Positions 1-64,000 of a DNA stretch of 64,000 nucleotides are shown in pieces. The notes beneath the pieces are model-generated. The model was not told where the DNA came from and did not search any database. It saw only the letters and a program-made list of their open reading frames with translations. The position numbers and the translations under genes were made by a program. Every line of letters starts with the position of its first letter. Within the stretch, counting starts at the first letter, position 1. The DNA comes from Algoriphagus sp. Y33. Lineage in GTDB: Bacteria > Bacteroidota > Bacteroidia > Cytophagales > Cyclobacteriaceae. The DNA lies in assembly GCF_014838715.1 (NCBI RefSeq), contig NZ_CP061947.1, positions 992,001-1,056,000 of the forward strand, in the 5' to 3' direction.

Positions 1-2769
1 CATAATGCCTAAAAAAGAAGTTAAACCAAACGGATAACCTGTAATGACCAATCCTAATGCTGCACCCAAAAAACTCAACGGCATTGTCATCATTACCAAG
101 AAAACCAATTTTGGATTTTTGAATTGAAACAACAGGATAAAGAAGATAAGCAACACACCTGCAAACAACGCTTTAGCCAATGGGATATAGTTTTCTACTT
201 CGCTTTCTTCTTCGCCTCCATACGATAAGGTTGTTTGCTCTGACTTGGATATTTTTTTGATTTCTGTTTTTAAATCGGACAACACTTTATAAGGCAATAC
301 ACCACGTTTCACATCAGCACGAACGGTAATTGTTCTTGTGCCGTTTCTACGGATAATTTGCCCCTCGCTCCAATCGTTGGTAATGCTTGTTGCTATTTGT
401 CTTACAGGAACGGTTGCCCCTGTTAATGGCGATGTTACATTTTGATTGGCAATGTCGTCAAAACTGTTTTTTTGATTGGGTTCGTTCATCAGTTTTATGC
501 TTACAGGATAATCGCCCTCCCATATTGTACCGATTGGTAAGCCCGACAAACCTGCTGCTAATGATGTGGCTACTACGCCTTTGGTTAAACCTAATCGGTT
601 AGCGATTTCATCGTTTATCTGAACGCTTACGCCTTGTCGTTGATTGAGGTAATCGGTTCTTGCCCAAATAATGTTTTCGTTCTTTTCCATTATGGTTTTT
701 ACCTGCTGTGCCAATGTTTTAATGCTATCTAAATTATCCCCACTGATACGCACTTCAATCGGTGCGGTGGTACTCAACAGGTCTAATTGTTTCATTCGCA
801 CATAAGCATTCGGAAAAAGATTTCTGTAATTACTTTCATATTCGTTCAAAATGGCAAGTGCATCATCAGCCGTTTGCGTATTGACAACCAACTGAGCATA
901 ATTTTTTGAGGGAAAATTAGGTGCATAAGTGGTGTGGAAACGTGGCGAACTTGTACCAACAAATGCAGCTACATTTACAACTCGTTTGTCTTTCATCAGC
1001 ATTTGTTCCAAACTGTCGGAAACAAAAGCGGTTTGCTCTAAAGTACTTCCCTCCGGCAAATATATTTCAACGGCAAATTGATTTCTATCCACTTTCGGAA
1101 ATAACTGACGTGGCACTAATGCAAGAATGGCAACGCCTAACGCTATTGAAACAACACCTATCAGGATAGTGATTTTGGGAAGACGAAAAGCCCATTCCAA
1201 TGTACGGTCATACACTGCCTGTACACTGTCCAACAATGATTTTTTCTTCTTTTTACCTTCTTCTTTTTTAATTCCCTTTTTGATAAATACATAGCTCATA
1301 TAGGGAACAAGCAAACAAGCTATAAGCAACGAAGCAATTAATGCTACACCGATTGTGATAGGCAACGAACCTACAAAGTCGCCTACCATTCCGTCAAGGA
1401 AAAACACCATTGGAACGTAAGTAGCTATGATAGCCATTGTTGCGGAAAATACAGGGACAAACAATTCTTTGGCACTTTTCCAAGCGGCATTCCAAGGGGT
1501 TTCCTTGTGGTCTAATTTTTCAATATGTCCGTCTAAAACCACAATGGCATTGTCCACTACCATACCCAATACCACAATTAAACCTGCCAATGAAACGGTG
1601 TGCAGCTCTACGCCCAACGCATATAAAATACCTATGGTTATGAAAATTGAAATTGGAATGGTTGCCCCTGCAACTGCTGCCACACGAAAAGGTAACAACA
1701 ACATTGTTACAATAATTACTGCAAGAATGGCAATGGCAAATTCCTTTAAAAAGTGCGTAATGGAATGCCCAACCGCTTGCGGCATATCGGCTATTTTTGC
1801 TACCTGCACATCGGGCGAAATTTTACCTTTTAATGTTTGTAAAGTTTCATCTACGGTTTTACCAAAAGCAACAATGTTGTTGCCAGGTTGCATTTCCAAT
1901 GAAATCAGCAGACTGGTTGTGCCGTTGTTTTTAATGTAAGCATCGGGCTTTGGATATTCCCTTACTACACGGGCTACATCTTTTACACGGATAACATTAC
2001 CTGTGGGGTCGGTATAAACGATTTGGTTTTTGATGTCTTCTTCTGTGTTGTAAGAAGTGGGAATGTGTATGGGGGTTATCTGCTCCGCATTGTCTAATTC
2101 CCCACCATAATAAACTGCTCCCTCCAACTGTGCTGCCGCCAAAACACTAATTGGTTTTACGTTATAATAAGCCAACTTATCATTGTCGGGATAAATGGTA
2201 ATCTGTTCCTGCGTTAAGCCAAAGTGCTTTACTTTTGACACTGCTTTTATTTTTCGCAATTCGGTTTCAATCACTTTCAGTTCACGGTCAAGTTCTTTAT
2301 AGGTTTTACTATCCGATTGTACCGTCAGCAAAATAGCTGATGTGTTACCGAAATCGTTGTTGGCAATGAGGGCTAAGACCTGGGGCGGTAATTCAGCTTT
2401 CAGATTGTTCAGCCCAAATTTTATTTTATCCCAAAAGGCATCGGGGTCTTTTACACTGTTGTTTACTTCTACAAATACAATCAACATTCCCTCTTTGGAA
2501 ATGGAATAGGTTTTTTCCCTGTTCACTTCCTCAAATCCGTACAGAAAACTTTCCACTTTGGTAGCTAACTGTTCTTCTACCTGTGCTGAATTTGCTCCCG
2601 GGTAAACACCTATGATTAAGCCCTGACGAATGGTAAATTCGGGAAACTCGTTTCTTGGCATTACCAACAATGAGAATACGCCAAACAGTACTAAAATAGC
2701 CGTGATGATGATGGCTATTTGCTTATGCTTCATAGCCAATTCTATGATATTGAAATTCCTTTTTTCCAT
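1..2769 (-). CDS. RND efflux pump inner-membrane permease (C-terminus beyond window)
   Basis: Frame stays open on the minus strand from ATG at 2769 to base 1, giving 923 codons of a protein normally about 1,000-1,050 residues, so only the C-terminal end is missing. It starts with a basic segment and TM helix, then the periplasmic start typical of HAE1-type pumps (PRNEFPEF, PGANSAQVEEQLATKVE). A TM4 motif VVDNAIVVLDGHIEKLD supplies the proton-relay aspartate. Proton-driven export of toxic compounds is the expected role; the substrate cannot be read. The start lies 3 bp after the stop of the adaptor gene (2773-3801), so the two are one operon. A TetR-type operator lies upstream of that operon at 3829-3849. 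Base use is A+T-rich compared with the acrB homologue at 33451-36624, and the two pumps are not recent copies. Confidence 0.93.
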   Translation of the reverse strand, partial: MEKRNFNIIELAMKHKQIAIIITAILVLFGVFSLLVMPRNEFPEFTIRQGLIIGVYPGANSAQVEEQLATKVESFLYGFEEVNREKTYSISKEGMLIVFVEVNNSVKDPDAFWDKIKFGLNNLKAELPPQVLALIANNDFGNTSAILLTVQSDSKTYKELDRELKVIETELRKIKAVSKVKHFGLTQEQITIYPDNDKLAYYNVKPISVLAAAQLEGAVYYGGELDNAEQITPIHIPTSYNTEEDIKNQIVYTDPTGNVIRVKDVARVVREYPKPDAYIKNNGTTSLLISLEMQPGNNIVAFGKTVDETLQTLKGKISPDVQVAKIADMPQAVGHSITHFLKEFAIAILAVIIVTMLLLPFRVAAVAGATIPISIFITIGILYALGVELHTVSLAGLIVVLGMVVDNAIVVLDGHIEKLDHKETPWNAAWKSAKELFVPVFSATMAIIATYVPMVFFLDGMVGDFVGSLPITIGVALIASLLIACLLVPYMSYVFIKKGIKKEEGKKKKKSLLDSVQAVYDRTLEWAFRLPKITILIGVVSIALGVAILALVPRQLFPKVDRNQFAVEIYLPEGSTLEQTAFVSDSLEQMLMKDKRVVNVAAFVGTSSPRFHTTYAPNFPSKNYAQLVVNTQTADDALAILNEYESNYRNLFPNAYVRMKQLDLLSTTAPIEVRISGDNLDSIKTLAQQVKTIMEKNENIIWARTDYLNQRQGVSVQINDEIANRLGLTKGVVATSLAAGLSGLPIGTIWEGDYPVSIKLMNEPNQKNSFDDIANQNVTSPLTGATVPVRQIATSITNDWSEGQIIRRNGTRTITVRADVKRGVLPYKVLSDLKTEIKKISKSEQTTLSYGGEEESEVENYIPLAKALFAGVLLIFFILLFQFKNPKLVFLVMMTMPLSFLGAALGLVITGYPFGLTSFLGIM

Positions 2770-2772
2770 AGT

Positions 2773-3801
2773 TTATTTGATGATTTGGATAGGTGTGCCG
2801 TTGCTTAATTTCTGTTGCCCTGAAATGATGATGTTTGCGTTTTGCAGAACTTCGCCCTGTACCAAAACTTTGTTGTCAATCAATGCAATGGTTTTTACAG
2901 CTATTTTTTCTGCTTTTCCGTTTTGCTCAACATAGATAAATTGATTGCCGTATACATCGTTTTGCAAGGCTTTGTTTGAAATTAAACTGCCCGAACGTTT
3001 GTCTTGTGCGGTAGTTTGAACGGAACAAATCATTCCGGGCTTTATATCGCCTGTTGTGTTTTGAACTTCAATTTTTACAGGATAGGTATGTGATAAAATA
3101 TCCGCCGATACGCCAATTTCTTTTATTGTTCCTGTTACAGTTTTATCAATGGCAGTGATAGTAATTTGTGCATTTTCTCCTTTTTTGAATTGGCTTATTT
3201 CGTTTTCAGAAACAGGGATTTTGACGTAAACGGTTTGTATGTTCAGCAACTCCAGTACTGTCACTGATGGTACTACATTCATACCTGCCTGTACATTTTT
3301 CTTTCCAATCACACCACTTGCAGGTGCATACAGGTAGCAATCGCTGATGCTTTTTTGTGCAATGGCTACGGCTGCTTTTGCCTGTGCCAAACCTGTTTCC
3401 ACTTCTATCCATTTTATTTCGGGCAATGTGCCGTTTTCTTTCATTGGCTTCATTCTCCGGTAAGCGTCTTCTGCCTGTTGCTGGCTTGCTAATGCTACTT
3501 GATAGGCGTTTTGTGCATTGGAAGCATTGACTTTGGCTAACAACTGTCCTTTCCTTACGTTTTGCCCCTCCTCAACAAATATTTCAGTAATTGTCCCCAT
3601 TGTGGCAAAACTTAAAGCTGTTGTTTTTTGGGCTTCTACCACACCCGAATAGCCCGATTGAATAAGCCCTGTGTAGCTTGTGGGCTGTTCCGTTTGAACA
3701 TTGATTACATTGTTTTTTTCTGCGGTTTGCTCCTTCTCTTTGTGTGAGCAACTTGCTAATACAAGTATTCCCGCTAATGCTAAATAATTTACTTTATTCA
3801 T
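2773..3801 (-). CDS. RND pump periplasmic adaptor (HlyD/MFP family lipoprotein)
   Basis: The 342-residue protein has an N-terminal lipoprotein signal with lipobox LASC (Cys about residue 18). It then shows a split biotinyl-lipoyl-like hairpin domain (IFVEEGQNVRKGQLLAKV and later APASGVIGKKNVQAGMNV), an alpha-helical hairpin around residues 105-150, and a beta-barrel domain (ISQFKKGENAQITI). That is the standard order for RND membrane-fusion adaptors linking the inner-membrane pump to a TolC-type channel. No TolC gene is in the visible part of the operon; it may follow the permease beyond base 1. Start ATG at 3801 is 28 bp from an upstream 21-bp inverted repeat that also precedes the TetR gene at 8919-9518. 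Confidence 0.93.
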   Translation of the reverse strand: MNKVNYLALAGILVLASCSHKEKEQTAEKNNVINVQTEQPTSYTGLIQSGYSGVVEAQKTTALSFATMGTITEIFVEEGQNVRKGQLLAKVNASNAQNAYQVALASQQQAEDAYRRMKPMKENGTLPEIKWIEVETGLAQAKAAVAIAQKSISDCYLYAPASGVIGKKNVQAGMNVVPSVTVLELLNIQTVYVKIPVSENEISQFKKGENAQITITAIDKTVTGTIKEIGVSADILSHTYPVKIEVQNTTGDIKPGMICSVQTTAQDKRSGSLISNKALQNDVYGNQFIYVEQNGKAEKIAVKTIALIDNKVLVQGEVLQNANIIISGQQKLSNGTPIQIIK

Positions 3802-3828
3802 TGTTTTGTTTTTTTAATTTTACTATTT

Positions 3829-3849
3829 GACTAAATACGTTTTTTAGTC
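3829..3849. promoter_or_regulatory. Operator copy 1: TetR-type inverted repeat before the efflux operon
   Basis: This 21-bp inverted repeat GACTAAA-N7-TTTAGTC has perfect 7-bp arms. It lies 28 bp upstream of the adaptor start, and extra TTTTTGACT half-sites occur at about 3851-3859 and 3892-3901. The same layout recurs at 8873-8893 and 9526-9546. A dyad of this spacing is expected for a TetR-family dimer; assignment to the TetR at 8919-9518 is inference from the copy directly before that gene. Confidence 0.75.
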
Positions 3850-3913
3850 GGTTTTTGACTCAAAAAAAATGCTCCGAAAAGCACATTCTTTTTTTTTTTG
3901 ACTATACCCTTGA

Positions 3914-4114
3914 TTAAAATTTCAACCAGCATACCTGCTTTGTCCTCCAAAACTTTATTCTTGTTATTTTTTCATCTTTCTCCGGCATACGTTTTTTATA
4001 ATATTTTGAACTTGGTGAGCGTCCCATTATCCGGCACACCTTAGCATAACTTACATCCGGTCTTTTCTCCACGATATAAGCAATACAACGCTCTTTTTGA
4101 TAAGGTGTTACCAC
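3914..4114 (-). pseudogene. IS3-family OrfB transposase, truncated N-terminal fragment
   Basis: The frame begins with a GTG codon overlapping the OrfA stop, as in IS3 elements where OrfB is made by -1 frameshifting. About 50 residues look like OrfB start sequence (VTPYQKERCIAYIVEKRPDV, MGRSPSSKYYKKRMPEK). The frame then runs into unrelated residues and stops. The DDE catalytic region (about 230 residues) is absent, so this cannot be a working transposase. The break falls next to the promoter region of the efflux operon. Confidence 0.8.
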
Positions 4115-4373
4115 TTTTTTGAGTTGATCTCCTTCAAAATATCAATCGAAATCTGCTGATCTGCTACGATACGCTTGAGGCGGGCATTTTCCGATTCCAG
4201 CTCCTTCACCCGCTGAAGTTCCGAGAGGGTCATACCGCCATATTTGCTTTTCCAGTTATAGAATGTCTGTTCGGAAATACCGTATTCCCGGCAGATCTCC
4301 ACCCTTTACTGCCTCCCTGCTGGCTCTGCAGCACCTTTAAAATCTGAGTTTCTGTAAATCTTGATTTTTTCAT
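4108..4373 (-). pseudogene. IS3-family OrfA transposase, frameshifted
   Basis: Reading from ATG at 4373 gives MKKSRFTETQILKVLQSQQ, the usual N-terminus of IS3/IS911-type OrfA. The frame is lost at about 4302-4306, and the next frame continues correctly with EICREYGISEQTFYNWKSKY (helix-turn-helix) followed by a leucine-zipper-like ELESENARLKRIVADQQ. One indel therefore splits an otherwise complete OrfA of about 88 residues. With the truncated OrfB this is a dead IS3 remnant. No terminal repeats could be identified. Confidence 0.82.
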
Positions 4374-4867
4374 TGTTTTTTCCTGACGTTAAAATTATTA
4401 CTCTAAATCTAAACTTTCTGAAAAAAGCAGCCATGTACCGATATATTTCAGTAGCACATCAATTACACTTGCTCGCTGCCTATACCGTACAACGGTTAAG
4501 AATAACTATGTCCTGTGTTTTCTATCATCAAGGATATCGTTTTAGATGGATTATTTATAGCAAATTCTGGAACATAAAATGTTCTCCGATACTATATAAA
4601 GTATTATAAATAATAGAATTAGAATTACAACGGGTAAATTATTCTAGTGTCCAATAAAAACTATTAGAATAAGCCATTTCGAATATTAATAAACTATTTT
4701 TTGGAATTTACAACTAACAAAAATCTGATCTACAGGGAACGTAATAAGACTTTTGATGAGGCGAGAAAAAAATAATAGTAGCTAATAACAAAATTAACCT
4801 ATTCTAACAGTTTCATATATTTATTATGGGGGGTGTTAATTACTGTATTAAGATTCTAATCTTTACA
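4374..4867. other. Gene-free A+T-rich spacer beside the IS3 remnant
   Basis: About 490 bp with no convincing reading frame. It separates the IS3 remnant from the 3' end of the oxidoreductase operon and is probably partly debris of the insertion. No clear hairpin terminator or promoter was found. Confidence 0.5.
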
Positions 4868-5626
4868 TTAATGTATGGTCATACCGCCATCTACAATATG
4901 TTCTTGCCCTGTAATAAATGAGGCTTCTTCTGATGCTAGAAACACTACAATACCTGTTAAATCCCTTGTTTCTGAAATTCTACCCAACGGTATTTCATCT
5001 AAAGCACTTCTTCCTTCTTTGGATGCATCTTTATCGGTAGCTTCTATCATCATAGGTGTAAGTACAAAACCTGGATGCATGGAGTTTACCCGTATGTTTT
5101 TTGGTCCATACTCAAAGGCAACAGCTTTGGTCATGCCTCTAATAGCAAATTTACTGGCCATATAAGCAATATTTGGGAATCCAAAACAGGCAACAATTCC
5201 TGCTATGGATGATACATTGATTATTGAGCCTACTCCAGCTTTCAACATTGAAGGGATGACAGCTTGCATCCCCAACAGAATGCTGTGCTGGTTAATATCA
5301 ATGACTTTAAGGTAGTCTTCATATTTAAGTTCCATTACACCAGCTACTGGACCTAAAATCCCTGCATTGTTTACCAAGACATTGATATTACCAAATTTGG
5401 CTTCGCCCTGTTTTACTGCATTTTCCCAATCTTTCACATTGGTAACATCCAGCTTCACAAAAAGTGCATTTTCGCCTAGTTCTTTGGCTAAAGCTTCACC
5501 CATTTCTTCTCTGACATCTGCTAAGATGACTTTAGCTCCTTGGTTGATAAATTCTCTAGCATGGGCTTCTCCCATTCCTCTTGATGCGCCTGTTATAAGG
5601 GCAACTTTGTTTTCTAATCTATTCAT
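4868..5626 (-). CDS. Short-chain dehydrogenase/reductase (classical SDR)
   Basis: A 252-residue classical SDR. The nucleotide-binding motif TGASRGMG is at residues 12-19, NNAG at 86-89, the catalytic Ser in NVSS near 140, and the YxxxK pair at Tyr155/Lys159. Asp at the end of beta2 (ILADVRE) favours NAD over NADP. Sequence type resembles 3-alpha/20-beta-hydroxysteroid and secondary-alcohol dehydrogenases, but the substrate is not determinable. It is the last gene of a minus-strand set (SDR, Zn-ADH, HSL-type esterase, SDR) lying 104 bp after the esterase. Confidence 0.9.
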   Translation of the reverse strand: MNRLENKVALITGASRGMGEAHAREFINQGAKVILADVREEMGEALAKELGENALFVKLDVTNVKDWENAVKQGEAKFGNINVLVNNAGILGPVAGVMELKYEDYLKVIDINQHSILLGMQAVIPSMLKAGVGSIINVSSIAGIVACFGFPNIAYMASKFAIRGMTKAVAFEYGPKNIRVNSMHPGFVLTPMMIEATDKDASKEGRSALDEIPLGRISETRDLTGIVVFLASEEASFITGQEHIVDGGMTIH

Positions 5627-5730
5627 TTTAATTATATTTAATTATTAAAATATTACTATATATGTTGCTACAACTCTTAGATCATTCACAGTAGAGTGTG
5701 TTGTCTTTTTTGCCCCTTTAAACGATTATA

Positions 5731-6690
5731 CTATATATATTTATCATAAAATTCTGCATACGAATTGTATGTAAAATCAAGAGCATCTTTCCCTACACCT
5801 TTATTACCTAGAATAATATCAAAACCATGGTAGCAGGTTTTATAAAATTTGAAGATTACCGGGATGTTTTCTCTTTTCAAACTTTCTACATAGTTTATCG
5901 TTTCATCTCTAAATGGTTCTAAGCCACCTACAAAAGTTATAGCAGGTGGCAGGTCTCTATAGTTGGTATTTCTGGCAGGAGCGGCATAGGAAGGTATTTT
6001 TGCCCCACTTTTTGATAAATCTCTTAGATATAATTTCCAAGCAAAATTATTGGAATCGGAATTCCATAAAGGAACATCCATATCCCTGCCTGATTCTGTA
6101 ATAGCCCTATCATCGATCATAGGATAAATAGGCATTTGAAATGCCACATTTACATCCTTGGTATCTCTGATTTTTAGGGTTACAGCTGCGGCCAATCCTC
6201 CACCGGCACTGTGCCCGGCAATAATAAATTTGTCTTTGGTAATTCCTAGTTTGTCAATATTATCTTTTATCCATAATAAGGTATCGTAGCAATCATTAAA
6301 AGCTGCTGGATAAGGGTCATTAACTGCTTTCCTATAATCTGGGGCTACTATAATACAGGGTCTCTTTTTAATAAAGGATTCATAATAATTTCTATACTCT
6401 TCAGGAGTTCCGATAACCAATCCGCCCCCATGGCAGTATAGCATTACTGGTAACTTTTCTTTTTGATTTAAAGGTTTAAATATTCTTACTCGAATTTTTG
6501 GGCCATTATTATTACTGTGTATGAATATTTCTTGACAATCTAAACCATCGATACCTTTGCCTTTAACAAGTTTAGTTCGAAGATCCATCAGCTTGATTCC
6601 CCATTTTTTGGTTAATAAGTACGCTACAATTTTAAGAGGATAAAAAAGGGTCTTTAGATCCTGATGAACCATTTCTTTAGTTACTTTCAT
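5731..6690 (-). CDS. Alpha/beta hydrolase, HSL family (family IV esterase/lipase)
   Basis: A 319-residue cytoplasmic hydrolase without signal peptide. The oxyanion-hole motif HGGG is at residues 87-90, the nucleophile Ser161 in GHSAGG, and the likely triad partners are Asp262 (PFRDE) and His288 (CYHGF). These are the hallmarks of the hormone-sensitive-lipase family acting on short-chain esters. Placed between Zn-alcohol dehydrogenase and SDR genes on the same strand, it may release an alcohol that the dehydrogenases then oxidise; this pathway is inference. Spacing of 121 bp to the upstream gene leaves room for a separate promoter. Confidence 0.9.
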   Translation of the reverse strand: MKVTKEMVHQDLKTLFYPLKIVAYLLTKKWGIKLMDLRTKLVKGKGIDGLDCQEIFIHSNNNGPKIRVRIFKPLNQKEKLPVMLYCHGGGLVIGTPEEYRNYYESFIKKRPCIIVAPDYRKAVNDPYPAAFNDCYDTLLWIKDNIDKLGITKDKFIIAGHSAGGGLAAAVTLKIRDTKDVNVAFQMPIYPMIDDRAITESGRDMDVPLWNSDSNNFAWKLYLRDLSKSGAKIPSYAAPARNTNYRDLPPAITFVGGLEPFRDETINYVESLKRENIPVIFKFYKTCYHGFDIILGNKGVGKDALDFTYNSYAEFYDKYI

Positions 6691-6811
6691 TTGTTCCTAA
6701 TTTATCTTTTAAATGACTGTTAGCTCAAAATTCCAATAGAAGATACCATATTCAGTACCCACAACAGCCACTTTGGTCTAATAAAAATTATTTAAGAGTG
6801 TCTTCAATAGC

Positions 6812-7912
6812 TTAAAAGGAAGTAACCACCGAACGTCCTATAATTTTTCCTTCATCAAGCTCATCATAAGCTCTTTGAATATCATCGATGTTAATTTCCT
6901 GATGAATGAGATCATCTAAATTCATCCGTCCTTGTAAATAAAGGTTGGCATACATAGGAATATCCCTTTTCAAGTTGGAAGACCCCATCATTACGCCTTC
7001 CAGTTTTCTGCCTGGTATGATAAAATCGACCGTTCCGTCAACTTCTGTTTGAACTCCTGGAGTATGCATACCAATGAGGTAAGCACTGCCTCCTCGTTTT
7101 GCCATAGAAAGAGCTTGTTTGGATGTTACTGGCAAGCCAATAACTTCAAAAGCAGCATCTACTCCAACTCCGGTAATTTCCATAACCTTAGCAATTGGGT
7201 CTTCATTTTTGGAATTGATGATATGGGTGGCTCCAAATTTTTTAGAAAACTCTAATTTATCATCCTGAATATCTACCACAATTATGGTTGTAGCACCAGC
7301 TATTTTAGCTCCTGAAACGGCATTTAAGCCTACGCCACCCGCCCCAATTATTGCAACCGAATCTCCTGGACGAACTTTGGCAGTATTGATTATGGCACCA
7401 GCTCCTGTTACGGTACCACATCCTAAAAGACAGGCTTGAGCAAAGGGCATTTCCTTAGGGATTTTAGCCAATTGATTTTGATGGACGAGTGCTTTTTCAG
7501 CAAAACCTCCTAAACCGAAAGCCTGTGTTAAACTGCTACCATCTTTCATACTTAATCTTGGTTTATCACCTGGTTTTCTGAGTGTTTTCTCAGGATGCTG
7601 GCAGGTATGTGTATGACCAGACAAACAAGATTCACATTCTCCACAATATTGAATTAAACATCCAACTACATGGTCACCAACCTGAAACTCTGTTACTCTA
7701 TTTCCCACACTTTCTACAACACCAGCAAGTTCATGCCCCATTACTATAGGAAAAGGATATAAACCAAAATCATTTTGTTGCAAGTGGGCATCAGAATGAC
7801 ATAATCCTGATGCTTTTACATTAATTAACACTTCGTGTTCCATTGGCGAATCTATCTCTGCTTCTTTGGTAACGAATGGCGTTTTTACTTTTTCTACTAT
7901 TGATATTTTCAT
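6812..7912 (-). CDS. Zinc-dependent alcohol dehydrogenase (MDR superfamily)
   Basis: A 366-residue medium-chain dehydrogenase. Catalytic zinc ligands are Cys38, His60 (GHELAG) and Cys165 (LLGCGTVTG). Structural zinc cysteines are 90, 93, 96 and 104 (CGECESCLSGHTHTC). The Rossmann motif GAGGVG is at 190-195, and the acidic VVDIQ after beta2 suggests NAD. It is of the class-III/benzyl-alcohol dehydrogenase type and would oxidise a primary alcohol to the aldehyde. It lies 32 bp after the upstream SDR, so they are probably co-transcribed. Confidence 0.92.
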   Translation of the reverse strand: MKISIVEKVKTPFVTKEAEIDSPMEHEVLINVKASGLCHSDAHLQQNDFGLYPFPIVMGHELAGVVESVGNRVTEFQVGDHVVGCLIQYCGECESCLSGHTHTCQHPEKTLRKPGDKPRLSMKDGSSLTQAFGLGGFAEKALVHQNQLAKIPKEMPFAQACLLGCGTVTGAGAIINTAKVRPGDSVAIIGAGGVGLNAVSGAKIAGATTIIVVDIQDDKLEFSKKFGATHIINSKNEDPIAKVMEITGVGVDAAFEVIGLPVTSKQALSMAKRGGSAYLIGMHTPGVQTEVDGTVDFIIPGRKLEGVMMGSSNLKRDIPMYANLYLQGRMNLDDLIHQEINIDDIQRAYDELDEGKIIGRSVVTSF

Positions 7913-7944
7913 CTCCGATATTTTTAAATTTTTAAATTTTTAAA

Positions 7945-8700
7945 TTACTGTGCTATCCAACCACCATCAACTGGTAGTGCTATTCCTGTTATAAAAGAGG
8001 CATCATCCGAACATAAAAAAACAGCCGCATTAGCAATTTCTTCGGGAGTTCCCAAACGACCAATAACTTGCTGTGCTGCAATTTGGGCCTCAAGTACATT
8101 ATCTCCTCCTACGGTTCGTTCAAACATCGGAGTTTTAATACCTCCAGGGCAAATAGCATTTACCCTCAATCCTTGTTTTGCATAATCAACTGCAGTGGTC
8201 TTGGTCAACCCTACTACACCATGTTTTGATGCCACATAGATTGGAAGAGTAGGAACGGCTACCAACCCTGCAGCTGATGCCGTATTTACAATTGATCCCT
8301 TGCCATTTTTTAGCATTTCCGGAATCTCGTATTTCATACATAGCCAAACACCTTTTAAATTGATGTTCATCAACCTATCAAACTCTTCAGAAGTAGTTTC
8401 AGCTATAGGAGCTACTTTTCCTTCTATACCTGCATTGTTAAAAGCAAAATCTAATTTACCATAGGTAGATACTGTTTTTTCAACCATGGACTTCACATCC
8501 ATTTCCTTTGAAACATCACATTTAATGTAAATGGCTTCGCCGCCTTCTGCTTTAATTAATTGGATAGTTTCACTGGCATCTACGACATCAGCAACAACTA
8601 CTTTGGCCCCTTCCTTAGCAAAGGCTAATGCACTTGCGCGACCCATTCCGGTAGCACCACCAGTTACAATTCCAACTTTGTTTTCAAGTTTCTTTTTCAT
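7945..8700 (-). CDS. Short-chain dehydrogenase/reductase, first gene of the operon
   Basis: A 251-residue classical SDR with TGGATGMG (residues 13-20), NNAG near 89-92, and Tyr155/Lys159 in the YxxxK motif. The C-terminus has the FITGIALPVDGG motif of glucose-dehydrogenase-like SDRs. VVADV after beta2 suggests NAD. It heads the minus-strand oxidoreductase operon. A 21-bp inverted repeat at 8873-8893, about 170 bp upstream, matches the operator before the adjacent tetR gene. Confidence 0.9.
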   Translation of the reverse strand: MKKKLENKVGIVTGGATGMGRASALAFAKEGAKVVVADVVDASETIQLIKAEGGEAIYIKCDVSKEMDVKSMVEKTVSTYGKLDFAFNNAGIEGKVAPIAETTSEEFDRLMNINLKGVWLCMKYEIPEMLKNGKGSIVNTASAAGLVAVPTLPIYVASKHGVVGLTKTTAVDYAKQGLRVNAICPGGIKTPMFERTVGGDNVLEAQIAAQQVIGRLGTPEEIANAAVFLCSDDASFITGIALPVDGGWIAQ

Positions 8701-8872
8701 AATTTTTTGATTTTTATTTGATTTTAAATTTTGTTATCTGTATTTAAAAATTATACTCCAAGTGCTTTTTTGAAATTGGCAAAATTTCTGTTTTAATTAA
8801 TTCTTCGTTTTTCATATTCATTAGAAGTAGAATACAAATTTGGCAGTAGGATTTTAATATAAAAAACATTTT

Positions 8873-8893
8873 GACTAAATAAGTTTTTTGGTC
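8873..8893. promoter_or_regulatory. Operator copy 2: TetR-type inverted repeat before the oxidoreductase operon
   Basis: GACTAAA-N7-TTTGGTC has one mismatch between arms and the same 7-7-7 layout as the sites at 3829 and 9526. It sits between the tetR stop (8919) and the SDR start (8700), the expected place to control the SDR-ADH-esterase-SDR set. Confidence 0.75.
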
Positions 8894-8918
8894 GAAATAC
8901 GGTTAAAAAAAAATTGCT

Positions 8919-9518
8919 CTATCTCTTAATGCCATTGATTAAAACAGATACTAACAACTCTGCTTTATCTGCCAATGATTTGAATTTATTGTTTATTAAA
9001 ATATCCATTTCAATACCTCTTACGCAACTTACCAGAAGTTCACTCAACGTTTCAATTTCCATGGTAATTTCTTTAGTGAAAAAGTTAGCTTTTACACCCT
9101 TTCTTAAAATAGAACTCAAAAGATTCTTCTCTTCATTATCATATCTATTCCGAAGATTGGTGAAATCTTTATTAAACCTGCCCTCTAAATCATTTTCTAT
9201 GGCAAAGCGGTATAAATTGGTTTTTTCTTGTAGGGTTTTAATTTTGGTTACGATGTAAGTCTTTAGCATGTCAATTTCGTTGGTTTCTTTATTAACAGCT
9301 TTCTTAACAGTTTGAAAGAATTCATCCATTTCAAGGTTTATAACCGCATTAAAAATCTCGTTTTTATCCTTAAAATAATAGTATAAAGTGCTTTTACCCT
9401 TACCAGCCGACTTTGCAATATCCTCCATGGTGGTTTTGTTTAAACCATATTGCTGAATTAGTTTTTTAGCGCCATTTATGATGTCCTGAACAATAATTTC
9501 TTCTTTTTCCATTATCAT
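8919..9518 (-). CDS. TetR/AcrR-family transcriptional repressor
   Basis: A 199-residue protein (start at 9518, or Met3 at 9512). The N-terminal TetR helix-turn-helix is clear: GAKKLIQQYGLNKTTMEDIA, then GKGKSTLYYYFKDKNEIFNA at residues 38-57. The C-terminal two thirds are helical and should bind an inducer. A 21-bp dyad lies 8 bp upstream of the start, so autorepression is likely. Matching dyads precede the oxidoreductase operon and the RND operon. The inducer is probably a small hydrophobic compound handled by both. Confidence 0.93.
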   Translation of the reverse strand: MIMEKEEIIVQDIINGAKKLIQQYGLNKTTMEDIAKSAGKGKSTLYYYFKDKNEIFNAVINLEMDEFFQTVKKAVNKETNEIDMLKTYIVTKIKTLQEKTNLYRFAIENDLEGRFNKDFTNLRNRYDNEEKNLLSSILRKGVKANFFTKEITMEIETLSELLVSCVRGIEMDILINNKFKSLADKAELLVSVLINGIKR

Positions 9519-9525
9519 ACTTTTT

Positions 9526-9546
9526 GACTAAAATCGTATTTTGTTC
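9526..9546. promoter_or_regulatory. Operator copy 3: TetR-type inverted repeat at the tetR promoter
   Basis: GACTAAA-N7-TTTGTTC has two mismatches between arms and the same spacing as the other two copies. It is 8 bp upstream of the tetR start, so a bound repressor would block its own promoter. Confidence 0.7.
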
Positions 9547-9807
9547 GACAAAAGTATAAACAGTTTTTTGATTGTGCAAATTTTTTTTGCTTTTTTTGTT
9601 GTTGCCTGTATTTGTGGGATGGGATTGGCTCTTTTGCAAACTTTGGGTGGTGGGTTGGCTTGGTGCGGTTTGCAAATGTGCCAATGGCGTTGGCTAAAAA
9701 TTTTTTCCTGTGCGGTGGGCTTTTTTTAATTTTTTTCTGTGTCAGCAGTTGTCGGGGCGTGGTCGTCTGTCAGAGGTCGGTCGGGTCTTGCAGGGTCTGT
9801 CCACCAT
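9547..9807. other. Strand-asymmetric G/T-rich spacer next to the attC-like site
   Basis: About 260 bp of plus strand consisting mainly of G and T, with poly-T runs and repeated TTTGCAAAnnTGG-like words (about 9634-9684). Open frames across it are low-complexity and have no protein-like features. It directly adjoins the attC-like palindrome at 9808-9946 and may be part of the same mobile unit. Confidence 0.5.
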
Positions 9808-9946
9808 TGCCGCTAACGTTTTGCGGCTTGGCGTAGTGGCGGATTTTTAGCACAAAAGCTCAATCGAAGAACTGCACTTTAACCTACCACAAAACTGTCA
9901 TACGAGGCACTGAATCCGCCATTACGCCAAACCGCTGTTAGGCGTA
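9808..9946 (-). repeat. attC-like folded recombination site
   Basis: An imperfect palindrome of about 138 bp, within the size range of integron attC sites. On the plus strand the arms are CCGCTAACGTTTTGCGG plus TTGGCGTAGTGGCGGATT on the left (9810-9847) and AATCCGCCATTACGCCAA plus ACCGCTGTTAGGCG on the right (9913-9944). The left arm carries about 4 extra unpaired bases. Read on the minus strand, the outer boxes are GCCTAAC (fits RYYYAAC) and GTTAGCG (partial fit to GTTRRRY). It begins 5 bp after the bestrophin stop codon, the usual place of attC at the end of a cassette. Confidence 0.65.
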
Positions 9947-9950
9947 GTTT

Positions 9951-10853
9951 TTATTTCAACTTGTCGCATACTTCTTTACAATTCTGTTCAATTGTCTTAC
10001 AAATTTCATCTATTGATACAGATGTTTTATTTTCCGAAAATGGCTCGCCAAATAAGTTTGCCAATTTGTTGATTGTCAAAAATGCAGTACTTATTATTAC
10101 CATTATTGGAACAGCTAAAAACTCAAAACCACTTTCTTCGCCACCTAAGTCAATGTCACCAATAAACAAAGGGATTAGGATTACATAGAAACTCACTATT
10201 AATTTAGTAAATGCACTATAAATCATTAAAAATGGTGTGTTCTTTATTCTTTCTGCTTTTCCTTGAATTTCATAAAAACGATTGATGTGCTGCATCAAAT
10301 CTCCTTTTTCAATTCGGGCTATTGGTGCAAAATCATCTTCAATTTCTTTGGTAATAGCTAGTAAAATCTCATTTGAAATTTTATTATCAGCATTGATTTT
10401 AAATTCGGAAATAAGTTCAAGAGATTGACTGTCAAATGTCGGATGAGCGTTATTGTGCATCTCATTTTTTAGCTGTCTAATGTATAAAATGCTTAACTCT
10501 ATAACCTTTCGTCCTTTAAGACTTAGATTATTTTGTTTGATTTCTTTGAAATGTTGCTCATTACCGTAATAGGCAAAAAGTTTTGCTACAAAACTTCGTG
10601 TATTGTTAGTCAATTCACCAAATATTTTTCTTGCTTCCCACCATCTGTCATAAGCGGAATTCATTCTAAAGCCCAAGAAAAAAGCAACTGCAAGTCCAAA
10701 TACTGAACCTATTTGTCCTGATATTTTGTATATGTGGTCACCAAAATATTCTTCAAGAGCAAGCACTAAAATTGTATAAACCGTTGTGATTATAATAAAC
10801 GGTGTCGCAATTTTCAGCAAGTGAAATAAACCTTGTTTTTCTGTTTTTATCAT
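9951..10853 (-). CDS. Bestrophin-family anion channel
   Basis: A 300-residue membrane protein of the bestrophin/UPF0187 family. The signature FRMNSAYDRWWEARKIFGEL is at about residues 62-81, with TM helices at 17-35, 45-62, about 209-230 and about 240-262. Bacterial members form pentameric ion channels. Its start is 1 bp after the DUF2231-like gene's stop, so the two are translated together. It is the third gene of a three-gene block ending in the attC-like palindrome. Confidence 0.88.
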   Translation of the reverse strand: MIKTEKQGLFHLLKIATPFIIITTVYTILVLALEEYFGDHIYKISGQIGSVFGLAVAFFLGFRMNSAYDRWWEARKIFGELTNNTRSFVAKLFAYYGNEQHFKEIKQNNLSLKGRKVIELSILYIRQLKNEMHNNAHPTFDSQSLELISEFKINADNKISNEILLAITKEIEDDFAPIARIEKGDLMQHINRFYEIQGKAERIKNTPFLMIYSAFTKLIVSFYVILIPLFIGDIDLGGEESGFEFLAVPIMVIISTAFLTINKLANLFGEPFSENKTSVSIDEICKTIEQNCKEVCDKLK

Positions 10854-10854
10854 A

Positions 10855-11349
10855 TTAATCGTCTTCGTCTTTTTCAGCGTTATTCTTTTCTAATGCAGGT
10901 GAATTGTTTCCGCTTCTAATTTCTGTATGTCTTATTTCACCACCGGTTGTACCTGTCTGTTTGGCAAAGAATAATACCACAAATGCAAAAACTAATGCTG
11001 CTATTGAAATAATGGACGAAAAAGATTTTTGCTTAAAACTTGCCCAAAGACCAAGTAACGAAATGCCACCTAAAATATAAGATAGCAAGGCAAAGGTTTC
11101 AGCTGTTTCTTCGTGATTTTCGATGTAGTTTTCTGTTACACCACTTATTTTTTCCACGATTTCTTCGGCTCCTTCACCAGTTGACATAGCTGCTATTGCA
11201 GCTAATGCACTAAGAATAAAAATCATAAATGCTGTTCGTTTAACAGCTTCTGATTTTGAAACAAGTCCTGTAATCATTACAATTACTCCCACGATGGGGA
11301 AAATGATTGGTAAATGATTTACCACTAAATGCCAATGTGCTCCGTTCAT
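10855..11349 (-). CDS. DUF2231-like four-helix membrane protein
   Basis: Starting at ATG 11349 (MNGAHWHLVVNHLPIIFPIV) gives 164 residues; the longer frame to 11430 would overlap the upstream gene by about 60 bp and lacks membrane character. Four TM helices are visible at about residues 11-30, 39-56, 84-104 and 110-127, followed by a charged C-terminal tail. The conserved HWHLVVNHLPI start, with histidines at the membrane face, is like DUF2231 proteins, which may bind a metal or haem. It sits between a VIT1-like transporter and a bestrophin with 17-bp and 1-bp gaps. Confidence 0.72.
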   Translation of the reverse strand: MNGAHWHLVVNHLPIIFPIVGVIVMITGLVSKSEAVKRTAFMIFILSALAAIAAMSTGEGAEEIVEKISGVTENYIENHEETAETFALLSYILGGISLLGLWASFKQKSFSSIISIAALVFAFVVLFFAKQTGTTGGEIRHTEIRSGNNSPALEKNNAEKDEDD

Positions 11350-11366
11350 ATTATTGTATTTTAAAA

Positions 11367-12068
11367 TTAAACATTTACTCCAAATAGATAACCAACTAAC
11401 GCAGAAAGTACCATTGCAATTGTACCCCAAATAGTAATTCGTAAGATAGCTTTTCTAATGCTAGAACCACCAGTTTTAGCTGAAGTTGCTCCAAGAATGA
11501 TTAAGAAAATGATAGTAAAGCCATAGAGCCAATACTCCATACCTTTCACTGGGGCAAAGAGGACAACTAAAAGTGGTAGTATTCCGCCAACTGTAAAAGA
11601 GGCTCCTGAAGCCAATGCAGCTTGTATAGGGTTTGCTTGACTAATTTCGTTAATTCCTAATTCATCTCTAATATGTGTTCCTAATGCGTCCTTTTCTGTA
11701 AGTTCAACGGCTACCTGCATAGCTGTTTCCTTTTTTAGTCCACGTTTCTCATAGATTTGAGCCAAAATATTTAGTTCTGCTTCTGGCATTTCTTTTAGTT
11801 CTTTTATTTCTCTTTGGATGTCTGCCTTTTCGGTGTCTGTTTGTGAACTTACCGAAACATATTCACCAGCCGCCATTGATAATGCTCCCGCTACAAGTCC
11901 TGCTACTGTAGCTAAAACTGTAGGTTCTCTTGTCGCACTTGCTGCTGCAACACCAATTGCCAGACTTGAAATTGAAATTATACCGTCATTCGCTCCAAGA
12001 ACGGCAGCTCTCAACCAGTTGCTACGGTGTATGTAATGGCTGTCTAAGTAGTTGTCAATTGTTATCAT
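11367..12068 (-). CDS. VIT1/CCC1-family Fe2+/Mn2+ transporter
   Basis: A 233-residue protein with the family start: RAAVLGANDGIISISSLAIG in TM1, then LVAGALSMAAGEYVSVSSQ in TM2. A cytoplasmic helical segment follows (residues 80-140, EKRGLKKETAMQVAVELTEK), then three further TMs. This matches vacuolar-iron-transporter-like metal exporters. It is the first gene of the cassette-like block. Its start is 36-50 bp inside the inverted copy of GTTAGGCGTA (12104-12118) that marks the other block end. Confidence 0.92.
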   Translation of the reverse strand: MITIDNYLDSHYIHRSNWLRAAVLGANDGIISISSLAIGVAAASATREPTVLATVAGLVAGALSMAAGEYVSVSSQTDTEKADIQREIKELKEMPEAELNILAQIYEKRGLKKETAMQVAVELTEKDALGTHIRDELGINEISQANPIQAALASGASFTVGGILPLLVVLFAPVKGMEYWLYGFTIIFLIILGATSAKTGGSSIRKAILRITIWGTIAMVLSALVGYLFGVNV

Positions 12069-12103
12069 TTTCTTTTATTTGTTTTGTTAATTTCGGTCGT
12101 CTT

Positions 12104-12118
12104 AAAATTACGCCTAAC
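12104..12118 (-). repeat. Cassette-boundary core site complementary to the attC-like outer arm
   Basis: Read on the minus strand this is GTTAGGCGTAATTTT. It matches 14 of 15 bases of plus-strand 9937-9951, the outer arm of the attC-like palindrome, so the three-gene block is bracketed by inverted copies. The 7-mer GTTAGGC fits the integron crossover consensus GTTRRRY exactly. In integron cassettes the first bases of a cassette complement the R'' box of its own attC, because they adjoin in the circular form. Confidence 0.6.
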
Positions 12119-12130
12119 TTATTTATTTAT

Positions 12131-12177
12131 GCACCTTTGGTGCACATATCCAACCGTTTTCGGGTGGATATGTGCAC
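12131..12177. repeat. Strong hairpin between recombinase and cassette boundary
   Basis: A 16-bp stem with one A-G mismatch (arms 12140-12155 and 12162-12177, GTGCACATATCC against GGATATGTGCAC) closes a 6-base loop. A smaller hairpin GCACC-TTT-GGTGC lies beside it at 12131-12143. It starts 17 bp after the recombinase stop. It could be a terminator, but the minus-strand sequence after it lacks a clear T-run, so a recombination-site role is also possible. Confidence 0.6.
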
Positions 12178-12193
12178 TTTTGGTATTGTTTTT

Positions 12194-13300
12194 TTAAAGG
12201 TCATCAAATGGACTTTTTACTTTTTGGAGACTTTTCTGACTCACATGGGTATAGATTTCAGTCGTTTTGCTTGAACTATGCCCCAATAACTCCTGAATAA
12301 ACCTGAGATCCGTTCCGCTTTCCAGAAGATGGGTGGCGTAGCTGTGTCTTAGCCAATGAAGAGTCACCGGCTTCTTGATCCCGGCTTTACTCAATGCGGT
12401 TTTCAATACTTTTTGCAAACTTCCTTCACTATAGGCTGTATTCTTTTTACTCCCTTCAAATAAATAGCTTCCTGGCTTTTCCATTAGGTAATACGCTCTG
12501 AGCATCCCGATGATTTTATCACTGATCGGTACCATCCTGTCCTTCGCACCTTTCCCTTTATTGATTCTTAACATTCCTCTTTTTGAATCCACATCTTCCA
12601 GTTTGAGGTTCAATAATTCACTTCTTCTTAGTCCACAGGCATAGATGAGACTGAGCATCGTCCGATGCTTTACATTTTTGTGCGCTTGGAGTATATCTTT
12701 CACCTCTTCTTTGCTGAGTACATGGGGAAGCTGTTTGGGTTTTTTGGGTCTTTCGATCTCTATTGGTTCGAGCTTGCGTTTTTGTTTGTTCGAAAAGTAC
12801 AGCTTTACCGAATTGATCACCTGAGATTGAAAGCTAACTGAGTATTTTCTCTTAAGGATATAATTTTGGTGGAAATTTTCCAAATCCTCAGTGCTGATTT
12901 CTTCAGGCTTTTTGTTTTCCGTATAGCGGAAAAATAGGCTAAGGCTCTGGCTGTAGGTTTTTACCGTGGATTCGGCATAGCGTCTGTTCTGCATCCAGGC
13001 TATAAACTTTCTGATTTCTTGGTCTAAGTTGGGTGCCAATTCAGGCAGGTTTGCAGGTAATTGTACTGCTTTTATTTTTTTGAAACCGGAATAATCTATC
13101 CATGCTTTGCCTTTGAATAAGATGAGAAGTTCTTCCACAATGCCTTCCGAATAGGGGAGCGACCAAGCTCTTCGTTCGGGGTTCCATTTTGCCATAGACA
13201 GGGTTTTTACCAACTCTATAAGCTCTTGGTCATAATCGAATTGGAGCAATACCACTGCTTTCTTCTTCCAGATTGTAGATGTGGCAAAAATTGTTTTCAT
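12194..13300 (-). CDS. Tyrosine recombinase/integrase with HARP-like N-terminal module
   Basis: Start chosen at ATG 13300 (MKTIFATSTIWKKK), giving 368 residues; an upstream ATG at 13360 adds an unlikely Phe-rich stretch. Residues 15-62 (LQFDYDQELIELVKTL, KWNPERRAWSLP) resemble the HARP-type fold of SMARCAL1-like proteins. A SAM-like core-binding domain follows (about 90-175), then the catalytic domain with Arg225 (CGLRRSELL), Lys in NKGKGAKDR, His315-x-x-Arg318, His341 (LGHSSS) and nucleophile Tyr350. All catalytic residues are present, so it should be active. It lacks the extra helix insertion that defines IntI. It lies beside the cassette-like block and may mobilise it. Confidence 0.92.
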   Translation of the reverse strand: MKTIFATSTIWKKKAVVLLQFDYDQELIELVKTLSMAKWNPERRAWSLPYSEGIVEELLILFKGKAWIDYSGFKKIKAVQLPANLPELAPNLDQEIRKFIAWMQNRRYAESTVKTYSQSLSLFFRYTENKKPEEISTEDLENFHQNYILKRKYSVSFQSQVINSVKLYFSNKQKRKLEPIEIERPKKPKQLPHVLSKEEVKDILQAHKNVKHRTMLSLIYACGLRRSELLNLKLEDVDSKRGMLRINKGKGAKDRMVPISDKIIGMLRAYYLMEKPGSYLFEGSKKNTAYSEGSLQKVLKTALSKAGIKKPVTLHWLRHSYATHLLESGTDLRFIQELLGHSSSKTTEIYTHVSQKSLQKVKSPFDDL

Positions 13301-13504
13301 GGTCAAAAAAATGAAATGAAAATGAAAGTTAAGAAAAATTGATAGAATGCCTAATTTCATCTATTGAAGCCTTCGGAAAGGGCGAGTGTCAGCTTCTCCA
13401 CGGCAAAGTGAGCAATTGAATTCTTTCTGTTTCCCAAGTTGTTTTTTCTGATTATGAACCTGAATTACTCAAATCGGGTTTTGCAGACTTAACTCTACTA
13501 TTTC

Positions 13505-15250
13505 ATGGCTAGAACAGCTGAGCGTAAGGTCACCATGGGGCAGGTCTTTAAGACCATTATTTGGCCCCGGAGAAAGCATTTGTTTTTAGGACTGTTTTTG
13601 ATCATTATCTCCCGTCTAGCAAGCCTAGTGCTGCCTGGAGCGAGTAAAATCTTGATTGATGACGTGATTCCCTCCAATGATTTGACTATGCTGAAATGGC
13701 TGATCGGAGGCGTGGTGCTGGCAATTGTGGTGCAGGCATCCACTTCCTATGCGCTGACCCAGATCCTCAGTGTGGAAGCCCAAAATCTGATTTCCAAGCT
13801 CCGATCACAGGTTCAGGCACATATCATCAAGCTCCCGATCCGGTTCTTTGATAATGCAAAAACGGGGGAGTTGGTGTCCAGGATTATGACCGATGTGGAA
13901 GGTGTGAGAAATCTGGTCGGAACCGGATTTGCCCAAATGATAGGCGGTTTATTGACAGCTGTTATTTCCCTTTTTCTGCTGATCAGTATCAGCCCGATGA
14001 TGACGCTCTATGTGCTTTTGCCGGTGGTGATCTTTGGGTTGGTTTCCCTGAAAGCCTTTGGGAAAATCAGGCCGATTTTCCGTGAACGCGGCAAAATCAA
14101 TGCACAGGTCACGGGAAGATTGACCGAAACCCTAGGCGGAATCAGGGTGATCAAGGGCTTCAATGCAGAGCAGCAGGAGATTAATACCTTTGCTAGGGGA
14201 GTAGATGAGCTGTTTCAGAATGTTAAAGCCAGCCTGACCGCGACAAGTTTTGTGACTTCTATGGGCGCTTTGCTGTTGGGCTTGGCATCGGCGGGAATCA
14301 TGGGAATGGGGGGCTATATGATTATGCAGGGAGAGATGACTTTTGGGGATTTTCTTGCCTTCACACTTTACTTGGGATTTATGATTGCTCCGATCGTGCA
14401 GATGTCCAATATAGGCAGTCAGCTTACCGAGGCTTTTGCGGGTTTGGACCGTACGGAGGAAATCATGAATACTCCCTTGGAAGCGGATGACCGTACCAGA
14501 ACGCTGGCATTAACCGATTTTAGTGGGGACATCAGATTTGACAAGGTGTCATTCGCCTATGAGCAAGGCAAAGAAGTGATCAAGGGAGTAAGTTTCCATG
14601 CCCCGGCGGGTTCTGTGACTGCATTGGTAGGAACTTCCGGTTCCGGTAAAACAACCATTGCCGGACTTGCGGCTACGTTTTTGAACCCGGATTCGGGAAG
14701 GATTTCGCTGGATGGGCACGACCTGCAGACGGTAACACTGGACTCTTTTCGGGCTAAGTTGGGCGTGGTGCTACAGGACGATTTTCTGTTTGAAGGCACG
14801 ATCAGGGAGAATATCCTTTTTCCGCGACCCAATGCAAGCGGGGAAGATTTGCAGAAAGCGGTAGTTGCTGCGCATGTGCAGGAGTTTACCGATCGCTTTG
14901 AGGATGGCTTGGATACCTTGATCGGGGAGAGGGGAGTGAAGCTCTCCGGTGGGCAAAGGCAGCGTATAGCGATTGCGAGAGCTATTTTGGCTGATCCCAA
15001 AATCCTGATTCTGGATGAGGCAACCTCTAATTTGGATACCGAATCTGAAACATTGATTCAGGCGAGTCTGAAGGAGTTGATGAAAGGGAGAACCACTTTT
15101 GTAATTGCCCACAGACTGAGTACAATCCGTCAGGCAGACCAAATATTGGTGGTAGAAAAAGGCACTATCGTGGAGCAGGGGCAGCATGATGAACTTATTG
15201 CGCTGCAAGGCAGGTATTATCAGCTGTATACTTATCAGGCGAGGATCTAG
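13505..15250 (+). CDS. ABC exporter, fused permease-ATPase (MsbA/multidrug type)
   Basis: A 581-residue half-transporter. Six TM helices lie in residues 20-310. The ATPase domain has Walker A GTSGSGKTT at 376-384, Q-loop VVLQDD, signature LSGGQ at 480-484, Walker B KILILDE at about 499-505 and H-loop IAHRLS. A homodimer exporting lipid or drug is expected. Gene and surroundings are more G+C-rich than the preceding 13 kb, so this is where normal chromosomal composition seems to resume. Diverges from the recombinase gene with a 200-bp gap. Confidence 0.93.
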   Translation: MARTAERKVTMGQVFKTIIWPRRKHLFLGLFLIIISRLASLVLPGASKILIDDVIPSNDLTMLKWLIGGVVLAIVVQASTSYALTQILSVEAQNLISKLRSQVQAHIIKLPIRFFDNAKTGELVSRIMTDVEGVRNLVGTGFAQMIGGLLTAVISLFLLISISPMMTLYVLLPVVIFGLVSLKAFGKIRPIFRERGKINAQVTGRLTETLGGIRVIKGFNAEQQEINTFARGVDELFQNVKASLTATSFVTSMGALLLGLASAGIMGMGGYMIMQGEMTFGDFLAFTLYLGFMIAPIVQMSNIGSQLTEAFAGLDRTEEIMNTPLEADDRTRTLALTDFSGDIRFDKVSFAYEQGKEVIKGVSFHAPAGSVTALVGTSGSGKTTIAGLAATFLNPDSGRISLDGHDLQTVTLDSFRAKLGVVLQDDFLFEGTIRENILFPRPNASGEDLQKAVVAAHVQEFTDRFEDGLDTLIGERGVKLSGGQRQRIAIARAILADPKILILDEATSNLDTESETLIQASLKELMKGRTTFVIAHRLSTIRQADQILVVEKGTIVEQGQHDELIALQGRYYQLYTYQARI

Positions 15251-15383
15251 GGTTTGATCGTCATTGCGAACGACGAAGGAGTGTGGCAATCTCTTGTTTT
15301 GTATCAGCTGTACAATCAGAAAGTAGAAATTCTCAGGTGAATGAGTAAAATCCTTGTTAAATTGGCGTATGGAAATCAGGTTT

Positions 15384-15548
15384 ATGACCCAAGAGGAAAG
15401 TAATAAGCTTAGGCAGGAAGAGTTCTTGAAACTTAGTCCAGCCGAGCGAGTTATGTCCTTTTTTGAGTTATCAAGACGGATTCTAAGGTTCCCCACTGAA
15501 GCTAAGACTGATTCAAACCGGAAGAATTTTGTATTAAAGAAAAATTAA
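15384..15548 (+). CDS. Small helical protein, possible partner of a nucleotidyltransferase
   Basis: From ATG 15384 (MTQEESNKLRQEEFLKLSPA) the product is 54 residues; an in-frame upstream start at 15354 adds ten. It is charged and helical with ERVMSFFELSRRILRF in the middle. Small proteins of this look often precede DUF6036/AbiEii-type nucleotidyltransferase genes in Bacteroidota. Here a 41-codon piece resembling the end of such a gene starts 1 bp later. Function is not established; a toxin-antitoxin relation is inference. Confidence 0.55.
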   Translation: MTQEESNKLRQEEFLKLSPAERVMSFFELSRRILRFPTEAKTDSNRKNFVLKKN

Positions 15549-15549
15549 G

Positions 15550-15675
15550 ATGGGCCTTGAATGGAAAGAAAGTATTGACCAATTTAGTCTAGATGATTTG
15601 CCGGTAAGCAAAAGAAGGGCAGCACGACCCAAGGATTTGTTAGATATTCAGCAACTTAAATCTCTGAATAAATAG
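15550..15675 (+). pseudogene. C-terminal remnant of a nucleotidyltransferase (DUF6036/AbiEii-like)
   Basis: A 41-codon frame whose end reads SKRRAARPKDLLDIQQLKSL. The R-PKDL-DI--L pattern is the usual C-terminal signature of DUF6036/AbiEii-type nucleotidyltransferases (typically 150-250 residues). The catalytic GG/GS-DxD part is missing. The TAG stop is formed by the first bases of the adjacent MITE-like element. Probably debris of a lost toxin-like gene, though translation from its own ATG 1 bp after the upstream stop is possible. Confidence 0.5.
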
Positions 15676-15919
15676 GGCATGCTGAAAAACGCCGATAAAA
15701 AATTTAAAAGCTATTTTTTTATGTGAGCGGTTTTCAGCAAGTGCAAGCTTTTTAACGACAATAGGTCATTATTCATGCACTGGAAAATCCTAAAATCGTG
15801 ATTTTTAGGCTAGCCTCAGCCATACCATCTTCTACGTTGGCCTCATTCGAAGTATAAGCATACATCTTCATTCGGCCGCCTTGAAGCTGGCATAGCTGAG
15901 ACTTTTTCAGCAAGCCCTA
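15673..15919. mobile_element. MITE-like element, 247 bp with 17-bp terminal inverted repeats
   Basis: The ends TAGGGCATGCTGAAAAA (15673-15689) and TTTTTCAGCAAGCCCTA (15903-15919) are inverted copies with one mismatch. If the repeats are taken as GGGC...GCCC, a TA dinucleotide flanks each side, which would fit a TA target duplication. An inner hairpin (GCTGAAAAACGC against GCGGTTTTCAGC) occupies about 15681-15741. There is no reading frame inside, so a non-autonomous element is the best fit. Confidence 0.65.
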
Positions 15920-16065
15920 AATGGGTTTTAAAAAGAATAGTTTTCGAAAGCAACAGCGGAGAATCCTGATTTTGGTAGGGTGCAAATCCCAAATCTGAAA
16001 ACTGAGATCCGAAAGATAGAATAGGAGAGGCTGATGCGAAGGGAGATCACCCAACACCCGTCATC

Positions 16066-16755
16066 CTACATTTTTCTAATCATCTTCACCACCTGGGCGA
16101 TATGTTCTGCCTGATAAAAGTTGTCATGTTCGATTTCATGTTCGATTTTTTCATGCTCCCAAGTAATGTGAAATGGAATATGGATGGCATGACCGCCAAG
16201 TTCCAATACCGGAAGAACATCAGATTTTAGACTGTTTCCCATCATCAGAAACTCCTCCGGGGAGACATCGAGATGCCTGACAAGCTTCGCGAAATCTTCT
16301 ACTCTTTTTTCACTCATAATCTCAATATGATGGAAATAATGATCCAAACCTGATTTCTTGAGTTTTCTCTCCTGATCTACCAGATCTCCTTTGGTGGCCA
16401 TGACTAGGCGATAGTCGTCGTGTAATTCTGCCAAGACTTCCTCTACGCCGGGGAGGATTTCCACCGGCTTTTGCATCATATCATAGCCGATCTCCAGGAT
16501 TCTATCGATAAGCTTCACCGGGATTTTATGTCCTGAAATGCGGAGGGCTGTCTGGATCATGGATAGCATAAAGCCTTTGATGCCGTAGCCATACAAGCCC
16601 AAATTTTCTATTTCTGTGCGGTAAAGTTCTTTTATGCTGCTGTGCCTAGGCATGAAATCCTCCATCAGACTTCCAAATTCCTCCTCCGCCTCACGAAAAA
16701 AGGGTTCATTTACCCATAGGGTATCATCGGCATCAAAAGCGATTACTTTGATCAT
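16066..16755 (-). CDS. HAD-superfamily hydrolase (phosphatase-like)
   Basis: A 229-residue protein. Motif I is DADDTLW at residues 8-14 (nucleophile Asp8, acid Asp10), motif II MATKG near 119-123, and motif IV MMGNSLKSDV near 171-180. An alpha-helical cap lies at about 15-95. This is the phosphoglycolate-phosphatase-like/YjjG-like architecture, likely hydrolysing a small phosphorylated metabolite that cannot be named. It stands alone; a block of palindromic repeats lies upstream (16814-16965). Confidence 0.88.
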   Translation of the reverse strand: MIKVIAFDADDTLWVNEPFFREAEEEFGSLMEDFMPRHSSIKELYRTEIENLGLYGYGIKGFMLSMIQTALRISGHKIPVKLIDRILEIGYDMMQKPVEILPGVEEVLAELHDDYRLVMATKGDLVDQERKLKKSGLDHYFHHIEIMSEKRVEDFAKLVRHLDVSPEEFLMMGNSLKSDVLPVLELGGHAIHIPFHITWEHEKIEHEIEHDNFYQAEHIAQVVKMIRKM

Positions 16756-16813
16756 GGAATTGTAAAATTGAAATAGTGTAATATTCGGGAGTTGTAAAGT
16801 TAAGGACAGTTTT

Positions 16814-16965
16814 CGTCATTGCGAGGCACGAAGCAATCCGGTTTTACCAAAGCAGAGATTGCTTCAGTCGTACCTCCCTCGCAATGACGTTCACTTGATT
16901 GCTTCAGTCGTACTTCCTCGCAATGACGTGGGATACAATCCGTCATTGCGAGGCACGAAGCAATC
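16814..16965. repeat. CGTCATTGCGAGG palindromic repeats, cluster 1
   Basis: One complete hairpin unit at 16814-16889 runs from CGTCATTGCGAGGCACGAAG to CTCGCAATGACG, with GATTGCTTC complementary to GAAGCAATC inside. A right half-unit follows at 16896-16928 and a left half-unit at 16941-16965. The cluster ends 75 bp before the GIY-YIG gene. A degenerate half copy is at about 15259-15292, after the ABC exporter. Confidence 0.85.
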
Positions 16966-17040
16966 TAATAAATCGGGATGATTTGAAATTGCATCGTTGC
17001 ACCTCGACTCAGGGATATTATTTTTTATTAATTTAAAACT

Positions 17041-17340
17041 ATGCAAAAGGGTGGAGCTGTTTACATCATGACCAATCATAGACATACAGTACTGTACACT
17101 GGGGTTACGAATGATCTTTTAAGGAGAGTATATGAACATAGAAACAAACTCAATCCTAATTCATTTTCAACTAAATACAATTTGACTAAGCTAGTGTTTT
17201 TTGAATCTTTTCACTCCATTGATGAGGCAATTGTAAGGGAGAAGCAGATTAAAGGTGGCAATAGGAAGGGAAAGGAGGATTTGATAAATTCAATGAACCC
17301 CAATTGGAAAGATTTATGGGATGAGATTAGGGAATGGTAA
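17041..17340 (+). CDS. Solitary GIY-YIG nuclease
   Basis: A 99-residue single-domain protein. The GIY-YIG core appears as AVYIMTN and VLYTGVTNDLLRRVYEHR, giving the two tyrosines and the catalytic arginine. The metal-binding Glu is in AIVREKQIKGG, and the WKDL near the C-terminus is usual for this small family (UPF0213-like). It would cut or nick DNA. It has no partner gene and lies between two clusters of CGTCATTGCGAGG palindromes (16814-16965 and 17375-17660), which suggests, but does not prove, a link between nuclease and repeats. Confidence 0.9.
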   Translation: MQKGGAVYIMTNHRHTVLYTGVTNDLLRRVYEHRNKLNPNSFSTKYNLTKLVFFESFHSIDEAIVREKQIKGGNRKGKEDLINSMNPNWKDLWDEIREW

Positions 17341-17374
17341 TTAATCCTTGGTGTCGTATAGCATTTTTTTTTAT

Positions 17375-17660
17375 CGTCATTGCGAGGTACGAAGCAATCC
17401 TATTATGAAAATCGAGATTGCTTCGTTCCTGACAAAAGTGCGGGACAGGCTGTACCTCCTCGCAATGACGTTAACCAAAGCATAGATTGCCTGCCTGCGT
17501 AAGGCAGGTTTCGGTCATACCTTCTTCGCAATGACGTAGAAATTTACAGTTGTAGGTGCTTTATCTTGAAAGAAGGAAATAACTTTCCCGTCATTGCGAG
17601 GCACGAAGCAATCCGGTTTAACAAGCAGAGATTGCTTCGTAGTACCTCCTCGCAATGACG
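17375..17660. repeat. CGTCATTGCGAGG palindromic repeats, cluster 2
   Basis: A full unit at 17375-17470 contains an insertion with GCGGGACAGGC. A right half-unit at 17481-17536 carries a GCCTGCCTGCGTAAGGCAGG hairpin. A second full unit occupies 17589-17660 and ends 4 bp from the esterase stop codon. Outer arms CGTCATTGCGAGG and CCTCGCAATGACG are conserved, while the central loops differ. Confidence 0.85.
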
Positions 17661-17663
17661 GTA

Positions 17664-18578
17664 CTATTTTAAATCTCCCAGCCAATCCAACAACACGTCT
17701 CTCCAGCCCGCCACAGCACCTTTTCCCAGACCAAAACCGAATCCATGACCGCCTTTGGGATAGATATGGAGGGAAGCGGGAACCTGATGTGCATGCAGGG
17801 CTTTGTAGTAGAGAAAACTATTTTCTATAGGAACTCCGCTGTCGTCCTGGGCATGTACAAGGAATGTTTGTGGCGTTTCCGCAGTGACATTCAGTTCTCC
17901 GGAAAAGCGGTCAATCAATTCTTGGTCGGCATTGTCTCCGATTAGGTTTTTCCTCGAACCTGAATGGGCAGCCGCATCCCGGAATGAGATAACCGGATAG
18001 GCCAAAATGGAGAAATCAGGACGGGCAGAAAGTGCATCAATTGCGTCTTTTGACCTTTCCACATCATGGGCATATTGGGTGCTGACTGTAGAGGCCAAAT
18101 GTCCTCCGGCGGAGAAGCCCATGACACCGATTTTGTCGGGATCAATCATCCATTCTTCTGCATGATGTCGGACAAGGCGCACAGCACGCTGCGCATCAAG
18201 CAGGGGAACCTCTTTGGCATCAGTCAGGGATTTGGAGTCCGGAAGTCTGTATTTGACCACTATTCCCACTATCCCCTGTGTATTCAGCCACTTGGCAAAA
18301 TCTCTTCCTTCCCAATCATACGCCAAAATATGATATCCTCCTCCGGGGAAAATCACAACTGCCTGTCCGGTGCGCACTTGCTTGCTTGGCAGAAAAACTT
18401 CGATCTGGGGAATCTGCACATTTTCTATACGGATAATTCCTTCTTCTATGGCTTTTTCTTCCAATCCCATGTCATTTTGAAGGGGAGGGGTTCCCTCCCA
18501 TAGTGGAAGGACGATTTCTTGGGCATTTACGATCATGCTACACATGATAAGGCTGATTACTAAAAGGTACTTTTGCAT
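17664..18578 (-). CDS. Secreted alpha/beta hydrolase (acetylxylan-esterase-like)
   Basis: Start chosen at ATG 18578 (MQKYLLVISLIMCSMIVNAQ), giving 304 residues with a clear signal peptide. The longer frame to 18605 overlaps the upstream gene. HGGG-type motif FPGGGYH at about residues 76-82, nucleophile in GFSAGG near 155-160, and the catalytic His in KGGHGFG. This is the BD-FAE/acetylxylan esterase-like group. As the terminal gene of the fucose cluster it may deacetylate fucose-containing glycans in the periplasm (inference). Confidence 0.88.
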   Translation of the reverse strand: MQKYLLVISLIMCSMIVNAQEIVLPLWEGTPPLQNDMGLEEKAIEEGIIRIENVQIPQIEVFLPSKQVRTGQAVVIFPGGGYHILAYDWEGRDFAKWLNTQGIVGIVVKYRLPDSKSLTDAKEVPLLDAQRAVRLVRHHAEEWMIDPDKIGVMGFSAGGHLASTVSTQYAHDVERSKDAIDALSARPDFSILAYPVISFRDAAAHSGSRKNLIGDNADQELIDRFSGELNVTAETPQTFLVHAQDDSGVPIENSFLYYKALHAHQVPASLHIYPKGGHGFGFGLGKGAVAGWRDVLLDWLGDLK

Positions 18579-18588
18579 AGGTGTTATT

Positions 18589-18930
18589 TTAGGCGTTGAA
18601 TTCAAAAATCTTGTCCATTAATTGCCAGCGCCAATTATCGGGTGTGCCGGGCAGATTGGTTTGGTATTGTCCGAGAAAAGCTTCCCATTCCTGTACTCTC
18701 CCGTTGGCATTGTCCAGGGCGGCTTTCTTTTCGAAAGTAAAGTTTTCGTCTCCTACCAGTATCATGCTCAGTCGGTGTCGCCAGCGATAGATGCTCATTT
18801 GTAGAATTCCTGCCTCACGGATACTTTCTATAATTTCGGGAGCTACGGCTTTATGGCATTCCACATAGGCTTGAATTGCCTCCTCATCGTCTCTTAGATC
18901 ACAGATCAATACAAAGGTTTGGGTTTTCAT
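18589..18930 (-). CDS. rhaM: L-rhamnose mutarotase family (sugar anomer converter)
   Basis: A 113-residue protein of the RhaM/YiiL family: VLICDLRDDEEAIQAYVECH at the N-terminus, then YRWRHRLSMIL and WEAFLGQYQTNLPG. These small ferredoxin-fold enzymes interconvert sugar anomers. In this L-fucose cluster the substrate is more likely L-fucose than L-rhamnose, so the symbol reflects family only. Its stop is 10 bp from the esterase start. Confidence 0.85.
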   Translation of the reverse strand: MKTQTFVLICDLRDDEEAIQAYVECHKAVAPEIIESIREAGILQMSIYRWRHRLSMILVGDENFTFEKKAALDNANGRVQEWEAFLGQYQTNLPGTPDNWRWQLMDKIFEFNA

Positions 18931-18967
18931 AATTCTATCTTAATCAAATAATTCAAAATCTCTTGTT

Positions 18968-19078
18968 CAAGTCTCATGACTTGGACACATTACAATGCAG
19001 TCTTCAGACTGCAAAAGTTGGAGTTTTTCTTTTAACTGGCAGTCAGGAGACTGCAATATGATTGGCACATGAGACTTG
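18968..19078. repeat. Nested palindromic element between mutarotase and fucP
   Basis: Perfect 11-bp outer inverted repeats CAAGTCTCATG (18968-18978) and CATGAGACTTG (19068-19078) enclose two inner hairpins. These are GCAGTCT-TC-AGACTGC (18997-19012) and GCAGTC-AGGA-GACTGC (19039-19054), which share the same stem sequence. The ordered nested structure looks like an intergenic mobile repeat unit rather than a simple terminator. Confidence 0.75.
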
Positions 19079-19110
19079 CTCCAAAAGCCGCGTAGTAATC
19101 TTCCGATTTT

Positions 19111-20418
19111 TCAATTTTTCAACGATTTCACTCGTAAACTAAACAACAACACCATCACAAAGCAGGAAAGGGGTAAAATAAATGAGAAATTGACTTCGGG
19201 AACCCCTAAAATCAATGTATCATCATATCCAACTCCACCGATGTCCAGGATCATTCCCTGTAGTGTGGGCATGATCGCTCCGCCCACAATTGCCATGACT
19301 AGATAGGCAGCAGCAAATTTGGAATCCTCTCCCAATCCATCCAGGGCGATTCCGTAAATCGTCGGAAACATCAAGGACATAGCGAAGGAGATTGCCACCA
19401 AAGAATAAAGTCCACTTATTCCGGGTAGAAAAATAGCCCCTGCCGTGAAGAGAATTGCAAGTATGGAAAATATACTAAGCAACTTAGTAGGGGAGATGTA
19501 GCGAAGCAAGAATGTACAAATCCACCGGCCTACCAAAAAGACAATCAAAGCGGTGTAACCATAATTAACCGCGTCGGCATTGGAGATTCCAAGTACCTCG
19601 GCGTACTGGTATATGTAAGTCCAGACCATGATCTGGGCACCTACATAGAACATCTGTGCCAGTGTGCCTTCCACAAAGTTTCTGTTTTTCAACAGACGGC
19701 CCATAGTGGCTGTGAATTCTACCTTTCCTGTCTCCTTGCTCTCTGGCATTTTCACCAAAGCAATAATCACCAAAATCGCAATCACCACCAATCCCAGGAT
19801 TACATAAGGATTGCGGATAACCAGAAGATCGGACGTACGGATCACGGCTTTGGCAGCTTCATCCAGCGAAGAGAAAATGATATTCCCATCGGCATCCGTT
19901 GCATTCGATTGAAGTGCATTCAATATAAATTGCTTGGCTACAAACAGCCCTGCCAATGCTCCCATGGGATTGAAAGCCTGCGCCAGATTCAACCGCTGAG
20001 TTGCCGTGGCTTCCGGACCCATGGACAAAATATAAGGATTGGCAGTAGTCTCCAAGAAGGCCAGTCCAAAGGTCAAAATATATAGAGAGGCAAGGAAAAA
20101 ACCATAGCTTTCCCAGGCTGCGGCTGGATAAAACAGCAATGCCCCGAAGCCATAAAGTCCCAGACCGAGCAGAATTCCTGTTTTGTAAGAATACTTCTTG
20201 ATGAAAAAAGCTGCAGGCAAGGCCATGGTGAAATAGCCGCCGTAAAAGGCCATTTGCACCCAGGAAGCTTGCGTATTATTCAGTTCGAGTACACGCTTAA
20301 ATGCGGCCACCATAGGATTGGTGATGTCATTTGCGAAGCCCCATAGTGCAAAGAGGGAAGTGATTAAAATAAAAGGAAGCAGAAGTTCCTTGGGGACTAG
20401 GGCAGGTTTTTGGGTCAT
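19111..20418 (-). CDS. fucP: L-fucose:H+ symporter, FucP type (MFS)
   Basis: A 435-residue MFS protein with about 12 TM helices. The N-terminus is characteristic of the FHS/FucP family: ITSLFALWGFANDITNPMVA with the Asn/Asp pair in TM1, QMAFYGGYFTMALPAAF in TM2 and FLETTANPYILSMGP in TM4. It takes up L-fucose or a related 6-deoxyhexose across the inner membrane. It lies 15 bp after L-fucose dehydrogenase and so opens the pathway. Confidence 0.92.
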   Translation of the reverse strand: MTQKPALVPKELLLPFILITSLFALWGFANDITNPMVAAFKRVLELNNTQASWVQMAFYGGYFTMALPAAFFIKKYSYKTGILLGLGLYGFGALLFYPAAAWESYGFFLASLYILTFGLAFLETTANPYILSMGPEATATQRLNLAQAFNPMGALAGLFVAKQFILNALQSNATDADGNIIFSSLDEAAKAVIRTSDLLVIRNPYVILGLVVIAILVIIALVKMPESKETGKVEFTATMGRLLKNRNFVEGTLAQMFYVGAQIMVWTYIYQYAEVLGISNADAVNYGYTALIVFLVGRWICTFLLRYISPTKLLSIFSILAILFTAGAIFLPGISGLYSLVAISFAMSLMFPTIYGIALDGLGEDSKFAAAYLVMAIVGGAIMPTLQGMILDIGGVGYDDTLILGVPEVNFSFILPLSCFVMVLLFSLRVKSLKN

Positions 20419-20433
20419 GGGGATGGTTATTTG

Positions 20434-21198
20434 TTATAAAGCTCGGTCAAGATGGGTATATCCGCCATCTACAAAGAGATACTGTCCTGTGATATGGGCG
20501 GCTTTGTCGGAAAGAAGGAAAATAGCCATAGCAGCAATTTCCTCCGGCGTGGTCATGCGTTTTCCCAAAGGGATTTTAGCAGTGATCTCAGCTAACTTCT
20601 CCTGTGGGTTGGGAAATGTGTTGATCCAGTTTTCATAGAGCGGGGTGTATACTTCTGCAGGAATGATGGCGTTGACGGTGATTTCGTAGGGAAGAAGTTC
20701 CACCGCCCAGTCTCGGGTAAGGGAAAGCTGGGCACCTTTGGCAGCAGTGTAGCCGGAAGTTCCTCCCTGGCCTGTCACCGCTGTTTTGCTGGAAATATTG
20801 ATGATACTTCCTTTGGATTTCTTCAGATTAGGCAAAGCAAAATGTGCCAAATGATAGTAATGGTTAAGGTTTTTGGCCACGGATTTTTCAAATGCATCCG
20901 GGTTTCCATTTTCCAGTCCCACACTGTCGTTTGCTCCTGCATTGTTGACAAGGCCGTCTATTCTTCCGTATTTTTCAAGGGTAAGTTTTACTGTTTTTTC
21001 TGAATCCACAGCTTCGAACAGCCGGATGGGAATCTGAAAAGCTTCTCCCAAAGCAAGGATTTCGGCTCCTTCTTTTTCTGAAGGATCGATCATCACAGGA
21101 ATCGCTCCCTCAGCTATCAATCCTCTGGAAATGGCACCGCCGATTCCCTTGGCTCCACCGGATATCAGAATGACTTTATTGGTTAGGTTTAGGTTCAT
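20434..21198 (-). CDS. SDR, probable L-fucose dehydrogenase
   Basis: Start chosen at ATG 21198 (MNLNLTNKVILISGGAKGIG), giving 254 residues; 31 upstream codons lack homology-like character. SGGAKGIG cofactor motif, NNAG, catalytic Ser in NISS and YTAAK. Sequence and placement next to FucP, fuconolactonase and the diketo-fuconate hydrolase support oxidation of L-fucose to L-fuconolactone with NAD(P). A different sugar of the same series (L-galactose, D-arabinose) is possible. Confidence 0.85.
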   Translation of the reverse strand: MNLNLTNKVILISGGAKGIGGAISRGLIAEGAIPVMIDPSEKEGAEILALGEAFQIPIRLFEAVDSEKTVKLTLEKYGRIDGLVNNAGANDSVGLENGNPDAFEKSVAKNLNHYYHLAHFALPNLKKSKGSIINISSKTAVTGQGGTSGYTAAKGAQLSLTRDWAVELLPYEITVNAIIPAEVYTPLYENWINTFPNPQEKLAEITAKIPLGKRMTTPEEIAAMAIFLLSDKAAHITGQYLFVDGGYTHLDRAL

Positions 21199-21865
21199 TT
21201 TATAAAAGTTTCTTTTGTTAACTAAGATAATTCCAGCACAATTTTGTCGCCACTGGCGACACTTTTTGTAGTTAGCCAAATAAACTAGCAAGCTAACCCA
21301 CTCAGAGAAGATTTTTCTTTTTCCAATTTATTCAAGCCCGAGGAGTTGAAATTATTATAGCAATAAAAAAAATTTTAATAGGCTAACCCTAACCCTGAAA
21401 GGGTGAAATTATAGCTGCTAATTCTATCAATTCTGCGGATAATATCACCCCCTTGGGGTTGATGTTCACAAAAAATAACGAAAAGCTATAATTCTGTCAG
21501 CCCCTCAGGCTTAATATGTACCTTCATATTTTTATTCACAGCTTAATATATTACCTCTGACTTTTTCAATTGGATAAGTCTAATAAATTCGACCAACTTA
21601 ATTGTCGTTCCAGTGGCACGACAATTCGATAATCTTGAAATACTTTCATAACCTGAATCATTCTGTTTTTTTCTTATTAAAAGTAGAAGATAATTCTACA
21701 TGTATATTCGCTTTTCCGGCAGTAAAGCAATGATAGCATCATAGGATTCGGAAAACACTAGCGTGAGGGTACTTCGGTCACCCGTCTTCGGTCTTCCGTC
21801 CAGTAAAGCAAAGAGAATATAGCTACTGGCATCATCCGATGGCTATCTGATACAGATAATCACAA
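21199..21865. other. Gene-free interval with a palindromic repeat at 21393-21510
   Basis: About 670 bp without a gene, between L-fucose dehydrogenase and fuconolactonase. Inside it CCCTGAAAGGG-TGAAATTATAGCT (21393-21416) is inverted relative to AGCTATAATTCTG-TCAGCCCCTCAGGC (21484-21510), with a CCCC-TT-GGGG hairpin in between. It is a third intergenic palindrome family. The remainder near 21700-21800 holds short repeated TTCGGTC words only. Confidence 0.65.
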
Positions 21866-22693
21866 TTATACCACCCCATAAAACTCCATAGCTGTATTTC
21901 CCATAATTGCATCTTTTTCCGAATTGGAAAGCCTATCCGTGAACCGCTCGATTACTTCCAATACTTGCTCATATTCTCCCGCCACCTTGCAGACTGGCCA
22001 GTCGCTGCCAAACATCAGCCGCTTTGGCCCAAATAACTCAAGAGCTACGTCCAAATAAATCTGTAGGTCTTTTGCTGTCCACTTTTTCCAATCAGCCTCG
22101 GTGACCATTCCGGATACTTTGCAGAAGATATATTCCCGCTCTGCAAGTGGCGACAACTCTTTTTTCCATTCTCTCCAAATGCCCAATTTGATATTTGGCT
22201 TGGCCAGATGATCGATGACAAAGGGTTGCTCCGGGGCTTTTTTTACAAATTGTAGAGCTGCTTCCAATTGATTGTGGAAAATCAAAATGTCGTAGGTATA
22301 GCCACGCTTCCCGATCTTCTCTATGCCCCGGATGAAGTCCTTTCGCAGCATATAGTCCACATTTTTGGACTGTAGGATTTCCCTGTAGCCTTTCAGCTTT
22401 TTTTGCGAAGCAAACTGATCCAGATCCTTGTCCAGCTCATCACTTGCGAGGTCTGCCCAGCCCACTACGGCTTTGATTTGTTCATGCTCTTCTGCAAGAT
22501 CCAACAAGTAGGCTGTTTCCCGAAAACTCTCATCCGCCTGCACGGCTACGCAACCATTGATCTGATGCTCCGCTAAAATGGGCAGTAGATCCTCGGGAAG
22601 AAAGTCCCGCCGGATCACCTTCATATCGTCGGTGATCCAGGAGTGTTTCTGGGGATGGTACTTCCAAAAGTGCTGGTGGGAATCCAGTCTCAT
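21866..22693 (-). CDS. Amidohydrolase family, probable L-fuconolactonase
   Basis: A 275-residue TIM-barrel amidohydrolase of the COG3618 type. The metal or active-site start MRLDSHQHFW (His6, His8), HLAKPNI in the middle and MFGSDWPVCK near residues 226-235 are diagnostic. Family members hydrolyse L-fuconolactone or L-rhamnonolactone to the acid. The ATG overlaps the TGA of the upstream hydrolase gene by 4 bp, so they are translationally coupled. Confidence 0.88.
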   Translation of the reverse strand: MRLDSHQHFWKYHPQKHSWITDDMKVIRRDFLPEDLLPILAEHQINGCVAVQADESFRETAYLLDLAEEHEQIKAVVGWADLASDELDKDLDQFASQKKLKGYREILQSKNVDYMLRKDFIRGIEKIGKRGYTYDILIFHNQLEAALQFVKKAPEQPFVIDHLAKPNIKLGIWREWKKELSPLAEREYIFCKVSGMVTEADWKKWTAKDLQIYLDVALELFGPKRLMFGSDWPVCKVAGEYEQVLEVIERFTDRLSNSEKDAIMGNTAMEFYGVV

Positions 22694-23550
22694 GCTTCAG
22701 GGTCGTTGATTGCTGTTTGCTTGGCTTCGCCAAGTCCTTCGATGCCCAGTTCTACCACGTCACCTTCTTTCAGGTAGGTAGGAGGGGTCAAGCCCAGGCC
22801 AACGCCTGCCGGAGTACCGGTGGAAATCACATCACCGGGCAATAATGTCATGTATTGGCTCAGGTGCTCGATCAGTGTAGGAGTATCAAAAACCAGATCA
22901 GAGGTGTTGCTGTCCTGAAGCATCTTTCCGTTCAGTTTCAGCCAGAGTCTTAAGTTGTGCGGATCTTCGATTTCAGTTTTGGTGACCAAGACAGGCCCTA
23001 ACGGGGCGAAGTTGTCCGCACTTTTGCCTTTGACCCACTGTCCTCCATGATGCAATTGGAAATCGCGCTCGCTGACATCATTGTGGACACAGTAGCCGGC
23101 CACATATTCCATCGCATTTTCTTTGCTCACGTACTTGGCCCGCTTGCCGATGACCACTGCCAGTTCTACTTCCCAGTCCGTTTTTACCGAGTTTTTCGGG
23201 ATCAAAATATTGTCAAAAGGTCCACAAAGCGAAGAAGTTGCCTTCATGAAAATAATAGGGACCTCGGGAACTGCCATTCCTGATTCTATGGCATGCTGAC
23301 GGTAATTAAGACCTATACAGATGATTTTGGAAGGCCGGGCGATAGGAGAACCAAGTCTGGAGCCGGACGGAATTTCATTTAAGTTCTTCTGATTGGCATT
23401 TAGCCACTCTTCCAGTCTGGCCAAACCGTTGTCAGTGAAAAATTGCTCATTCCAGTCCTCGCCAAATGCTGAGCAGTCCAGGTATTTGCCATTTTCGTCC
23501 TGGATTCCAGGCTGTTCTTTGCCGGCTTCGCCGAATCGTATAAGTTTCAT
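22690..23550 (-). CDS. Fumarylacetoacetate hydrolase family, probable 2,4-diketo-3-deoxy-L-fuconate hydrolase
   Basis: A 286-residue FAH-fold protein. N-terminal small domain, then IICIGLNYRQHAIESG at about residues 76-91, metal ligands in DWEVELAVVIG (Glu/Glu) and the HNDVSERDFQ motif with Asp. DVISTGTPAGVG is near the end. Within the oxidative fucose route, this enzyme splits 2,4-diketo-3-deoxy-L-fuconate to pyruvate and L-lactate. It overlaps the lactonase start by 4 bp. Confidence 0.87.
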   Translation of the reverse strand: MKLIRFGEAGKEQPGIQDENGKYLDCSAFGEDWNEQFFTDNGLARLEEWLNANQKNLNEIPSGSRLGSPIARPSKIICIGLNYRQHAIESGMAVPEVPIIFMKATSSLCGPFDNILIPKNSVKTDWEVELAVVIGKRAKYVSKENAMEYVAGYCVHNDVSERDFQLHHGGQWVKGKSADNFAPLGPVLVTKTEIEDPHNLRLWLKLNGKMLQDSNTSDLVFDTPTLIEHLSQYMTLLPGDVISTGTPAGVGLGLTPPTYLKEGDVVELGIEGLGEAKQTAINDPEA

Positions 23551-23682
23551 AGTAGTATCAAATAATTAGATTATAGTATCAAGTAAGTAAAGTCAAGAAG
23601 TTAGAGTCAAGAGTCAAGGTTGTCATTGAGTTGAATAAATGCATTGAGCTCGTAAATCGTAATTCCTAACTCGTAAATCGAA

Positions 23683-24441
23683 TCACATTTTCAATCCCAA
23701 GAATCCTCCGTCTATCGGAATATTGGTTCCTGTGATAAAGCTTCCCGTATCCGCACTCACAAAATAGGCGAGCTCGGCAATCTCTGCCGGAGTGGCCATT
23801 CTGCCAATGGGCTGGGTTGCGGCAAGTTTTTCAAACATTTCCTGCTCTTTACCAGGATAGTTTTTTGCCAAAAAACCATCCACAAAAGGTGTGTGCACTC
23901 TTCCCGGTGACAGGCAGTTACAGCGGATCCCGTCTGCTACATAATCTCTGGCTATGCTGAGTGTCATGGATAGAGCCGCTCCTTTGGTCATGCTGTACGC
24001 AAATCGATCCGGAATGCCGATAGTAGCCGCTACAGAGGCCATGTTGAGAATGGATCCCCCACCGTTTTCCTTCAGTTTTGGCAGTGCCGCTTTGGTGCAG
24101 TTGAACATTCCTTTCACATTCACCTGAAACACTCTGTCAAAATCCTCGGTGGAAGTTGTCTCCAGGTTTCCTATATGGGAAACCCCGGCGTTGTTGATCA
24201 GCGTGTCGATTTTGCCGGGGATGGATTGGACTAGGGATTCTGATTCTGCAGGATCAGCTACGCTTCCGCAAAGAAATGTGACCTCGTGGCCTTTTGATCG
24301 TTCCTCTTGCGCCACTTTTTCACCCACTTCAGGGTTGATGTCGATGAAATAGACTTTAGTTTTTTTGGATGCGAATAGCTGAACCATGGCGAGTCCGATT
24401 CCGGATGCTCCGCCTGTAATGAGTACTGTTTTATTTTCCAT
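23683..24441 (-). CDS. SDR, probable 2-keto-3-deoxy-L-fuconate dehydrogenase
   Basis: Start placed at ATG 24441 (MENKTVLITGGASGIG), giving 252 residues; the longer frame from 24486 adds 15 residues upstream of the Rossmann strand. TGGASGIG, NNAG, NMAS serine, YSMTK, and FITGTNIPIDGG at the C-terminus. FIDIN after beta2 suggests NAD. Position next to the diketo-fuconate hydrolase gives the product-substrate order of the fuconate pathway. Confidence 0.87.
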   Translation of the reverse strand: MENKTVLITGGASGIGLAMVQLFASKKTKVYFIDINPEVGEKVAQEERSKGHEVTFLCGSVADPAESESLVQSIPGKIDTLINNAGVSHIGNLETTSTEDFDRVFQVNVKGMFNCTKAALPKLKENGGGSILNMASVAATIGIPDRFAYSMTKGAALSMTLSIARDYVADGIRCNCLSPGRVHTPFVDGFLAKNYPGKEQEMFEKLAATQPIGRMATPAEIAELAYFVSADTGSFITGTNIPIDGGFLGLKM

Positions 24442-24659
24442 GCTTAAATCAAAATGGAAGGTAGCACCTGCATTTTTTAGTGCCAAAGAATTTTGTACAG
24501 ATTAGTTTATGTATCGTCGCTTTTTTACCGGAAGGGTTTTAAAAGCATTACAAGCAATGATAAATGCATGGCCATTGCCGCTTGGGTCTTCTCTCGCCCG
24601 TCTTCTAGCCACATAAACCAAAGAAGACATGGCTTCCGGAATCTTTACAGCTGATTATA

Positions 24660-25742
24660 TCAAAGCATTACTGTTTCACCGGTTTTGACCGATTCATCGC
24701 AGGCAAAGGCAATTTTGAGGCTGTTTAGGGCATCTTCCAAGTGATGGTCCAGATTAAGATTTTCTTCAATGGCTTTCAGAAAATACAACTGCTCGCGATT
24801 GCAAAGCTCCTGGTGACCGGGTTCGTCAGCGAGATCGATCCATTCATCAGTCTTTGTAAACTTGTTTTCAGAATCTATTGCAGCATGGTGTATTCGGATG
24901 GACTCAGTTTTTGTATGTGAATCCACATTATCGGATTGTCCGCTTGCACCGGCGTCTTTTGCGGTAATAGAAACGGCTCCCTTCGGTCCAAAAACGTCCT
25001 TCACAAAAAAAGCTGTCTCACTGATCATAGGTCCCCAGCCGGCTTCGTACCAGCCGATCGAGCCGTCTTCGAAGCGGATCTGAAGTTGGCCGTAATTGTA
25101 ATTATCTTCAGCGATATCTTCAGTAAGTCTGGCACCGATAGCCGAAACAGAGACAGGTTTGGATCCCGTCATCTGACACATCACATCGATGTAATGCACC
25201 CCACAATCTACGATTGGGCTGAGGCTTTTCATCAGTTTACGGTGTACATCCCACATGTAGCCCTGGCTTTGTTGATTGAGATTCATTCGCATCACAAGCG
25301 GTTTTCCGAGCTTTTCAGCTTCTGCAATAAATCGTATCCAGGAAGGATGATGTCTCAAAATATAGCCTACAACTACTTTTTTGTTGACTTCCTGGGCTTT
25401 TGCAATAATCCGCTCACATCCTGCGATGGAGTCGGCAAGAGGTTTTTCGATGAAAATATGGCACCCGGCCTCCAATGATCTTACGGCAAAATCCTCGTGG
25501 GTGTCGGGATAAGTGGAAATGCACACTGCATCAGGTTTTGACTCTGCCAAAGCTTTCCCAAAATCTGAATATAAGGGATAGTCGGCTCGAAGCTGCCCAT
25601 TAAGTTTCCTATTGGAATCACCTCTGGATACCAGTCCACAGATTTCGAACTTGGGAAACTTGTGATATGCTGCGGCATGGGCAATTCCCATATTCCCACA
25701 GCCGACGACCAGAATTCTGATCGGTTTGTTTTGTGTTGACAT
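24660..25742 (-). CDS. Gfo/Idh/MocA-family oxidoreductase
   Basis: A 360-residue cytoplasmic oxidoreductase. The NAD-binding start is ILVVGCGNMGIAHAAAY (residues 9-25). The family lysine sits in HIFIEKPLADS near residue 99, followed by the C-terminal alpha/beta domain with VDCGVHYIDVMC. Likely a sugar or inositol-type dehydrogenase. It heads the fucose cluster and is 219 bp from the KDF dehydrogenase; its own step in fucose use is not defined. Confidence 0.9.
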   Translation of the reverse strand: MSTQNKPIRILVVGCGNMGIAHAAAYHKFPKFEICGLVSRGDSNRKLNGQLRADYPLYSDFGKALAESKPDAVCISTYPDTHEDFAVRSLEAGCHIFIEKPLADSIAGCERIIAKAQEVNKKVVVGYILRHHPSWIRFIAEAEKLGKPLVMRMNLNQQSQGYMWDVHRKLMKSLSPIVDCGVHYIDVMCQMTGSKPVSVSAIGARLTEDIAEDNYNYGQLQIRFEDGSIGWYEAGWGPMISETAFFVKDVFGPKGAVSITAKDAGASGQSDNVDSHTKTESIRIHHAAIDSENKFTKTDEWIDLADEPGHQELCNREQLYFLKAIEENLNLDHHLEDALNSLKIAFACDESVKTGETVML

Positions 25743-25788
25743 TCTGGAACTATTGGTCTTGTGATCTTTATTGAAATCGAACTACGGC

Positions 25789-26430
25789 TCAATTGGATTT
25801 TTTCATCATTTCCTCCTTCGAAAGTTGGATGACTTTCACAGATAAGGTGACAGGCTTGATGGGTTCGTCTGTACTATCGCGCTTCACACGGACGATTTGT
25901 TCTATCACACTCATTCCTTTGATTACCTGACCAAAAACAGTGTAGTCACCATCCAGCCTATGTAATCCATCGGGATTTTGAACGATATAGAACTGACATC
26001 TTGCAGATAATTTACCCGGGTTGTCATCCCTACCCGCACCTACTGCACCATAGACATGAGTGAGCTCAGGTACAAACTCCGGCTTCAGTAAGTATTCGGG
26101 ATCGTTGAATCCTTCCTCAGTATCAGGACATCCACCCTGGGCTACAAAGTTTGGGATCACTCGATTGAATGTCAGCGAGTCCCAATAACCTGCATTTGCC
26201 AGGGCTATGAAGCTTTCTTTGTGATTTGGTGTTCGGTCATCGAGCCGAATCAAAATCTCACCATAGGGCGTGATGATTTGGCCTACAGGTACTGTTTCCG
26301 GGGGAGTTTGGGCAAAGGTTATTCCTTGTAGGAAAATTAATAGATTGATAATTAGTACCGTTCCTATTGAAAGGGGATAGGGAACCTTGAAATTGCTTAA
26401 TTGGATATAAGGCAGAAAAGAAATGTTCAT
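25789..26430 (-). CDS. Cyclophilin-type peptidyl-prolyl isomerase, exported
   Basis: A 213-residue protein with a long N-terminal hydrophobic segment (IGTVLIINLLIFLQGITFAQ, about residues 22-41) that acts as signal peptide or anchor. The cyclophilin core follows: SLTFNRVIPNFVAQGGCP holds the catalytic Arg, then GAVGAGRDDNPGKLSARCQF and VFGQVIKGMSVIEQI. It catalyses prolyl isomerisation of envelope proteins. Its start is 46 bp after the Gfo/Idh gene in the opposite sense of flow, so co-transcription with that gene is possible. Confidence 0.9.
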   Translation of the reverse strand: MNISFLPYIQLSNFKVPYPLSIGTVLIINLLIFLQGITFAQTPPETVPVGQIITPYGEILIRLDDRTPNHKESFIALANAGYWDSLTFNRVIPNFVAQGGCPDTEEGFNDPEYLLKPEFVPELTHVYGAVGAGRDDNPGKLSARCQFYIVQNPDGLHRLDGDYTVFGQVIKGMSVIEQIVRVKRDSTDEPIKPVTLSVKVIQLSKEEMMKKSN

Positions 26431-26491
26431 TTCGTTTGGATAGGAATTCTAAATATAGATTTTTTGTAACCTGAGAAATAAAAGTAGTGAA

Positions 26492-27712
26492 ATGAATCAA
26501 ATATCTTCTTTACACGAGAATGAATTAGACAGACTATTGGCACTCAGTAATTTGGGAATAGACTACTATGAGCCAAAGCAAGGCCTGAATTTCCTTACAG
26601 AGCTTGCGGCTAAGATTTCGGGGACAGAAATCTCTTTGGTTAATCTAATAGATTCCTTTACACAGTGGAGCGTGTCTTCATTTGGGTTGGACATCACACA
26701 AATGCCCAGAGAAGATTCGGTGTGCCAATACACCATCCAAACTTATTCTAATGAGGGTTTTGAAGTGGAGGATTTAAGTATAGATGAGCGTTTTAAAAAT
26801 AAGTTCTATGTAAAAGGATCACCTAATCTACGCTATTATATGGGGGTGCCATTGACTTCACCGGAAGGATATAATCTGGGGGCGTTGTGTGTGATGGATA
26901 GTAACCTGAAATATCTTTCTGAGGATGTAAAGGCAATTTTGAGATTGATTGCATTGCAGATTGTAGATAGACTGCGGGTAAATAATCTGGTGGCCAATCT
27001 TAAAAATAATCTTCTTGAATCTGAATTGTCCCAAAAAAAGCTGGTTCATGATATCCGTGGCCCGATAGGAGGGATCATAGGGCTGTCAGATTTGATTTTG
27101 GATGAAAGTAGTCCCATAGGGAGGGAAGAAATAAGGGAATATTCAGAAATGATTAAGCAGAGCAGTTTGTCATTGCTCGATTTGTCCAAAGACATTCTTT
27201 CAAAGGAATTTGACAGGAGTATACATAGAATCCGTGATTTAAAAGAAGGGGAAACAAATCTGATCAAGCTCAAAGAAACAATCTTGCGTCTATTGGCTCC
27301 CCAGATAAAGGTCAAACAAATCAAATTCACAGTAAGACTAAGTGAAGAGAATCAACTAGAATGCTTTTCCAAGCTCTATGTTCTTCAGATTTTGGGTAAT
27401 TTACTATCCAACTCCATCAAATTCACCAACCCGCAAGGTGAAATTCAGGTAGAAATGAATTTGAAACGAAGGGAGTTGGATTTGATTTTAGACTTTAGCG
27501 TGGAAGACAATGGAATGGGGATGGATTATGCAAAAATCAGTGAAATTTTAGAGGGAGGAACCTCTACGAATCAAGGAACGGGAGGTGAAGTGGGATTTGG
27601 TTTAGGATTGAGTTTGGTAAGGCACCTTGTCCGACAGCGTGATGGAACTATGGAAATAGCTTCCGAATTGGGGAAAGGGACGAGATTTAGGATTGAGATG
27701 AAGGTGAATTAA
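26492..27712 (+). CDS. GAF-domain sensor histidine kinase
   Basis: A 406-residue soluble kinase. An N-terminal GAF domain (residues 18-158; PREDSVCQYTIQ, YYMGVPLTSPEGYNLGALCV) is followed by a dimerisation helix with His186 in KKLVHDIRGPIGGIIGL, a variant of the HELRTP box. The HATPase_c domain has N-box ILGNLLSNSIKFTN, G1 VEDNGMG and G2 GFGLGLSLV. No TM segment, so it senses a cytoplasmic cue. No adjacent response regulator. Its 3' end overlaps the convergent acyltransferase gene by 26 bp. Confidence 0.9.
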   Translation: MNQISSLHENELDRLLALSNLGIDYYEPKQGLNFLTELAAKISGTEISLVNLIDSFTQWSVSSFGLDITQMPREDSVCQYTIQTYSNEGFEVEDLSIDERFKNKFYVKGSPNLRYYMGVPLTSPEGYNLGALCVMDSNLKYLSEDVKAILRLIALQIVDRLRVNNLVANLKNNLLESELSQKKLVHDIRGPIGGIIGLSDLILDESSPIGREEIREYSEMIKQSSLSLLDLSKDILSKEFDRSIHRIRDLKEGETNLIKLKETILRLLAPQIKVKQIKFTVRLSEENQLECFSKLYVLQILGNLLSNSIKFTNPQGEIQVEMNLKRRELDLILDFSVEDNGMGMDYAKISEILEGGTSTNQGTGGEVGFGLGLSLVRHLVRQRDGTMEIASELGKGTRFRIEMKVN

Positions 27713-28838
27713 GATTAAGGGCCGCTTTTTGATTATTTACCGGATTGGCATACATTGCCAAGAAGCTTTTGATTAGAAATTCATTCTTAGTGTTGACCTT
27801 TTCATTCATTCTTTTTTCAAAGGATATCTTCTCAGCATCTGTGTAGAACTCCATATATTCCCTATCTCCATAGAGTAAATCATGTGCGATGTAATTACTA
27901 GGCCAAAGCTTGTATCCAGTCCAGATTTTTTGGTCAATGCACTCTGCCAGCTTGCTGAGTTTGTCGGGTTGACTCAGTTCCATAGTTGAGATTTCCCGGA
28001 TTTCCTTTTCCAAAATACCATTTACTTGTAGGTGGATTCTTTTTTTGGAGCCGATGATTCCCCGAAGAAGATTCAAAAAGTCTTCATTTTCACCTTTGAC
28101 ATACTTTTCATCCCTAGACTTGGCTAGCCATTCGGGCATCTTCAAGACATCAGTAGGGTCGTATTCATAGGAAATGGAGACTGGTACCACTTTGATTTTT
28201 TCAAAAAAGCCAAAGGGATTTGCTTCTTCTGCCAGCGTGAGCATTTTCAGTACCCCTCTGTGCGTAGCGTCATTGCCATCTTTGGTTCTTCCCTCCCGCT
28301 GCGCGGTCCATACCGATCGATTTTCGGTAAGAAGTGACTTCTTTATGTATGCGGAGGCTAATTGGGAGCTTTCGAGGAGAGCCCTTCCCTGAAGTCCACG
28401 TTTTATCGCAAAATTTCTGTTTAGCCGGGAAAGCGTATGCAAGAATGGTTTTTGGATCAAATTGTCCCCAATAGCAGAAGTCGTGAGGACCAGGCCATTT
28501 TCATATAGGCATGCATTCAGCAATGAAGTGTCGAGGATAATATCCCGGTGATTTGATATGAATAGGTAAGCAGTATTGGATTCCAATTGCTCAAAACCGC
28601 CCGTACTCAAACCTTCCGAGCTTTTTTCCAAGACTTTCTGTACTCCAGGGTAAATAAAGTTGACCTGGAAGTCTCTTAGCGAATGCGTATGGACCATCAG
28701 GTCTTTCCAATGCTCCTTAGTATCAGACGGAAAGGTGAAACTCATCATAGCCTCAAGCATAGGGTCATCTACAATCTTGCGGATTGCAGCGTTGGCTTCT
28801 GCGTCATAAAAAGGCCTGATTGTATCAAATTGCGACAT
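27687..28838 (-). CDS. Phospholipid/glycerol acyltransferase family protein
   Basis: Start taken at ATG 28838 (MSQFDTIRPFYDAEANAAIR), giving 383 residues. The PlsC-like catalytic box NHRDIILD is near residues 101-108 and the second block EGRTKDGND near 182-190 matches the EGTRS-like motif. It should transfer an acyl group to a lysophospholipid or related acceptor. The unusually long N- and C-terminal parts (PlsC is about 250 residues) resemble the Bacteroidota-specific large group. 3' end overlaps the histidine kinase gene. Confidence 0.85.
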   Translation of the reverse strand: MSQFDTIRPFYDAEANAAIRKIVDDPMLEAMMSFTFPSDTKEHWKDLMVHTHSLRDFQVNFIYPGVQKVLEKSSEGLSTGGFEQLESNTAYLFISNHRDIILDTSLLNACLYENGLVLTTSAIGDNLIQKPFLHTLSRLNRNFAIKRGLQGRALLESSQLASAYIKKSLLTENRSVWTAQREGRTKDGNDATHRGVLKMLTLAEEANPFGFFEKIKVVPVSISYEYDPTDVLKMPEWLAKSRDEKYVKGENEDFLNLLRGIIGSKKRIHLQVNGILEKEIREISTMELSQPDKLSKLAECIDQKIWTGYKLWPSNYIAHDLLYGDREYMEFYTDAEKISFEKRMNEKVNTKNEFLIKSFLAMYANPVNNQKAALNLNSPSSQS

Positions 28839-28926
28839 AATTATCTTTTGGATGGTCTGCAAAAAGCAAATTTTAGATCAGAATTCTAAGCTAATTTACA
28901 TGTATCTTAGTTAATGTTCTCTCGAA

Positions 28927-29775
28927 TTATCTGGTGAGGTGCTTAACCACAAAGAGGAGATGAAAAGGAAGTGCGTCGGTCCAATACTCCCAAGTATGGG
29001 CACCCGGACGCTCAGTGTAGTCGTGGGGGGTACCGTTTTCCAGGAGTAGTTGATGCATTTGTCTGTTGGTTTCCAATAAGAAATCATCCACACCACAGTC
29101 CATTAGCAAAGCGATTCTGTTCTCTTTCATTTTGTCAACTAATCCTACTGCAGTATAAGTGCTGAACGGCGCATCATACAGAAGATCCTCTCCAAGCATT
29201 TCTTGTTGTTGGCTTTGCCTAAGGGTACTGAATTCTGCAGGAACTTTCCATAGGCGGGTGTCGATGTTCATTACGCCACTCATGCTGGTAGCGGCGTTGA
29301 ATAGATCGGGATGCTTTGCGCTGAGTATTATGGCACCATGCCCGCCCATTGATAAGCCGGTGATTGCCCTGGATTCTTTTTGAGCCAAGGTCTTGTAAGT
29401 TTTGTCTATGTAGGGAATCAATTCAGCGGTGATGTAAGTCTCATATTGCACTGAATCCATTTTTGGGCTATCGAAGTAATAACTATGTGGCCCTACGCCA
29501 GGAGTGACAATAATCAATTCGTGTTCTTCAGCCATTCGGCTGACAAGTCCGGGCTGGGTAACCTTTTGATGCCAATCACTAAAAGCACCGCTTCCTCCAT
29601 GCAGTAGGTACAGCGTGGCAAATTGCTTAGTGCCATCATATGAAGGGGGGGTAGTGACTGCTGCTTTCAGCGTTTTGTTCATTGCTTGGCTAAATACTTC
29701 TATAGTGTCAACTTTAGCCTGGGCAAAAACAAATGTTGGAAGAAGTAAAACCAGAAGGAGTGAGCAATTTTTCAT
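28927..29775 (-). CDS. Secreted esterase (Esterase-D/PF00756-like family)
   Basis: A 282-residue protein with signal peptide MKNCSLLLVLLLPTFVFAQA. Oxyanion motif LLHGGSGAFSDW near residues 57-68, nucleophile Ser in GLSMGGHGA near 144-152, Asp in MDCGVDDFL, and catalytic His in GAHTWEYW. This fits S-formylglutathione-hydrolase/feruloyl-esterase-like enzymes exported to the periplasm or outside. No operon partner; the tRNA-Leu gene lies upstream. Confidence 0.9.
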   Translation of the reverse strand: MKNCSLLLVLLLPTFVFAQAKVDTIEVFSQAMNKTLKAAVTTPPSYDGTKQFATLYLLHGGSGAFSDWHQKVTQPGLVSRMAEEHELIIVTPGVGPHSYYFDSPKMDSVQYETYITAELIPYIDKTYKTLAQKESRAITGLSMGGHGAIILSAKHPDLFNAATSMSGVMNIDTRLWKVPAEFSTLRQSQQQEMLGEDLLYDAPFSTYTAVGLVDKMKENRIALLMDCGVDDFLLETNRQMHQLLLENGTPHDYTERPGAHTWEYWTDALPFHLLFVVKHLTR

Positions 29776-29852
29776 AGAATAGGGTTAAGTGGGCTAGAAG
29801 AGTTGACAAAATACGGATTATAAAAAAGATTATCCTAAGATGTAACCCTGAC

Positions 29853-29885
29853 AAAAATAAAAAACCTCCCGATAGTTCGGGAGGT
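29853..29885 (-). terminator. Rho-independent terminator after tRNA-Leu
   Basis: On the minus strand the stem ACCTCCCGA-ACTA-TCGGGAGGT (29885-29864) is followed by TTTTTTATTTTTGT. It starts 6 bp after the tRNA 3' end and would end its transcript. Confidence 0.88.
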
Positions 29886-29890
29886 TGATG

Positions 29891-29972
29891 TGCGGATAGA
29901 GGGACTCGAACCCCCATGCCTCGCGGCGCTAGATCCTAAGTCTAGTGCGTCTACCAATTTCGCCACATCCGC
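29891..29972 (-). tRNA. tRNA-Leu (anticodon TAG)
   Basis: An 82-base cloverleaf on the minus strand. Acceptor GCGGATG pairs with TATCCGC (one G-T wobble), with A as discriminator. The D-loop contains AAATTGGTAGACGC, the anticodon arm is CTAGACTTAGGATCTAG with TAG, a long variable arm GCCGCGAGGC typical of leucine tRNAs follows, and the T-loop is GGTTCGAGTCC. CCA is not encoded. Confidence 0.96.
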
Positions 29973-30335
29973 AGCTGTTTTCAATTGGGTTGCAATGTTA
30001 CCAATTATTGGATTAAAATAATATTAAATCCCTATGTAAAATGTCGGAAAGTACTTTGGGAGTGTGGAACTTATTCATTTTCAATTGATTTATTTTTCTG
30101 ATTATCCGCATCGTTGCACGTAAGTTATGAAACCGGCGGTAAAGATCAATTTGAGCTATTCTCTCTGCCGGGGCTAAGAATTTTTACTTCCATTTAATGG
30201 TCGGCTATGTGCACGGTTCCATAGAGTCTACTTATAAAGGATAAATGCCATTCTTAGAATAGTTGGATTTTTTTTCAGCATGTTGGAACTTTTGGAACAG
30301 TCTGGTGATTGAACGTTCATTCATCCTAAAAATCC
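29973..30335. other. Gene-free interval upstream of tetR-tolC operon
   Basis: About 360 bp with no reading frame. It should hold the tRNA promoter (minus strand) and the promoter of the efflux operon (plus strand). The only clear site is the palindrome TGAACGTTCA at 30310-30319. Confidence 0.5.
30310..30319. promoter_or_regulatory. Likely TetR operator before the tolC-acrAB operon
   Basis: A perfect 10-bp palindrome TGAACGTTCA, 16 bp upstream of the tetR start codon and followed by TTCAT. TGAACG/CGTTCA half-sites are common in operators of AcrR-like regulators. Autorepression of the regulator-pump operon is the likely role. Confidence 0.65.
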
Positions 30336-30914
30336 ATGCATAATTTGCTAGATAAAAAGAAGTGTATCATCCTAAGCGCGCTTGATTTGATTCAGGAGCA
30401 TGGGTTTCATGCTAGCCCTGTAAGTCAAGTTGCAAAAAATGCCGGCGTTGCTGCGGGTACCATCTATACTTATTTTGAAAATAAGGAGGCATTGATCTTT
30501 GGGATTTACGAGTATGTAGCCGAGGAAATCAAGAAATATGTTTCAGATCGGGACGATACTACGCTGGTATTTAAAGATCGATTTTATAATTATTGGAAAA
30601 ATTTAACCGATTTTTATGAGTTAAACCCTTCATTTCATGGGTTCTATGATCAGTTTCTGAATTCTCCATTCAATTCGGAGGAGACTCAAAATAAACCCAA
30701 TGCTTGGCATGAATGGGCTCACGGGTTTTTTCAGTCAGGCATGGATGAAGGAGCTATCCGTGACATCAATCCCGTAGTATTATCCATTTTGGTCAATGGC
30801 AATATAAAATCTATCGTGAGAGTCAAAATGAATTTCAAAAACAAGCTAGCCAGAAATAATGTGAATCTGGAAGAGATATCCCAGCTGATCTGGGATGGTA
30901 TCAAGAGCGTATGA
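30336..30914 (+). CDS. TetR/AcrR-family regulator of the downstream efflux operon
   Basis: A 192-residue repressor. N-terminal helix-turn-helix: ALDLIQEHGFHASPVSQVAK followed by GVAAGTIYTYFENKEALIFG. C-terminal helical ligand domain rich in aromatic residues (FYNYWKNLTDFYELNPSFHG). It is followed at 43 bp by tolC, then adaptor and pump genes on the same strand, the classic self-regulated RND arrangement. It differs from the TetR at 8919 and has another operator type. Confidence 0.93.
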   Translation: MHNLLDKKKCIILSALDLIQEHGFHASPVSQVAKNAGVAAGTIYTYFENKEALIFGIYEYVAEEIKKYVSDRDDTTLVFKDRFYNYWKNLTDFYELNPSFHGFYDQFLNSPFNSEETQNKPNAWHEWAHGFFQSGMDEGAIRDINPVVLSILVNGNIKSIVRVKMNFKNKLARNNVNLEEISQLIWDGIKSV

Positions 30915-30957
30915 CCCAAAAACCTTTTTCAAACTAAACCAATTAATTATTACACAG

Positions 30958-32277
30958 ATGTTCAAAAAACGTTTACTGTTGGTGAGCTTGAGTATTTTAC
31001 TCTTGTCAAAAGCTGCCTACAGTCAGGAAGAAAGTACTGTGCCCCAAGGCGTGCTAACCTTGGATCAGGTGGTGGAATTTGCTCTGGAGCGGAGTCCGAT
31101 CATCCGACAGGCACAGCTAGACCGGGAAATAGGAGACCGCAATATCAAATCCAATTTGGCGGACTGGTATCCTCAGATTACAGCCTCTGCTGCCGGAGCC
31201 TATAATATCAAGCTTCAGCAGCAGATTATTGGTGATCAGCTGATCACTTTTGGGCAGCCTTACAATTCAAATATTTTGCTTCAGGCAGACCAGACCTTGT
31301 TCAATAGAGATCAGCTTTTCGCCTCGAAATCTTCGAAGTATTACCGTCAGCAACTTCACCAGGTGATAGAAGATGCGCGGATCAATACCGTGGTGGATGT
31401 GAGTAAAGCTTTTTACTCTATTTTATTATCCGAGGAGCAATTGAATATCCTTGACCAAAATCTGGATCGTCTGGAGAAGCAATATAAGGACGCTTACAGC
31501 CGCTTTGACGCCGGGCTGGTGGACAAGACAGATTACCAGCGTGCGTCGATTGCACTGACTAACGTGAAGAGTGACCGAAATAGAGTGGCAAACTCTTTTG
31601 ATGCCAAATATGACTATCTGAAGCAATTGATGGGTTATCCGGATAGTCTGGATTTTAGGATTGAGTTTGACTTGGAAGGTGCTGCGGGGAATATCGGAGG
31701 GAATGCTGCAGATCCATTAGTACTTGAGAACCGCATTGAGTATCAGCTTTTGAAAACCCAGCAAACGCTCAATGAAATCCAAACAGGGTATGAAAAATGG
31801 AATTACTTGCCTCAGCTGTCTGCCTATTACAGATACAATTGGAATTACTTCAGTCAGGATTTCTCCAATTTATACAATACAGCATATCCAATTTCGGCAG
31901 TGGGATTGAATTTGTCTATTCCGATTTTTCAGGGAGGAAAACGGGTTCATAAAGTGAAGGCTGCCGAACTTCAAGTAGAGCGGGGAAACGTTGAAATCGA
32001 AAATCTGGGAAATCAGATAAAAACGGAATACTCCACCGCTTTGGCGGATTACAACAGTAGTATCTACGAATGGCAGCTGATCAGAGAGAATATGGAAATG
32101 GCTGAAGAAGTGTACAATATCATCAAGATGCAATACGATGAAGGTATCAAAGCCTATGTGGATTTAGTCGTAGCTGAGACTGATCTGCAAACTGCCCAGA
32201 TTAATCATATCAATGCTTTTTACCAGGTACTGGAAGATAAGCTTGACCTGGAAAAAGCTTTAGGCACTATCAATTAA
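30958..32277 (+). CDS. TolC-family outer-membrane efflux channel
   Basis: ATG 30958 (MFKKRLLLVSLSILLLSKAA) gives 439 residues with signal peptide ending near AYSQ; 21 in-frame codons upstream overlap tetR and are unlikely. Two OEP repeats are visible: LDQVVEFALERSPIIRQAQL near the N-terminus, and helical hairpins DKTDYQRASIALTNVKSDRN and EEVYNIIKMQYDEGIKAYVD. It forms the trimeric exit duct for the pump encoded next. Confidence 0.93.
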   Translation: MFKKRLLLVSLSILLLSKAAYSQEESTVPQGVLTLDQVVEFALERSPIIRQAQLDREIGDRNIKSNLADWYPQITASAAGAYNIKLQQQIIGDQLITFGQPYNSNILLQADQTLFNRDQLFASKSSKYYRQQLHQVIEDARINTVVDVSKAFYSILLSEEQLNILDQNLDRLEKQYKDAYSRFDAGLVDKTDYQRASIALTNVKSDRNRVANSFDAKYDYLKQLMGYPDSLDFRIEFDLEGAAGNIGGNAADPLVLENRIEYQLLKTQQTLNEIQTGYEKWNYLPQLSAYYRYNWNYFSQDFSNLYNTAYPISAVGLNLSIPIFQGGKRVHKVKAAELQVERGNVEIENLGNQIKTEYSTALADYNSSIYEWQLIRENMEMAEEVYNIIKMQYDEGIKAYVDLVVAETDLQTAQINHINAFYQVLEDKLDLEKALGTIN

Positions 32278-32304
32278 TTAGAACAGCATTAAATTTAATA
32301 TCAC

Positions 32305-33417
32305 ATGAACTTATCATACAAACTAGTGGCTTTTTCAGCCTTGATTATAGCTGGTTTTTCTTGCGGGCAAAAGCAGCAGACCGGACAGCAGGCTCCGGCA
32401 GCCACAGCGGTCACCACTTATACCTTGGTGAAAAAATCCGTAACGGGACTTGACGAATACCCTGCTACACTTGTGCCCCTGAATGAGGTGGAAATCCGTC
32501 CGCAAATAGGCGGGTACATTACCAATATTTACATACAGGACGGTCAGGAAGTGAGGAAGGGCCAGAAGCTCTATGAAATCGACCGTAGCAAATATGCGGC
32601 TACTGTGCAGCAGGCTGATGCATTGGTACAGAGTGCTGAGGCAAATCTGGCTAGAATGGAAAAAGACTATGAACGCTATAAGAAATTGGATGCTGAGGAT
32701 GCTATCGCTAAGCAAACGCTGGATCATGCCCAGACGGAAGTATTGAATGCCAAAGCGCAGGTCAGTTCGGCCAAAGCCCAATATCAATCGGCTAGTACTG
32801 ATTTTAATTATTCCGTATTGGTGGCTCCCTTTGATGGTACAGTCGGTATTTCTCAGGTGAGACTTGGGACGCAGGTTTCCCCCGGCCAGCCTTTATTGAA
32901 CACCCTGTCTTCAAACGATCCGATGGCTTTGAATTTTGTGGTCAATGAACGTGAAATTCCACGGTTCAATAAAATGTTAAAGGCAGAGAATGCACCGGAT
33001 TCACTGTTCAGAATAAAATTCAGCGACGGCACAGTTTACCCCTACAATGGTAAATTCACCACGATAGACAGAGCTGTAGGGAGACAATCAGGTACGATTA
33101 ATTTGCGGGTACAATTTCCTAATCCAGACCGCGATCTTATCGCCGGAATGACAGTGAACCTCATGGTGCTGAATGAAGATATAGGAGAGCAATTGGTGAT
33201 ACCTTACAAAGCGGTGACTGAGCAGATGGGGGAATATTTCGTCTATGTGGTGCAGGAGGATAACACGGTGAAGCAACAAAATGTGATCTTAGGTACTCGG
33301 ATAGCAGAAGGGATTGTAGTAAGAAGTGGTGTGCAGGAAGGTGCCAAAATCGTAGTGACCGGTATTCAGAAGCTACGGGAAGGAGCCCAGATTACTGAGC
33401 AGACTGCAGCCCAATAA
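32305..33417 (+). CDS. RND efflux periplasmic adaptor (AcrA/MexE type lipoprotein)
   Basis: A 370-residue adaptor. Signal with lipobox AGFSC (Cys near residue 20). The lipoyl-like motif IYIQDGQEVRKGQKLYEID is near residues 75-93, helical hairpin 95-165, second lipoyl half VLVAPFDGTVGISQVRLGTQ and beta-barrel plus membrane-proximal domain to the C-terminus. It couples the following AcrB-like pump to the preceding TolC. Intergenic gaps of 27 and 33 bp indicate one transcript. Confidence 0.94.
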   Translation: MNLSYKLVAFSALIIAGFSCGQKQQTGQQAPAATAVTTYTLVKKSVTGLDEYPATLVPLNEVEIRPQIGGYITNIYIQDGQEVRKGQKLYEIDRSKYAATVQQADALVQSAEANLARMEKDYERYKKLDAEDAIAKQTLDHAQTEVLNAKAQVSSAKAQYQSASTDFNYSVLVAPFDGTVGISQVRLGTQVSPGQPLLNTLSSNDPMALNFVVNEREIPRFNKMLKAENAPDSLFRIKFSDGTVYPYNGKFTTIDRAVGRQSGTINLRVQFPNPDRDLIAGMTVNLMVLNEDIGEQLVIPYKAVTEQMGEYFVYVVQEDNTVKQQNVILGTRIAEGIVVRSGVQEGAKIVVTGIQKLREGAQITEQTAAQ

Positions 33418-33450
33418 ATCGATTTTTCAATAAGACTTGATTAATTACTA

Positions 33451-36400
33451 ATGATATCAGACGTATTTATAAAACGGCCAGTAACGGCAATGGTGATTTC
33501 GATCGTCATCGTACTGGTCGGTGTTTTGGCGATTCTAAATCTCCCCGTTACCCAGTATCCTGACATTACGCCTCCGGTAGTATCGGTATCGGCCAATTAT
33601 ACAGGTGCAGATGCCCAGACAGTGGAGCAGACGGTGGCTACGCCAATTGAAACTCAAGTAAACGGTACTCCGGGGATGGCTTATATCTCCTCCAACAATA
33701 CCAGTACCGGACAGATGCAGATGAATGTCACCTTTGAAGTAGGTACAGACATCGATATTGCTACCTTGGATGTGCAAAACAGGGTGTCCATCGCCGAGCC
33801 TTCTCTTCCTGAGGCCGTTCGTCGATTGGGAGTAACCGTAAGAAAGAGAAACCCATCCATTATGATGGTGTTGAGTATCACTTCCCCTGAGGGAACTCAT
33901 GATAGTAAATTTCTTTCCAACTATGCCAATATTTTCATAAAGGATGCATTACTCCGTGTAAACGGTGTGGGGGATATTACGGCAATTGGGCAGGATTTCA
34001 GTATGCGGGTCTGGCTCAAGCCTGATAAACTGGCACAATACGGTATTTCAGCCAGAGAGGTGACAGCTGCCATTCAGGAACAAAACTTACAGGTAGCGGC
34101 AGGAACTGTAGGCAGTATGCCTCAGTATGAAACGCAGGCATTTGAATACCCAATCACGGTGAACGGGCGTCTTGAGAGAGCGGAGGAATTTGATGATATC
34201 ATCCTAAGAACTAATCCGGAGGACGGTTCTTTGGTTTACCTAAAGGATGTAGCCAGAATCGAATTGGGTCAATTCGACTACGGTAGATACTCTACGTTGG
34301 ATGGAGAGGAAGCGGCAATTTTGTTGGTATATCAAGCACCGGGAAGTAATGCTTTGGAAACCGCAGAAGGTGTATATGCAGCGTTGGATGAGTTACAGAA
34401 AAGCTTCCCAACAGACATGAAGTATACGGTTCCATTTGAATCAGTATCCGTGGTTGAAGTTTCGATCAACGAAGTAATGCACACCTTCGTGGAGGCATTG
34501 ATACTTGTGATTATAGTCGTATTCCTGTTCTTGCAGAGTTGGAGAGCTACCTTGGTTCCTGTCCTTGCGATTCCGGTTTCCATCATCGGTACCTTTATAT
34601 TCTTTCCCCTACTGGGTTTTACAATCAATACACTGACGCTCTTTGGGTTTGTGTTGGCGATTGGTATTGTAGTGGATGATGCTATTGTGGTAGTGGAGGC
34701 TGTTCAGCATTACATAGATTCGAGGAAGATCTCCGCAAAAGAAGCCACGCGCTTGGCTATGAAAGATATCACTGCACCGGTAATTGCGATTGCATTGATT
34801 CTGGCGGCAGTATTTATTCCGGTAGGATTTATTCCGGGTATTGTCGGAAGAATGTACCAGCAGTTTGCGATCACAATTGCGATCTCAGTATTGATTTCTG
34901 CATTTGTGGCGTTGAGTTTGACACCTGCATTGTGTACACTTCTTCTGAAACCTTCTGAAGTAAATGAGCATGGAAAAGGACTCAATAAGTTCTTCTACAA
35001 GTTTAATCTATGGTTTGAACGAACTACTAACAGCTATACCAATGGAGTAAAAACCAGTATTAAAAGAGCTCCGCTTGTATTGATTTTGCTGGTTTGTATT
35101 TTTGCGGGCACGTTCGGGTTATTTCAGACCAAGCCTACAGGATTCTTACCTACAGAGGACGAGGGAAGACTATTTGTAACGTTGCAGCTGCCCGAAGGAT
35201 CTGCAAGCAACAGAACGCAGCAGGTGATGCAACAGATGAATAAGATTTTGGAAGAAACTGATGGGATTAATCACGTCACCGGTATTGGCGGATTGAATGT
35301 GATCAACTTTTCATTTAAGCCAAATGCGGCAACTTTCTTTGTCCAGATGGATCCATGGGGTGAGCGAAAGGATCCTTCTCTCCAGTTGGGAGGTCTTTTG
35401 GGTACTTTGAACCAAAAGTTTGCGGCTATCACAGAGGGAAATATTGTGGTGGTTCCACCGCCTGCAATTCCCGGTTTGGGCAGTACCGGTGGATTTAGTT
35501 TTATGCTGGAGCAGCGGTCTGCCACAGGAGATATCAAGGAATTTGAGCAAGCGATGGGACAGTTCCTTGCTGCAGCAAATCAGCGTCCTGAAATCGCTAT
35601 GGCATATAGCTTCTTTACTGCCAAAACCCCCGGCTACCATGTGACTGTGGATAGAGAAAAAGCTAAAAAATTAGGCGTTCCGCTTACCGAAATCTTTACG
35701 ACCATGTCAAATTACATGGGAAGTACCTATGTCAACGATTTCACCAGGTATGGTAGAAACTTCAGGGTAGTGGCACAGGCGGATACTGCTTATCGGGCAG
35801 GAATCAATAATCTGGAACAATATTATGTGCAGGGCAATGGAGGGGAATCCGTTCCCTTGAGTGCCTTGGTGAAATATGATGTAGTAGAAAATGCTCCCGT
35901 AATTTCTCATTATAACTTATTCCGCTCAGCCGAAATAAATGGAAATGCTGCGCCCGGATTCAGTAGTGGGCAAGCACTGGCTGCTTTGGAGGAAGTAGCG
36001 GCAGAAACATTGCCTGCCGGGTACGGTTATGATTTTTCCGGTTTGAGTAGAGAGGAACTTTCTTCGGGGAGTAGTACGATCCTGATTTTTGCTTTGGCGA
36101 TAGTTCTTGTGTCCTTACTCTTGGCGGCCTTGTATGAAAGCTGGTCTGTTCCATTCTCAGTCTTGCTGGCCTTGCCATTGGGAGCCTTTGGGGCGATCAT
36201 TGCGCTGCACTTCTTGCCGAAACTTGATAATAACGTCTATGCACAGATTGGTCTGATTACCTTGATTGGTTTGGCGGCCAAGAATGCAATTCTTATTGTG
36301 GAATTTGCCAAAGAGCGTGTGGATGTGGGGATGCCATTGATTCAGGCTACGCTGGAAGCAGTGAAGCTAAGGCTTCGTCCGATTATCATGACATCGCTGG

Positions 36401-36624
36401 CCTTTATCCTGGGAGTGGTTCCCTTGGCGATATCCAACGGTGCGGGTGCTGTGGCCAGACAGACGATTGGTTTTACGGTGATCGGAGGGATGCTTGCCGC
36501 TACCTTCCTTGCGATCTTCTTTGTACCGGTGCTGTATGTGGTGATTACCAAGATAGCGTACGGTAAGAAAGGCTTGGCAGAATTGGAAGCCAGCTATGAT
36601 CCAACTAAGCACGAAAATCATTAA
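33451..36624 (+). CDS. RND multidrug pump, HAE1 family (AcrB-like)
   Basis: A full-length 1057-residue pump. The start MISDVFIKRPVTAMVISIVI, VTQYPDITPPVVSVSANYTG and TVATPIETQVNGTPGMAYIS match AcrB. TM4 carries the double-Asp proton relay GIVVDDAIVVVEAV near residues 405-418, and TM10 has the Lys in GLAAKNAILIVEFAK. Drug/proton antiport across the inner membrane is expected. It is the last gene of tetR-tolC-acrA-acrB and is followed by a clear terminator. Confidence 0.95.
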   Translation: MISDVFIKRPVTAMVISIVIVLVGVLAILNLPVTQYPDITPPVVSVSANYTGADAQTVEQTVATPIETQVNGTPGMAYISSNNTSTGQMQMNVTFEVGTDIDIATLDVQNRVSIAEPSLPEAVRRLGVTVRKRNPSIMMVLSITSPEGTHDSKFLSNYANIFIKDALLRVNGVGDITAIGQDFSMRVWLKPDKLAQYGISAREVTAAIQEQNLQVAAGTVGSMPQYETQAFEYPITVNGRLERAEEFDDIILRTNPEDGSLVYLKDVARIELGQFDYGRYSTLDGEEAAILLVYQAPGSNALETAEGVYAALDELQKSFPTDMKYTVPFESVSVVEVSINEVMHTFVEALILVIIVVFLFLQSWRATLVPVLAIPVSIIGTFIFFPLLGFTINTLTLFGFVLAIGIVVDDAIVVVEAVQHYIDSRKISAKEATRLAMKDITAPVIAIALILAAVFIPVGFIPGIVGRMYQQFAITIAISVLISAFVALSLTPALCTLLLKPSEVNEHGKGLNKFFYKFNLWFERTTNSYTNGVKTSIKRAPLVLILLVCIFAGTFGLFQTKPTGFLPTEDEGRLFVTLQLPEGSASNRTQQVMQQMNKILEETDGINHVTGIGGLNVINFSFKPNAATFFVQMDPWGERKDPSLQLGGLLGTLNQKFAAITEGNIVVVPPPAIPGLGSTGGFSFMLEQRSATGDIKEFEQAMGQFLAAANQRPEIAMAYSFFTAKTPGYHVTVDREKAKKLGVPLTEIFTTMSNYMGSTYVNDFTRYGRNFRVVAQADTAYRAGINNLEQYYVQGNGGESVPLSALVKYDVVENAPVISHYNLFRSAEINGNAAPGFSSGQALAALEEVAAETLPAGYGYDFSGLSREELSSGSSTILIFALAIVLVSLLLAALYESWSVPFSVLLALPLGAFGAIIALHFLPKLDNNVYAQIGLITLIGLAAKNAILIVEFAKERVDVGMPLIQATLEAVKLRLRPIIMTSLAFILGVVPLAISNGAGAVARQTIGFTVIGGMLAATFLAIFFVPVLYVVITKIAYGKKGLAELEASYDPTKHENH

Positions 36625-36650
36625 GTAAGATTAAAAGTTAGTTATAATTG

Positions 36651-36690
36651 AAATGCCCCCGGAAAGCGAAGAGCTTAACGGGGGCATTTT
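36651..36690 (+). terminator. Terminator of the acrAB-type operon
   Basis: Stem AAATGCCCCC (36651-36660) against GGGGGCATTTT (36680-36690) with a loop of about 19 bases, followed by T-rich sequence. It lies 27 bp after the pump stop codon. A GCGGAGGGCACGGAGGATTA word follows at 36701-36720, a type of sequence often repeated in genomes of this phylum. Confidence 0.8.
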
Positions 36691-36800
36691 GCTTTTAACC
36701 GCGGAGGGCACGGAGGATTACGCAGAGCACAAAGCATTGTTATCCTGCTTCTCCGGAAGCTGGACTAGACGGGGATTAACTTGGCTACTATTATGTTTTT

Positions 36801-37640
36801 TTATTTAAGGTCATTGATTATAATCTTCTTCGACACATTACCCCTGTTTTCATTTAAGTCAGAATAAACAAAGTTAAACATTTCAATAACTTCCAAATAA
36901 GATTTATAAGGTGTGTCTCTAAATGTGGTTAATTCGATTCCTTTTAAATTCGGTTCTATTAATAAGAATTCATGAATTCGTTGCCTTGCTTCATCCATAG
37001 TCAACGTGTTATTGTCAATTTTGAGTTTACTATCCTTATCTAGCTCTACTTTAATTGTTTGAATATTTGAAGCAGTAGTTTTACCAAATTCCGGTAACCC
37101 AAAGTTCAATGATGTCACTGGAGATGCAATACGGTAAAAAGCCAAAAGTGATGACGCTTTGTAAAACTCTAGATCAAAATCACTTGCATCGAGATTATTA
37201 ATGATTTTTTGAGCGACTATTCCCGGAGTAATATTACTATCATTACCTTTTGCTATCTTCTCCGCAGCTTCTAAGTGTTTAGAATTCACTTGGGATAGTT
37301 GTTCGGAAGTTAAAACTTTATAAAAGCAAGCTGTATATTCTTGAAATTCAATAGTTTCCAACAACTCGAAGGTTGTATCAATTTCAAAATTAAGGTCATT
37401 TTCTTTGGCTATTCTCTCATATACAGCGTAGTAACTGATCCCGGATTTATCAGCTAAAAGACCTTTTCTCACAAAATAATTTTCAAGTTCGTTTAGCTCT
37501 TTTCGAAGTTGAATTGCTTTATCCTCTGTGAAATTCGAGTTATAAAAGTCAATTCTTTCTTTGGGAAAAATTGGGAATTCCTGAGCAAACAGAAGCTGAT
37601 TTGTAATGAGTAGAATGCTTAGGGTGAAAATTTTCTTCAT
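36801..37640 (-). CDS. Exported protein with ExbD/TolR-like C-terminal domain
   Basis: A 279-residue protein with signal peptide MKKIFTLSILLITNQLLFAQ. The middle (20-190) is helical and not recognised. The last 85 residues (IKVELDKDSKLKIDNNTLTM, then IHEFLLIEPNLKGIELTTFR, then TPYKSYLEVIEMFNFVYSDL) look like the periplasmic beta-alpha domain of ExbD/TolR proteins, but the ExbD TM helix with its Asp is absent. No exbB or tonB neighbour. Function unknown. Confidence 0.7.
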   Translation of the reverse strand: MKKIFTLSILLITNQLLFAQEFPIFPKERIDFYNSNFTEDKAIQLRKELNELENYFVRKGLLADKSGISYYAVYERIAKENDLNFEIDTTFELLETIEFQEYTACFYKVLTSEQLSQVNSKHLEAAEKIAKGNDSNITPGIVAQKIINNLDASDFDLEFYKASSLLAFYRIASPVTSLNFGLPEFGKTTASNIQTIKVELDKDSKLKIDNNTLTMDEARQRIHEFLLIEPNLKGIELTTFRDTPYKSYLEVIEMFNFVYSDLNENRGNVSKKIIINDLK

Positions 37641-37807
37641 TTATCAATGAACACCAAATTATTTACTTACACTTAATAGCTGTTAATAGCTGTTGTCTCC
37701 AGTTCTCTGGGCTTCACTTATCCTAAATTAAGGATTTCATCAAGATCATTTAGCTATGCGGAGAGGAGAATATATTTCGCGCAAACTTCAGTTCGTCGGA
37801 ATTCTCT

Positions 37808-38935
37808 TTATTGGGTCAGCACATCCAAATAATTTTCTCTATGGACAACTTGAAACTCAGTTTCAGGATAGGCTTCTTCAAACCCCAGCGGTAGCTTGGC
37901 TCTACGTCCGGGATTCCATTTTGCTTCAAAAGCAAACAGCTTTCCTTCTCGCTCTTCCAGCCAGTCCAGTTCTTTTCCTGTCGTGGTTCTCCAGAAATAA
38001 ACGTTAGAATGAATCCGGTGGTAGCTTAGATATTTCATCCGCTCACTGATGAGAAAATTCTCCCAGAGAGCTCCTTTATCTGTCCTTAGATCCAGAGAAT
38101 TGAAATTGTTGATAATAGCATTTCGTATCCCATTATCCCAAAAGTATATTTTCCGGCTTTTTTTGAGCTCGCGACGCATATTCCGGCTAAATGAGTTTAA
38201 CCGAAAAATCACAAATGCTTTTTCCAACAAGTCAATATACTTTTCTGCTGTTTCCTTATCTATTCCAACCGTATTTCCCAGGTCGTTGAATGTGACTTCG
38301 GATCCGACCTGTAGTGCCAAGGCTAGCAATAACTTTTGTAAAATTGCAGGCATGCGGATTTCCGCCAGACTCAAAATCTCTTTGTAGAGATAACTGTTTG
38401 TGATTTCCTGAAGTGCTTCTTGAGCTTCGCTTGGATGATTAATCACTTCAGGATAAAAGCCAAAGATCATCCGCTGCTCTAGGAGCCGTTTCTCCTCCCG
38501 GGGAGAAGTATGTAGGCAAAGTTCTTGCGTAGAAATTGGGTAAAGTTGGAATTCCCGTTTGCGGTCAGTAAGTGGCTCTTTGATTGAATTGGTGAGATCT
38601 AAAGCTGATGAACCTGAAGCAATAACTTGAACTTGGGGAAATTCATCCGCCATAATTTTCAGCGTAAGCCCAATATTCGGAACTCGTTGGGCTTCATCAA
38701 TAACTACTAATTTGTATGTTCCAATAAGTGCCTGAAGAGCAGAAGTTGTTGATTCCTGCAGACTCAACCGGTCATCTGGATTGTCGCAATTCAGCCACAA
38801 TACTTTGTCATTCGGAAAATCTAAGACTTGCTTCATAAGCGTAGTCTTCCCCACCTGTCTAGGGCCAATTATCACCAAAAGCTTTCCTTGATGAATTCTT
38901 TTTCGTAATTCTGATTCAATCTGTCGAGAAATCAT
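37808..38935 (-). CDS. AAA ATPase with DUF4143 domain
   Basis: A 375-residue protein. AAA_14 N-terminal ATPase: Walker A GPRQVGKTTL (residues 24-33), Walker B LVVIDEAQR near 78-86 and sensor motif VIASGSSALDL. The C-terminal DUF4143 domain ends in a nuclease-like block, FWRTTTGKELDWL then LFAFEAKW. The E-x-D...E-x-K spacing resembles PD-(D/E)XK folds common in this family. Stands alone and is often mobile in Bacteroidota. Two 14-bp direct repeats precede the start at 38947-38992. Confidence 0.9.
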   Translation of the reverse strand: MISRQIESELRKRIHQGKLLVIIGPRQVGKTTLMKQVLDFPNDKVLWLNCDNPDDRLSLQESTTSALQALIGTYKLVVIDEAQRVPNIGLTLKIMADEFPQVQVIASGSSALDLTNSIKEPLTDRKREFQLYPISTQELCLHTSPREEKRLLEQRMIFGFYPEVINHPSEAQEALQEITNSYLYKEILSLAEIRMPAILQKLLLALALQVGSEVTFNDLGNTVGIDKETAEKYIDLLEKAFVIFRLNSFSRNMRRELKKSRKIYFWDNGIRNAIINNFNSLDLRTDKGALWENFLISERMKYLSYHRIHSNVYFWRTTTGKELDWLEEREGKLFAFEAKWNPGRRAKLPLGFEEAYPETEFQVVHRENYLDVLTQ

Positions 38936-38946
38936 GAATTAAAAAT

Positions 38947-38992
38947 ATGTAAATTCTCGACTATAACCGAAAATATACATGTAAATTCTCGA
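38947..38992. promoter_or_regulatory. Direct repeats upstream of the AAA/DUF4143 gene
   Basis: ATGTAAATTCTCGA occurs exactly twice, at 38947-38960 and 38979-38992, 32 bp apart (three helical turns). The first copy starts 12 bp before the gene start at 38935. Two identical sites on one DNA face suggest a regulator binding site, possibly autoregulatory. Confidence 0.6.
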
Positions 38993-39018
38993 TTAAATCA
39001 GTTTGTAGCCTATTAATC

Positions 39019-39777
39019 TCAAATCCCATTAGCTTCTGTCAGAATGACCGGAGTATCATCAGTGATCAAAATTGTCTGCTCATGCTGGGTCACATATCCG
39101 CCTTTATTACCGACCAGTGTCCAACCATCATTCCGCTCAACAGCAATAGTGGAGTGGGTGGAGATAAAAGTTTCTATGGCGACTGTGGTATTTTTCTTAA
39201 ACCGTTCCCGGTTGGATTTCACCCTATAATTCAGAATATCGGAAGGTTCCTCGTGTAAGCTTCTGCCTACTCCGTGTCCTGCTAGGTTTTTAATTACTTT
39301 ATAACCTGATTTTCTGGCTTCAGTTTCTATCAGGTAACCTATATCGGCAATTTTCACTCCACCCTTGATCGCGTTGATGGCTTTGTGCAGAATCTGCTTG
39401 GATGCATCGACAAGAGGTTGATGATTATGAATATCCTTTCCAAGTACAAAGGAACCTCCGTTATCCGACCAAAATCCGTTGAGTTCGGCGGACACATCAA
39501 TATTGATCAAATCTCCTTCTTTCAACAGCACCTTCTCCGAAGGTATCCCATGAGCAGCTACTTCATTCACACTGATACAGGAATAACCCGGAAATCCATA
39601 CGTTACATAGGGAGCAGATTTAGCACCGTAGCTTTTCAGAATGCCGCCTCCGTATTCGTCCAGTTCTTTGGTGGACATACCCACTTTAGCATATTCAGTC
39701 ATCAGTTTAAGAGTTGTTCCCACCACCTCACTGATTTTTTTCATTCCGATTAGTTCGGATTCTTTTGTGATTGACAT
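39019..39777 (-). CDS. map: Type I methionine aminopeptidase
   Basis: A 252-residue pita-bread enzyme that removes N-terminal methionine from new proteins. Metal ligands are visible in order: two Asp in NIDVSAELNGFWSDNGG, His in LAGHGVGRSLHEEP, Glu in AIETF and Glu in QHEQT. Length matches the bacterial family. Lies alone, not next to ribosomal genes as the usual map copy often is, so it may be a second, paralogous copy. Confidence 0.94.
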   Translation of the reverse strand: MSITKESELIGMKKISEVVGTTLKLMTEYAKVGMSTKELDEYGGGILKSYGAKSAPYVTYGFPGYSCISVNEVAAHGIPSEKVLLKEGDLINIDVSAELNGFWSDNGGSFVLGKDIHNHQPLVDASKQILHKAINAIKGGVKIADIGYLIETEARKSGYKVIKNLAGHGVGRSLHEEPSDILNYRVKSNRERFKKNTTVAIETFISTHSTIAVERNDGWTLVGNKGGYVTQHEQTILITDDTPVILTEANGI

Positions 39778-39799
39778 ATATTTTTGATTCAGCTAATCT

Positions 39800-40054
39800 T
39801 TATTCTAGTTTGTTAAGCTCAATAATCCGGCAATTGATTTCGTAGCAACAGTTTTCATTCCTGCCTAGTTCTTTAAATATAATAGTTATTCGATCTCCTC
39901 CTGCATAATCGTCCACATCCCGAATGTGGACGATTAACGTGTCATCATTATTAAGATGTATTTGTTCTGCACAATAATATAAGCCTCCACTACGCCATAT
40001 TTCTCCATTTCCGGTTTTCATAATATCTTCATCATCCGTGTTACATGACAGCAT
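39800..40054 (-). CDS. Small unknown protein, probable lipoprotein with damaged N-terminus
   Basis: An 84-residue frame starting MLSCNTDDEDIMK. Reading in frame upstream gives FAWVAIVMLSC, a convincing lipoprotein hydrophobic stretch with lipobox Cys, but a TGA stop precedes it and no start codon is available. The mature part (HIRDVDDYAGGDRITIIFKE, then CCYEINCRIIELNKLE) is well-formed and not recognised. Either the signal was lost by mutation or a short cytoplasmic version is made from 40054. Confidence 0.5.
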   Translation of the reverse strand: MLSCNTDDEDIMKTGNGEIWRSGGLYYCAEQIHLNNDDTLIVHIRDVDDYAGGDRITIIFKELGRNENCCYEINCRIIELNKLE

Positions 40055-40509
40055 AACTATAGCTACCCAAGCAAATCATTGTTCATCGAAGAATCAATTT
40101 TCTCAAAACCTACTAAAAATGCCAACAATAAAATTGCCGGCCTGAGAAATCGTTTTACTCTAAAGAAACCTTCAAGGGTTCTACAGGTTGGCTTCAATAT
40201 CCTTTGTAAATATTCTTGTATCGTGGTGAGTAGCAATAGCTGGAAAGCCATAAATTGACTGAGCTACCTAGAGAGCAAGTCTATATCGTGGACAAAACTA
40301 TGAGTCCTAAAATTCTATGTGGTTTGAATAGCTTTACCGCATAGTCATGTAGAGAAGCATAGCCGGTTTGGTTGGAAGAGAAATTAATTTCCCCATCACC
40401 GTGATCTTACTCACAGAAAAATGGTTGTAGAAGGCCGTCCGTGATGACACGAACGGCGGCTATGATTTATCCTTTGCGGATCGTCATGTACTTTTTGGTT
40501 AAAACAACC

Positions 40510-41931
40510 TTACTTCCAGAAATCAGCATTGTCTATCCCTGCATCCTTGGCGATAAATACCGGGTCTTTACCTTCTTTCTTCTGTTTTTTGTAATCAGCC
40601 AAAGCTTTGAAAGCCGGTTTACGGAGAAGAATAATCGCTATAATATTAAGCCAAGCCATCAATCCTACGCCAATATCACCCATGGTCCAGGCCATTTCCG
40701 CAGTTTTGATTGTGCCGTAGAAGGTTGCTCCCAGAATAGCGAATCTCAATACCCATATGCCCCATTTGTTGTTTGTCTTTCTGATCATGTAACTCAGATT
40801 GGTCTCTGCAATATAGTAATATGCCATAATCGTGGTAAATGCAAAGAACAATAGGGAAATAGCAACAAAACCAGCACCAAGGGAAGGAAATTGGGAGGCT
40901 ACGGCAAATTGCGTGTATTCAGGTCCATAAGCAACCCCCGGAAGATTCTCTACTAAAAAACCTCCTTCGGGATTGACCACATTGAATTGTCCTGTAAATA
41001 GAATCATCAAGGCAGTAGCCGTGCAGACGAAAAGTGTGTCTACATAAACAGAGAAAGACTGGACAAGTCCTTGCTTCACAGGATGGCTTACTTCAGCTGC
41101 TGCTGCTGCGTGTGGTGCAGTTCCCTGTCCGGCTTCATTGGAGTATATCCCCCTTTTGACACCCCAGGCTATAGCCATGCCAAATACCCCGCTGAAAGCA
41201 GCTTCCATATTGAATGCTGATTTGAAGATCAGAGCAAAAACAGCAGGTACTTCCGTGATATTTAAGGAAATAATAAGTACCGCCATGAGAATATAAGCAC
41301 CTGCCATAAATGGGATTATTACTTCGGCGACTTTACTGATTCTTTTCACACCGCCAAGAATGATCAATCCCATAAAAAATGTTACCGCTATACCTGTGTA
41401 CATCACGGGAACATCAAAGGCATTTGCCATACTCAATGCGATACTGTTACTCTGCACGCCAGGCATAAAAATGGCTGTTGCCAGTATCGTGGCAAAAGCG
41501 AAAAGCATGGCATACCATTTTTTGCCTATTCCTTTTTCTATATAGTAAGCAGGCCCACCTCTATATTGACCATCGTTTACTTCTTTGTAGATCTGCCCCA
41601 AAGTAGATTCTACAAATGCGGAAGAAGCACCGAGAAATGCAATCACCCACATCCAAAAGATAGCTCCCGGACCTCCCATTGCAATCGCGGTGGCTACGCC
41701 TGCGATATTTCCTGTACCTACTCTTCCGGAAATGGCAATTGCGAATGCCTGAAAGGAGGAAACGCCTTCCTCAGATGATTCGCCCTTGAACAAGAGCTGA
41801 ATCATTTCTTTCAGATAGGTGACCTGAAGAAATTTGGTGGCGAAGGAGAAATAAACTCCTGCTGCCAGGCAAAGAAAAATGAGCACATTACTCCAAACAA
41901 CTGCGTTAATAGCTTCTATTATTTCTTTCAT
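40510..41931 (-). CDS. Alanine/glycine:cation symporter (AgcS family)
   Basis: A 473-residue membrane protein with about 11 TM helices. Family motifs: FQAFAIAISGRVGTGNIAGV (residues 61-80), PGAIFWMWVIAFLGASSAFV, and IYSNEAGQGTAPHAAAAA near 262-279. It imports alanine or glycine with Na+. The C-terminus is charged (KKQKKEGKDPVFI). No partner gene; a GCCGTCCGTG/CACGAACGGC hairpin lies downstream at 40434-40457 but lacks a T-run. Confidence 0.93.
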   Translation of the reverse strand: MKEIIEAINAVVWSNVLIFLCLAAGVYFSFATKFLQVTYLKEMIQLLFKGESSEEGVSSFQAFAIAISGRVGTGNIAGVATAIAMGGPGAIFWMWVIAFLGASSAFVESTLGQIYKEVNDGQYRGGPAYYIEKGIGKKWYAMLFAFATILATAIFMPGVQSNSIALSMANAFDVPVMYTGIAVTFFMGLIILGGVKRISKVAEVIIPFMAGAYILMAVLIISLNITEVPAVFALIFKSAFNMEAAFSGVFGMAIAWGVKRGIYSNEAGQGTAPHAAAAAEVSHPVKQGLVQSFSVYVDTLFVCTATALMILFTGQFNVVNPEGGFLVENLPGVAYGPEYTQFAVASQFPSLGAGFVAISLLFFAFTTIMAYYYIAETNLSYMIRKTNNKWGIWVLRFAILGATFYGTIKTAEMAWTMGDIGVGLMAWLNIIAIILLRKPAFKALADYKKQKKEGKDPVFIAKDAGIDNADFWK

Positions 41932-42295
41932 ATTTTGATTTTAAAAACTTAGAATTTCTGTTGAGAAGTTTAATTTGGGTTCGTTTTGAACCCGAAGAAA
42001 GGAAAAAATCAGCGATTTAAGCAGAAGAATCATTTTAAATGGACTTAATTCCTGATTGATTGTCTTTGAAAATTAGTTCAAAGTAGAAAAAGTATACTTT
42101 TTGATAGGATGATCAAATTAGTATTAATCTTCCTTATGCTTACTTCGGCATAAAATCCATCAGCTAAGCGGCATGAATCGACAGATGCGGATAATGAAAG
42201 AGAATCTATGAGGGAGCTTTAAAGTGAATTTGCCGCCAATAACCAGAATAGCCAGTAGTAGAAAAGACCTCAGAGTCCAATGAACTTAATTTTTC
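41932..42295. other. Gene-free interval
   Basis: About 360 bp between the AgcS start and the VOC gene end. No reading frame, strong hairpin or repeat was seen; it probably contains the AgcS promoter. Confidence 0.4.
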
Positions 42296-42655
42296 TTATT
42301 TGGCGAATTCAATTAATTCAAATCTATTACCCCAAGGATCTCTGAAGAAGCAGCGATCACGTCCTTCGATTGCTGATGAATAGCTGACATCAATGTCCTC
42401 TTTTTTAAGGAAAGCTTTGGCTTTATCCAAGTCCTTCACTACCAATCCCGGATGCCTGGCAGAATTACTTTGATGAATTTCTTCCTCGCGTATATGCAAT
42501 TCTATATTTCCAAGTTGCACCCAAATAGCTCCATTTGGGTGATTTCCCGGGACTTCTTTGAGCAATAACGTTTCTGTGTAAAACCTCCTTGCCTCTTCAC
42601 GTGAATGGAGGGGTATAGTGATAAGGATATGGTCTAGATTCTCAATCTCAATCAT
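42296..42655 (-). CDS. VOC/glyoxalase-family protein
   Basis: A 119-residue single VOC domain made of two beta-alpha-beta-beta-beta units. Candidate metal ligands are His9 (LDHILITIP), Glu in GNIELHIRE, His in SARHPGLVV and the terminal Glu in WGNRFELIEF. RDPWGNRFEL is the standard C-terminal motif. May be a dioxygenase, lyase or resistance-type binding protein; the substrate cannot be deduced. Confidence 0.88.
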   Translation of the reverse strand: MIEIENLDHILITIPLHSREEARRFYTETLLLKEVPGNHPNGAIWVQLGNIELHIREEEIHQSNSARHPGLVVKDLDKAKAFLKKEDIDVSYSSAIEGRDRCFFRDPWGNRFELIEFAK

Positions 42656-43084
42656 ACTTAATTTTTGTTTTAATAAGATCTCTCATAAGTATTTCAGAAA
42701 ATAAAAATGCATAAAAACTCATGAAAAACCATCTCTAAAGAACTCAACCTGATTGCCCCTTATCAGGAAGCAAATGAAATTTTGAATTTACAGTGCGGCT
42801 AAAGGTTTCCAATCTGCCGAGAAGTAAAGGTCTTCTCAATTAATCACTAGTTTTTTCCACAGCTTTGTTCTTGGTAAATCCAATTGATTTGGAAGAATAT
42901 TTGGCTTGATAAGCATTTTTTGGATGAACAGGAGGGTTAACTGCGTATTTTTTCGCATTTTCAGGAACTGTATTTCAGAATTGTCTATCGGTTTTTATCG
43001 TCTGTTTTCGGAATATTTAGAAATTGGATAACCGGTCTTGAACATGGAAAGTAAGAAAACATAAACCCTAAAAACCTTATAACA
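42656..43084. other. Gene-free interval upstream of the Tat-exported oxidoreductase
   Basis: About 430 bp without a gene, lying between divergent genes and so likely carrying both promoters. No repeat or riboswitch-like structure was recognised. Confidence 0.4.
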
Positions 43085-44428
43085 ATGAGTAAAGAATCAT
43101 CTAGAAGAACATTCATTAAAAAAACGGCTATTGCCAGTTCGGCAGCACTGGTTTTACCTACAATTATTCCTGCTTCAGCTTTCGGGGCAAATGACAGGAT
43201 TAACGCCGCCGTCCTTGGTATTAACGGCAGAGGGAAAAGTCACATTCAAGGTTTTATGTCTCAGAAAGACGTTCAGGTCACTACGCTTTGTGATCCAGAT
43301 ATGAATCTGCTGACTGAAGGCCAAAAAACCTTCAAGGAAAAATATGATCTTGATGTGGGCTTGGAGCAGGATCTGAGACGTGTGATGGATGATAAGGACA
43401 TTGACGTGATAAGTCTTGCTACCCCAAATCACTGGCATGCACTGGCAACAATTTGGGCTTGTCAGGCAGGCAAGGATGTATATGTAGAGAAGCCGGGTTC
43501 TCACAATATATATGAAGGCCGTAAGATGGTAGAAGCGGCAAATAAATACGATAGAATAGTCCAGCATGGAGTCCAGCTGCGAAGCTCTCCGGCTGTGCAG
43601 GAAGCAGTTCAACTGATGCGGGATGGTTATATCGGAAGGGTATATATGGCCCGTGGTCTTGTTTTTAGAATGCGGGGAGATATTGGTGATAAAGGACTGT
43701 CGCCTGTACCTGATGGCCTGGACTATGACCTATGGACTGGCCCTGCACCGAAGCGTCCATTCACACATAATCTAGTGCATTACAACTGGCATTGGCATTG
43801 GGATTATGGAAATGGTGATGTGGGAAACCAAGGTATTCATGAAACAGATCTTTGTATGTGGGGACTCGATGTCGGTTTTCCTACCAAAATCACTTCCATG
43901 GGAGGCAAATACCTCTGGAATGACAGTAAGGAGGTACCGGAAGTATTGACTTCGATTTATAATTACCCCGAGGAAAATAAAATTATCCAATTTGAAGTAA
44001 GGCCATGGTACACCAATACAGAAGGAGGGGCTACTGTAGGTAATATATTCTATGGAGATAAGGGCTATATGGTAATAGACGGTTACGATAAGTATGCTTC
44101 CTTCTTGGGAAATGACAGAACTCCCGGCAAATCAGGCAATGACGGCGGGGAAGCAGCTTCCGGTATGGATCGGGGAGCCGGCGGCACGGATGTCCATTTT
44201 GCCAACTTTATCGAAGCTGTCCGTAAACATGATAAGTCTATCCTGAATGGTCCGGTGGAGACAGCGCATTTATCATCTGGTTTGGCTCACTTGGGGAATA
44301 TTGCTTATCGATTGGATCGAGTTCTGGAGTTTGATCCGAAGTCAGAGACTTTTGTCAATGATTCTGAGGCAGATGAGATGTTGACACGCAAGTACAGACC
44401 AGGATTTGAGGTTCCTGATAAGGTTTAA
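43085..44428 (+). CDS. Tat-exported Gfo/Idh/MocA-family oxidoreductase
   Basis: A 447-residue protein with twin-arginine signal SRRTFIKKTAIASSAALVLP, so it is folded with cofactor before export. NAD-binding start AAVLGINGRGKSHIQGF (about residues 39-55), catalytic-type lysine in DVYVEKPGSHN near 136-141, and HWHWHWDYGNGDVGNQGIHE in the C-terminal domain. Such secreted homologues act on glycan sugars in the periplasm. It is monocistronic. Confidence 0.92.
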   Translation: MSKESSRRTFIKKTAIASSAALVLPTIIPASAFGANDRINAAVLGINGRGKSHIQGFMSQKDVQVTTLCDPDMNLLTEGQKTFKEKYDLDVGLEQDLRRVMDDKDIDVISLATPNHWHALATIWACQAGKDVYVEKPGSHNIYEGRKMVEAANKYDRIVQHGVQLRSSPAVQEAVQLMRDGYIGRVYMARGLVFRMRGDIGDKGLSPVPDGLDYDLWTGPAPKRPFTHNLVHYNWHWHWDYGNGDVGNQGIHETDLCMWGLDVGFPTKITSMGGKYLWNDSKEVPEVLTSIYNYPEENKIIQFEVRPWYTNTEGGATVGNIFYGDKGYMVIDGYDKYASFLGNDRTPGKSGNDGGEAASGMDRGAGGTDVHFANFIEAVRKHDKSILNGPVETAHLSSGLAHLGNIAYRLDRVLEFDPKSETFVNDSEADEMLTRKYRPGFEVPDKV

Positions 44429-45306
44429 CTTGCCGGAATTTGGAGGAGTGCTTACTGACTCGGGTAACTTGTGTTGTGGTAGTTTTGATTGATAGAGCTA
44501 AAGATCAGATCTATTGCATCTTGGAGTACATAGACAGAACAGTCTGGGAGTGGATTGCCTTGTCTATGTTATCCTTTAGCTTGAGAGCATCCATTCTTCA
44601 AGTGAAAAGCCGGAGTTTAGAGCCCCCCTTTTAGTGCAGGGTAAGGTATGCGTACCTATTTTTTGATGCCGAATTTAAGTTCGGATAAATTTAGTGCTGA
44701 TAAGCTATAAATAATTTTAAACATATTTAATTGTATTTTAAATATGTTATTTTGTTCTTTATTATTTAGTATGGGTAGAAATACGTATTTTTTTTGGATA
44801 TGTATATTTAGAGAAAGGAGTTTCGTAATTTCACTTCTTTAATACCTCACTCTCGACATAAATCCTTTGCCTTTAGACCAAGAGCTGATTTTGATGTATA
44901 TGTGGCTTGAAAGAACAGCCCGCATGCTTGATTACGAGGGGCTTATAGTTGAATTATGAGATTGTGCTAGGTGAACTTGATAAACGAGATAGAATTAGTA
45001 AGATGTCTGTAGAAGTTATTAAGTTACTAATTATCAATATGTTGAGCTATAGTGTTTATATTGACGATGAGTGGGGATTAACCTGATTATTTTGGTGATT
45101 AATTGATTGTTCTTAATACAGAAAACCTTTGTGATTGATATACAACAAAAAATAAGTCATGATATATTGTTCTTATTTGAAAAAACTACGGTCAAATTGA
45201 GATTGACTTTGTATGAGAATATTAATAGGTCGGTAAACTGAATGGTATTTTGATTTGGTTTTTATCGATCTTTCATGCCTTTTGATACTATTTGATTGAA
45301 TTTGGA
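44429..45306. other. Long gene-free A+T-rich interval
   Basis: About 880 bp with no protein-like frame. A small AGGTA-TGCG-TACCT hairpin with a T-run at about 44645-44664 could terminate the upstream gene. From about 44690 the sequence is strongly A+T-rich and should contain the promoter of the kinase gene. Confidence 0.45.
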
Positions 45307-47682
45307 ATGCATAATAACCCCCAAGAAAATGGCCCAATTGAAGTTAGTGAGATACTGGATTCTCCTTATGAAGTAGTTTTTGATGAAAATGTTCGCGAGA
45401 TAGCACGGGAGTTTGGGGTATCGGGTTCAACGATTTCAATTTTTGACAAAGATCGGGTGTGGTTTAAGGCAAGACACGGGGTGTTGATAGATGAAATAGG
45501 GAATGAACAGTCTATTTCTAGAGGTTTGCTAGTCAATACGAAGGATCTACTAGTAATAGAGAACTTGGGTAAGAGTGAAAAATATAAAAATCATTATGCC
45601 CACGCTGTTGCCGGGTTAGGTTTTTTTGCCTGTGCAGCATTGATGACCGATGATAGAAAAGTCATAGGGGCATTATGTGTTTTTGATGAAGTCCCTTACA
45701 AACCGTCTCCCTTACAGCTTTCAAAACTTGTGGAAAAAGCTGGGGTGATAAGTCACCTGCTGGAAAAGCCTACCGGCAGATTCGTAGAGTTGATTGGCCG
45801 TTCTTCTGATGAAATGGGCATCGTCAGAAAGGTGTCTTCAGTCGGAGATTATGGAGGTTTTTACGCCAATACAGCTAGCAATTATTTGTATTGGAATCCT
45901 GCCAACAATAGAATACTCAACATCAAAGAGGATTGGTGTCCGCTATTCAATGATCTGATCAACCCTTTGTTTACTCCTCATTTTAAGGCTAATAAAGATG
46001 TTCTAAAACTAATAGACAGCATTCGCCTTTTAATTCAAAACCCGGAAGTTTCCGGGTATTCCCGTCTTTTCACCTTTAATTTTGGGCTACCCCGAATATT
46101 GTATGTGAATATGATTTATCATCGAAATGGTGATGATGTTTATGTTGTGTTGAAGAACGAGAGTAGAGTTGTGGATTTGGCGAAGGGGGATTATGGGAAA
46201 AGGAATTTTCTTAAGGAGGTGGAGTCACTGGCGAAAACGGGCGGATGGGAGTACAATTTTAAAAATAAGGAATTTCAGTTTTCAAAAAACGCTACAAAAA
46301 TCCTTGGTATTAAGCCTGTTCCAACAGCTAATTTTGATTCTTTACACTTGGGGCAAAAGATTCAAAACTTAAAAACACTTGAAAATGATTTCAGTGAGGC
46401 AATAGCCGAAAGAAAAGAACATTCGGTAATCATTGCCTATAAAGAAAGCCATGCTGCTGAAAAGACAATCCGAATCAATGGAGCACCTGTATTTAAAGGA
46501 GATATTTGTGAGCGGTTGGTAGGTACTATCCAGGATATTTCAGAGGATAAGGCTAATCATGATTTACTTTCAATTCTTAAAACCAACGTAGAACATCAGG
46601 TTGATTTTTACAAGTCACTGGTCAATAGCAGTAACATTTTTATTCTATTGCTAGACAAAGACGGCAACTTGCTTTTTTCGAATAAACCATACAATCGGAT
46701 TTTTGCCGGAGTTGACGAAAACTCGGAGCTGCTAGGCAGACATGAACCTTCATTTTATTCTACAGAAAATAGTGAGAAAATAAAGAAGATAATTTCGAAA
46801 TGTCTGGAAAATCCAAGGATATCCTTTCCTCTGCTTTTGGATAGGGAGGACGCCTTTTCCAATAACAAACTTACAAAATGGGATTGCTGTACAATAGGAA
46901 GCAATACAGATGGTGCTCCCAATGTACTCTTTATCGGAATTGACATCACAGAGCTCAAGAAGAGTAAGGAAAAGCTTTTGAAGTTGCTTGACGAAGTTTC
47001 TAAGCAAAATGAAAGATTTATTGAGTTTGGAAACATTGTCAATCACAATATACATTCTCAGGTTGCCAATCTTCAGGGACTCATCCAGCTGATAGACTTA
47101 ATGAAAAACCCTGATGAAATGTCAGAATATTTCGAGCATCTTGAGTCAACAGTGAAGAACTTGGCAGAAATCACCTCAATCGTTTCTACGGTTCTCAATA
47201 TTCAAAATAATAAGAAGCCACTGCTGGAAACTATTGACATCAAAAAGGCAATTGATAACATTCTGAATTTGTTTAGGGAAGACATAGTAAATTTGTCTGT
47301 TAGAGTGGAGGTGGACATTCCTGAGGGACTTGAAGTGGTTTCGGTAAGAAGATATTTAGAATCCACCATGAAAGAACTGATCTCGAATGCAATCCGTTTT
47401 AGATCAAAGAACCGAAATCTCCATTTGACAATTAACGCCTTCAAGGATTCCGGTCGATGTACTATTTGTTTCAAAGATAATGGGATAGGGATTGATCTTT
47501 TGATGTATGCCAATAGGATCTTTAAACTTTATGAAACCCTCATCCCATTCCGGGAATTTAAGGGAACGGGTTTGTATTTGTCCAGAGTTAGGATAGGCGC
47601 GATAGGAGGTAATTTGAAAGTGGATTCTTTGCCTGATATTGGAAGCACATTTTCTATTGAATTGCCTGATGAAGAAAGTTAG
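45307..47682 (+). CDS. GAF/PAS hybrid sensor histidine kinase
   Basis: ATG 45307 (MHNNPQENG) is preferred over the in-frame TTG at 45292, giving 791 residues. Domain order: GAF (about 25-150), an unrecognised/PAS-like part (190-290), PAS (SLAKTGGWEYNFKNKEFQFS, about 305-410), PAS (DFYKSLVNSSNIFILLLDKD, about 435-560). The DHp helix has an atypical His box FGNIVNHNIHSQVANLQGL, and HATPase_c has LISNAIRFRS, FKDNGIGID and FKGTGLYLS. No TM helices. The stop overlaps the response-regulator start by 14 bp, so they form a pair. Confidence 0.9.
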   Translation: MHNNPQENGPIEVSEILDSPYEVVFDENVREIAREFGVSGSTISIFDKDRVWFKARHGVLIDEIGNEQSISRGLLVNTKDLLVIENLGKSEKYKNHYAHAVAGLGFFACAALMTDDRKVIGALCVFDEVPYKPSPLQLSKLVEKAGVISHLLEKPTGRFVELIGRSSDEMGIVRKVSSVGDYGGFYANTASNYLYWNPANNRILNIKEDWCPLFNDLINPLFTPHFKANKDVLKLIDSIRLLIQNPEVSGYSRLFTFNFGLPRILYVNMIYHRNGDDVYVVLKNESRVVDLAKGDYGKRNFLKEVESLAKTGGWEYNFKNKEFQFSKNATKILGIKPVPTANFDSLHLGQKIQNLKTLENDFSEAIAERKEHSVIIAYKESHAAEKTIRINGAPVFKGDICERLVGTIQDISEDKANHDLLSILKTNVEHQVDFYKSLVNSSNIFILLLDKDGNLLFSNKPYNRIFAGVDENSELLGRHEPSFYSTENSEKIKKIISKCLENPRISFPLLLDREDAFSNNKLTKWDCCTIGSNTDGAPNVLFIGIDITELKKSKEKLLKLLDEVSKQNERFIEFGNIVNHNIHSQVANLQGLIQLIDLMKNPDEMSEYFEHLESTVKNLAEITSIVSTVLNIQNNKKPLLETIDIKKAIDNILNLFREDIVNLSVRVEVDIPEGLEVVSVRRYLESTMKELISNAIRFRSKNRNLHLTINAFKDSGRCTICFKDNGIGIDLLMYANRIFKLYETLIPFREFKGTGLYLSRVRIGAIGGNLKVDSLPDIGSTFSIELPDEES

Positions 47683-48103
47683 AATTATAGTAATAGATGA
47701 TGATCCCTTAAGCTTATTGATTGCTAAAAAGCTCCTTAAGAAGTATCTGCCTTCGGACTTCAATTACATGCTCGAAGCTTTTCAGGATTCTAAAGTAGCA
47801 TTTAGTCAAGTTTTAGAATGCGATTCAGATCCGGATATACGCGATTCGAATGGTTGGATTACTACCGTATTGCTGGATATAAACATGCCTGGAGTGGATG
47901 GTTGGACATTTTTGGATATGCTTGACGAGGCTGATCCTGAATCAAATATCAGTGTTTTTCTACATAGCTCATCTGACAATGAGTCTGATAAGGATAGAGC
48001 CAAGAGTTTTGGACGTGTTTGTAATTATATTACGAAGCCTCTTGATCCATTGAAAATCAGTGTTTTTTACTCTAATCTTGTTGAGATAGCACAAAAAATG
48101 TGA
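47669..48103 (+). CDS. Single-domain response regulator
   Basis: From ATG 47669 (MKKVRIIVIDDDPLSLLIAK) 144 residues form one receiver domain. Acidic pocket Asp9-Asp11, phospho-acceptor Asp in VLLDINMPGVDGW near 68, Ser/Thr in FLHSSSDN and Lys in YITKPLDP. No output domain, so it works by protein contact or phosphotransfer, like CheY or Bacteroidota single-domain regulators. It overlaps the kinase gene by 14 bp. Confidence 0.93.
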   Translation: MKKVRIIVIDDDPLSLLIAKKLLKKYLPSDFNYMLEAFQDSKVAFSQVLECDSDPDIRDSNGWITTVLLDINMPGVDGWTFLDMLDEADPESNISVFLHSSSDNESDKDRAKSFGRVCNYITKPLDPLKISVFYSNLVEIAQKM

Positions 48104-48450
48104 AATAGCAGGTTTATTTTGATCTTACAGTAAATTAAGGTGTTCTAAATTCCTGCAACTCGGTTAGTAATTAAAAGAACCATGAGAGCTCTAAAAATGA
48201 CAGGATTGCACATGGCTTTGGCAGAATGTCTAGTCGGTTTGTCTTAATTCTTTTCCGGATATTCGAAGATGGGATACGACCGATTTCCACATATTGAGCA
48301 ATAATTGTCTCTGATTTTTATGAGCTAATGTTCTCAAAGAGCCTTTTTTTGGCTTATAAAGTGATTTTTCGTTTTGGTAGTTTTTTGGATAGCAGTGTAG
48401 AAAGAGGCTCCCGGTACCAGCCAATTATTCAATCTAAAATTTTTGACATT
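48104..48450. other. Interval before the glycosidase-like gene
   Basis: About 350 bp. An open frame from 48328 runs into the next gene, but its first 41 codons look non-conserved; ATG 48451 is the better start. Nothing else recognised. Confidence 0.4.
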
Positions 48451-49161
48451 ATGATCCCAAATTCTAATTCAGCTAAAATAGCTAATAATCCCGTTGAACC
48501 CCCAACAGAACGTACTGTATGGTTCCCTGTTAGAAATAGAAAGGAAGTGATGCTCGAAATAGGTAGATTTCAATCTGAAGGTGTTGACTATCTGAGATTG
48601 GGGATAGATTGCGCTGAATTTAGCACCAAAAAAGGGAAAAAGTGGTACGATTGGCTTTTGCCTACTTTAGCTGATAGTTTTGATTTAGAACTATGTTTTG
48701 ATAACTTCTCCAAAAGCCCGGGCAAGTCACTGATTAAGAAACAAACCTTGCCGGAAATAGTTGAGCACTTCATTGTTGTGCATGGAGAGCATTTCGACTT
48801 GATCGAATTATGGAGAAATCCTTCTTGCAGAATGAAAGAGGAAATCCCTGAAAATATCTTTGCAGAGGATGTAGTGTTTGCAGCTACTTGGGCGAAGCAC
48901 TTGGGAAAAAAAGTAAGTCTCGGTAAAATACAAACGGTTGACTTTGAGTGGATCACTAAACTAGTGTCATCTCAGTTTCTGAAAAATATTGAGCATATTG
49001 AGGTGGATAAGGACGGAGAGGATTTATGGAGTTCGAGCACTGGCTTCTATGAACGGACGTTGAGAAGTCTCTTTGAGGCTAAAGGATTAGAAATAGAAAT
49101 TCGTCCAAACTCAAAACCTTTGCCAAACGTACAAGTGTCAACTACTGAGATTGCTTGCTAA
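48451..49161 (+). CDS. Degenerate TIM-barrel glycosidase-like protein
   Basis: From ATG 48451 the product is 236 residues with no signal peptide. VDYLRLGIDCAEFSTKKGKK, WYDWLLPTLADSFDLELCF and FDLIELWRNPSCR line up with the part of GH-A-type beta-xylosidase-like proteins that normally reads LR-GLSWADW, WYDWLMPAL and ELWNEPN. The acid/base Glu of the NEP motif is Asn-Pro here, and the C-terminal half-barrel is missing, so hydrolysis is unlikely. A sugar-binding or scaffold role is possible. Remote similarity only. Confidence 0.5.
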   Translation: MIPNSNSAKIANNPVEPPTERTVWFPVRNRKEVMLEIGRFQSEGVDYLRLGIDCAEFSTKKGKKWYDWLLPTLADSFDLELCFDNFSKSPGKSLIKKQTLPEIVEHFIVVHGEHFDLIELWRNPSCRMKEEIPENIFAEDVVFAATWAKHLGKKVSLGKIQTVDFEWITKLVSSQFLKNIEHIEVDKDGEDLWSSSTGFYERTLRSLFEAKGLEIEIRPNSKPLPNVQVSTTEIAC

Positions 49162-49257
49162 AGAGAAGTCGATTTAATAATCTTTGATTCATCTGGATTG
49201 AAATAATTAAATTAAGTGTGAGTAAGAACTTTAATTCCATGATATAATAACATTACT

Positions 49258-49476
49258 ATGAATGATGAAAAACACAATGTCATGTATGGTTTAAGAAAAA
49301 TCACTCATTTTTCTGAAGGGGTGACTTCCCTTATAGCCGGTACGTATGTTTTGTCTCTTGCCGTAACGAAACGTAATATAGCGCTAAGGATAGCTCTAGG
49401 CATAGCAGGAGGATATTTGATATTAAGAAGTGGGAGCAGATTGCATTCGGGTAGCTTTGATGATGAAGTTTTATGA
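49258..49476 (+). CDS. Small DUF2892-like membrane protein
   Basis: A 72-residue protein with two hydrophobic segments (VTSLIAGTYVLSLAV and IALRIALGIAGGYLILRSGS) separated by a short basic loop, the layout of DUF2892/YgaP-type membrane domains. Function unknown. It is not coupled to its neighbours. Confidence 0.6.
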   Translation: MNDEKHNVMYGLRKITHFSEGVTSLIAGTYVLSLAVTKRNIALRIALGIAGGYLILRSGSRLHSGSFDDEVL

Positions 49477-49796
49477 GAATTTGCCAGTCTTCGTATCTTG
49501 CCGGTAAGTATTACATTAATGCTGAAGAGACCTTCACTGGCCGTTAATTGAAATATTCTCGATTAAGCCTATGGAAAAACCGATTCAAGTAGATCTGGTT
49601 CAGTTCTCAAAAGATTTTTAATACTGAATCACATGTCTTCGTAGTATACTGATTGCAGCCGGCTGGACACGGATCTTATTTTTAACTTTTAGGGTTCTCA
49701 AATTTGCGGTTTTAGGAACTAAATGGGACACCAATGCCTTAAATTGGATCATACGTCTTCAAATAGCTGTCTCTGCCTTACCTATTAACTGTAAAC
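49477..49796. other. Gene-free interval
   Basis: About 320 bp without a reading frame, hairpin or repeat that could be recognised. Confidence 0.4.
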
Positions 49797-50342
49797 ATGG
49801 GAAAGAAACTCGAATTTATAACTCCTGAATTGAGGGATTTTATTATAGACCAAAAAATATTCTTTGTGGGAACTGCTGCTGATGAAGGGAGTGTGAATAT
49901 TTCCCCCAAGGGTACCGACTCGTTTAGGGTCATTGATGAAAATAAGATCATTTGGCTCAACTTAACAGGAAGTGGAAATGAAACGGCTGCACATTTATTG
50001 AAAAATAGCAGAATGACCATTATGTTTTGTGCCTTCGAAGGAAAGCCGTTGATACTTAGACTGTATGGAAATGCGAAAATTTACCATCGCAGAGACAGTG
50101 AGTTTCAGAAGCATATTGGTTTGTTTCCGGAAAATACGGGCTCAAGGCAGATTATAGAGATGGATGTACACTTGGTTCAAACTTCCTGTGGTTTTGCAGT
50201 TCCTTTTATGGATTTCAAGGAAGAGCGGAATACGTTGAATGCTTGGTCATCAAAACAGGGGATAGAAGGAATAGAAAAATACTGGGAAAGCAAGAATACC
50301 CAAAGTATTGACGGCTTCGAAACGGAAATTCTCCGGAACTGA
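49797..50342 (+). CDS. Pyridoxamine-5'-phosphate-oxidase-family flavoprotein
   Basis: A 181-residue split-barrel protein: FFVGTAADEGSVNISPKGTD near residues 22-41 and KIIWLNLTGSGNETAAHLLK at 50-69 are the family's FMN-binding region. Likely an FMN- or F420-dependent oxidoreductase of unknown substrate rather than true PdxH, since the PdxH C-terminal motif is absent. Confidence 0.87.
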   Translation: MGKKLEFITPELRDFIIDQKIFFVGTAADEGSVNISPKGTDSFRVIDENKIIWLNLTGSGNETAAHLLKNSRMTIMFCAFEGKPLILRLYGNAKIYHRRDSEFQKHIGLFPENTGSRQIIEMDVHLVQTSCGFAVPFMDFKEERNTLNAWSSKQGIEGIEKYWESKNTQSIDGFETEILRN

Positions 50343-50429
50343 TACCATTGTTCCGAGTAATTTTACCATAGTGATGGCTTACCAAGTTCACTAATCTAAC
50401 TTTTTCAGAAGACACAATTAAGGCATTTA

Positions 50430-51224
50430 TCACACTGCAACTGCGGCCTTGATATGTGGATGCGGATCGTAATTGATCAATTCGAAATCTTCATATTTAA
50501 ATTCAAAAATATCGGTAACATTGGGATTGATTTTCATTGTAGGCAATTCTCTGATCTCCCTGCTTAATTGGAGTTCAGCTTGTTCTAAATGATTGGAATA
50601 CAAATGGGCATCCCCAAAGGTATGAACGAAATCGCCTGCCTCCAATCCGCATACCTGAGCTACCATCATAGTGAACAATGCGTAGGAGGCGATGTTAAAA
50701 GGGACACCCAAGAATACATCTGCACTTCGCTGGTAGAGTTGGCAACTCAGTTTACCGTCTGCAACATAGAATTGGAAAATCGTGTGACAGGGAGGCAAAG
50801 CCATATTGTCGACATCGGCTACATTCCAAGCGCTAACGATATGCCTACGGCTGTCAGGTTTAGTTTTGATTTGGTGGATTAGGTTTTTGATTTGATCGAT
50901 TTCACCACCTTTGCCATCTGGCCAATGTCTCCACTGATAGCCGTAGACGGGTCCCAAGTCTCCGTTTTCGTCAGCCCACTCATTCCAGATAGATACTTTG
51001 TTGTCTTTGAGGTAGTTGATGTTGGATTCTCCTCTTAGAAACCAGAGTAGCTCAATGATGATCGAGCGGAGGTGAAGCTTCTTAGTGGTGACTACAGGAA
51101 AGCCTTGGGATAAATCAAACCGCATTTGATGACCGAAAATACTCCGGGTTCCAGTACCTGTTCTATCCCCTTTTACAGCTCCCTCGTTCAGGATTTTGCG
51201 CATCAACTCGTGGTATTGCTTCAT
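50430..51224 (-). CDS. thyA: Thymidylate synthase
   Basis: ATG 51224 ([12 protein letters not shown]) gives the standard 264 residues. It converts dUMP to dTMP with methylene-tetrahydrofolate. [20 protein letters not shown], the catalytic Cys in [13 protein letters not shown], the Arg pair in DSRRH and [20 protein letters not shown] are all present. The usual partner folA is not adjacent in this window. Confidence 0.97.
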
Positions 51225-51358
51225 CTTCTTGGTTTGATTTTCAACTTTTGGCAAGTTAATCAGTTCGGAGAATAAATGGAATTGATTTAGCACAAAGCAG
51301 CTTCATTCTTGTTATACTTGGATAGGAAATAGGGATGGAAATTTATGTGAATGAATAA

Positions 51359-53614
51359 ATGTTTCAAAAATTAACAGCTTACACTTTACTTGTTCTGGCG
51401 GTTTTGCTTTGTGTTTTGTTGGCGATTTTCCGACCGCTTCCACAGTTCAATTACAATTTCGAAACATTCTTTCCGCAGGATGACGAGAGCCTTGATTTCT
51501 ATCAAAGCTTCAAAAAGCAATTTGAAAATGACAATGACTATTTGCTTGTAGCCCTGGGAAATGGTGAAGGGGAGCTTTTTAATCCTGATTTTTTGACGAA
51601 AGCCAATGCTATACAATCCGAAATTCGGAAGTTGGATAAAGTCGATACAGTGATTTCTCTTTTGGACTTGGAGCAACCAATCATCGGCGTATTTGGAGTG
51701 ACCGGCAGAAAAGTACTGGACTGGTCGGACATGAGCTCGCAGGTAAGAACTTCCGGAAATCTGGATCAATACCGCTCCCAGCTGCTTTCGAAAGACGGAA
51801 ACTCTCTTTTGCTCTGGATCAAAAACGAACAGAATATTTCAAAATCTGACGGAGATGTATTGTACAATTCAATTAAGGATATCTTCACTCGATATAGCAT
51901 AAAGCCCATAGCGGTAGCCGGTAAAATCCAAACCCAGGGAGATTTTATTATCCTTATGCAAGATGAATTCGGGTTGTTTTTTGGGTACTCGATTTTATTA
52001 ATTCTGCTTTTGCTCTTTTTGATTTTTCGATCTTGGTGGGGAGTACTTATTCCATTTTTTGTTCTCGTCATTGGGGTTGCATGGGCATTTGGACTGCTGA
52101 TTTACTTAGGCAAACCGCTAGATGTCATGTCGGTAATGCAGCCAACTATTTTTTTGATCGTGGGATTAAGTGCTTTGATTCATTTTTTCACTCACTTGCT
52201 TAAAAAGCTGAAGGCGGGAGATGAAAAAGAGACAGCGATTTATGCCGTTTTCAGAGAGTTGACTATACCTGTGTGGTTGACCGTGATGACGACTGCATTG
52301 GGATTTTTGTCCCTCTATTTCACCAGTATTCCAGCTTTACAGGATTTTGGATGGTCTACCAGTCTGGGGGTGTTGGTGATGTTTTTGGCAGTTATATTTC
52401 TAGCTCCCGGATTGTTATATTTACTCCCGATTAAAACTTCTCCTATTCATCAAAAGCCTGAAAAATCCAACCTGCTTCTTAGGATTTTTTCTTGGCAGTT
52501 AAAACATAGAAACGGGATCCGGATTTCATTCCTTGCGGTTACTCTCCTGTGTGTTTTCTTGGGGTTGAACTTGAAGATTAATGGATACCTTCTTGATAAT
52601 CTTCCTTTAGATCATCCTATTCAGCAAGACTTTACGTTTTTTGATGAGCAATTTGGCGGTTCAAACCCTTTGGAGCTCCATCTGTCTGTAGGAAAAGGGG
52701 CAAATTCTCTGTTGGACTATGATGTGCTAGGAGAACTGAACAAGGTAGAATCAAAAATCCAAGAGTTATTTGGGGGAGGGCAGACCGTTTCTCCATTGAC
52801 ACTGGTGAAATCCATCAATCAAGCCCAGAACCGAGGTAATCCGCAGGCTTTTCAATTGCCTTCAAAAGGACAGCTACAGCGTATGAATCGATGGCTCGAA
52901 GCAGCCTTGGAAACTGGAGAGCCGAAAGTGTTGAGTGCTGATAGAAAATCAGGCAGAATAAGTACTAGAGCAGCTGATCTCGGCTCACTGAAGATGACAG
53001 CACTCCGTGCGAAGTTGGACGAATTTGTGCTGGAAGAGGTGACCCCTGATTTGCTGAAAGTACGATGGACAGGCACAGCCTATTTGATAGACAAAGGGCA
53101 TTCATCTGTGACGTTGCAGATGGCAAAAGGTCTGGGGGTTGCATTTCTTTTGGTGGGGGTAATCGCAGGATTTTTGTTTAGATCTTGGCGAATATCATTT
53201 CTTCTTTTGATCCCAAATTTAATTCCTCTTATTTGGATGCTTGGGCTGATGTATGTGCTGGGGATTGAGTTTAAGTTAACCACTGCGATTCTGTTTACTG
53301 TGGCATTTGGTATAGCGGTGGATGATAGCATCCATTTTATGAGTAGGCTGAAGTTTGAGCTGGCTTCAGGGAAAAATCTGATCTATGCGCTCAAACGTAC
53401 TTATTTGGAAACAGGAAAAGCAATTGTTTTGACTACTCTAGTTCTGACCACAGGATTTGGCTTGTTGATTTTCAGTCAGTTTGGAGTGACCCACTTTACA
53501 GGATTGTTGATTTCTGCCTCGATGGTTTTTGCTCTTTTAGCTGATTTGATGCTGCTTCCACTTTTGCTTTTGCCTTTGAAGAAAATATGGGAGGAAAAAT
53601 TCCGGGAAGAATAA
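51359..53614 (+). CDS. RND-superfamily transporter, HAE3/MMPL type
   Basis: A 751-residue membrane protein with two repeats of one TM, a periplasmic loop and five TMs. TM1 is TLLVLAVLLCVLLAIF. The second repeat carries AFGIAVDDSIHFMSRLKFEL with the Asp pair typical of hopanoid/lipid-exporting RND proteins. No adaptor or channel gene nearby, as usual for HAE3. Lipid or hydrophobic compound transfer is the likely role. Confidence 0.88.
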   Translation: MFQKLTAYTLLVLAVLLCVLLAIFRPLPQFNYNFETFFPQDDESLDFYQSFKKQFENDNDYLLVALGNGEGELFNPDFLTKANAIQSEIRKLDKVDTVISLLDLEQPIIGVFGVTGRKVLDWSDMSSQVRTSGNLDQYRSQLLSKDGNSLLLWIKNEQNISKSDGDVLYNSIKDIFTRYSIKPIAVAGKIQTQGDFIILMQDEFGLFFGYSILLILLLLFLIFRSWWGVLIPFFVLVIGVAWAFGLLIYLGKPLDVMSVMQPTIFLIVGLSALIHFFTHLLKKLKAGDEKETAIYAVFRELTIPVWLTVMTTALGFLSLYFTSIPALQDFGWSTSLGVLVMFLAVIFLAPGLLYLLPIKTSPIHQKPEKSNLLLRIFSWQLKHRNGIRISFLAVTLLCVFLGLNLKINGYLLDNLPLDHPIQQDFTFFDEQFGGSNPLELHLSVGKGANSLLDYDVLGELNKVESKIQELFGGGQTVSPLTLVKSINQAQNRGNPQAFQLPSKGQLQRMNRWLEAALETGEPKVLSADRKSGRISTRAADLGSLKMTALRAKLDEFVLEEVTPDLLKVRWTGTAYLIDKGHSSVTLQMAKGLGVAFLLVGVIAGFLFRSWRISFLLLIPNLIPLIWMLGLMYVLGIEFKLTTAILFTVAFGIAVDDSIHFMSRLKFELASGKNLIYALKRTYLETGKAIVLTTLVLTTGFGLLIFSQFGVTHFTGLLISASMVFALLADLMLLPLLLLPLKKIWEEKFREE

Positions 53615-53622
53615 AGTAGTTG

Positions 53623-54666
53623 CTACTTGCTGAATCCTTCCCAAGTAAAAGTGGCAGACACAGGATAATGGTCAGAATAATCTACTTCTCTGTGGGTTCT
53701 AAACTGAACGGCCTTGAGTTTTTCGCTGGAGAAAATATGATCAATCCTTAGAAAGAAGAGTATTCTATTGTAAGTGAACCCAAAGCCTCTTCCTGCGTTT
53801 TCAAAGGCATTCTCATAATTTTCCCCCAATTTGAAGTACGTATAGGAATAAGGGATTTCATTCAAGTCACCCATTAGGATCAAAGGGTGGGGACTGTTAT
53901 TCATATGTTCCAAAAGAACTTTAAGTTGTTTGTTTCGTGCCAAACTGCCTCTTTGCAATTTGCCTAGTGTTTGTCTGTAATTTTCCTTGAAACCTTCAAG
54001 ATTTTCCAATCCTTCAGAATTAATCCTCATAGATTCCAAATGTGCATTGTAGATTCTGATCGTATCGTTATTAACTAATATATCTGCGAAAATAGCCCCG
54101 TTTGTTCCTTGAGAGTTGAACACCTTGCCCTCATTGATGATTGGGAACCTGGAGAAAATAGCCAACCCATTGGACATTTTTTTAGGATTTCCATCGGTGA
54201 TTTGGTAGGAGACTTTATAATTTGAATCCTTGCCGAGGATTTTGACAGCATCCTTGGAAGGGGTAGTGTTGTCTTGCAGAAATTCCTGAAAGACCTTTAT
54301 ATCAGCCGGCTGTTCCTGTAGCCATGAGAGTACATTTGAGTCTGGGGATACCTCACTTTTTGGATTGTAATAAAACATGTGGGCATTGTAGGTAAGGACT
54401 TTAAGTCCTTTAGCTTCCTCATTTTTGGGATGGATCTGGAAGGTAGCTATCAAGAATTTGTAGCCGATCAGTAAAGCCAGAAATGGTAAAAAAGCCAGTT
54501 TCCTCCAAGAAAGAATCAATATCACAAGCAAAAATAGATTCAGCAATAAAATGACCGGAATGAAAAAAGGCAATAATCCCACGTATCGGAAATACTCAGG
54601 TGAGATATAAACGCTGGAAAACAATAAAAGCGAAGTGGCAAAAATAAGCCAAGTGATAATTTTCAT
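53623..54666 (-). CDS. Membrane-anchored endonuclease/exonuclease/phosphatase-family protein
   Basis: A 347-residue protein with three N-terminal TM helices (residues 5-70), then an EEP domain. Motifs: VLTYNAHMFYYN (Asn), VFQEFLQDN (metal-binding Glu), RIYNAHLES, ILMGDLNEIPYSYTY (Asp/Asn) and DHIFSS...SDHYPVSATF (catalytic His). Could be a nuclease or a sphingomyelinase-like phosphodiesterase in the periplasm. 3' end is 8 bp from the convergent RND gene. Confidence 0.88.
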   Translation of the reverse strand: MKIITWLIFATSLLLFSSVYISPEYFRYVGLLPFFIPVILLLNLFLLVILILSWRKLAFLPFLALLIGYKFLIATFQIHPKNEEAKGLKVLTYNAHMFYYNPKSEVSPDSNVLSWLQEQPADIKVFQEFLQDNTTPSKDAVKILGKDSNYKVSYQITDGNPKKMSNGLAIFSRFPIINEGKVFNSQGTNGAIFADILVNNDTIRIYNAHLESMRINSEGLENLEGFKENYRQTLGKLQRGSLARNKQLKVLLEHMNNSPHPLILMGDLNEIPYSYTYFKLGENYENAFENAGRGFGFTYNRILFFLRIDHIFSSEKLKAVQFRTHREVDYSDHYPVSATFTWEGFSK

Positions 54667-55068
54667 CTGTTTATAATTTGTCTTTCAGCGGTCATAATCT
54701 GTCCCGTGACTAAGGAAACGGGATAGCCTGCCCGACCTTTGGGATCCGTCTCCCTGAGGGCAGGAGCTCTCGCTTGATAGATAATCATCCCACTGTGAGA
54801 CTCTTAGGGTCATGTATGATTTCATGAATTAAAATTGATCAGGCAAAGCATTGTACGATAAATCATGATCCTTTTCAAGTTGTTGAACGTATTATATCCA
54901 GAGCAATCTTCGATCCAAGTGAGAAATAACTTCCATGTTTCATTTTCCTTATATGTAAAGGTAGAATTTTTGAAGTTGAAGCAAATGAATGTTACTTAAA
55001 TGATGAAAGAGAGCCTATAATTTTGCTCATTTGCCAATTATTAGTTATTTCGATAGAAAATTACCACT
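54667..55068. other. Gene-free interval with inverted repeats
   Basis: About 400 bp. CCCGT/ACGGG (54702-54721) and CCTGCCC/GGGCAGG (about 54727-54764) form nested hairpins near 54700-54770, reminiscent of the GCGGGACAGGC word inside the repeat at 17375-17470. The remainder shows nothing. Confidence 0.45.
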
Positions 55069-55644
55069 ATGAAAACGTACCAAACTATTTTATCGGCAAC
55101 ATTGATTGCCATGGTGTTTACTTCATGCAGTGAATCTAAGACTTCTGAATCCTCTGAGTCCGAAGTTGCCGTTGAGACTAAGGAAGCTGCCGAGACGGTG
55201 GAGTCCAGACCAAGCCCGTTGATGGAAAAGACAGGGCAGATTGCCGGCAAAACATTTAAAATACAATACGGTTCTCCTGCGGTGAAAGGCAGAGAACTGT
55301 GGGGAGACTTGGTGCCATATAATGTGGTATGGAGGACTGGTGCCAATGAAGCTTCTTATGTGGAGTTGGCTGAGGACATGACTGTAGAAGGAGATAGACT
55401 GCCTGCAGGCAAATACTCTCTGTTTACAATTCCAAAAGAGAGTGGTCCGTGGACAGTGATTTTCAATTCAGAATGGGATTTGGAACATGGACATTTTCAG
55501 TATGACGAAAAAAATGATGTGCTAAGAGTAGATGTGACTCCCATTTGGGAAGAGTCCAGCCAAGAGTCTTTATCAATGGACATTGAAAGCCCGGGAATAG
55601 TGATTCGCTGGGAAAAACTAAAGTTGCCCATCAGTATCAATTAG
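55069..55644 (+). CDS. DUF2911 lipoprotein
   Basis: A 191-residue protein. Lipoprotein signal with lipobox VFTSC (Cys19), a Ser/Glu-rich linker (residues 20-60), then the DUF2911 beta domain: IQYGSPAVKGRELWGDLVPY, NVVWRTGANEASYVELAEDM and GKYSLFTIPKESGPWTVIFN. Function of the family is unknown; it occurs widely in Bacteroidota. Followed by a terminator. Confidence 0.92.
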   Translation: MKTYQTILSATLIAMVFTSCSESKTSESSESEVAVETKEAAETVESRPSPLMEKTGQIAGKTFKIQYGSPAVKGRELWGDLVPYNVVWRTGANEASYVELAEDMTVEGDRLPAGKYSLFTIPKESGPWTVIFNSEWDLEHGHFQYDEKNDVLRVDVTPIWEESSQESLSMDIESPGIVIRWEKLKLPISIN

Positions 55645-55662
55645 AAAAAACTTTACATTTGT

Positions 55663-55692
55663 TAAGCCCTCAATAATTTGGGGGCTTTTTTA
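55663..55692 (+). terminator. Rho-independent terminator after the DUF2911 gene
   Basis: AAGCCCTCAA-TAA-TTTGGGGGCTT followed by TTTTTA, 19 bp after the stop codon at 55644. Confidence 0.85.
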
Positions 55693-55783
55693 TTGGATAG
55701 ACCTTAAAAGGAAGGCAGAAATTGCTTAATAATTATAGGATTAGGCTAAATTAGTCACCTTACCCTTACCTAAACTTGACCCC

Positions 55784-58198
55784 ATGAAGTATGTAGGCTT
55801 TTTAGTTGTTTTGGCTCTGTCAATCACACTTGCACTAGTGGTTTCCCAACCATTTGGAGCTATTCCACCGTTGGCACCTTTGCTGGATCCTTACCACGGG
55901 TTTTGGCAGAACACCCTTTCTGAAGACGCATTGGCTGTAGATGAATTGGAACTCAATAATCTAAGCAGTGAGGTTAAGGTGATTTACGATGAAAATCTGA
56001 TTCCTCACGTATTTGCAGCTAACGAAACTGATTTATATAGAGCCCAGGGATATATCACTGCGAAACACAGACTTTGGCAAATGGAATTCCAAACAATGGC
56101 CGCAGCAGGAAGAATATCCGAAATTGTAGGGCCAATTGCATTGGATCTGGATAGAATGACCCGGAGAAAAGGACTGGCTTATGGGGCTGAAATGGGAATG
56201 AAATTCATCCAAGAGAATGATTCAGTGTCTTTCATGTTGCTTGAAGCCTATGCAGACGGCGTGAATCAGTATATTGATCAGTTGTCAGATGCCAGATTAC
56301 CTGTAGAATACAAAATCCTTAATTATAGACCGGAACACTGGTCGGCTTTCAAGTCAATTCTTCTGTTGAAGTACATGACAGATATGCTGGTTGGCGACAG
56401 GGATTTGGAGTATTCTAACTTACGTAAAATTCTAGGGGAAGTGATGCTGGACAAACTTTACCCGGAATATCCAATTGGGGTAGAACCAATAATAGAACCC
56501 GGCCACAAGTGGGGATTTAAGCCGCTTTCGGTTTCAAGACCTGATAGCATTAACTACCCTGATGATACTTTGGTGATTGATCCTTTGCCGCAGCCTGAGG
56601 AAGGTACAGGTTCGAACAACTGGGCAGTATCAGGTTCGAAAACCAAAAGTGGAAATCCGATTTTAGCCAATGACCCGCATTTGAGTTTAAATCTTCCCTC
56701 GCTTTGGTATTCCATGCAATTGACCACACCTGAGCATTCTGTCAAGGGGGCTACACTTCCCGGTGCCCTGGGGGTGATTTCGGGATTTAATGAAAATATC
56801 GCTTGGGGTGTCACCAACGCAACCAGAGATACGCGGGATTGGTATAAAATCACTTTTCAGGATAATGCAAGAAAAGCTTATCGCTATGGCGAAAAGTGGG
56901 AGCAGACTACATTTAGAATAGAAGAAATAAAGGTGAAAAATGAAGAAGTTTATCTAGATACTGTAATCTATACACACTACGGGCCTGTAGTCTATGATAA
57001 GACCTTTAATTCAGGTCGTCAGGATGTGAATTTTGCCTTGAAATGGAATGTACATGAAGGCTCAAATGAACAGAAAACTTTTCTTTTGTTGAATTCTGCC
57101 AAAAACTATGAGGATTACAATGCCGCTTTAGATCATTTCACTGCGCCTGCCCAGAATTTCGTATTTGCATCCAAAGATGGAGATATAGCCATGCGTATTC
57201 AGGGCAAATTCCCTTTGAAATGGAAAGGTCAAGGGAAATTCTTTATGGACGGGGCTGATCCACGAATGGAATGGCAGGGTTATATCCCAAATGAACAAAA
57301 TGCAGCTACATTGAATCCTCCCCGTGGTTTTGTGAGTTCAGCCAATCAGCACCCTACAGATTCCACCTATCCCTATTATGTTTTTGACAATAGCTATGAG
57401 TTTTATAGAAATCGTCGGTTGAATCGCCGACTTGAGGAAATGGGCAACATTACCATTGAAGATATGCAAGGGCTTCAATTTGACGATTATTATCTACATG
57501 CTTCGGAAGCATTACCGGTTATGCTGGAATTGCTCGGAGGAGAATATTCAAATGACGCTGATGGAAAGAAATATCTGGCTCTATTGAAAGAGTGGGATTA
57601 TTATGCTGACCCAAATCAAAAAGCACCGACCCTATTTTATATTTGGTGGAGGAAAATGTATAATCAGATTTGGAAAGAATTATCAGAAAAGACAGTGCCG
57701 GTCGTATTACCGAGTTACTATCAGACCGTTCATTTCTTAAAGAATGAGCCTGATGGAGCATTATTTGATTTGAAAAATACTGCAGGACTGGAGACTGCCA
57801 CGACTCATGCAAGAGAAGGTTTCGGAGAGATGCTTTCCGACATGAAGAGGTGGGAAGCGGATGAAGGTGATTTTTCGTGGGCAAATTACAAAAGGACTAC
57901 AATCCAGCATCTTGTACCCCAGTTTAAACCATTTTCAGTGCAGAATGTATACACTGGTGGAGGCTCGGGTATTCTGAATGCTACTAGCGGAAGACATGGG
58001 GCAAGCTGGAGAATGGTAGTGGAACTAGGGTCGGAAGTAAAGGCTTTCGGAATATATCCCGGAGGACAATCGGGCAATCCAGGGAGTAGATACTACAGTA
58101 ATTTTATCCAGAAGTGGGCAAATGGTGAGTATTTGAATTTCGATATCAGAACTTCTGATCAGACTGAAGGCATATTGTTCCAAACTAGTTTAAACTAA
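55784..58198 (+). CDS. Penicillin-acylase-family N-terminal nucleophile hydrolase
   Basis: An 804-residue precursor. N-terminal signal or anchor (FLVVLALSITLALVVSQPFG), alpha-chain region to about 275, then the autocatalytic site GSNNWAVSG with Ser near residue 277 becoming the beta-chain nucleophile. NDPHLSLNLPSLWYSMQL and GVTNATRDTRDWY follow as in family enzymes. It would cleave an amide such as an acyl-homoserine lactone or acylated amino acid; the substrate is not readable. It is 5 bp from the following small membrane gene. Confidence 0.92.
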   Translation: MKYVGFLVVLALSITLALVVSQPFGAIPPLAPLLDPYHGFWQNTLSEDALAVDELELNNLSSEVKVIYDENLIPHVFAANETDLYRAQGYITAKHRLWQMEFQTMAAAGRISEIVGPIALDLDRMTRRKGLAYGAEMGMKFIQENDSVSFMLLEAYADGVNQYIDQLSDARLPVEYKILNYRPEHWSAFKSILLLKYMTDMLVGDRDLEYSNLRKILGEVMLDKLYPEYPIGVEPIIEPGHKWGFKPLSVSRPDSINYPDDTLVIDPLPQPEEGTGSNNWAVSGSKTKSGNPILANDPHLSLNLPSLWYSMQLTTPEHSVKGATLPGALGVISGFNENIAWGVTNATRDTRDWYKITFQDNARKAYRYGEKWEQTTFRIEEIKVKNEEVYLDTVIYTHYGPVVYDKTFNSGRQDVNFALKWNVHEGSNEQKTFLLLNSAKNYEDYNAALDHFTAPAQNFVFASKDGDIAMRIQGKFPLKWKGQGKFFMDGADPRMEWQGYIPNEQNAATLNPPRGFVSSANQHPTDSTYPYYVFDNSYEFYRNRRLNRRLEEMGNITIEDMQGLQFDDYYLHASEALPVMLELLGGEYSNDADGKKYLALLKEWDYYADPNQKAPTLFYIWWRKMYNQIWKELSEKTVPVVLPSYYQTVHFLKNEPDGALFDLKNTAGLETATTHAREGFGEMLSDMKRWEADEGDFSWANYKRTTIQHLVPQFKPFSVQNVYTGGGSGILNATSGRHGASWRMVVELGSEVKAFGIYPGGQSGNPGSRYYSNFIQKWANGEYLNFDIRTSDQTEGILFQTSLN

Positions 58199-58203
58199 GA
58201 GTT

Positions 58204-58578
58204 ATGAAATTTATTTTACTCACCTTTCTTACAGCTATACTTGTGCTACTGCTCAACCCATTTATGCCTTATTGGGCTGTAATGATAGCTGTAGCAATCC
58301 TTGCTGCGTTTGCCGATAGTCCTGGAGGAAGGGCTTTTTTTGCAGGCGGTTTTGGAATGGGACTGGCTTGGTTGGGTCAGAGTTTGTACATCACCACTAT
58401 TTCCGGAAGTTCATTACCTGAGAAAATGGGAGAATTGATGGGGCTGGGGTCGGATATGGTCCTTTTTGTCATCACGGGATTCTTAGGGTTTTTAATTGGG
58501 GCTTTTAGTGCATGGACAGGAGGCTTATTGAGGAAACTGTTCAAGCGGAAGCCGGATAATATTTATAAAAGTTATTGA
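58204..58578 (+). CDS. Small polytopic membrane protein
   Basis: A 124-residue protein with hydrophobic segments at about 1-20, 24-40, 45-68 and 84-108, and a basic tail (LLRKLFKRKPDNIYKSY). Not recognised as a named family. Starts 5 bp after the penicillin-acylase stop, so it is co-transcribed and may help its partner or be unrelated in function. Confidence 0.75.
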   Translation: MKFILLTFLTAILVLLLNPFMPYWAVMIAVAILAAFADSPGGRAFFAGGFGMGLAWLGQSLYITTISGSSLPEKMGELMGLGSDMVLFVITGFLGFLIGAFSAWTGGLLRKLFKRKPDNIYKSY

Positions 58579-58688
58579 TTTAAATAGAAACTAGTTGTGA
58601 GCCGTCATTTTTAATCAAAAACTTACAATTTGTTTTTCCTATTCAATGCAATGAGTACCTTTGTTACTCACTATTAGGGTGACTTTTT

Positions 58689-59207
58689 ATGCTTGAATCC
58701 TTAATTACCTCTAAGACAAGATTGAGGTTGCTTATTAAGTTTTTTGTGAACTCCCAAACGCAGAGCCATTTGCGAGGATTGGCCGATGAGTTTGGGGAAT
58801 CTACCAATGCGATACGCAAAGAGTTGAATAATTTGACTCAGGCTGGGATTTTGGTAAAGGAAACTGATAAGAATAAAATTGCTTACAAGGCCAATGTGCT
58901 GCACCCATTTTTTTCTAATATTCAAGAAATCATCCGTAAGTATCTGGGGCTGGATAAATTACTCGAACAGATATTAGAGCGAATGGGAGAAGTAGGCCAA
59001 GTAATTCTGGTAGGTGATCTTTCCAGAGGTATCGATTCGGGTAAAATTGACGTAGTGGTTACGGGCGATAATTTGAATGAGAATTATATCCTAAATCTTT
59101 CTGCTAAGATAGAGGAGTTGATAGATAGAAAAGTGGTATTGACATTGCTGGCTGAGAGGATGAGTTCCACGGGTCTGGTTTTGTTTGATAGAGAAGTAGG
59201 AGCTTAG
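58689..59207 (+). CDS. Winged-helix regulator fused to a nucleotidyltransferase-like domain
   Basis: A 172-residue protein. Residues 1-70 are an ArsR-like winged helix (RLRLLIKFFVNSQTQSHLRG, ADEFGESTNAIRKELNNLTQ, AGILVKETDKNK). Residues 100-165 look like a minimal nucleotidyltransferase fold, VILVGDLSRGIDSGKIDVVV, with G-DxxxG-DSG-ID placing two Asp as in MNT proteins. Such genes commonly stand at the head of Bacteroidota exopolysaccharide loci, as here before the SLBB exporter; a local regulatory role is inferred. Confidence 0.78.
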   Translation: MLESLITSKTRLRLLIKFFVNSQTQSHLRGLADEFGESTNAIRKELNNLTQAGILVKETDKNKIAYKANVLHPFFSNIQEIIRKYLGLDKLLEQILERMGEVGQVILVGDLSRGIDSGKIDVVVTGDNLNENYILNLSAKIEELIDRKVVLTLLAERMSSTGLVLFDREVGA

Positions 59208-59338
59208 ATTGCTCAGGGCTTTGGTTGTTGGTTTTGGAGATAGGCGCTTTTGTGACTGAAAGGGCGAAGCTGTGCGGAATTGTTTGAGAATCGGCGAAAA
59301 AGCTGAAATTAGCAGTCTGGTTATTAGCAAAAATTGAA

Positions 59339-61987
59339 TTGAAAACGAAAATTATTGAATTGAAAAAATATACTTGGTTGATTGATCTTAGAAATTGCCT
59401 TGCGCTGGCAATCTTTTTATTGGTGGCCTTTGCAGCGCAGAGTCAGAGCTTATCAGATATTCAGAATCTCAAGGTAGACGATTTGTCCGATGCCCAGATC
59501 GAGCAATTGATCAAACGGGCGGAGTCAAGCGGGATTGCTGTTGGCCAAATAGAATCACTAGCCAGAGAGCGGGGAATGCCTGCCGTAGAGGCGGCAAAAC
59601 TCAGAAATCGAATTAATTCTTTGCAAGCGAGAACTTCTACGAATAATAACAAAAACTCGCAGAATTTCGGGAATGGGAGGCAAGTGAATGGCTTCCAGCA
59701 GGAAGATATGTTTGACTCTATAAGGAGATCGGATCCCTATTATGACCTAACTTTAAAGCAAAAGAAGATTTTTGGATATAAGCTTTTTCATAATAAGGCA
59801 TTGGATTTTAGTCCCAGTCTCAATGTTCCTACACCCCAGAACTATGTTATAGGATCAGGTGATCAATTGCTGTTGGATGTCTATGGCGCATCCCAGCAAT
59901 CTTATGATTTAAGCGTCTCGCCTGAAGGGAGGGTGTTAATTCCCAACGTAGGGCCTGTCCAGGTGGCCGGTGCCAGTATAGAAGCAGCAACTGCGAGGAT
60001 TATCACAGCCCTATCTAGAATATATTCAGGCTTGTCGGGAAGCAACCCAAACACATTTGTCCAACTGAGGCTGGGAAATATCAGGTCAATTAAAGTTTCG
60101 ATGGTTGGTGAACTTACCATGCCTGGCACCTACACTTTGCCCTCATTTGCAACAGTTTTCAATGCGCTTTATGCTGCTGGTGGACCAAATGAAGATGGAG
60201 CCTTCAGAAAAATCCAGATTTATAGAGATAGTCGATTGGTGGCTACGGTAGATATTTATGAGTTTCTGTCTAAGGGAATTCAAGATGCCAACATTACGCT
60301 TCAGGATAATGATGTGATCATAGTACAGCCTGTACAAACCAGAGTAGAAGTAATAGGCCCTGTGCGAAGAGAAGGGCTTTTCGAAGTAAAGCAGGGGGAA
60401 GGATTGGATGAATTGTTTACTTACACAGGTGGTTTTAAAAGTTTAGCCTATAGAGATAGGGTGACTGTCAGGAGAATTGAGAATAATCAACGAAAAGTGA
60501 TTGATGTAGCATCTAGCGATTTTGCAGCATTTTCCCCGAAAGATGGTGATGAAATCTTAATTGGTGAGGCGCTAGACAGGTTTTCTAATCGGGTACAAGT
60601 GAGTGGTTCGGTCAATCGTCCGGGAGAATATTCATTGGGAGATGAGCCGCTGACCGTAAAAGTACTTATAGAGAAGGCAGATGGATTGCGTCCTGAGGCT
60701 TTTTCCAACAGAGCGACGCTTTATAGGACTAGTGAAGACCTCACTTTGGCAGCAGAATCTCTGGATTTGAAAGGAATATTAAATGGCACGGCAGAGGATA
60801 TAGTATTGAAAAATGAGGACTTGCTTTTTATTCCTAGTAGATATGATATTCAAGAAGAGTATTATGTGAAAATATCTGGTGAAATCAGCATGCCGGGCAC
60901 CTATCCTTTTGCTTCAAATATGACAGTGGGAGATTTGATTTTGAGATCGGGTGGACTCTTGGAATCTGCTTCTAATTCCTCCATTGAAATTGCAAGACGG
61001 GTTCGGGACATGGCATCAGGTAAAATTGCTGAGATTTCTACTTTGACAATCGATGCTGATTTGCAATTGACAGAGGCAGAAAAAAACCAGCCTCTCCAAC
61101 CCTTTGATCATGTATTTATAAGAATCAGTCCCGGGTTTGAAAAAGAGCAAGTGGTCAGCGTCAAAGGTGAAGTTATGTATCCGGGGGATTTTGCAATAAG
61201 CAGTGCGAATGAGCGTATTTCTGATGTGATTAGGCGTGCAGGTGGGTTGTCTCAATTTGCCTATCCCAAAGGAGCCAGCTTGGTTAGAAGAACGGTTTAT
61301 TTTGAGGATTTGACGGAAGAAGAAAAACGCTTGGAGCTGTTAAAAGAATTGAAAAATAATCTTGATTCTTCCACCAATAGAAATAACAATGAGGCTGAAA
61401 GAATTCTATTTGAAAGAATTGACACAAAAATTTCGAGGAGTGAGTTAGAGCTTTTGAAGAAAAAAGAAGCTGAGGAGAGGAAAAAAATGTCTAACAGTTT
61501 TTCTGCCATGGATTCTTTGAGATTGGATTCGGCCTTGAATGCAGTGCGGATGAAAAAGCAAGATTTGGTGGGGATAGACTTGGTTAAAATCATGCAAAAT
61601 CCAGGTTCAGATGATGACCTTCTTTTGTTGGAAGGGGATGTGATTCAGATTCCAAAGGAACTGCAAACGGTAAGGATGGTGGGAGAGGTACTGTTACCTA
61701 CAACTACTAGGTTTGATAAAAGGAGCAATTTGAAAAATTACATCTCCAAAGCCGGTGGATTCACCGAGGAGGCAAGAAAGTCTAAAACCTATGTGGTCTA
61801 TGCCAATGGTGATGTAAGAAGTACGCAAAATTTTATAGGGATTAATATTTACCCCGCATTAGAGCCAGGTGCAGAAATTGTGGTTCCTACTAAACCAAAA
61901 CGTGATAGATTAAGTGCTGCCGGTTGGATAGGATTGGCCTCAAGTTTGGCCACCTTGGGTATTTTGATTGATAGACTACTGCCCTAA
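59339..61987 (+). CDS. Wza-type polysaccharide export protein with six SLBB repeats
   Basis: Starts at TTG 59339 since no ATG precedes the signal sequence (LALAIFLLVAFAAQSQ); 882 residues. A polysaccharide-export domain (QNYVIGSGDQLLLDVYGASQ) is followed by six SLBB repeats beginning VSMVGELTMPG, VEVIGPVRREG, VQVSGSVNRPG, VKISGEISMPG, VSVKGEVMYPG and VRMVGEVLLPT. A charged coiled-coil-like insert (about 660-730) separates repeats five and six. The C-terminal helix GWIGLASSLATLGILIDRLL likely crosses the membrane. It forms the outer-membrane exit for capsule or EPS. Confidence 0.92.
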   Translation: MKTKIIELKKYTWLIDLRNCLALAIFLLVAFAAQSQSLSDIQNLKVDDLSDAQIEQLIKRAESSGIAVGQIESLARERGMPAVEAAKLRNRINSLQARTSTNNNKNSQNFGNGRQVNGFQQEDMFDSIRRSDPYYDLTLKQKKIFGYKLFHNKALDFSPSLNVPTPQNYVIGSGDQLLLDVYGASQQSYDLSVSPEGRVLIPNVGPVQVAGASIEAATARIITALSRIYSGLSGSNPNTFVQLRLGNIRSIKVSMVGELTMPGTYTLPSFATVFNALYAAGGPNEDGAFRKIQIYRDSRLVATVDIYEFLSKGIQDANITLQDNDVIIVQPVQTRVEVIGPVRREGLFEVKQGEGLDELFTYTGGFKSLAYRDRVTVRRIENNQRKVIDVASSDFAAFSPKDGDEILIGEALDRFSNRVQVSGSVNRPGEYSLGDEPLTVKVLIEKADGLRPEAFSNRATLYRTSEDLTLAAESLDLKGILNGTAEDIVLKNEDLLFIPSRYDIQEEYYVKISGEISMPGTYPFASNMTVGDLILRSGGLLESASNSSIEIARRVRDMASGKIAEISTLTIDADLQLTEAEKNQPLQPFDHVFIRISPGFEKEQVVSVKGEVMYPGDFAISSANERISDVIRRAGGLSQFAYPKGASLVRRTVYFEDLTEEEKRLELLKELKNNLDSSTNRNNNEAERILFERIDTKISRSELELLKKKEAEERKKMSNSFSAMDSLRLDSALNAVRMKKQDLVGIDLVKIMQNPGSDDDLLLLEGDVIQIPKELQTVRMVGEVLLPTTTRFDKRSNLKNYISKAGGFTEEARKSKTYVVYANGDVRSTQNFIGINIYPALEPGAEIVVPTKPKRDRLSAAGWIGLASSLATLGILIDRLLP

Positions 61988-62214
61988 TCGCTTAAATTTA
62001 TTGTCGATAACCGCAGCCTTGATAATGGCCTGTTGGGATTTGTGTAAGAGCATGTCCCGACAAGCCCTTAAAATTCCTGACGATAATAAGATGTGAAAGC
62101 TATTTTAGACTGCAGTGATTTTTAAAAATAGTGGTATTTCGGGTTTAAGCAGTTTGTATCGCCCTCAGGATATGCTCAAAGGATTAATTGTACATTGATA
62201 GAGACAGAGAATAA

Positions 62215-62814
62215 ATGATAATTGCAGGTGCTGGGGGACATGGGAAAGAAGTATTGTATTCTTTGCATAATTCAGGATATGATGTAGAAACTATCTGCTT
62301 TTTCGATGAGAATAAAGAATGCACAGCTGTTAGTTTTAATGCCTATAAAATACCGGTGTTTTCATCCCTATCTGAATTGATGGATCAGCTTGCTAAAGAC
62401 CCTGGTTTTTGTCTGGGGGTAGGAGCCCCCATTTCTAGAAGAAATCTTTATAATTTCATGACTAAGATAGGAGGTCAATATCATCCTTTGAATTTTTCGG
62501 GCGTCGAAAATCAAAGTCAAGGAGATTTAATGCCTTTGACGTTTCTTGGTCCAAATGTATTGATGGGCAAAGGTGCTTTATTAAATAGTGGGGGGCAGAT
62601 TCATCATGATTGCTCGGTAGGAGAATTCTCTGAAATTGGTCCTCAAGCAATGCTTCTTGGCGGAGCCAAAGTAGGAAGGTTTTGCAGAATAGGAGCAGGA
62701 GCAGTGGTCTTGCCTGGAGTGAAATTAGGGGATGAGGTTGTAGTGGGAGCCGGTGCTGTTGTTACTAAAAACCATCTTCAATCTACAGTAATTAAAGGCG
62801 TTCCTGCAAAGTAA
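62215..62814 (+). CDS. NeuD/PglD-type sugar O/N-acyltransferase
   Basis: A 199-residue enzyme: an N-terminal Rossmann-like sugar-nucleotide domain (MIIAGAGGHGKEVLYSL) and a C-terminal left-handed beta-helix with hexapeptide repeats from about residue 105 (LGPNVLMGKGALLNSGGQIH, HDCSVGEFSEIG, RIGAGAVVLPGV). His near 128 (IHHDCSVGE) is the probable base. It acylates a sugar of the surface polysaccharide. It lies between exporter genes of the EPS locus. Confidence 0.9.
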   Translation: MIIAGAGGHGKEVLYSLHNSGYDVETICFFDENKECTAVSFNAYKIPVFSSLSELMDQLAKDPGFCLGVGAPISRRNLYNFMTKIGGQYHPLNFSGVENQSQGDLMPLTFLGPNVLMGKGALLNSGGQIHHDCSVGEFSEIGPQAMLLGGAKVGRFCRIGAGAVVLPGVKLGDEVVVGAGAVVTKNHLQSTVIKGVPAK

Positions 62815-62903
62815 GTTGTTTATTTAAGCACAGTGGTAGTACTTGCGGCAGAGAATATTCTTTTGACGTTTTGAATTAAAATAATGTGGGAATAATTAAA
62901 ATA

Positions 62904-64000
62904 ATGTTTAAGAGATATTTTAGCAATTTTAGCTATTTCTATTCCCATCTTAGATATCGGGTCTTCATATCCTTGGGATTAAGCCTGGCAGTGGGTGTTT
63001 TAGATGGGTTTGGCTTGGCGATGTTTATCCCGCTACTCCAGATGATAGACAATAGCAGCAGTCCAAGCTCAGAAAATATCGGAGGGATGAAATTTCTTGT
63101 TGATGGATTAGAGCAGGTAGGTTTGGGGCTGACGCTTCAGACGGTGCTATTTTCCATCATGTTTTTTTTCATTCTGAAAGGGTTGTTTAAATTCTGCCAA
63201 GGCTATTATAATGTCATCACGCAGCAATTGTTTATCAAAAAACTGCGAACCGATTATGTCAAAAAATTAGGAAATTTCCGATTTGAGTCTTTCGTCAACA
63301 TAGATTCCGGAATGGTTCAAAATACCCTTGGAGGAGAGGTAGGGCGTGTTTCTACTGCTTTCAAAACTTACTTCAGTACCATTCAGGCGGGAATTATGGT
63401 GTTTGTTTATTTGGCATTGGCCATGATTACAAATTTCCAGTTTGCATTGTTGGTTGCTGTAGGGGGCGGGTTATCCAACCTTCTCTACAATAGGATTTAT
63501 AAACGAACTAAAGAAACATCCAAGAAAATAACTAAGGGAGGTCACGCGTATCAAGGGCTTATCATTCAAAAAGTGGCTTTTTTTAAGTATTTAAAAGCTA
63601 CGGGTTTAATGGATAAATTTTTTGAAAAAATCAAAAGCTCAATTGATTATATAGAGAATAGTAATAAGAAAATTGGTTTTTACAATTCCCTTGTTGTTGC
63701 TGCCAGAGAACCAATGGTAATAACCGTAGTTGTTTTGACAATCTTGATTCAGGTAAAGGTGTTTTCAGAAAGTATCGGTGCAATTATCCTTAGTTTACTG
63801 TTTTTCTATCGCTCTTTAAACTCACTGGTAGAATTACAAAATCAGTGGAACAATTTTTTGAATGTAACCGGTTCTCTTCATAATATGATAGAATTTGGTA
63901 GGATCTTAAATAATTCTCAGGACACCGACGGTGATGAGAAATTCAGTACGTTAAATGACTCAATAGAATTTCAGCAGGTAAGCTTTTCTTACGGCGACAA
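62904..64000 (+). CDS. ABC exporter, N-terminal part (polysaccharide/lipid-type; runs off window)
   Basis: ATG 62904 (MFKRYFSNFSYFYSHLRYRV) opens a frame continuing to the window end, 365 codons. Six TM helices of an ABC exporter are recognisable (FISLGLSLAVGVLDGFGLAM, TVLFSIMFFFILKGLFKF, VYLALAMITNFQFALLVAVG, VITVVVLTILIQ and following). The last codons, SIEFQQVSFSYGD, begin the ATPase domain; Walker A lies outside. Probably flips a lipid-linked glycan in the EPS locus. Confidence 0.88.
   Translation, partial: MFKRYFSNFSYFYSHLRYRVFISLGLSLAVGVLDGFGLAMFIPLLQMIDNSSSPSSENIGGMKFLVDGLEQVGLGLTLQTVLFSIMFFFILKGLFKFCQGYYNVITQQLFIKKLRTDYVKKLGNFRFESFVNIDSGMVQNTLGGEVGRVSTAFKTYFSTIQAGIMVFVYLALAMITNFQFALLVAVGGGLSNLLYNRIYKRTKETSKKITKGGHAYQGLIIQKVAFFKYLKATGLMDKFFEKIKSSIDYIENSNKKIGFYNSLVVAAREPMVITVVVLTILIQVKVFSESIGAIILSLLFFYRSLNSLVELQNQWNNFLNVTGSLHNMIEFGRILNNSQDTDGDEKFSTLNDSIEFQQVSFSYGD

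What the first reader, a model, noticed from the sequence alone, without database searches (positions are those of the whole stretch)
9808..13300. Integron-like gene cassette with a non-IntI recombinase in Bacteroidota
Seen: three genes in one direction end 5 bp before a folded attC-like palindrome. The block starts at GTTAGGCGTA on the minus strand, and 14 of 15 bases there match the palindrome's outer arm on the other strand. The linear outer box at the far end (GTTAGCG) pairs less well. This is what integron cassettes show: the first bases of a cassette complement the R'' of its own attC because they were joined in the circle. A complete tyrosine recombinase lies beside it but lacks the IntI-specific helix insertion. 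Inference: an alternative cassette-integration system.
Basis: partly seen in the sequence, partly recalled or inferred. Interest (0 to 1): 0.85.

Follow-up and report, generated by a model that had tools for sequence, protein, structure and literature searches.

The report
Integron-like cassettes without integron integrase
A group of environmental bacteria appears to capture and shuffle genes with an integron-like system that uses a different, Xer-type enzyme with an extra DNA-binding-like domain instead of the known integron integrase, and sites of the same family also flank antibiotic-resistance genes on plasmids.

Summary
The palindrome (9812-9942, minus) belongs to an attC-like family found in 108 of 196 same-family genomes and 121 of 296 phylum genomes. 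Copies form one-way arrays with different genes between them. Cassette starts complement the R'' of their own downstream site in 106 of 142 neighbour pairs, against 1.5-3.8% in three controls. The window's recombinase is Xer-like, lacks the IntI insertion and has an N-terminal HARP-like domain. Many relatives with this domain sit upstream of such sites on the same strand. The first cassette starts 78-144 bp past the recombinase match in 21 of 25 loci, a candidate attI. Two genome pairs have identical attI regions up to exactly GTT, then unrelated cassettes. Genuine IntI occurs in 2 of 196 same-family genomes. The array continues beyond the window, and the genome has a second array beside a paralogous recombinase. 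On plasmids, tet(X2) shows the same anatomy in 4 of 5 records. It works like an integron but is not an IntI integron. Recombination itself was not assayed.

The parts
12194..13300 (-). Xer-type tyrosine recombinase (368 aa), the presumed integrase; the ORF could start at 13360
   Evidence: PF00589 and PF13495; NF040815 234.7 bits over cut-off 220, TIGR02249 integron integrase 213.6 bits under cut-off 265; full catalytic set, K-to-H spacing 65 against 105-106 in IntI
13073..13300 (-). N-terminal HARP-like domain (residues 1-76) of the recombinase
   Evidence: Pfam HARP PF07443 E 0.0037, under cut-off; precomputed PF07443 in relatives P0198 and P0218; model pLDDT 89; weak Foldseek match to SMARCAL1 HARP 4o66, E 0.19, rank 2 behind YciH
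12116..12193 (-). candidate attI: between recombinase stop and cassette start, with inverted repeat 12140-12152 / 12165-12177; presumed crossover G^TT at 12118/12117
   Evidence: 78-144 bp past the recombinase match in 21 of 25 arrays; two genome pairs with identical attI, break at GTT
9817..12117 (-). cassette 1, 2301 bp, from the TT after the presumed crossover to the G of its attC
   Evidence: start GTTAGGCGTAATT against wanted GTTAGGCGTAGTT
11367..12068 (-). VIT1/CCC1 family transporter gene of cassette 1
   Evidence: PF01988 E 1.7e-67
10855..11349 (-). gene of cassette 1 without Pfam or NCBIfam match
9951..10853 (-). bestrophin family gene of cassette 1
   Evidence: PF25539 E 3.6e-43
9812..9942 (-). 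attC-like site 1 (palindrome 9808-9946)
   Evidence: fold; R1 144.8 bits; covariation in 52 family members
1..9816 (-). part of presumed cassette 2 (about 12.5 kb, efflux and short-chain dehydrogenase genes), which runs out of the window to a second attC at genome C1:989231-989361
   Evidence: (start/R'' match 6 of 8, run of 6); with filters off window 1-14000 holds no further match below E 0.37 apart from the site and its echo

Best explanation
The window holds the head of an integron-like cassette array run by a Xer-type recombinase that is not IntI. Order on the minus strand: recombinase, candidate attI about 80 bp past its stop, cassette 1 (VIT1 / unknown protein / bestrophin), attC 1, then a large cassette 2. 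Supported by comparison: site family, one-way arrays, start/own-R'' complementarity, attI position, junction breaks at GTT, shared and duplicated cassettes. Inferred: cassettes leave as circles when one folded strand of attC is cut at G^TT and enter at attI or another attC by Xer-type strand exchange; the N-terminal HARP-like domain helps to recognise the folded hairpin, a task that has been proposed for the extra domain of IntI.
For: Covariation of the stem: 93.0% of cells paired against 29-41% when slid, 134 two-sided changes against 46.6 in shuffles. Neighbouring sites within 15 kb: 154 same strand, 1 opposite; start complements own R'' at >=6 of 8 in 106 of 142, same site left/right 7 of 184, reverse neighbour 2 of 133, random 2.3%. 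Candidate attI at 78-144 bp in 21 of 25 and 77-130 bp in 11 of 18 of a second set. 40 recombinases with the N-terminal domain: 43 site hits, all downstream and same strand. Named genomes: 46 of 47 hits downstream, one upstream, none on the opposite strand once one palindrome echo is left out. Identical attI then unrelated cassettes in two pairs. Cassettes shared between genera or duplicated in arrays. Own genome: second array beside a paralogous recombinase.
Against: 36 of 142 pairs fail the boundary test (undetected sites, degraded ends or IS insertions are possible but not shown). 21 of the 40 domain-bearing recombinases have no R1 site in the stretch taken, 8 of them with >=3 kb downstream; 36 of 53 named loci have none downstream. 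In the own genome, matches at C1:520402, 531896, 575645, 2355948 and 4129550 lie far from the two recombinases found. Among 20 homologues without the domain, two loci have a same-strand downstream site and two an upstream site on the opposite strand; G385 and G425 show that divergent layout too, and in G348 the site is upstream on the same strand. HARP assignment is under the Pfam cut-off for this protein. The full model has pTM 0.51. No strand, circle or reaction was observed.
Confidence: 0.87

Rival explanations
1. The sites are ordinary attC sites of classical integrons, in clusters that lost their integrase and are served in trans by an IntI; the neighbouring Xer-like gene is a bystander.
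For: Site architecture (AAC/GTT boxes, start logic) is that of attC. 84 of 296 phylum genomes carry a protein over the IntI cut-off, and some of these also carry R1 sites.
Against: IntI over cut-off in 2 of 196 same-family genomes while 108 of the same 196 have R1 sites. R1 finds nothing at E<=0.05 in 20 stretches around IntI, 113 kb, though 14 of these have only up to about 1.5 kb on each side. Candidate attI lies at the Xer-like gene.
Confidence: 0.06
2. The sites are recombined by the host's own chromosome-dimer Xer enzymes, and the array recombinase is a marker only.
For: Xer-exploiting elements are known (recalled; mentioned in passages of PMC4792948).
Against: Downstream, same-strand link to the domain-bearing recombinase and candidate attI at its 3' end.
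Confidence: 0.06
3. A dispersed palindromic repeat (terminator-like or MITE-like) that spread by other means; the start/R'' match is a by-product.
For: Copies sit 3' of genes and are highly alike.
Against: Start matches the next site's R'' and not the same site's other flank. A terminator or MITE predicts no break at GTT with identical upstream sequence.
Confidence: 0.01

Closest known systems
Classical integrons (IntI, attI, attC, cassette arrays)
   Same: One-way cassette arrays; folded attC with AAC/GTT boxes; start of a cassette complements its own R''; junctions break at GTT; attI next to the recombinase gene; varied cargo.
   Different: Recombinase lacks the IntI insertion (K-to-H spacing 64-69 against 105-106) and lies outside the IntI clade; N-terminal HARP-like domain(s); recombinase points towards the array with attI at its 3' end (IntI of class 1 integrons diverges from its array, recalled); site core is highly conserved; some cassettes are multi-gene, up to 12.5 kb.
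XerA / XerH type single-recombinase Xer systems
   Same: Catalytic and core-binding domains; best solved relatives are XerA 5hxy and archaeal Xer 4a8e; NF040815 over cut-off.
   Different: Extra N-terminal domain, linked to attC-like arrays rather than a dif site (dif recalled).
CALINs (attC clusters lacking an integron integrase)
   Same: Arrays without IntI.
   Different: Here a cognate-looking recombinase and candidate attI are present. The IntegronFinder 2.0 authors report, besides Chlorobi and Ignavibacteriae, one complete integron in Bacteroidetes, in Salinibacter (PMC9024848, passages read).
HARP domain of SMARCAL1
   Same: Weak profile match, weak fold match to 4o66; relatives P0198 and P0218 carry PF07443 as precomputed.
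   Different: There it is part of a fork-remodelling helicase (PMC4666394, passages); here it is fused to a recombinase.

Membership tests
Classical integron | IntI integrase with the IntI-specific insertion near patch III | tested here: not met
   Spacing 64-69 in 29 array recombinases against 105-106 in nine proteins over the IntI cut-off; IntI is one clade that excludes them, SH-aLRT 100; TIGR02249 under cut-off
Classical integron | attC: imperfect hairpin with AAC...GTT boxes and presumed G^TT junction | tested here: met
   strand cleavage itself not tested
Classical integron | Array of cassettes in one orientation, start complementary to own R'' | tested here: met
   154 to 1 in orientation; 106 of 142 pairs
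Classical integron | attI beside the integrase gene | tested here: met
   By position only: 21 of 25, 11 of 18; two pairs of identical attI with different cassettes
Classical integron | Pc promoter driving the cassettes | not tested
   no promoter analysis was done
Classical integron | Recombination of the folded bottom strand | not testable with these tools
   needs an assay
XerA-like recombinase (NF040815) | Score over the curated cut-off; complete catalytic set | tested here: met
   234.7 against 220 bits; R225 K250 H315 R318 H341 Y350
HARP domain (PF07443) | Score over Pfam cut-off | tested here: not met
   17.2 against 25 bits for this protein; precomputed PF07443 on P0198 and P0218 only, of 240 listed relatives
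HARP domain (PF07443) | HARP fold | tested here: inconclusive

The most novel reading that the evidence does not exclude
A second, independently derived class of integrons: 'HARP-Xer integrons' are the main cassette-capture system of Bacteroidota, an N-terminal structure-recognising domain has taken the place of the IntI insertion, and the system packaged tet(X), and perhaps other Bacteroidota resistance genes, as cassettes before other mobile elements carried them to other bacteria.
Probability: 0.6. Interest if true: 0.96.

Novelty: new variant of a known kind. Interest (0 to 1): 0.92.

Why it matters
If true, cassette capture by folded attC sites arose with more than one type of tyrosine recombinase. 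One published proposal is that the extra domain of IntI let an ancestor recognise single-stranded sites (PMC4792948, passages); a system that lacks that domain makes the origin of single-strand recombination directly testable. It would also reveal a large gene-capture system that IntI-based searches would not see. For tet(X), a review ties the spread of variants other than the prototype tet(X/X2) to ISCR2, IS26 and plasmids, and uses neither the word integron nor cassette (PMC8069840, passages and term counts only); a cassette origin would be a new chapter.

Tried and rejected
Single copy in the genome: BLAST only; the covariance model found further sites. Rfam: no match in 9000-13500 at E<=1. 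Whole 2.16-kb cassette in relatives: only single genes or gene pairs at 64-84%, two candidates scored per genome. Phage records: no match to the site at E<=0.001. Dispersed terminator or MITE: rejected by the boundary controls. IntI in trans: rejected as the general explanation. Sites in L318 (Chryseobacterium oryzae plasmid with the recombinase): one partial match at E 0.094 only. Plasmid boundary test: 4 of 8 between-site pairs pass; both estT-floR pairs (L324, L326), one further L326 pair and one L319 pair fail; the E. coli record L325 has no R1 site at E<=0.05. Start of the site's own cassette: found for L314 and L316, not for tet(X) in the Proteus plasmid L315. Fold of the N-terminal model: top rows are YciH and eIF1-type proteins, too weak to name a fold. 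Literature: no title or start of abstract listed describes such a system; of the papers opened I read passages by term only (PMC9024848, PMC8618304, PMC9668308, PMC2426708, PMC4792948, PMC8069840, PMC11475475, PMC4666394). The library holds open-licence papers only; subscription journals and preprints were not searched.

Notes 4 and 5 of the notebook give 20 of 25 and 12 of 18 for the attI counts; recounted they are 21 of 25 and 11 of 18.
Full report
What was checked. The site folds better than all but 1 of 200 shuffles. The cassette start matches the reverse complement of the site's own 5' flank at 14 of 15 bases. By BLAST the site is single in its genome, which alone would have been a warning sign.

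A site family. The same search in 196 genomes of the same family found related copies in 51, often about 1 kb apart in one orientation (about four candidates per genome were scored, so this is a lower bound). From 52 copies I built a covariance model R1. Over the named stem 93.0% of cells pair, against 29-41% when partners are slid by 1-3 columns; 134 cells change on both sides against a shuffled mean of 46.6. The 52 copies were chosen for similarity to the window site and the structure came from their consensus, so the count leans towards the structure. R1 finds sites at E<=1e-4 in 108 of 196 same-family genomes and 121 of 296 genomes of the phylum, both with capped scoring and rough E-values. 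In the window's own genome it gives 12 matches at E<=1: the window site, its opposite-strand echo, two more in the same array to the left of the window, three behind a paralogous recombinase at C1:3602219, and five elsewhere, two of them weak (E about 0.08). A local search adds a fourth site behind the paralogue (C1:3601022).

Cassette logic. Searches of 61 loci gave 215 matches, 208 after overlaps and echoes were removed; 184 have both AAC and GTT boxes in the expected place. Neighbours within 15 kb lie on the same strand in 154 cases and on opposite strands in 1. The eight bases after the GTT of the upstream site complement the R'' of the next site at six or more places in 106 of 142 testable pairs. 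The same comparison within one site gives 7 of 184, with the wrong neighbour 2 of 133, at random 2.3% of 20000. This is the signature expected if each cassette was once a circle. 36 of 142 pairs fail. With the second set added, 117 of 165 between-site stretches have valid ends; median body 1038 bp, quartiles 777 and 2149, maximum 12456. In these 117 the longest ORF is on the site's strand in 94 and on the other in 14; 9 have none of 60 aa.

Recombinase and candidate attI. The first cassette start was sought between the recombinase and the first detected site. Of 25 recombinases chosen because sites were near, all 25 give a match of 7 or more of 10, and in 21 it lies 78-144 bp past the recombinase match. 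A second set of 40 recombinases with the N-terminal region was taken by hand from the list, from those whose surroundings had not been fetched by place (a few lie in genomes with BLAST hits, so the choice was not fully blind). It gives 43 site hits at E<=0.01, all downstream and on the recombinase strand, in 19 of 40 loci, and in 17 of 25 with at least 3 kb of downstream sequence; the start lies 77-130 bp away in 11 of 18 testable loci. Twenty homologues without the N-terminal region give 5 hits in 4 loci: two loci downstream on the same strand, two upstream on the opposite strand. In 80 named loci (the best 80 of a capped scan), 53 with the region give 47 hits, 46 downstream and one upstream, one palindrome echo left out; 17 of 53 have a downstream hit, and 14 of 27 with 2 kb downstream. 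Of 27 without the aligned region one has a hit, and its ORF of 404 aa is long enough to hold the region. Named carriers include Algoriphagus ornithinivorans, Arundinibacter roseus, Flavobacterium enshiense, F. aciduliphilum, F. odoriferum, Algibacter onchidii, Zunongwangia mangrovi and several MAGs.

Junctions. G020 and G096 are identical over 120 nt up to and including GTT and 38% alike over the next 120; G121 and G193 are 100% and 47%. Cassettes recur: a 3.6-kb cassette of G114 is 92.7% identical in G023 and 94.0% in G122, and a G096 cassette occurs twice in its array and at 92.6% in G078.

Not IntI. A protein over the TIGR02249 cut-off occurs in 2 of 196 same-family genomes (one of them a partial match) and not in the window's genome, though in 84 of 296 phylum genomes. 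R1 finds nothing at E<=0.05 in 20 stretches (113 kb, some overlapping, most with only about 1.5 kb of flank) around IntI. In four genomes that hold both, R1 sites lie downstream of the array-type recombinase on the same strand (G211, G472, G291, G201); in G348 the site is upstream on the same strand and in G425 upstream on the opposite strand (capped lists, not a full survey). In a tree of 51 proteins the nine IntI form one clade (SH-aLRT 100) that excludes all 29 array recombinases; the K-to-H spacing is 64-69 in array and Xer-like proteins and 105-106 in IntI (the G025 IntI row lacks the aligned R and K, so it may be misaligned or degraded). The tree is a quick one with long branches, and the array recombinases are not one clean clade in it (6 changes). 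So it does not say whether the trait arose once.

N-terminal domain. Residues 1-76 match Pfam HARP weakly; so do 4 of 9 other array recombinases scanned, at E 0.003-0.15, and P0198 and P0218 carry the domain as precomputed. The isolated model is confident (pLDDT 89); its Foldseek rows are led by YciH (E 0.024) and then SMARCAL1 HARP (E about 0.2), and the VIA-align list is led by eIF1-type folds. HARP-like is therefore a working name. [quoted passage not shown] That it reads the folded attC is inference.

Cargo. Among 90 cassette proteins scanned (of 100 listed; ten, mostly very long or on the opposite strand, were left out by hand) are restriction-modification proteins, mercury transport, RND efflux and PF00144 hydrolases. 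On plasmids the family includes a site between tet(X) and estT in Proteus mirabilis. tet(X2) records from several genera share the site to exactly GTT and then differ, and the start/own-R'' match holds in 4 of 5. Of all 8 between-site pairs tested on these plasmids 4 pass and 4 fail. I read this as tet(X2) being a cassette of this system; estT is less certain.

Organism.

Verdict. It works like an integron by the comparative tests run here, and it is not a member of the IntI integrons because the defining integrase feature was tested and not met. What remains unshown is the chemistry: circles, strand choice and dependence on this recombinase.

Noticed in passing
L319-L323 (plasmids), tet(X2) and the site at about 2518-2648 (L322: 1359-1489): tet(X2) on plasmids of Riemerella, Myroides, Bacteroides and Empedobacter has an R1-type attC just after it. 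Five records share it to exactly GTT and then show four different continuations; the P. mirabilis tet(X) record L315 shares the site too, with a fifth. The start/own-R'' match holds in 4 of the 5 records, not in L319.
   Followed up: partly
L324, L325, L326, L315 upstream of estT: The stretch before estT is identical from exactly GTT on and is preceded by four different sequences. In the 189-base search 227 plasmid records match; of 30 listed, 10 end at query 145-150 and 15 begin at 139-143, with GTT at 143-145. The estT-floR cassettes fail the start/R'' test.
   Followed up: partly
L123, L121, L064, L067, L122, L124, L126 recombinases: Recombinases of about 455-480 aa whose first 150 residues look like two HARP-like repeats in a row (sequences; repeat seen by eye; in the three scanned, the HARP profile hit lies in the second repeat).
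   Followed up: partly
window 1-9816 and on to genome C1:989361: Presumed cassette 2 would be about 12.5 kb with about ten genes (TetR, dehydrogenases, RND efflux, patatin-like, TolC-like, named by eye), far larger than usual cassettes; its ends match over a run of 6.
   Followed up: partly
genome C1:985945-987549 (left of the window): An IS91-like transposase with a tyrosine recombinase gene (named by eye) sits inside the array on the opposite strand; a further site core at C1:983645, missed by the model, has the start that attC 3 wants.
   Followed up: no
cassette starts listed: Beyond the 6-7 matching bases the boxes often continue after a constant A-against-G difference (an A.C mismatch in the folded site), perhaps a strand-marking feature; seen by eye, not counted.
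   Followed up: no
G385:C7 220587, G425:C1 2539730, L178, L188: Four recombinases without the N-terminal domain have R1 sites upstream on the opposite strand, a divergent layout like class 1 integrons.
   Followed up: no
L239, L240, L241, L243: Recombinases aligned over the N-terminal domain also occur in Saccharibacillus, Paenibacillus and Spirochaetota, without R1 sites; they may have other site families.
   Followed up: no
L317 (Chryseobacterium sp. SNU WT5 plasmid): A plasmid-borne system: recombinase 7998-9041 and four downstream sites on the same strand.
   Followed up: partly
loci: Several domain-bearing recombinases lie within about 2 kb of a contig end on the downstream side, as expected if repeated sites break assemblies.
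   Followed up: no
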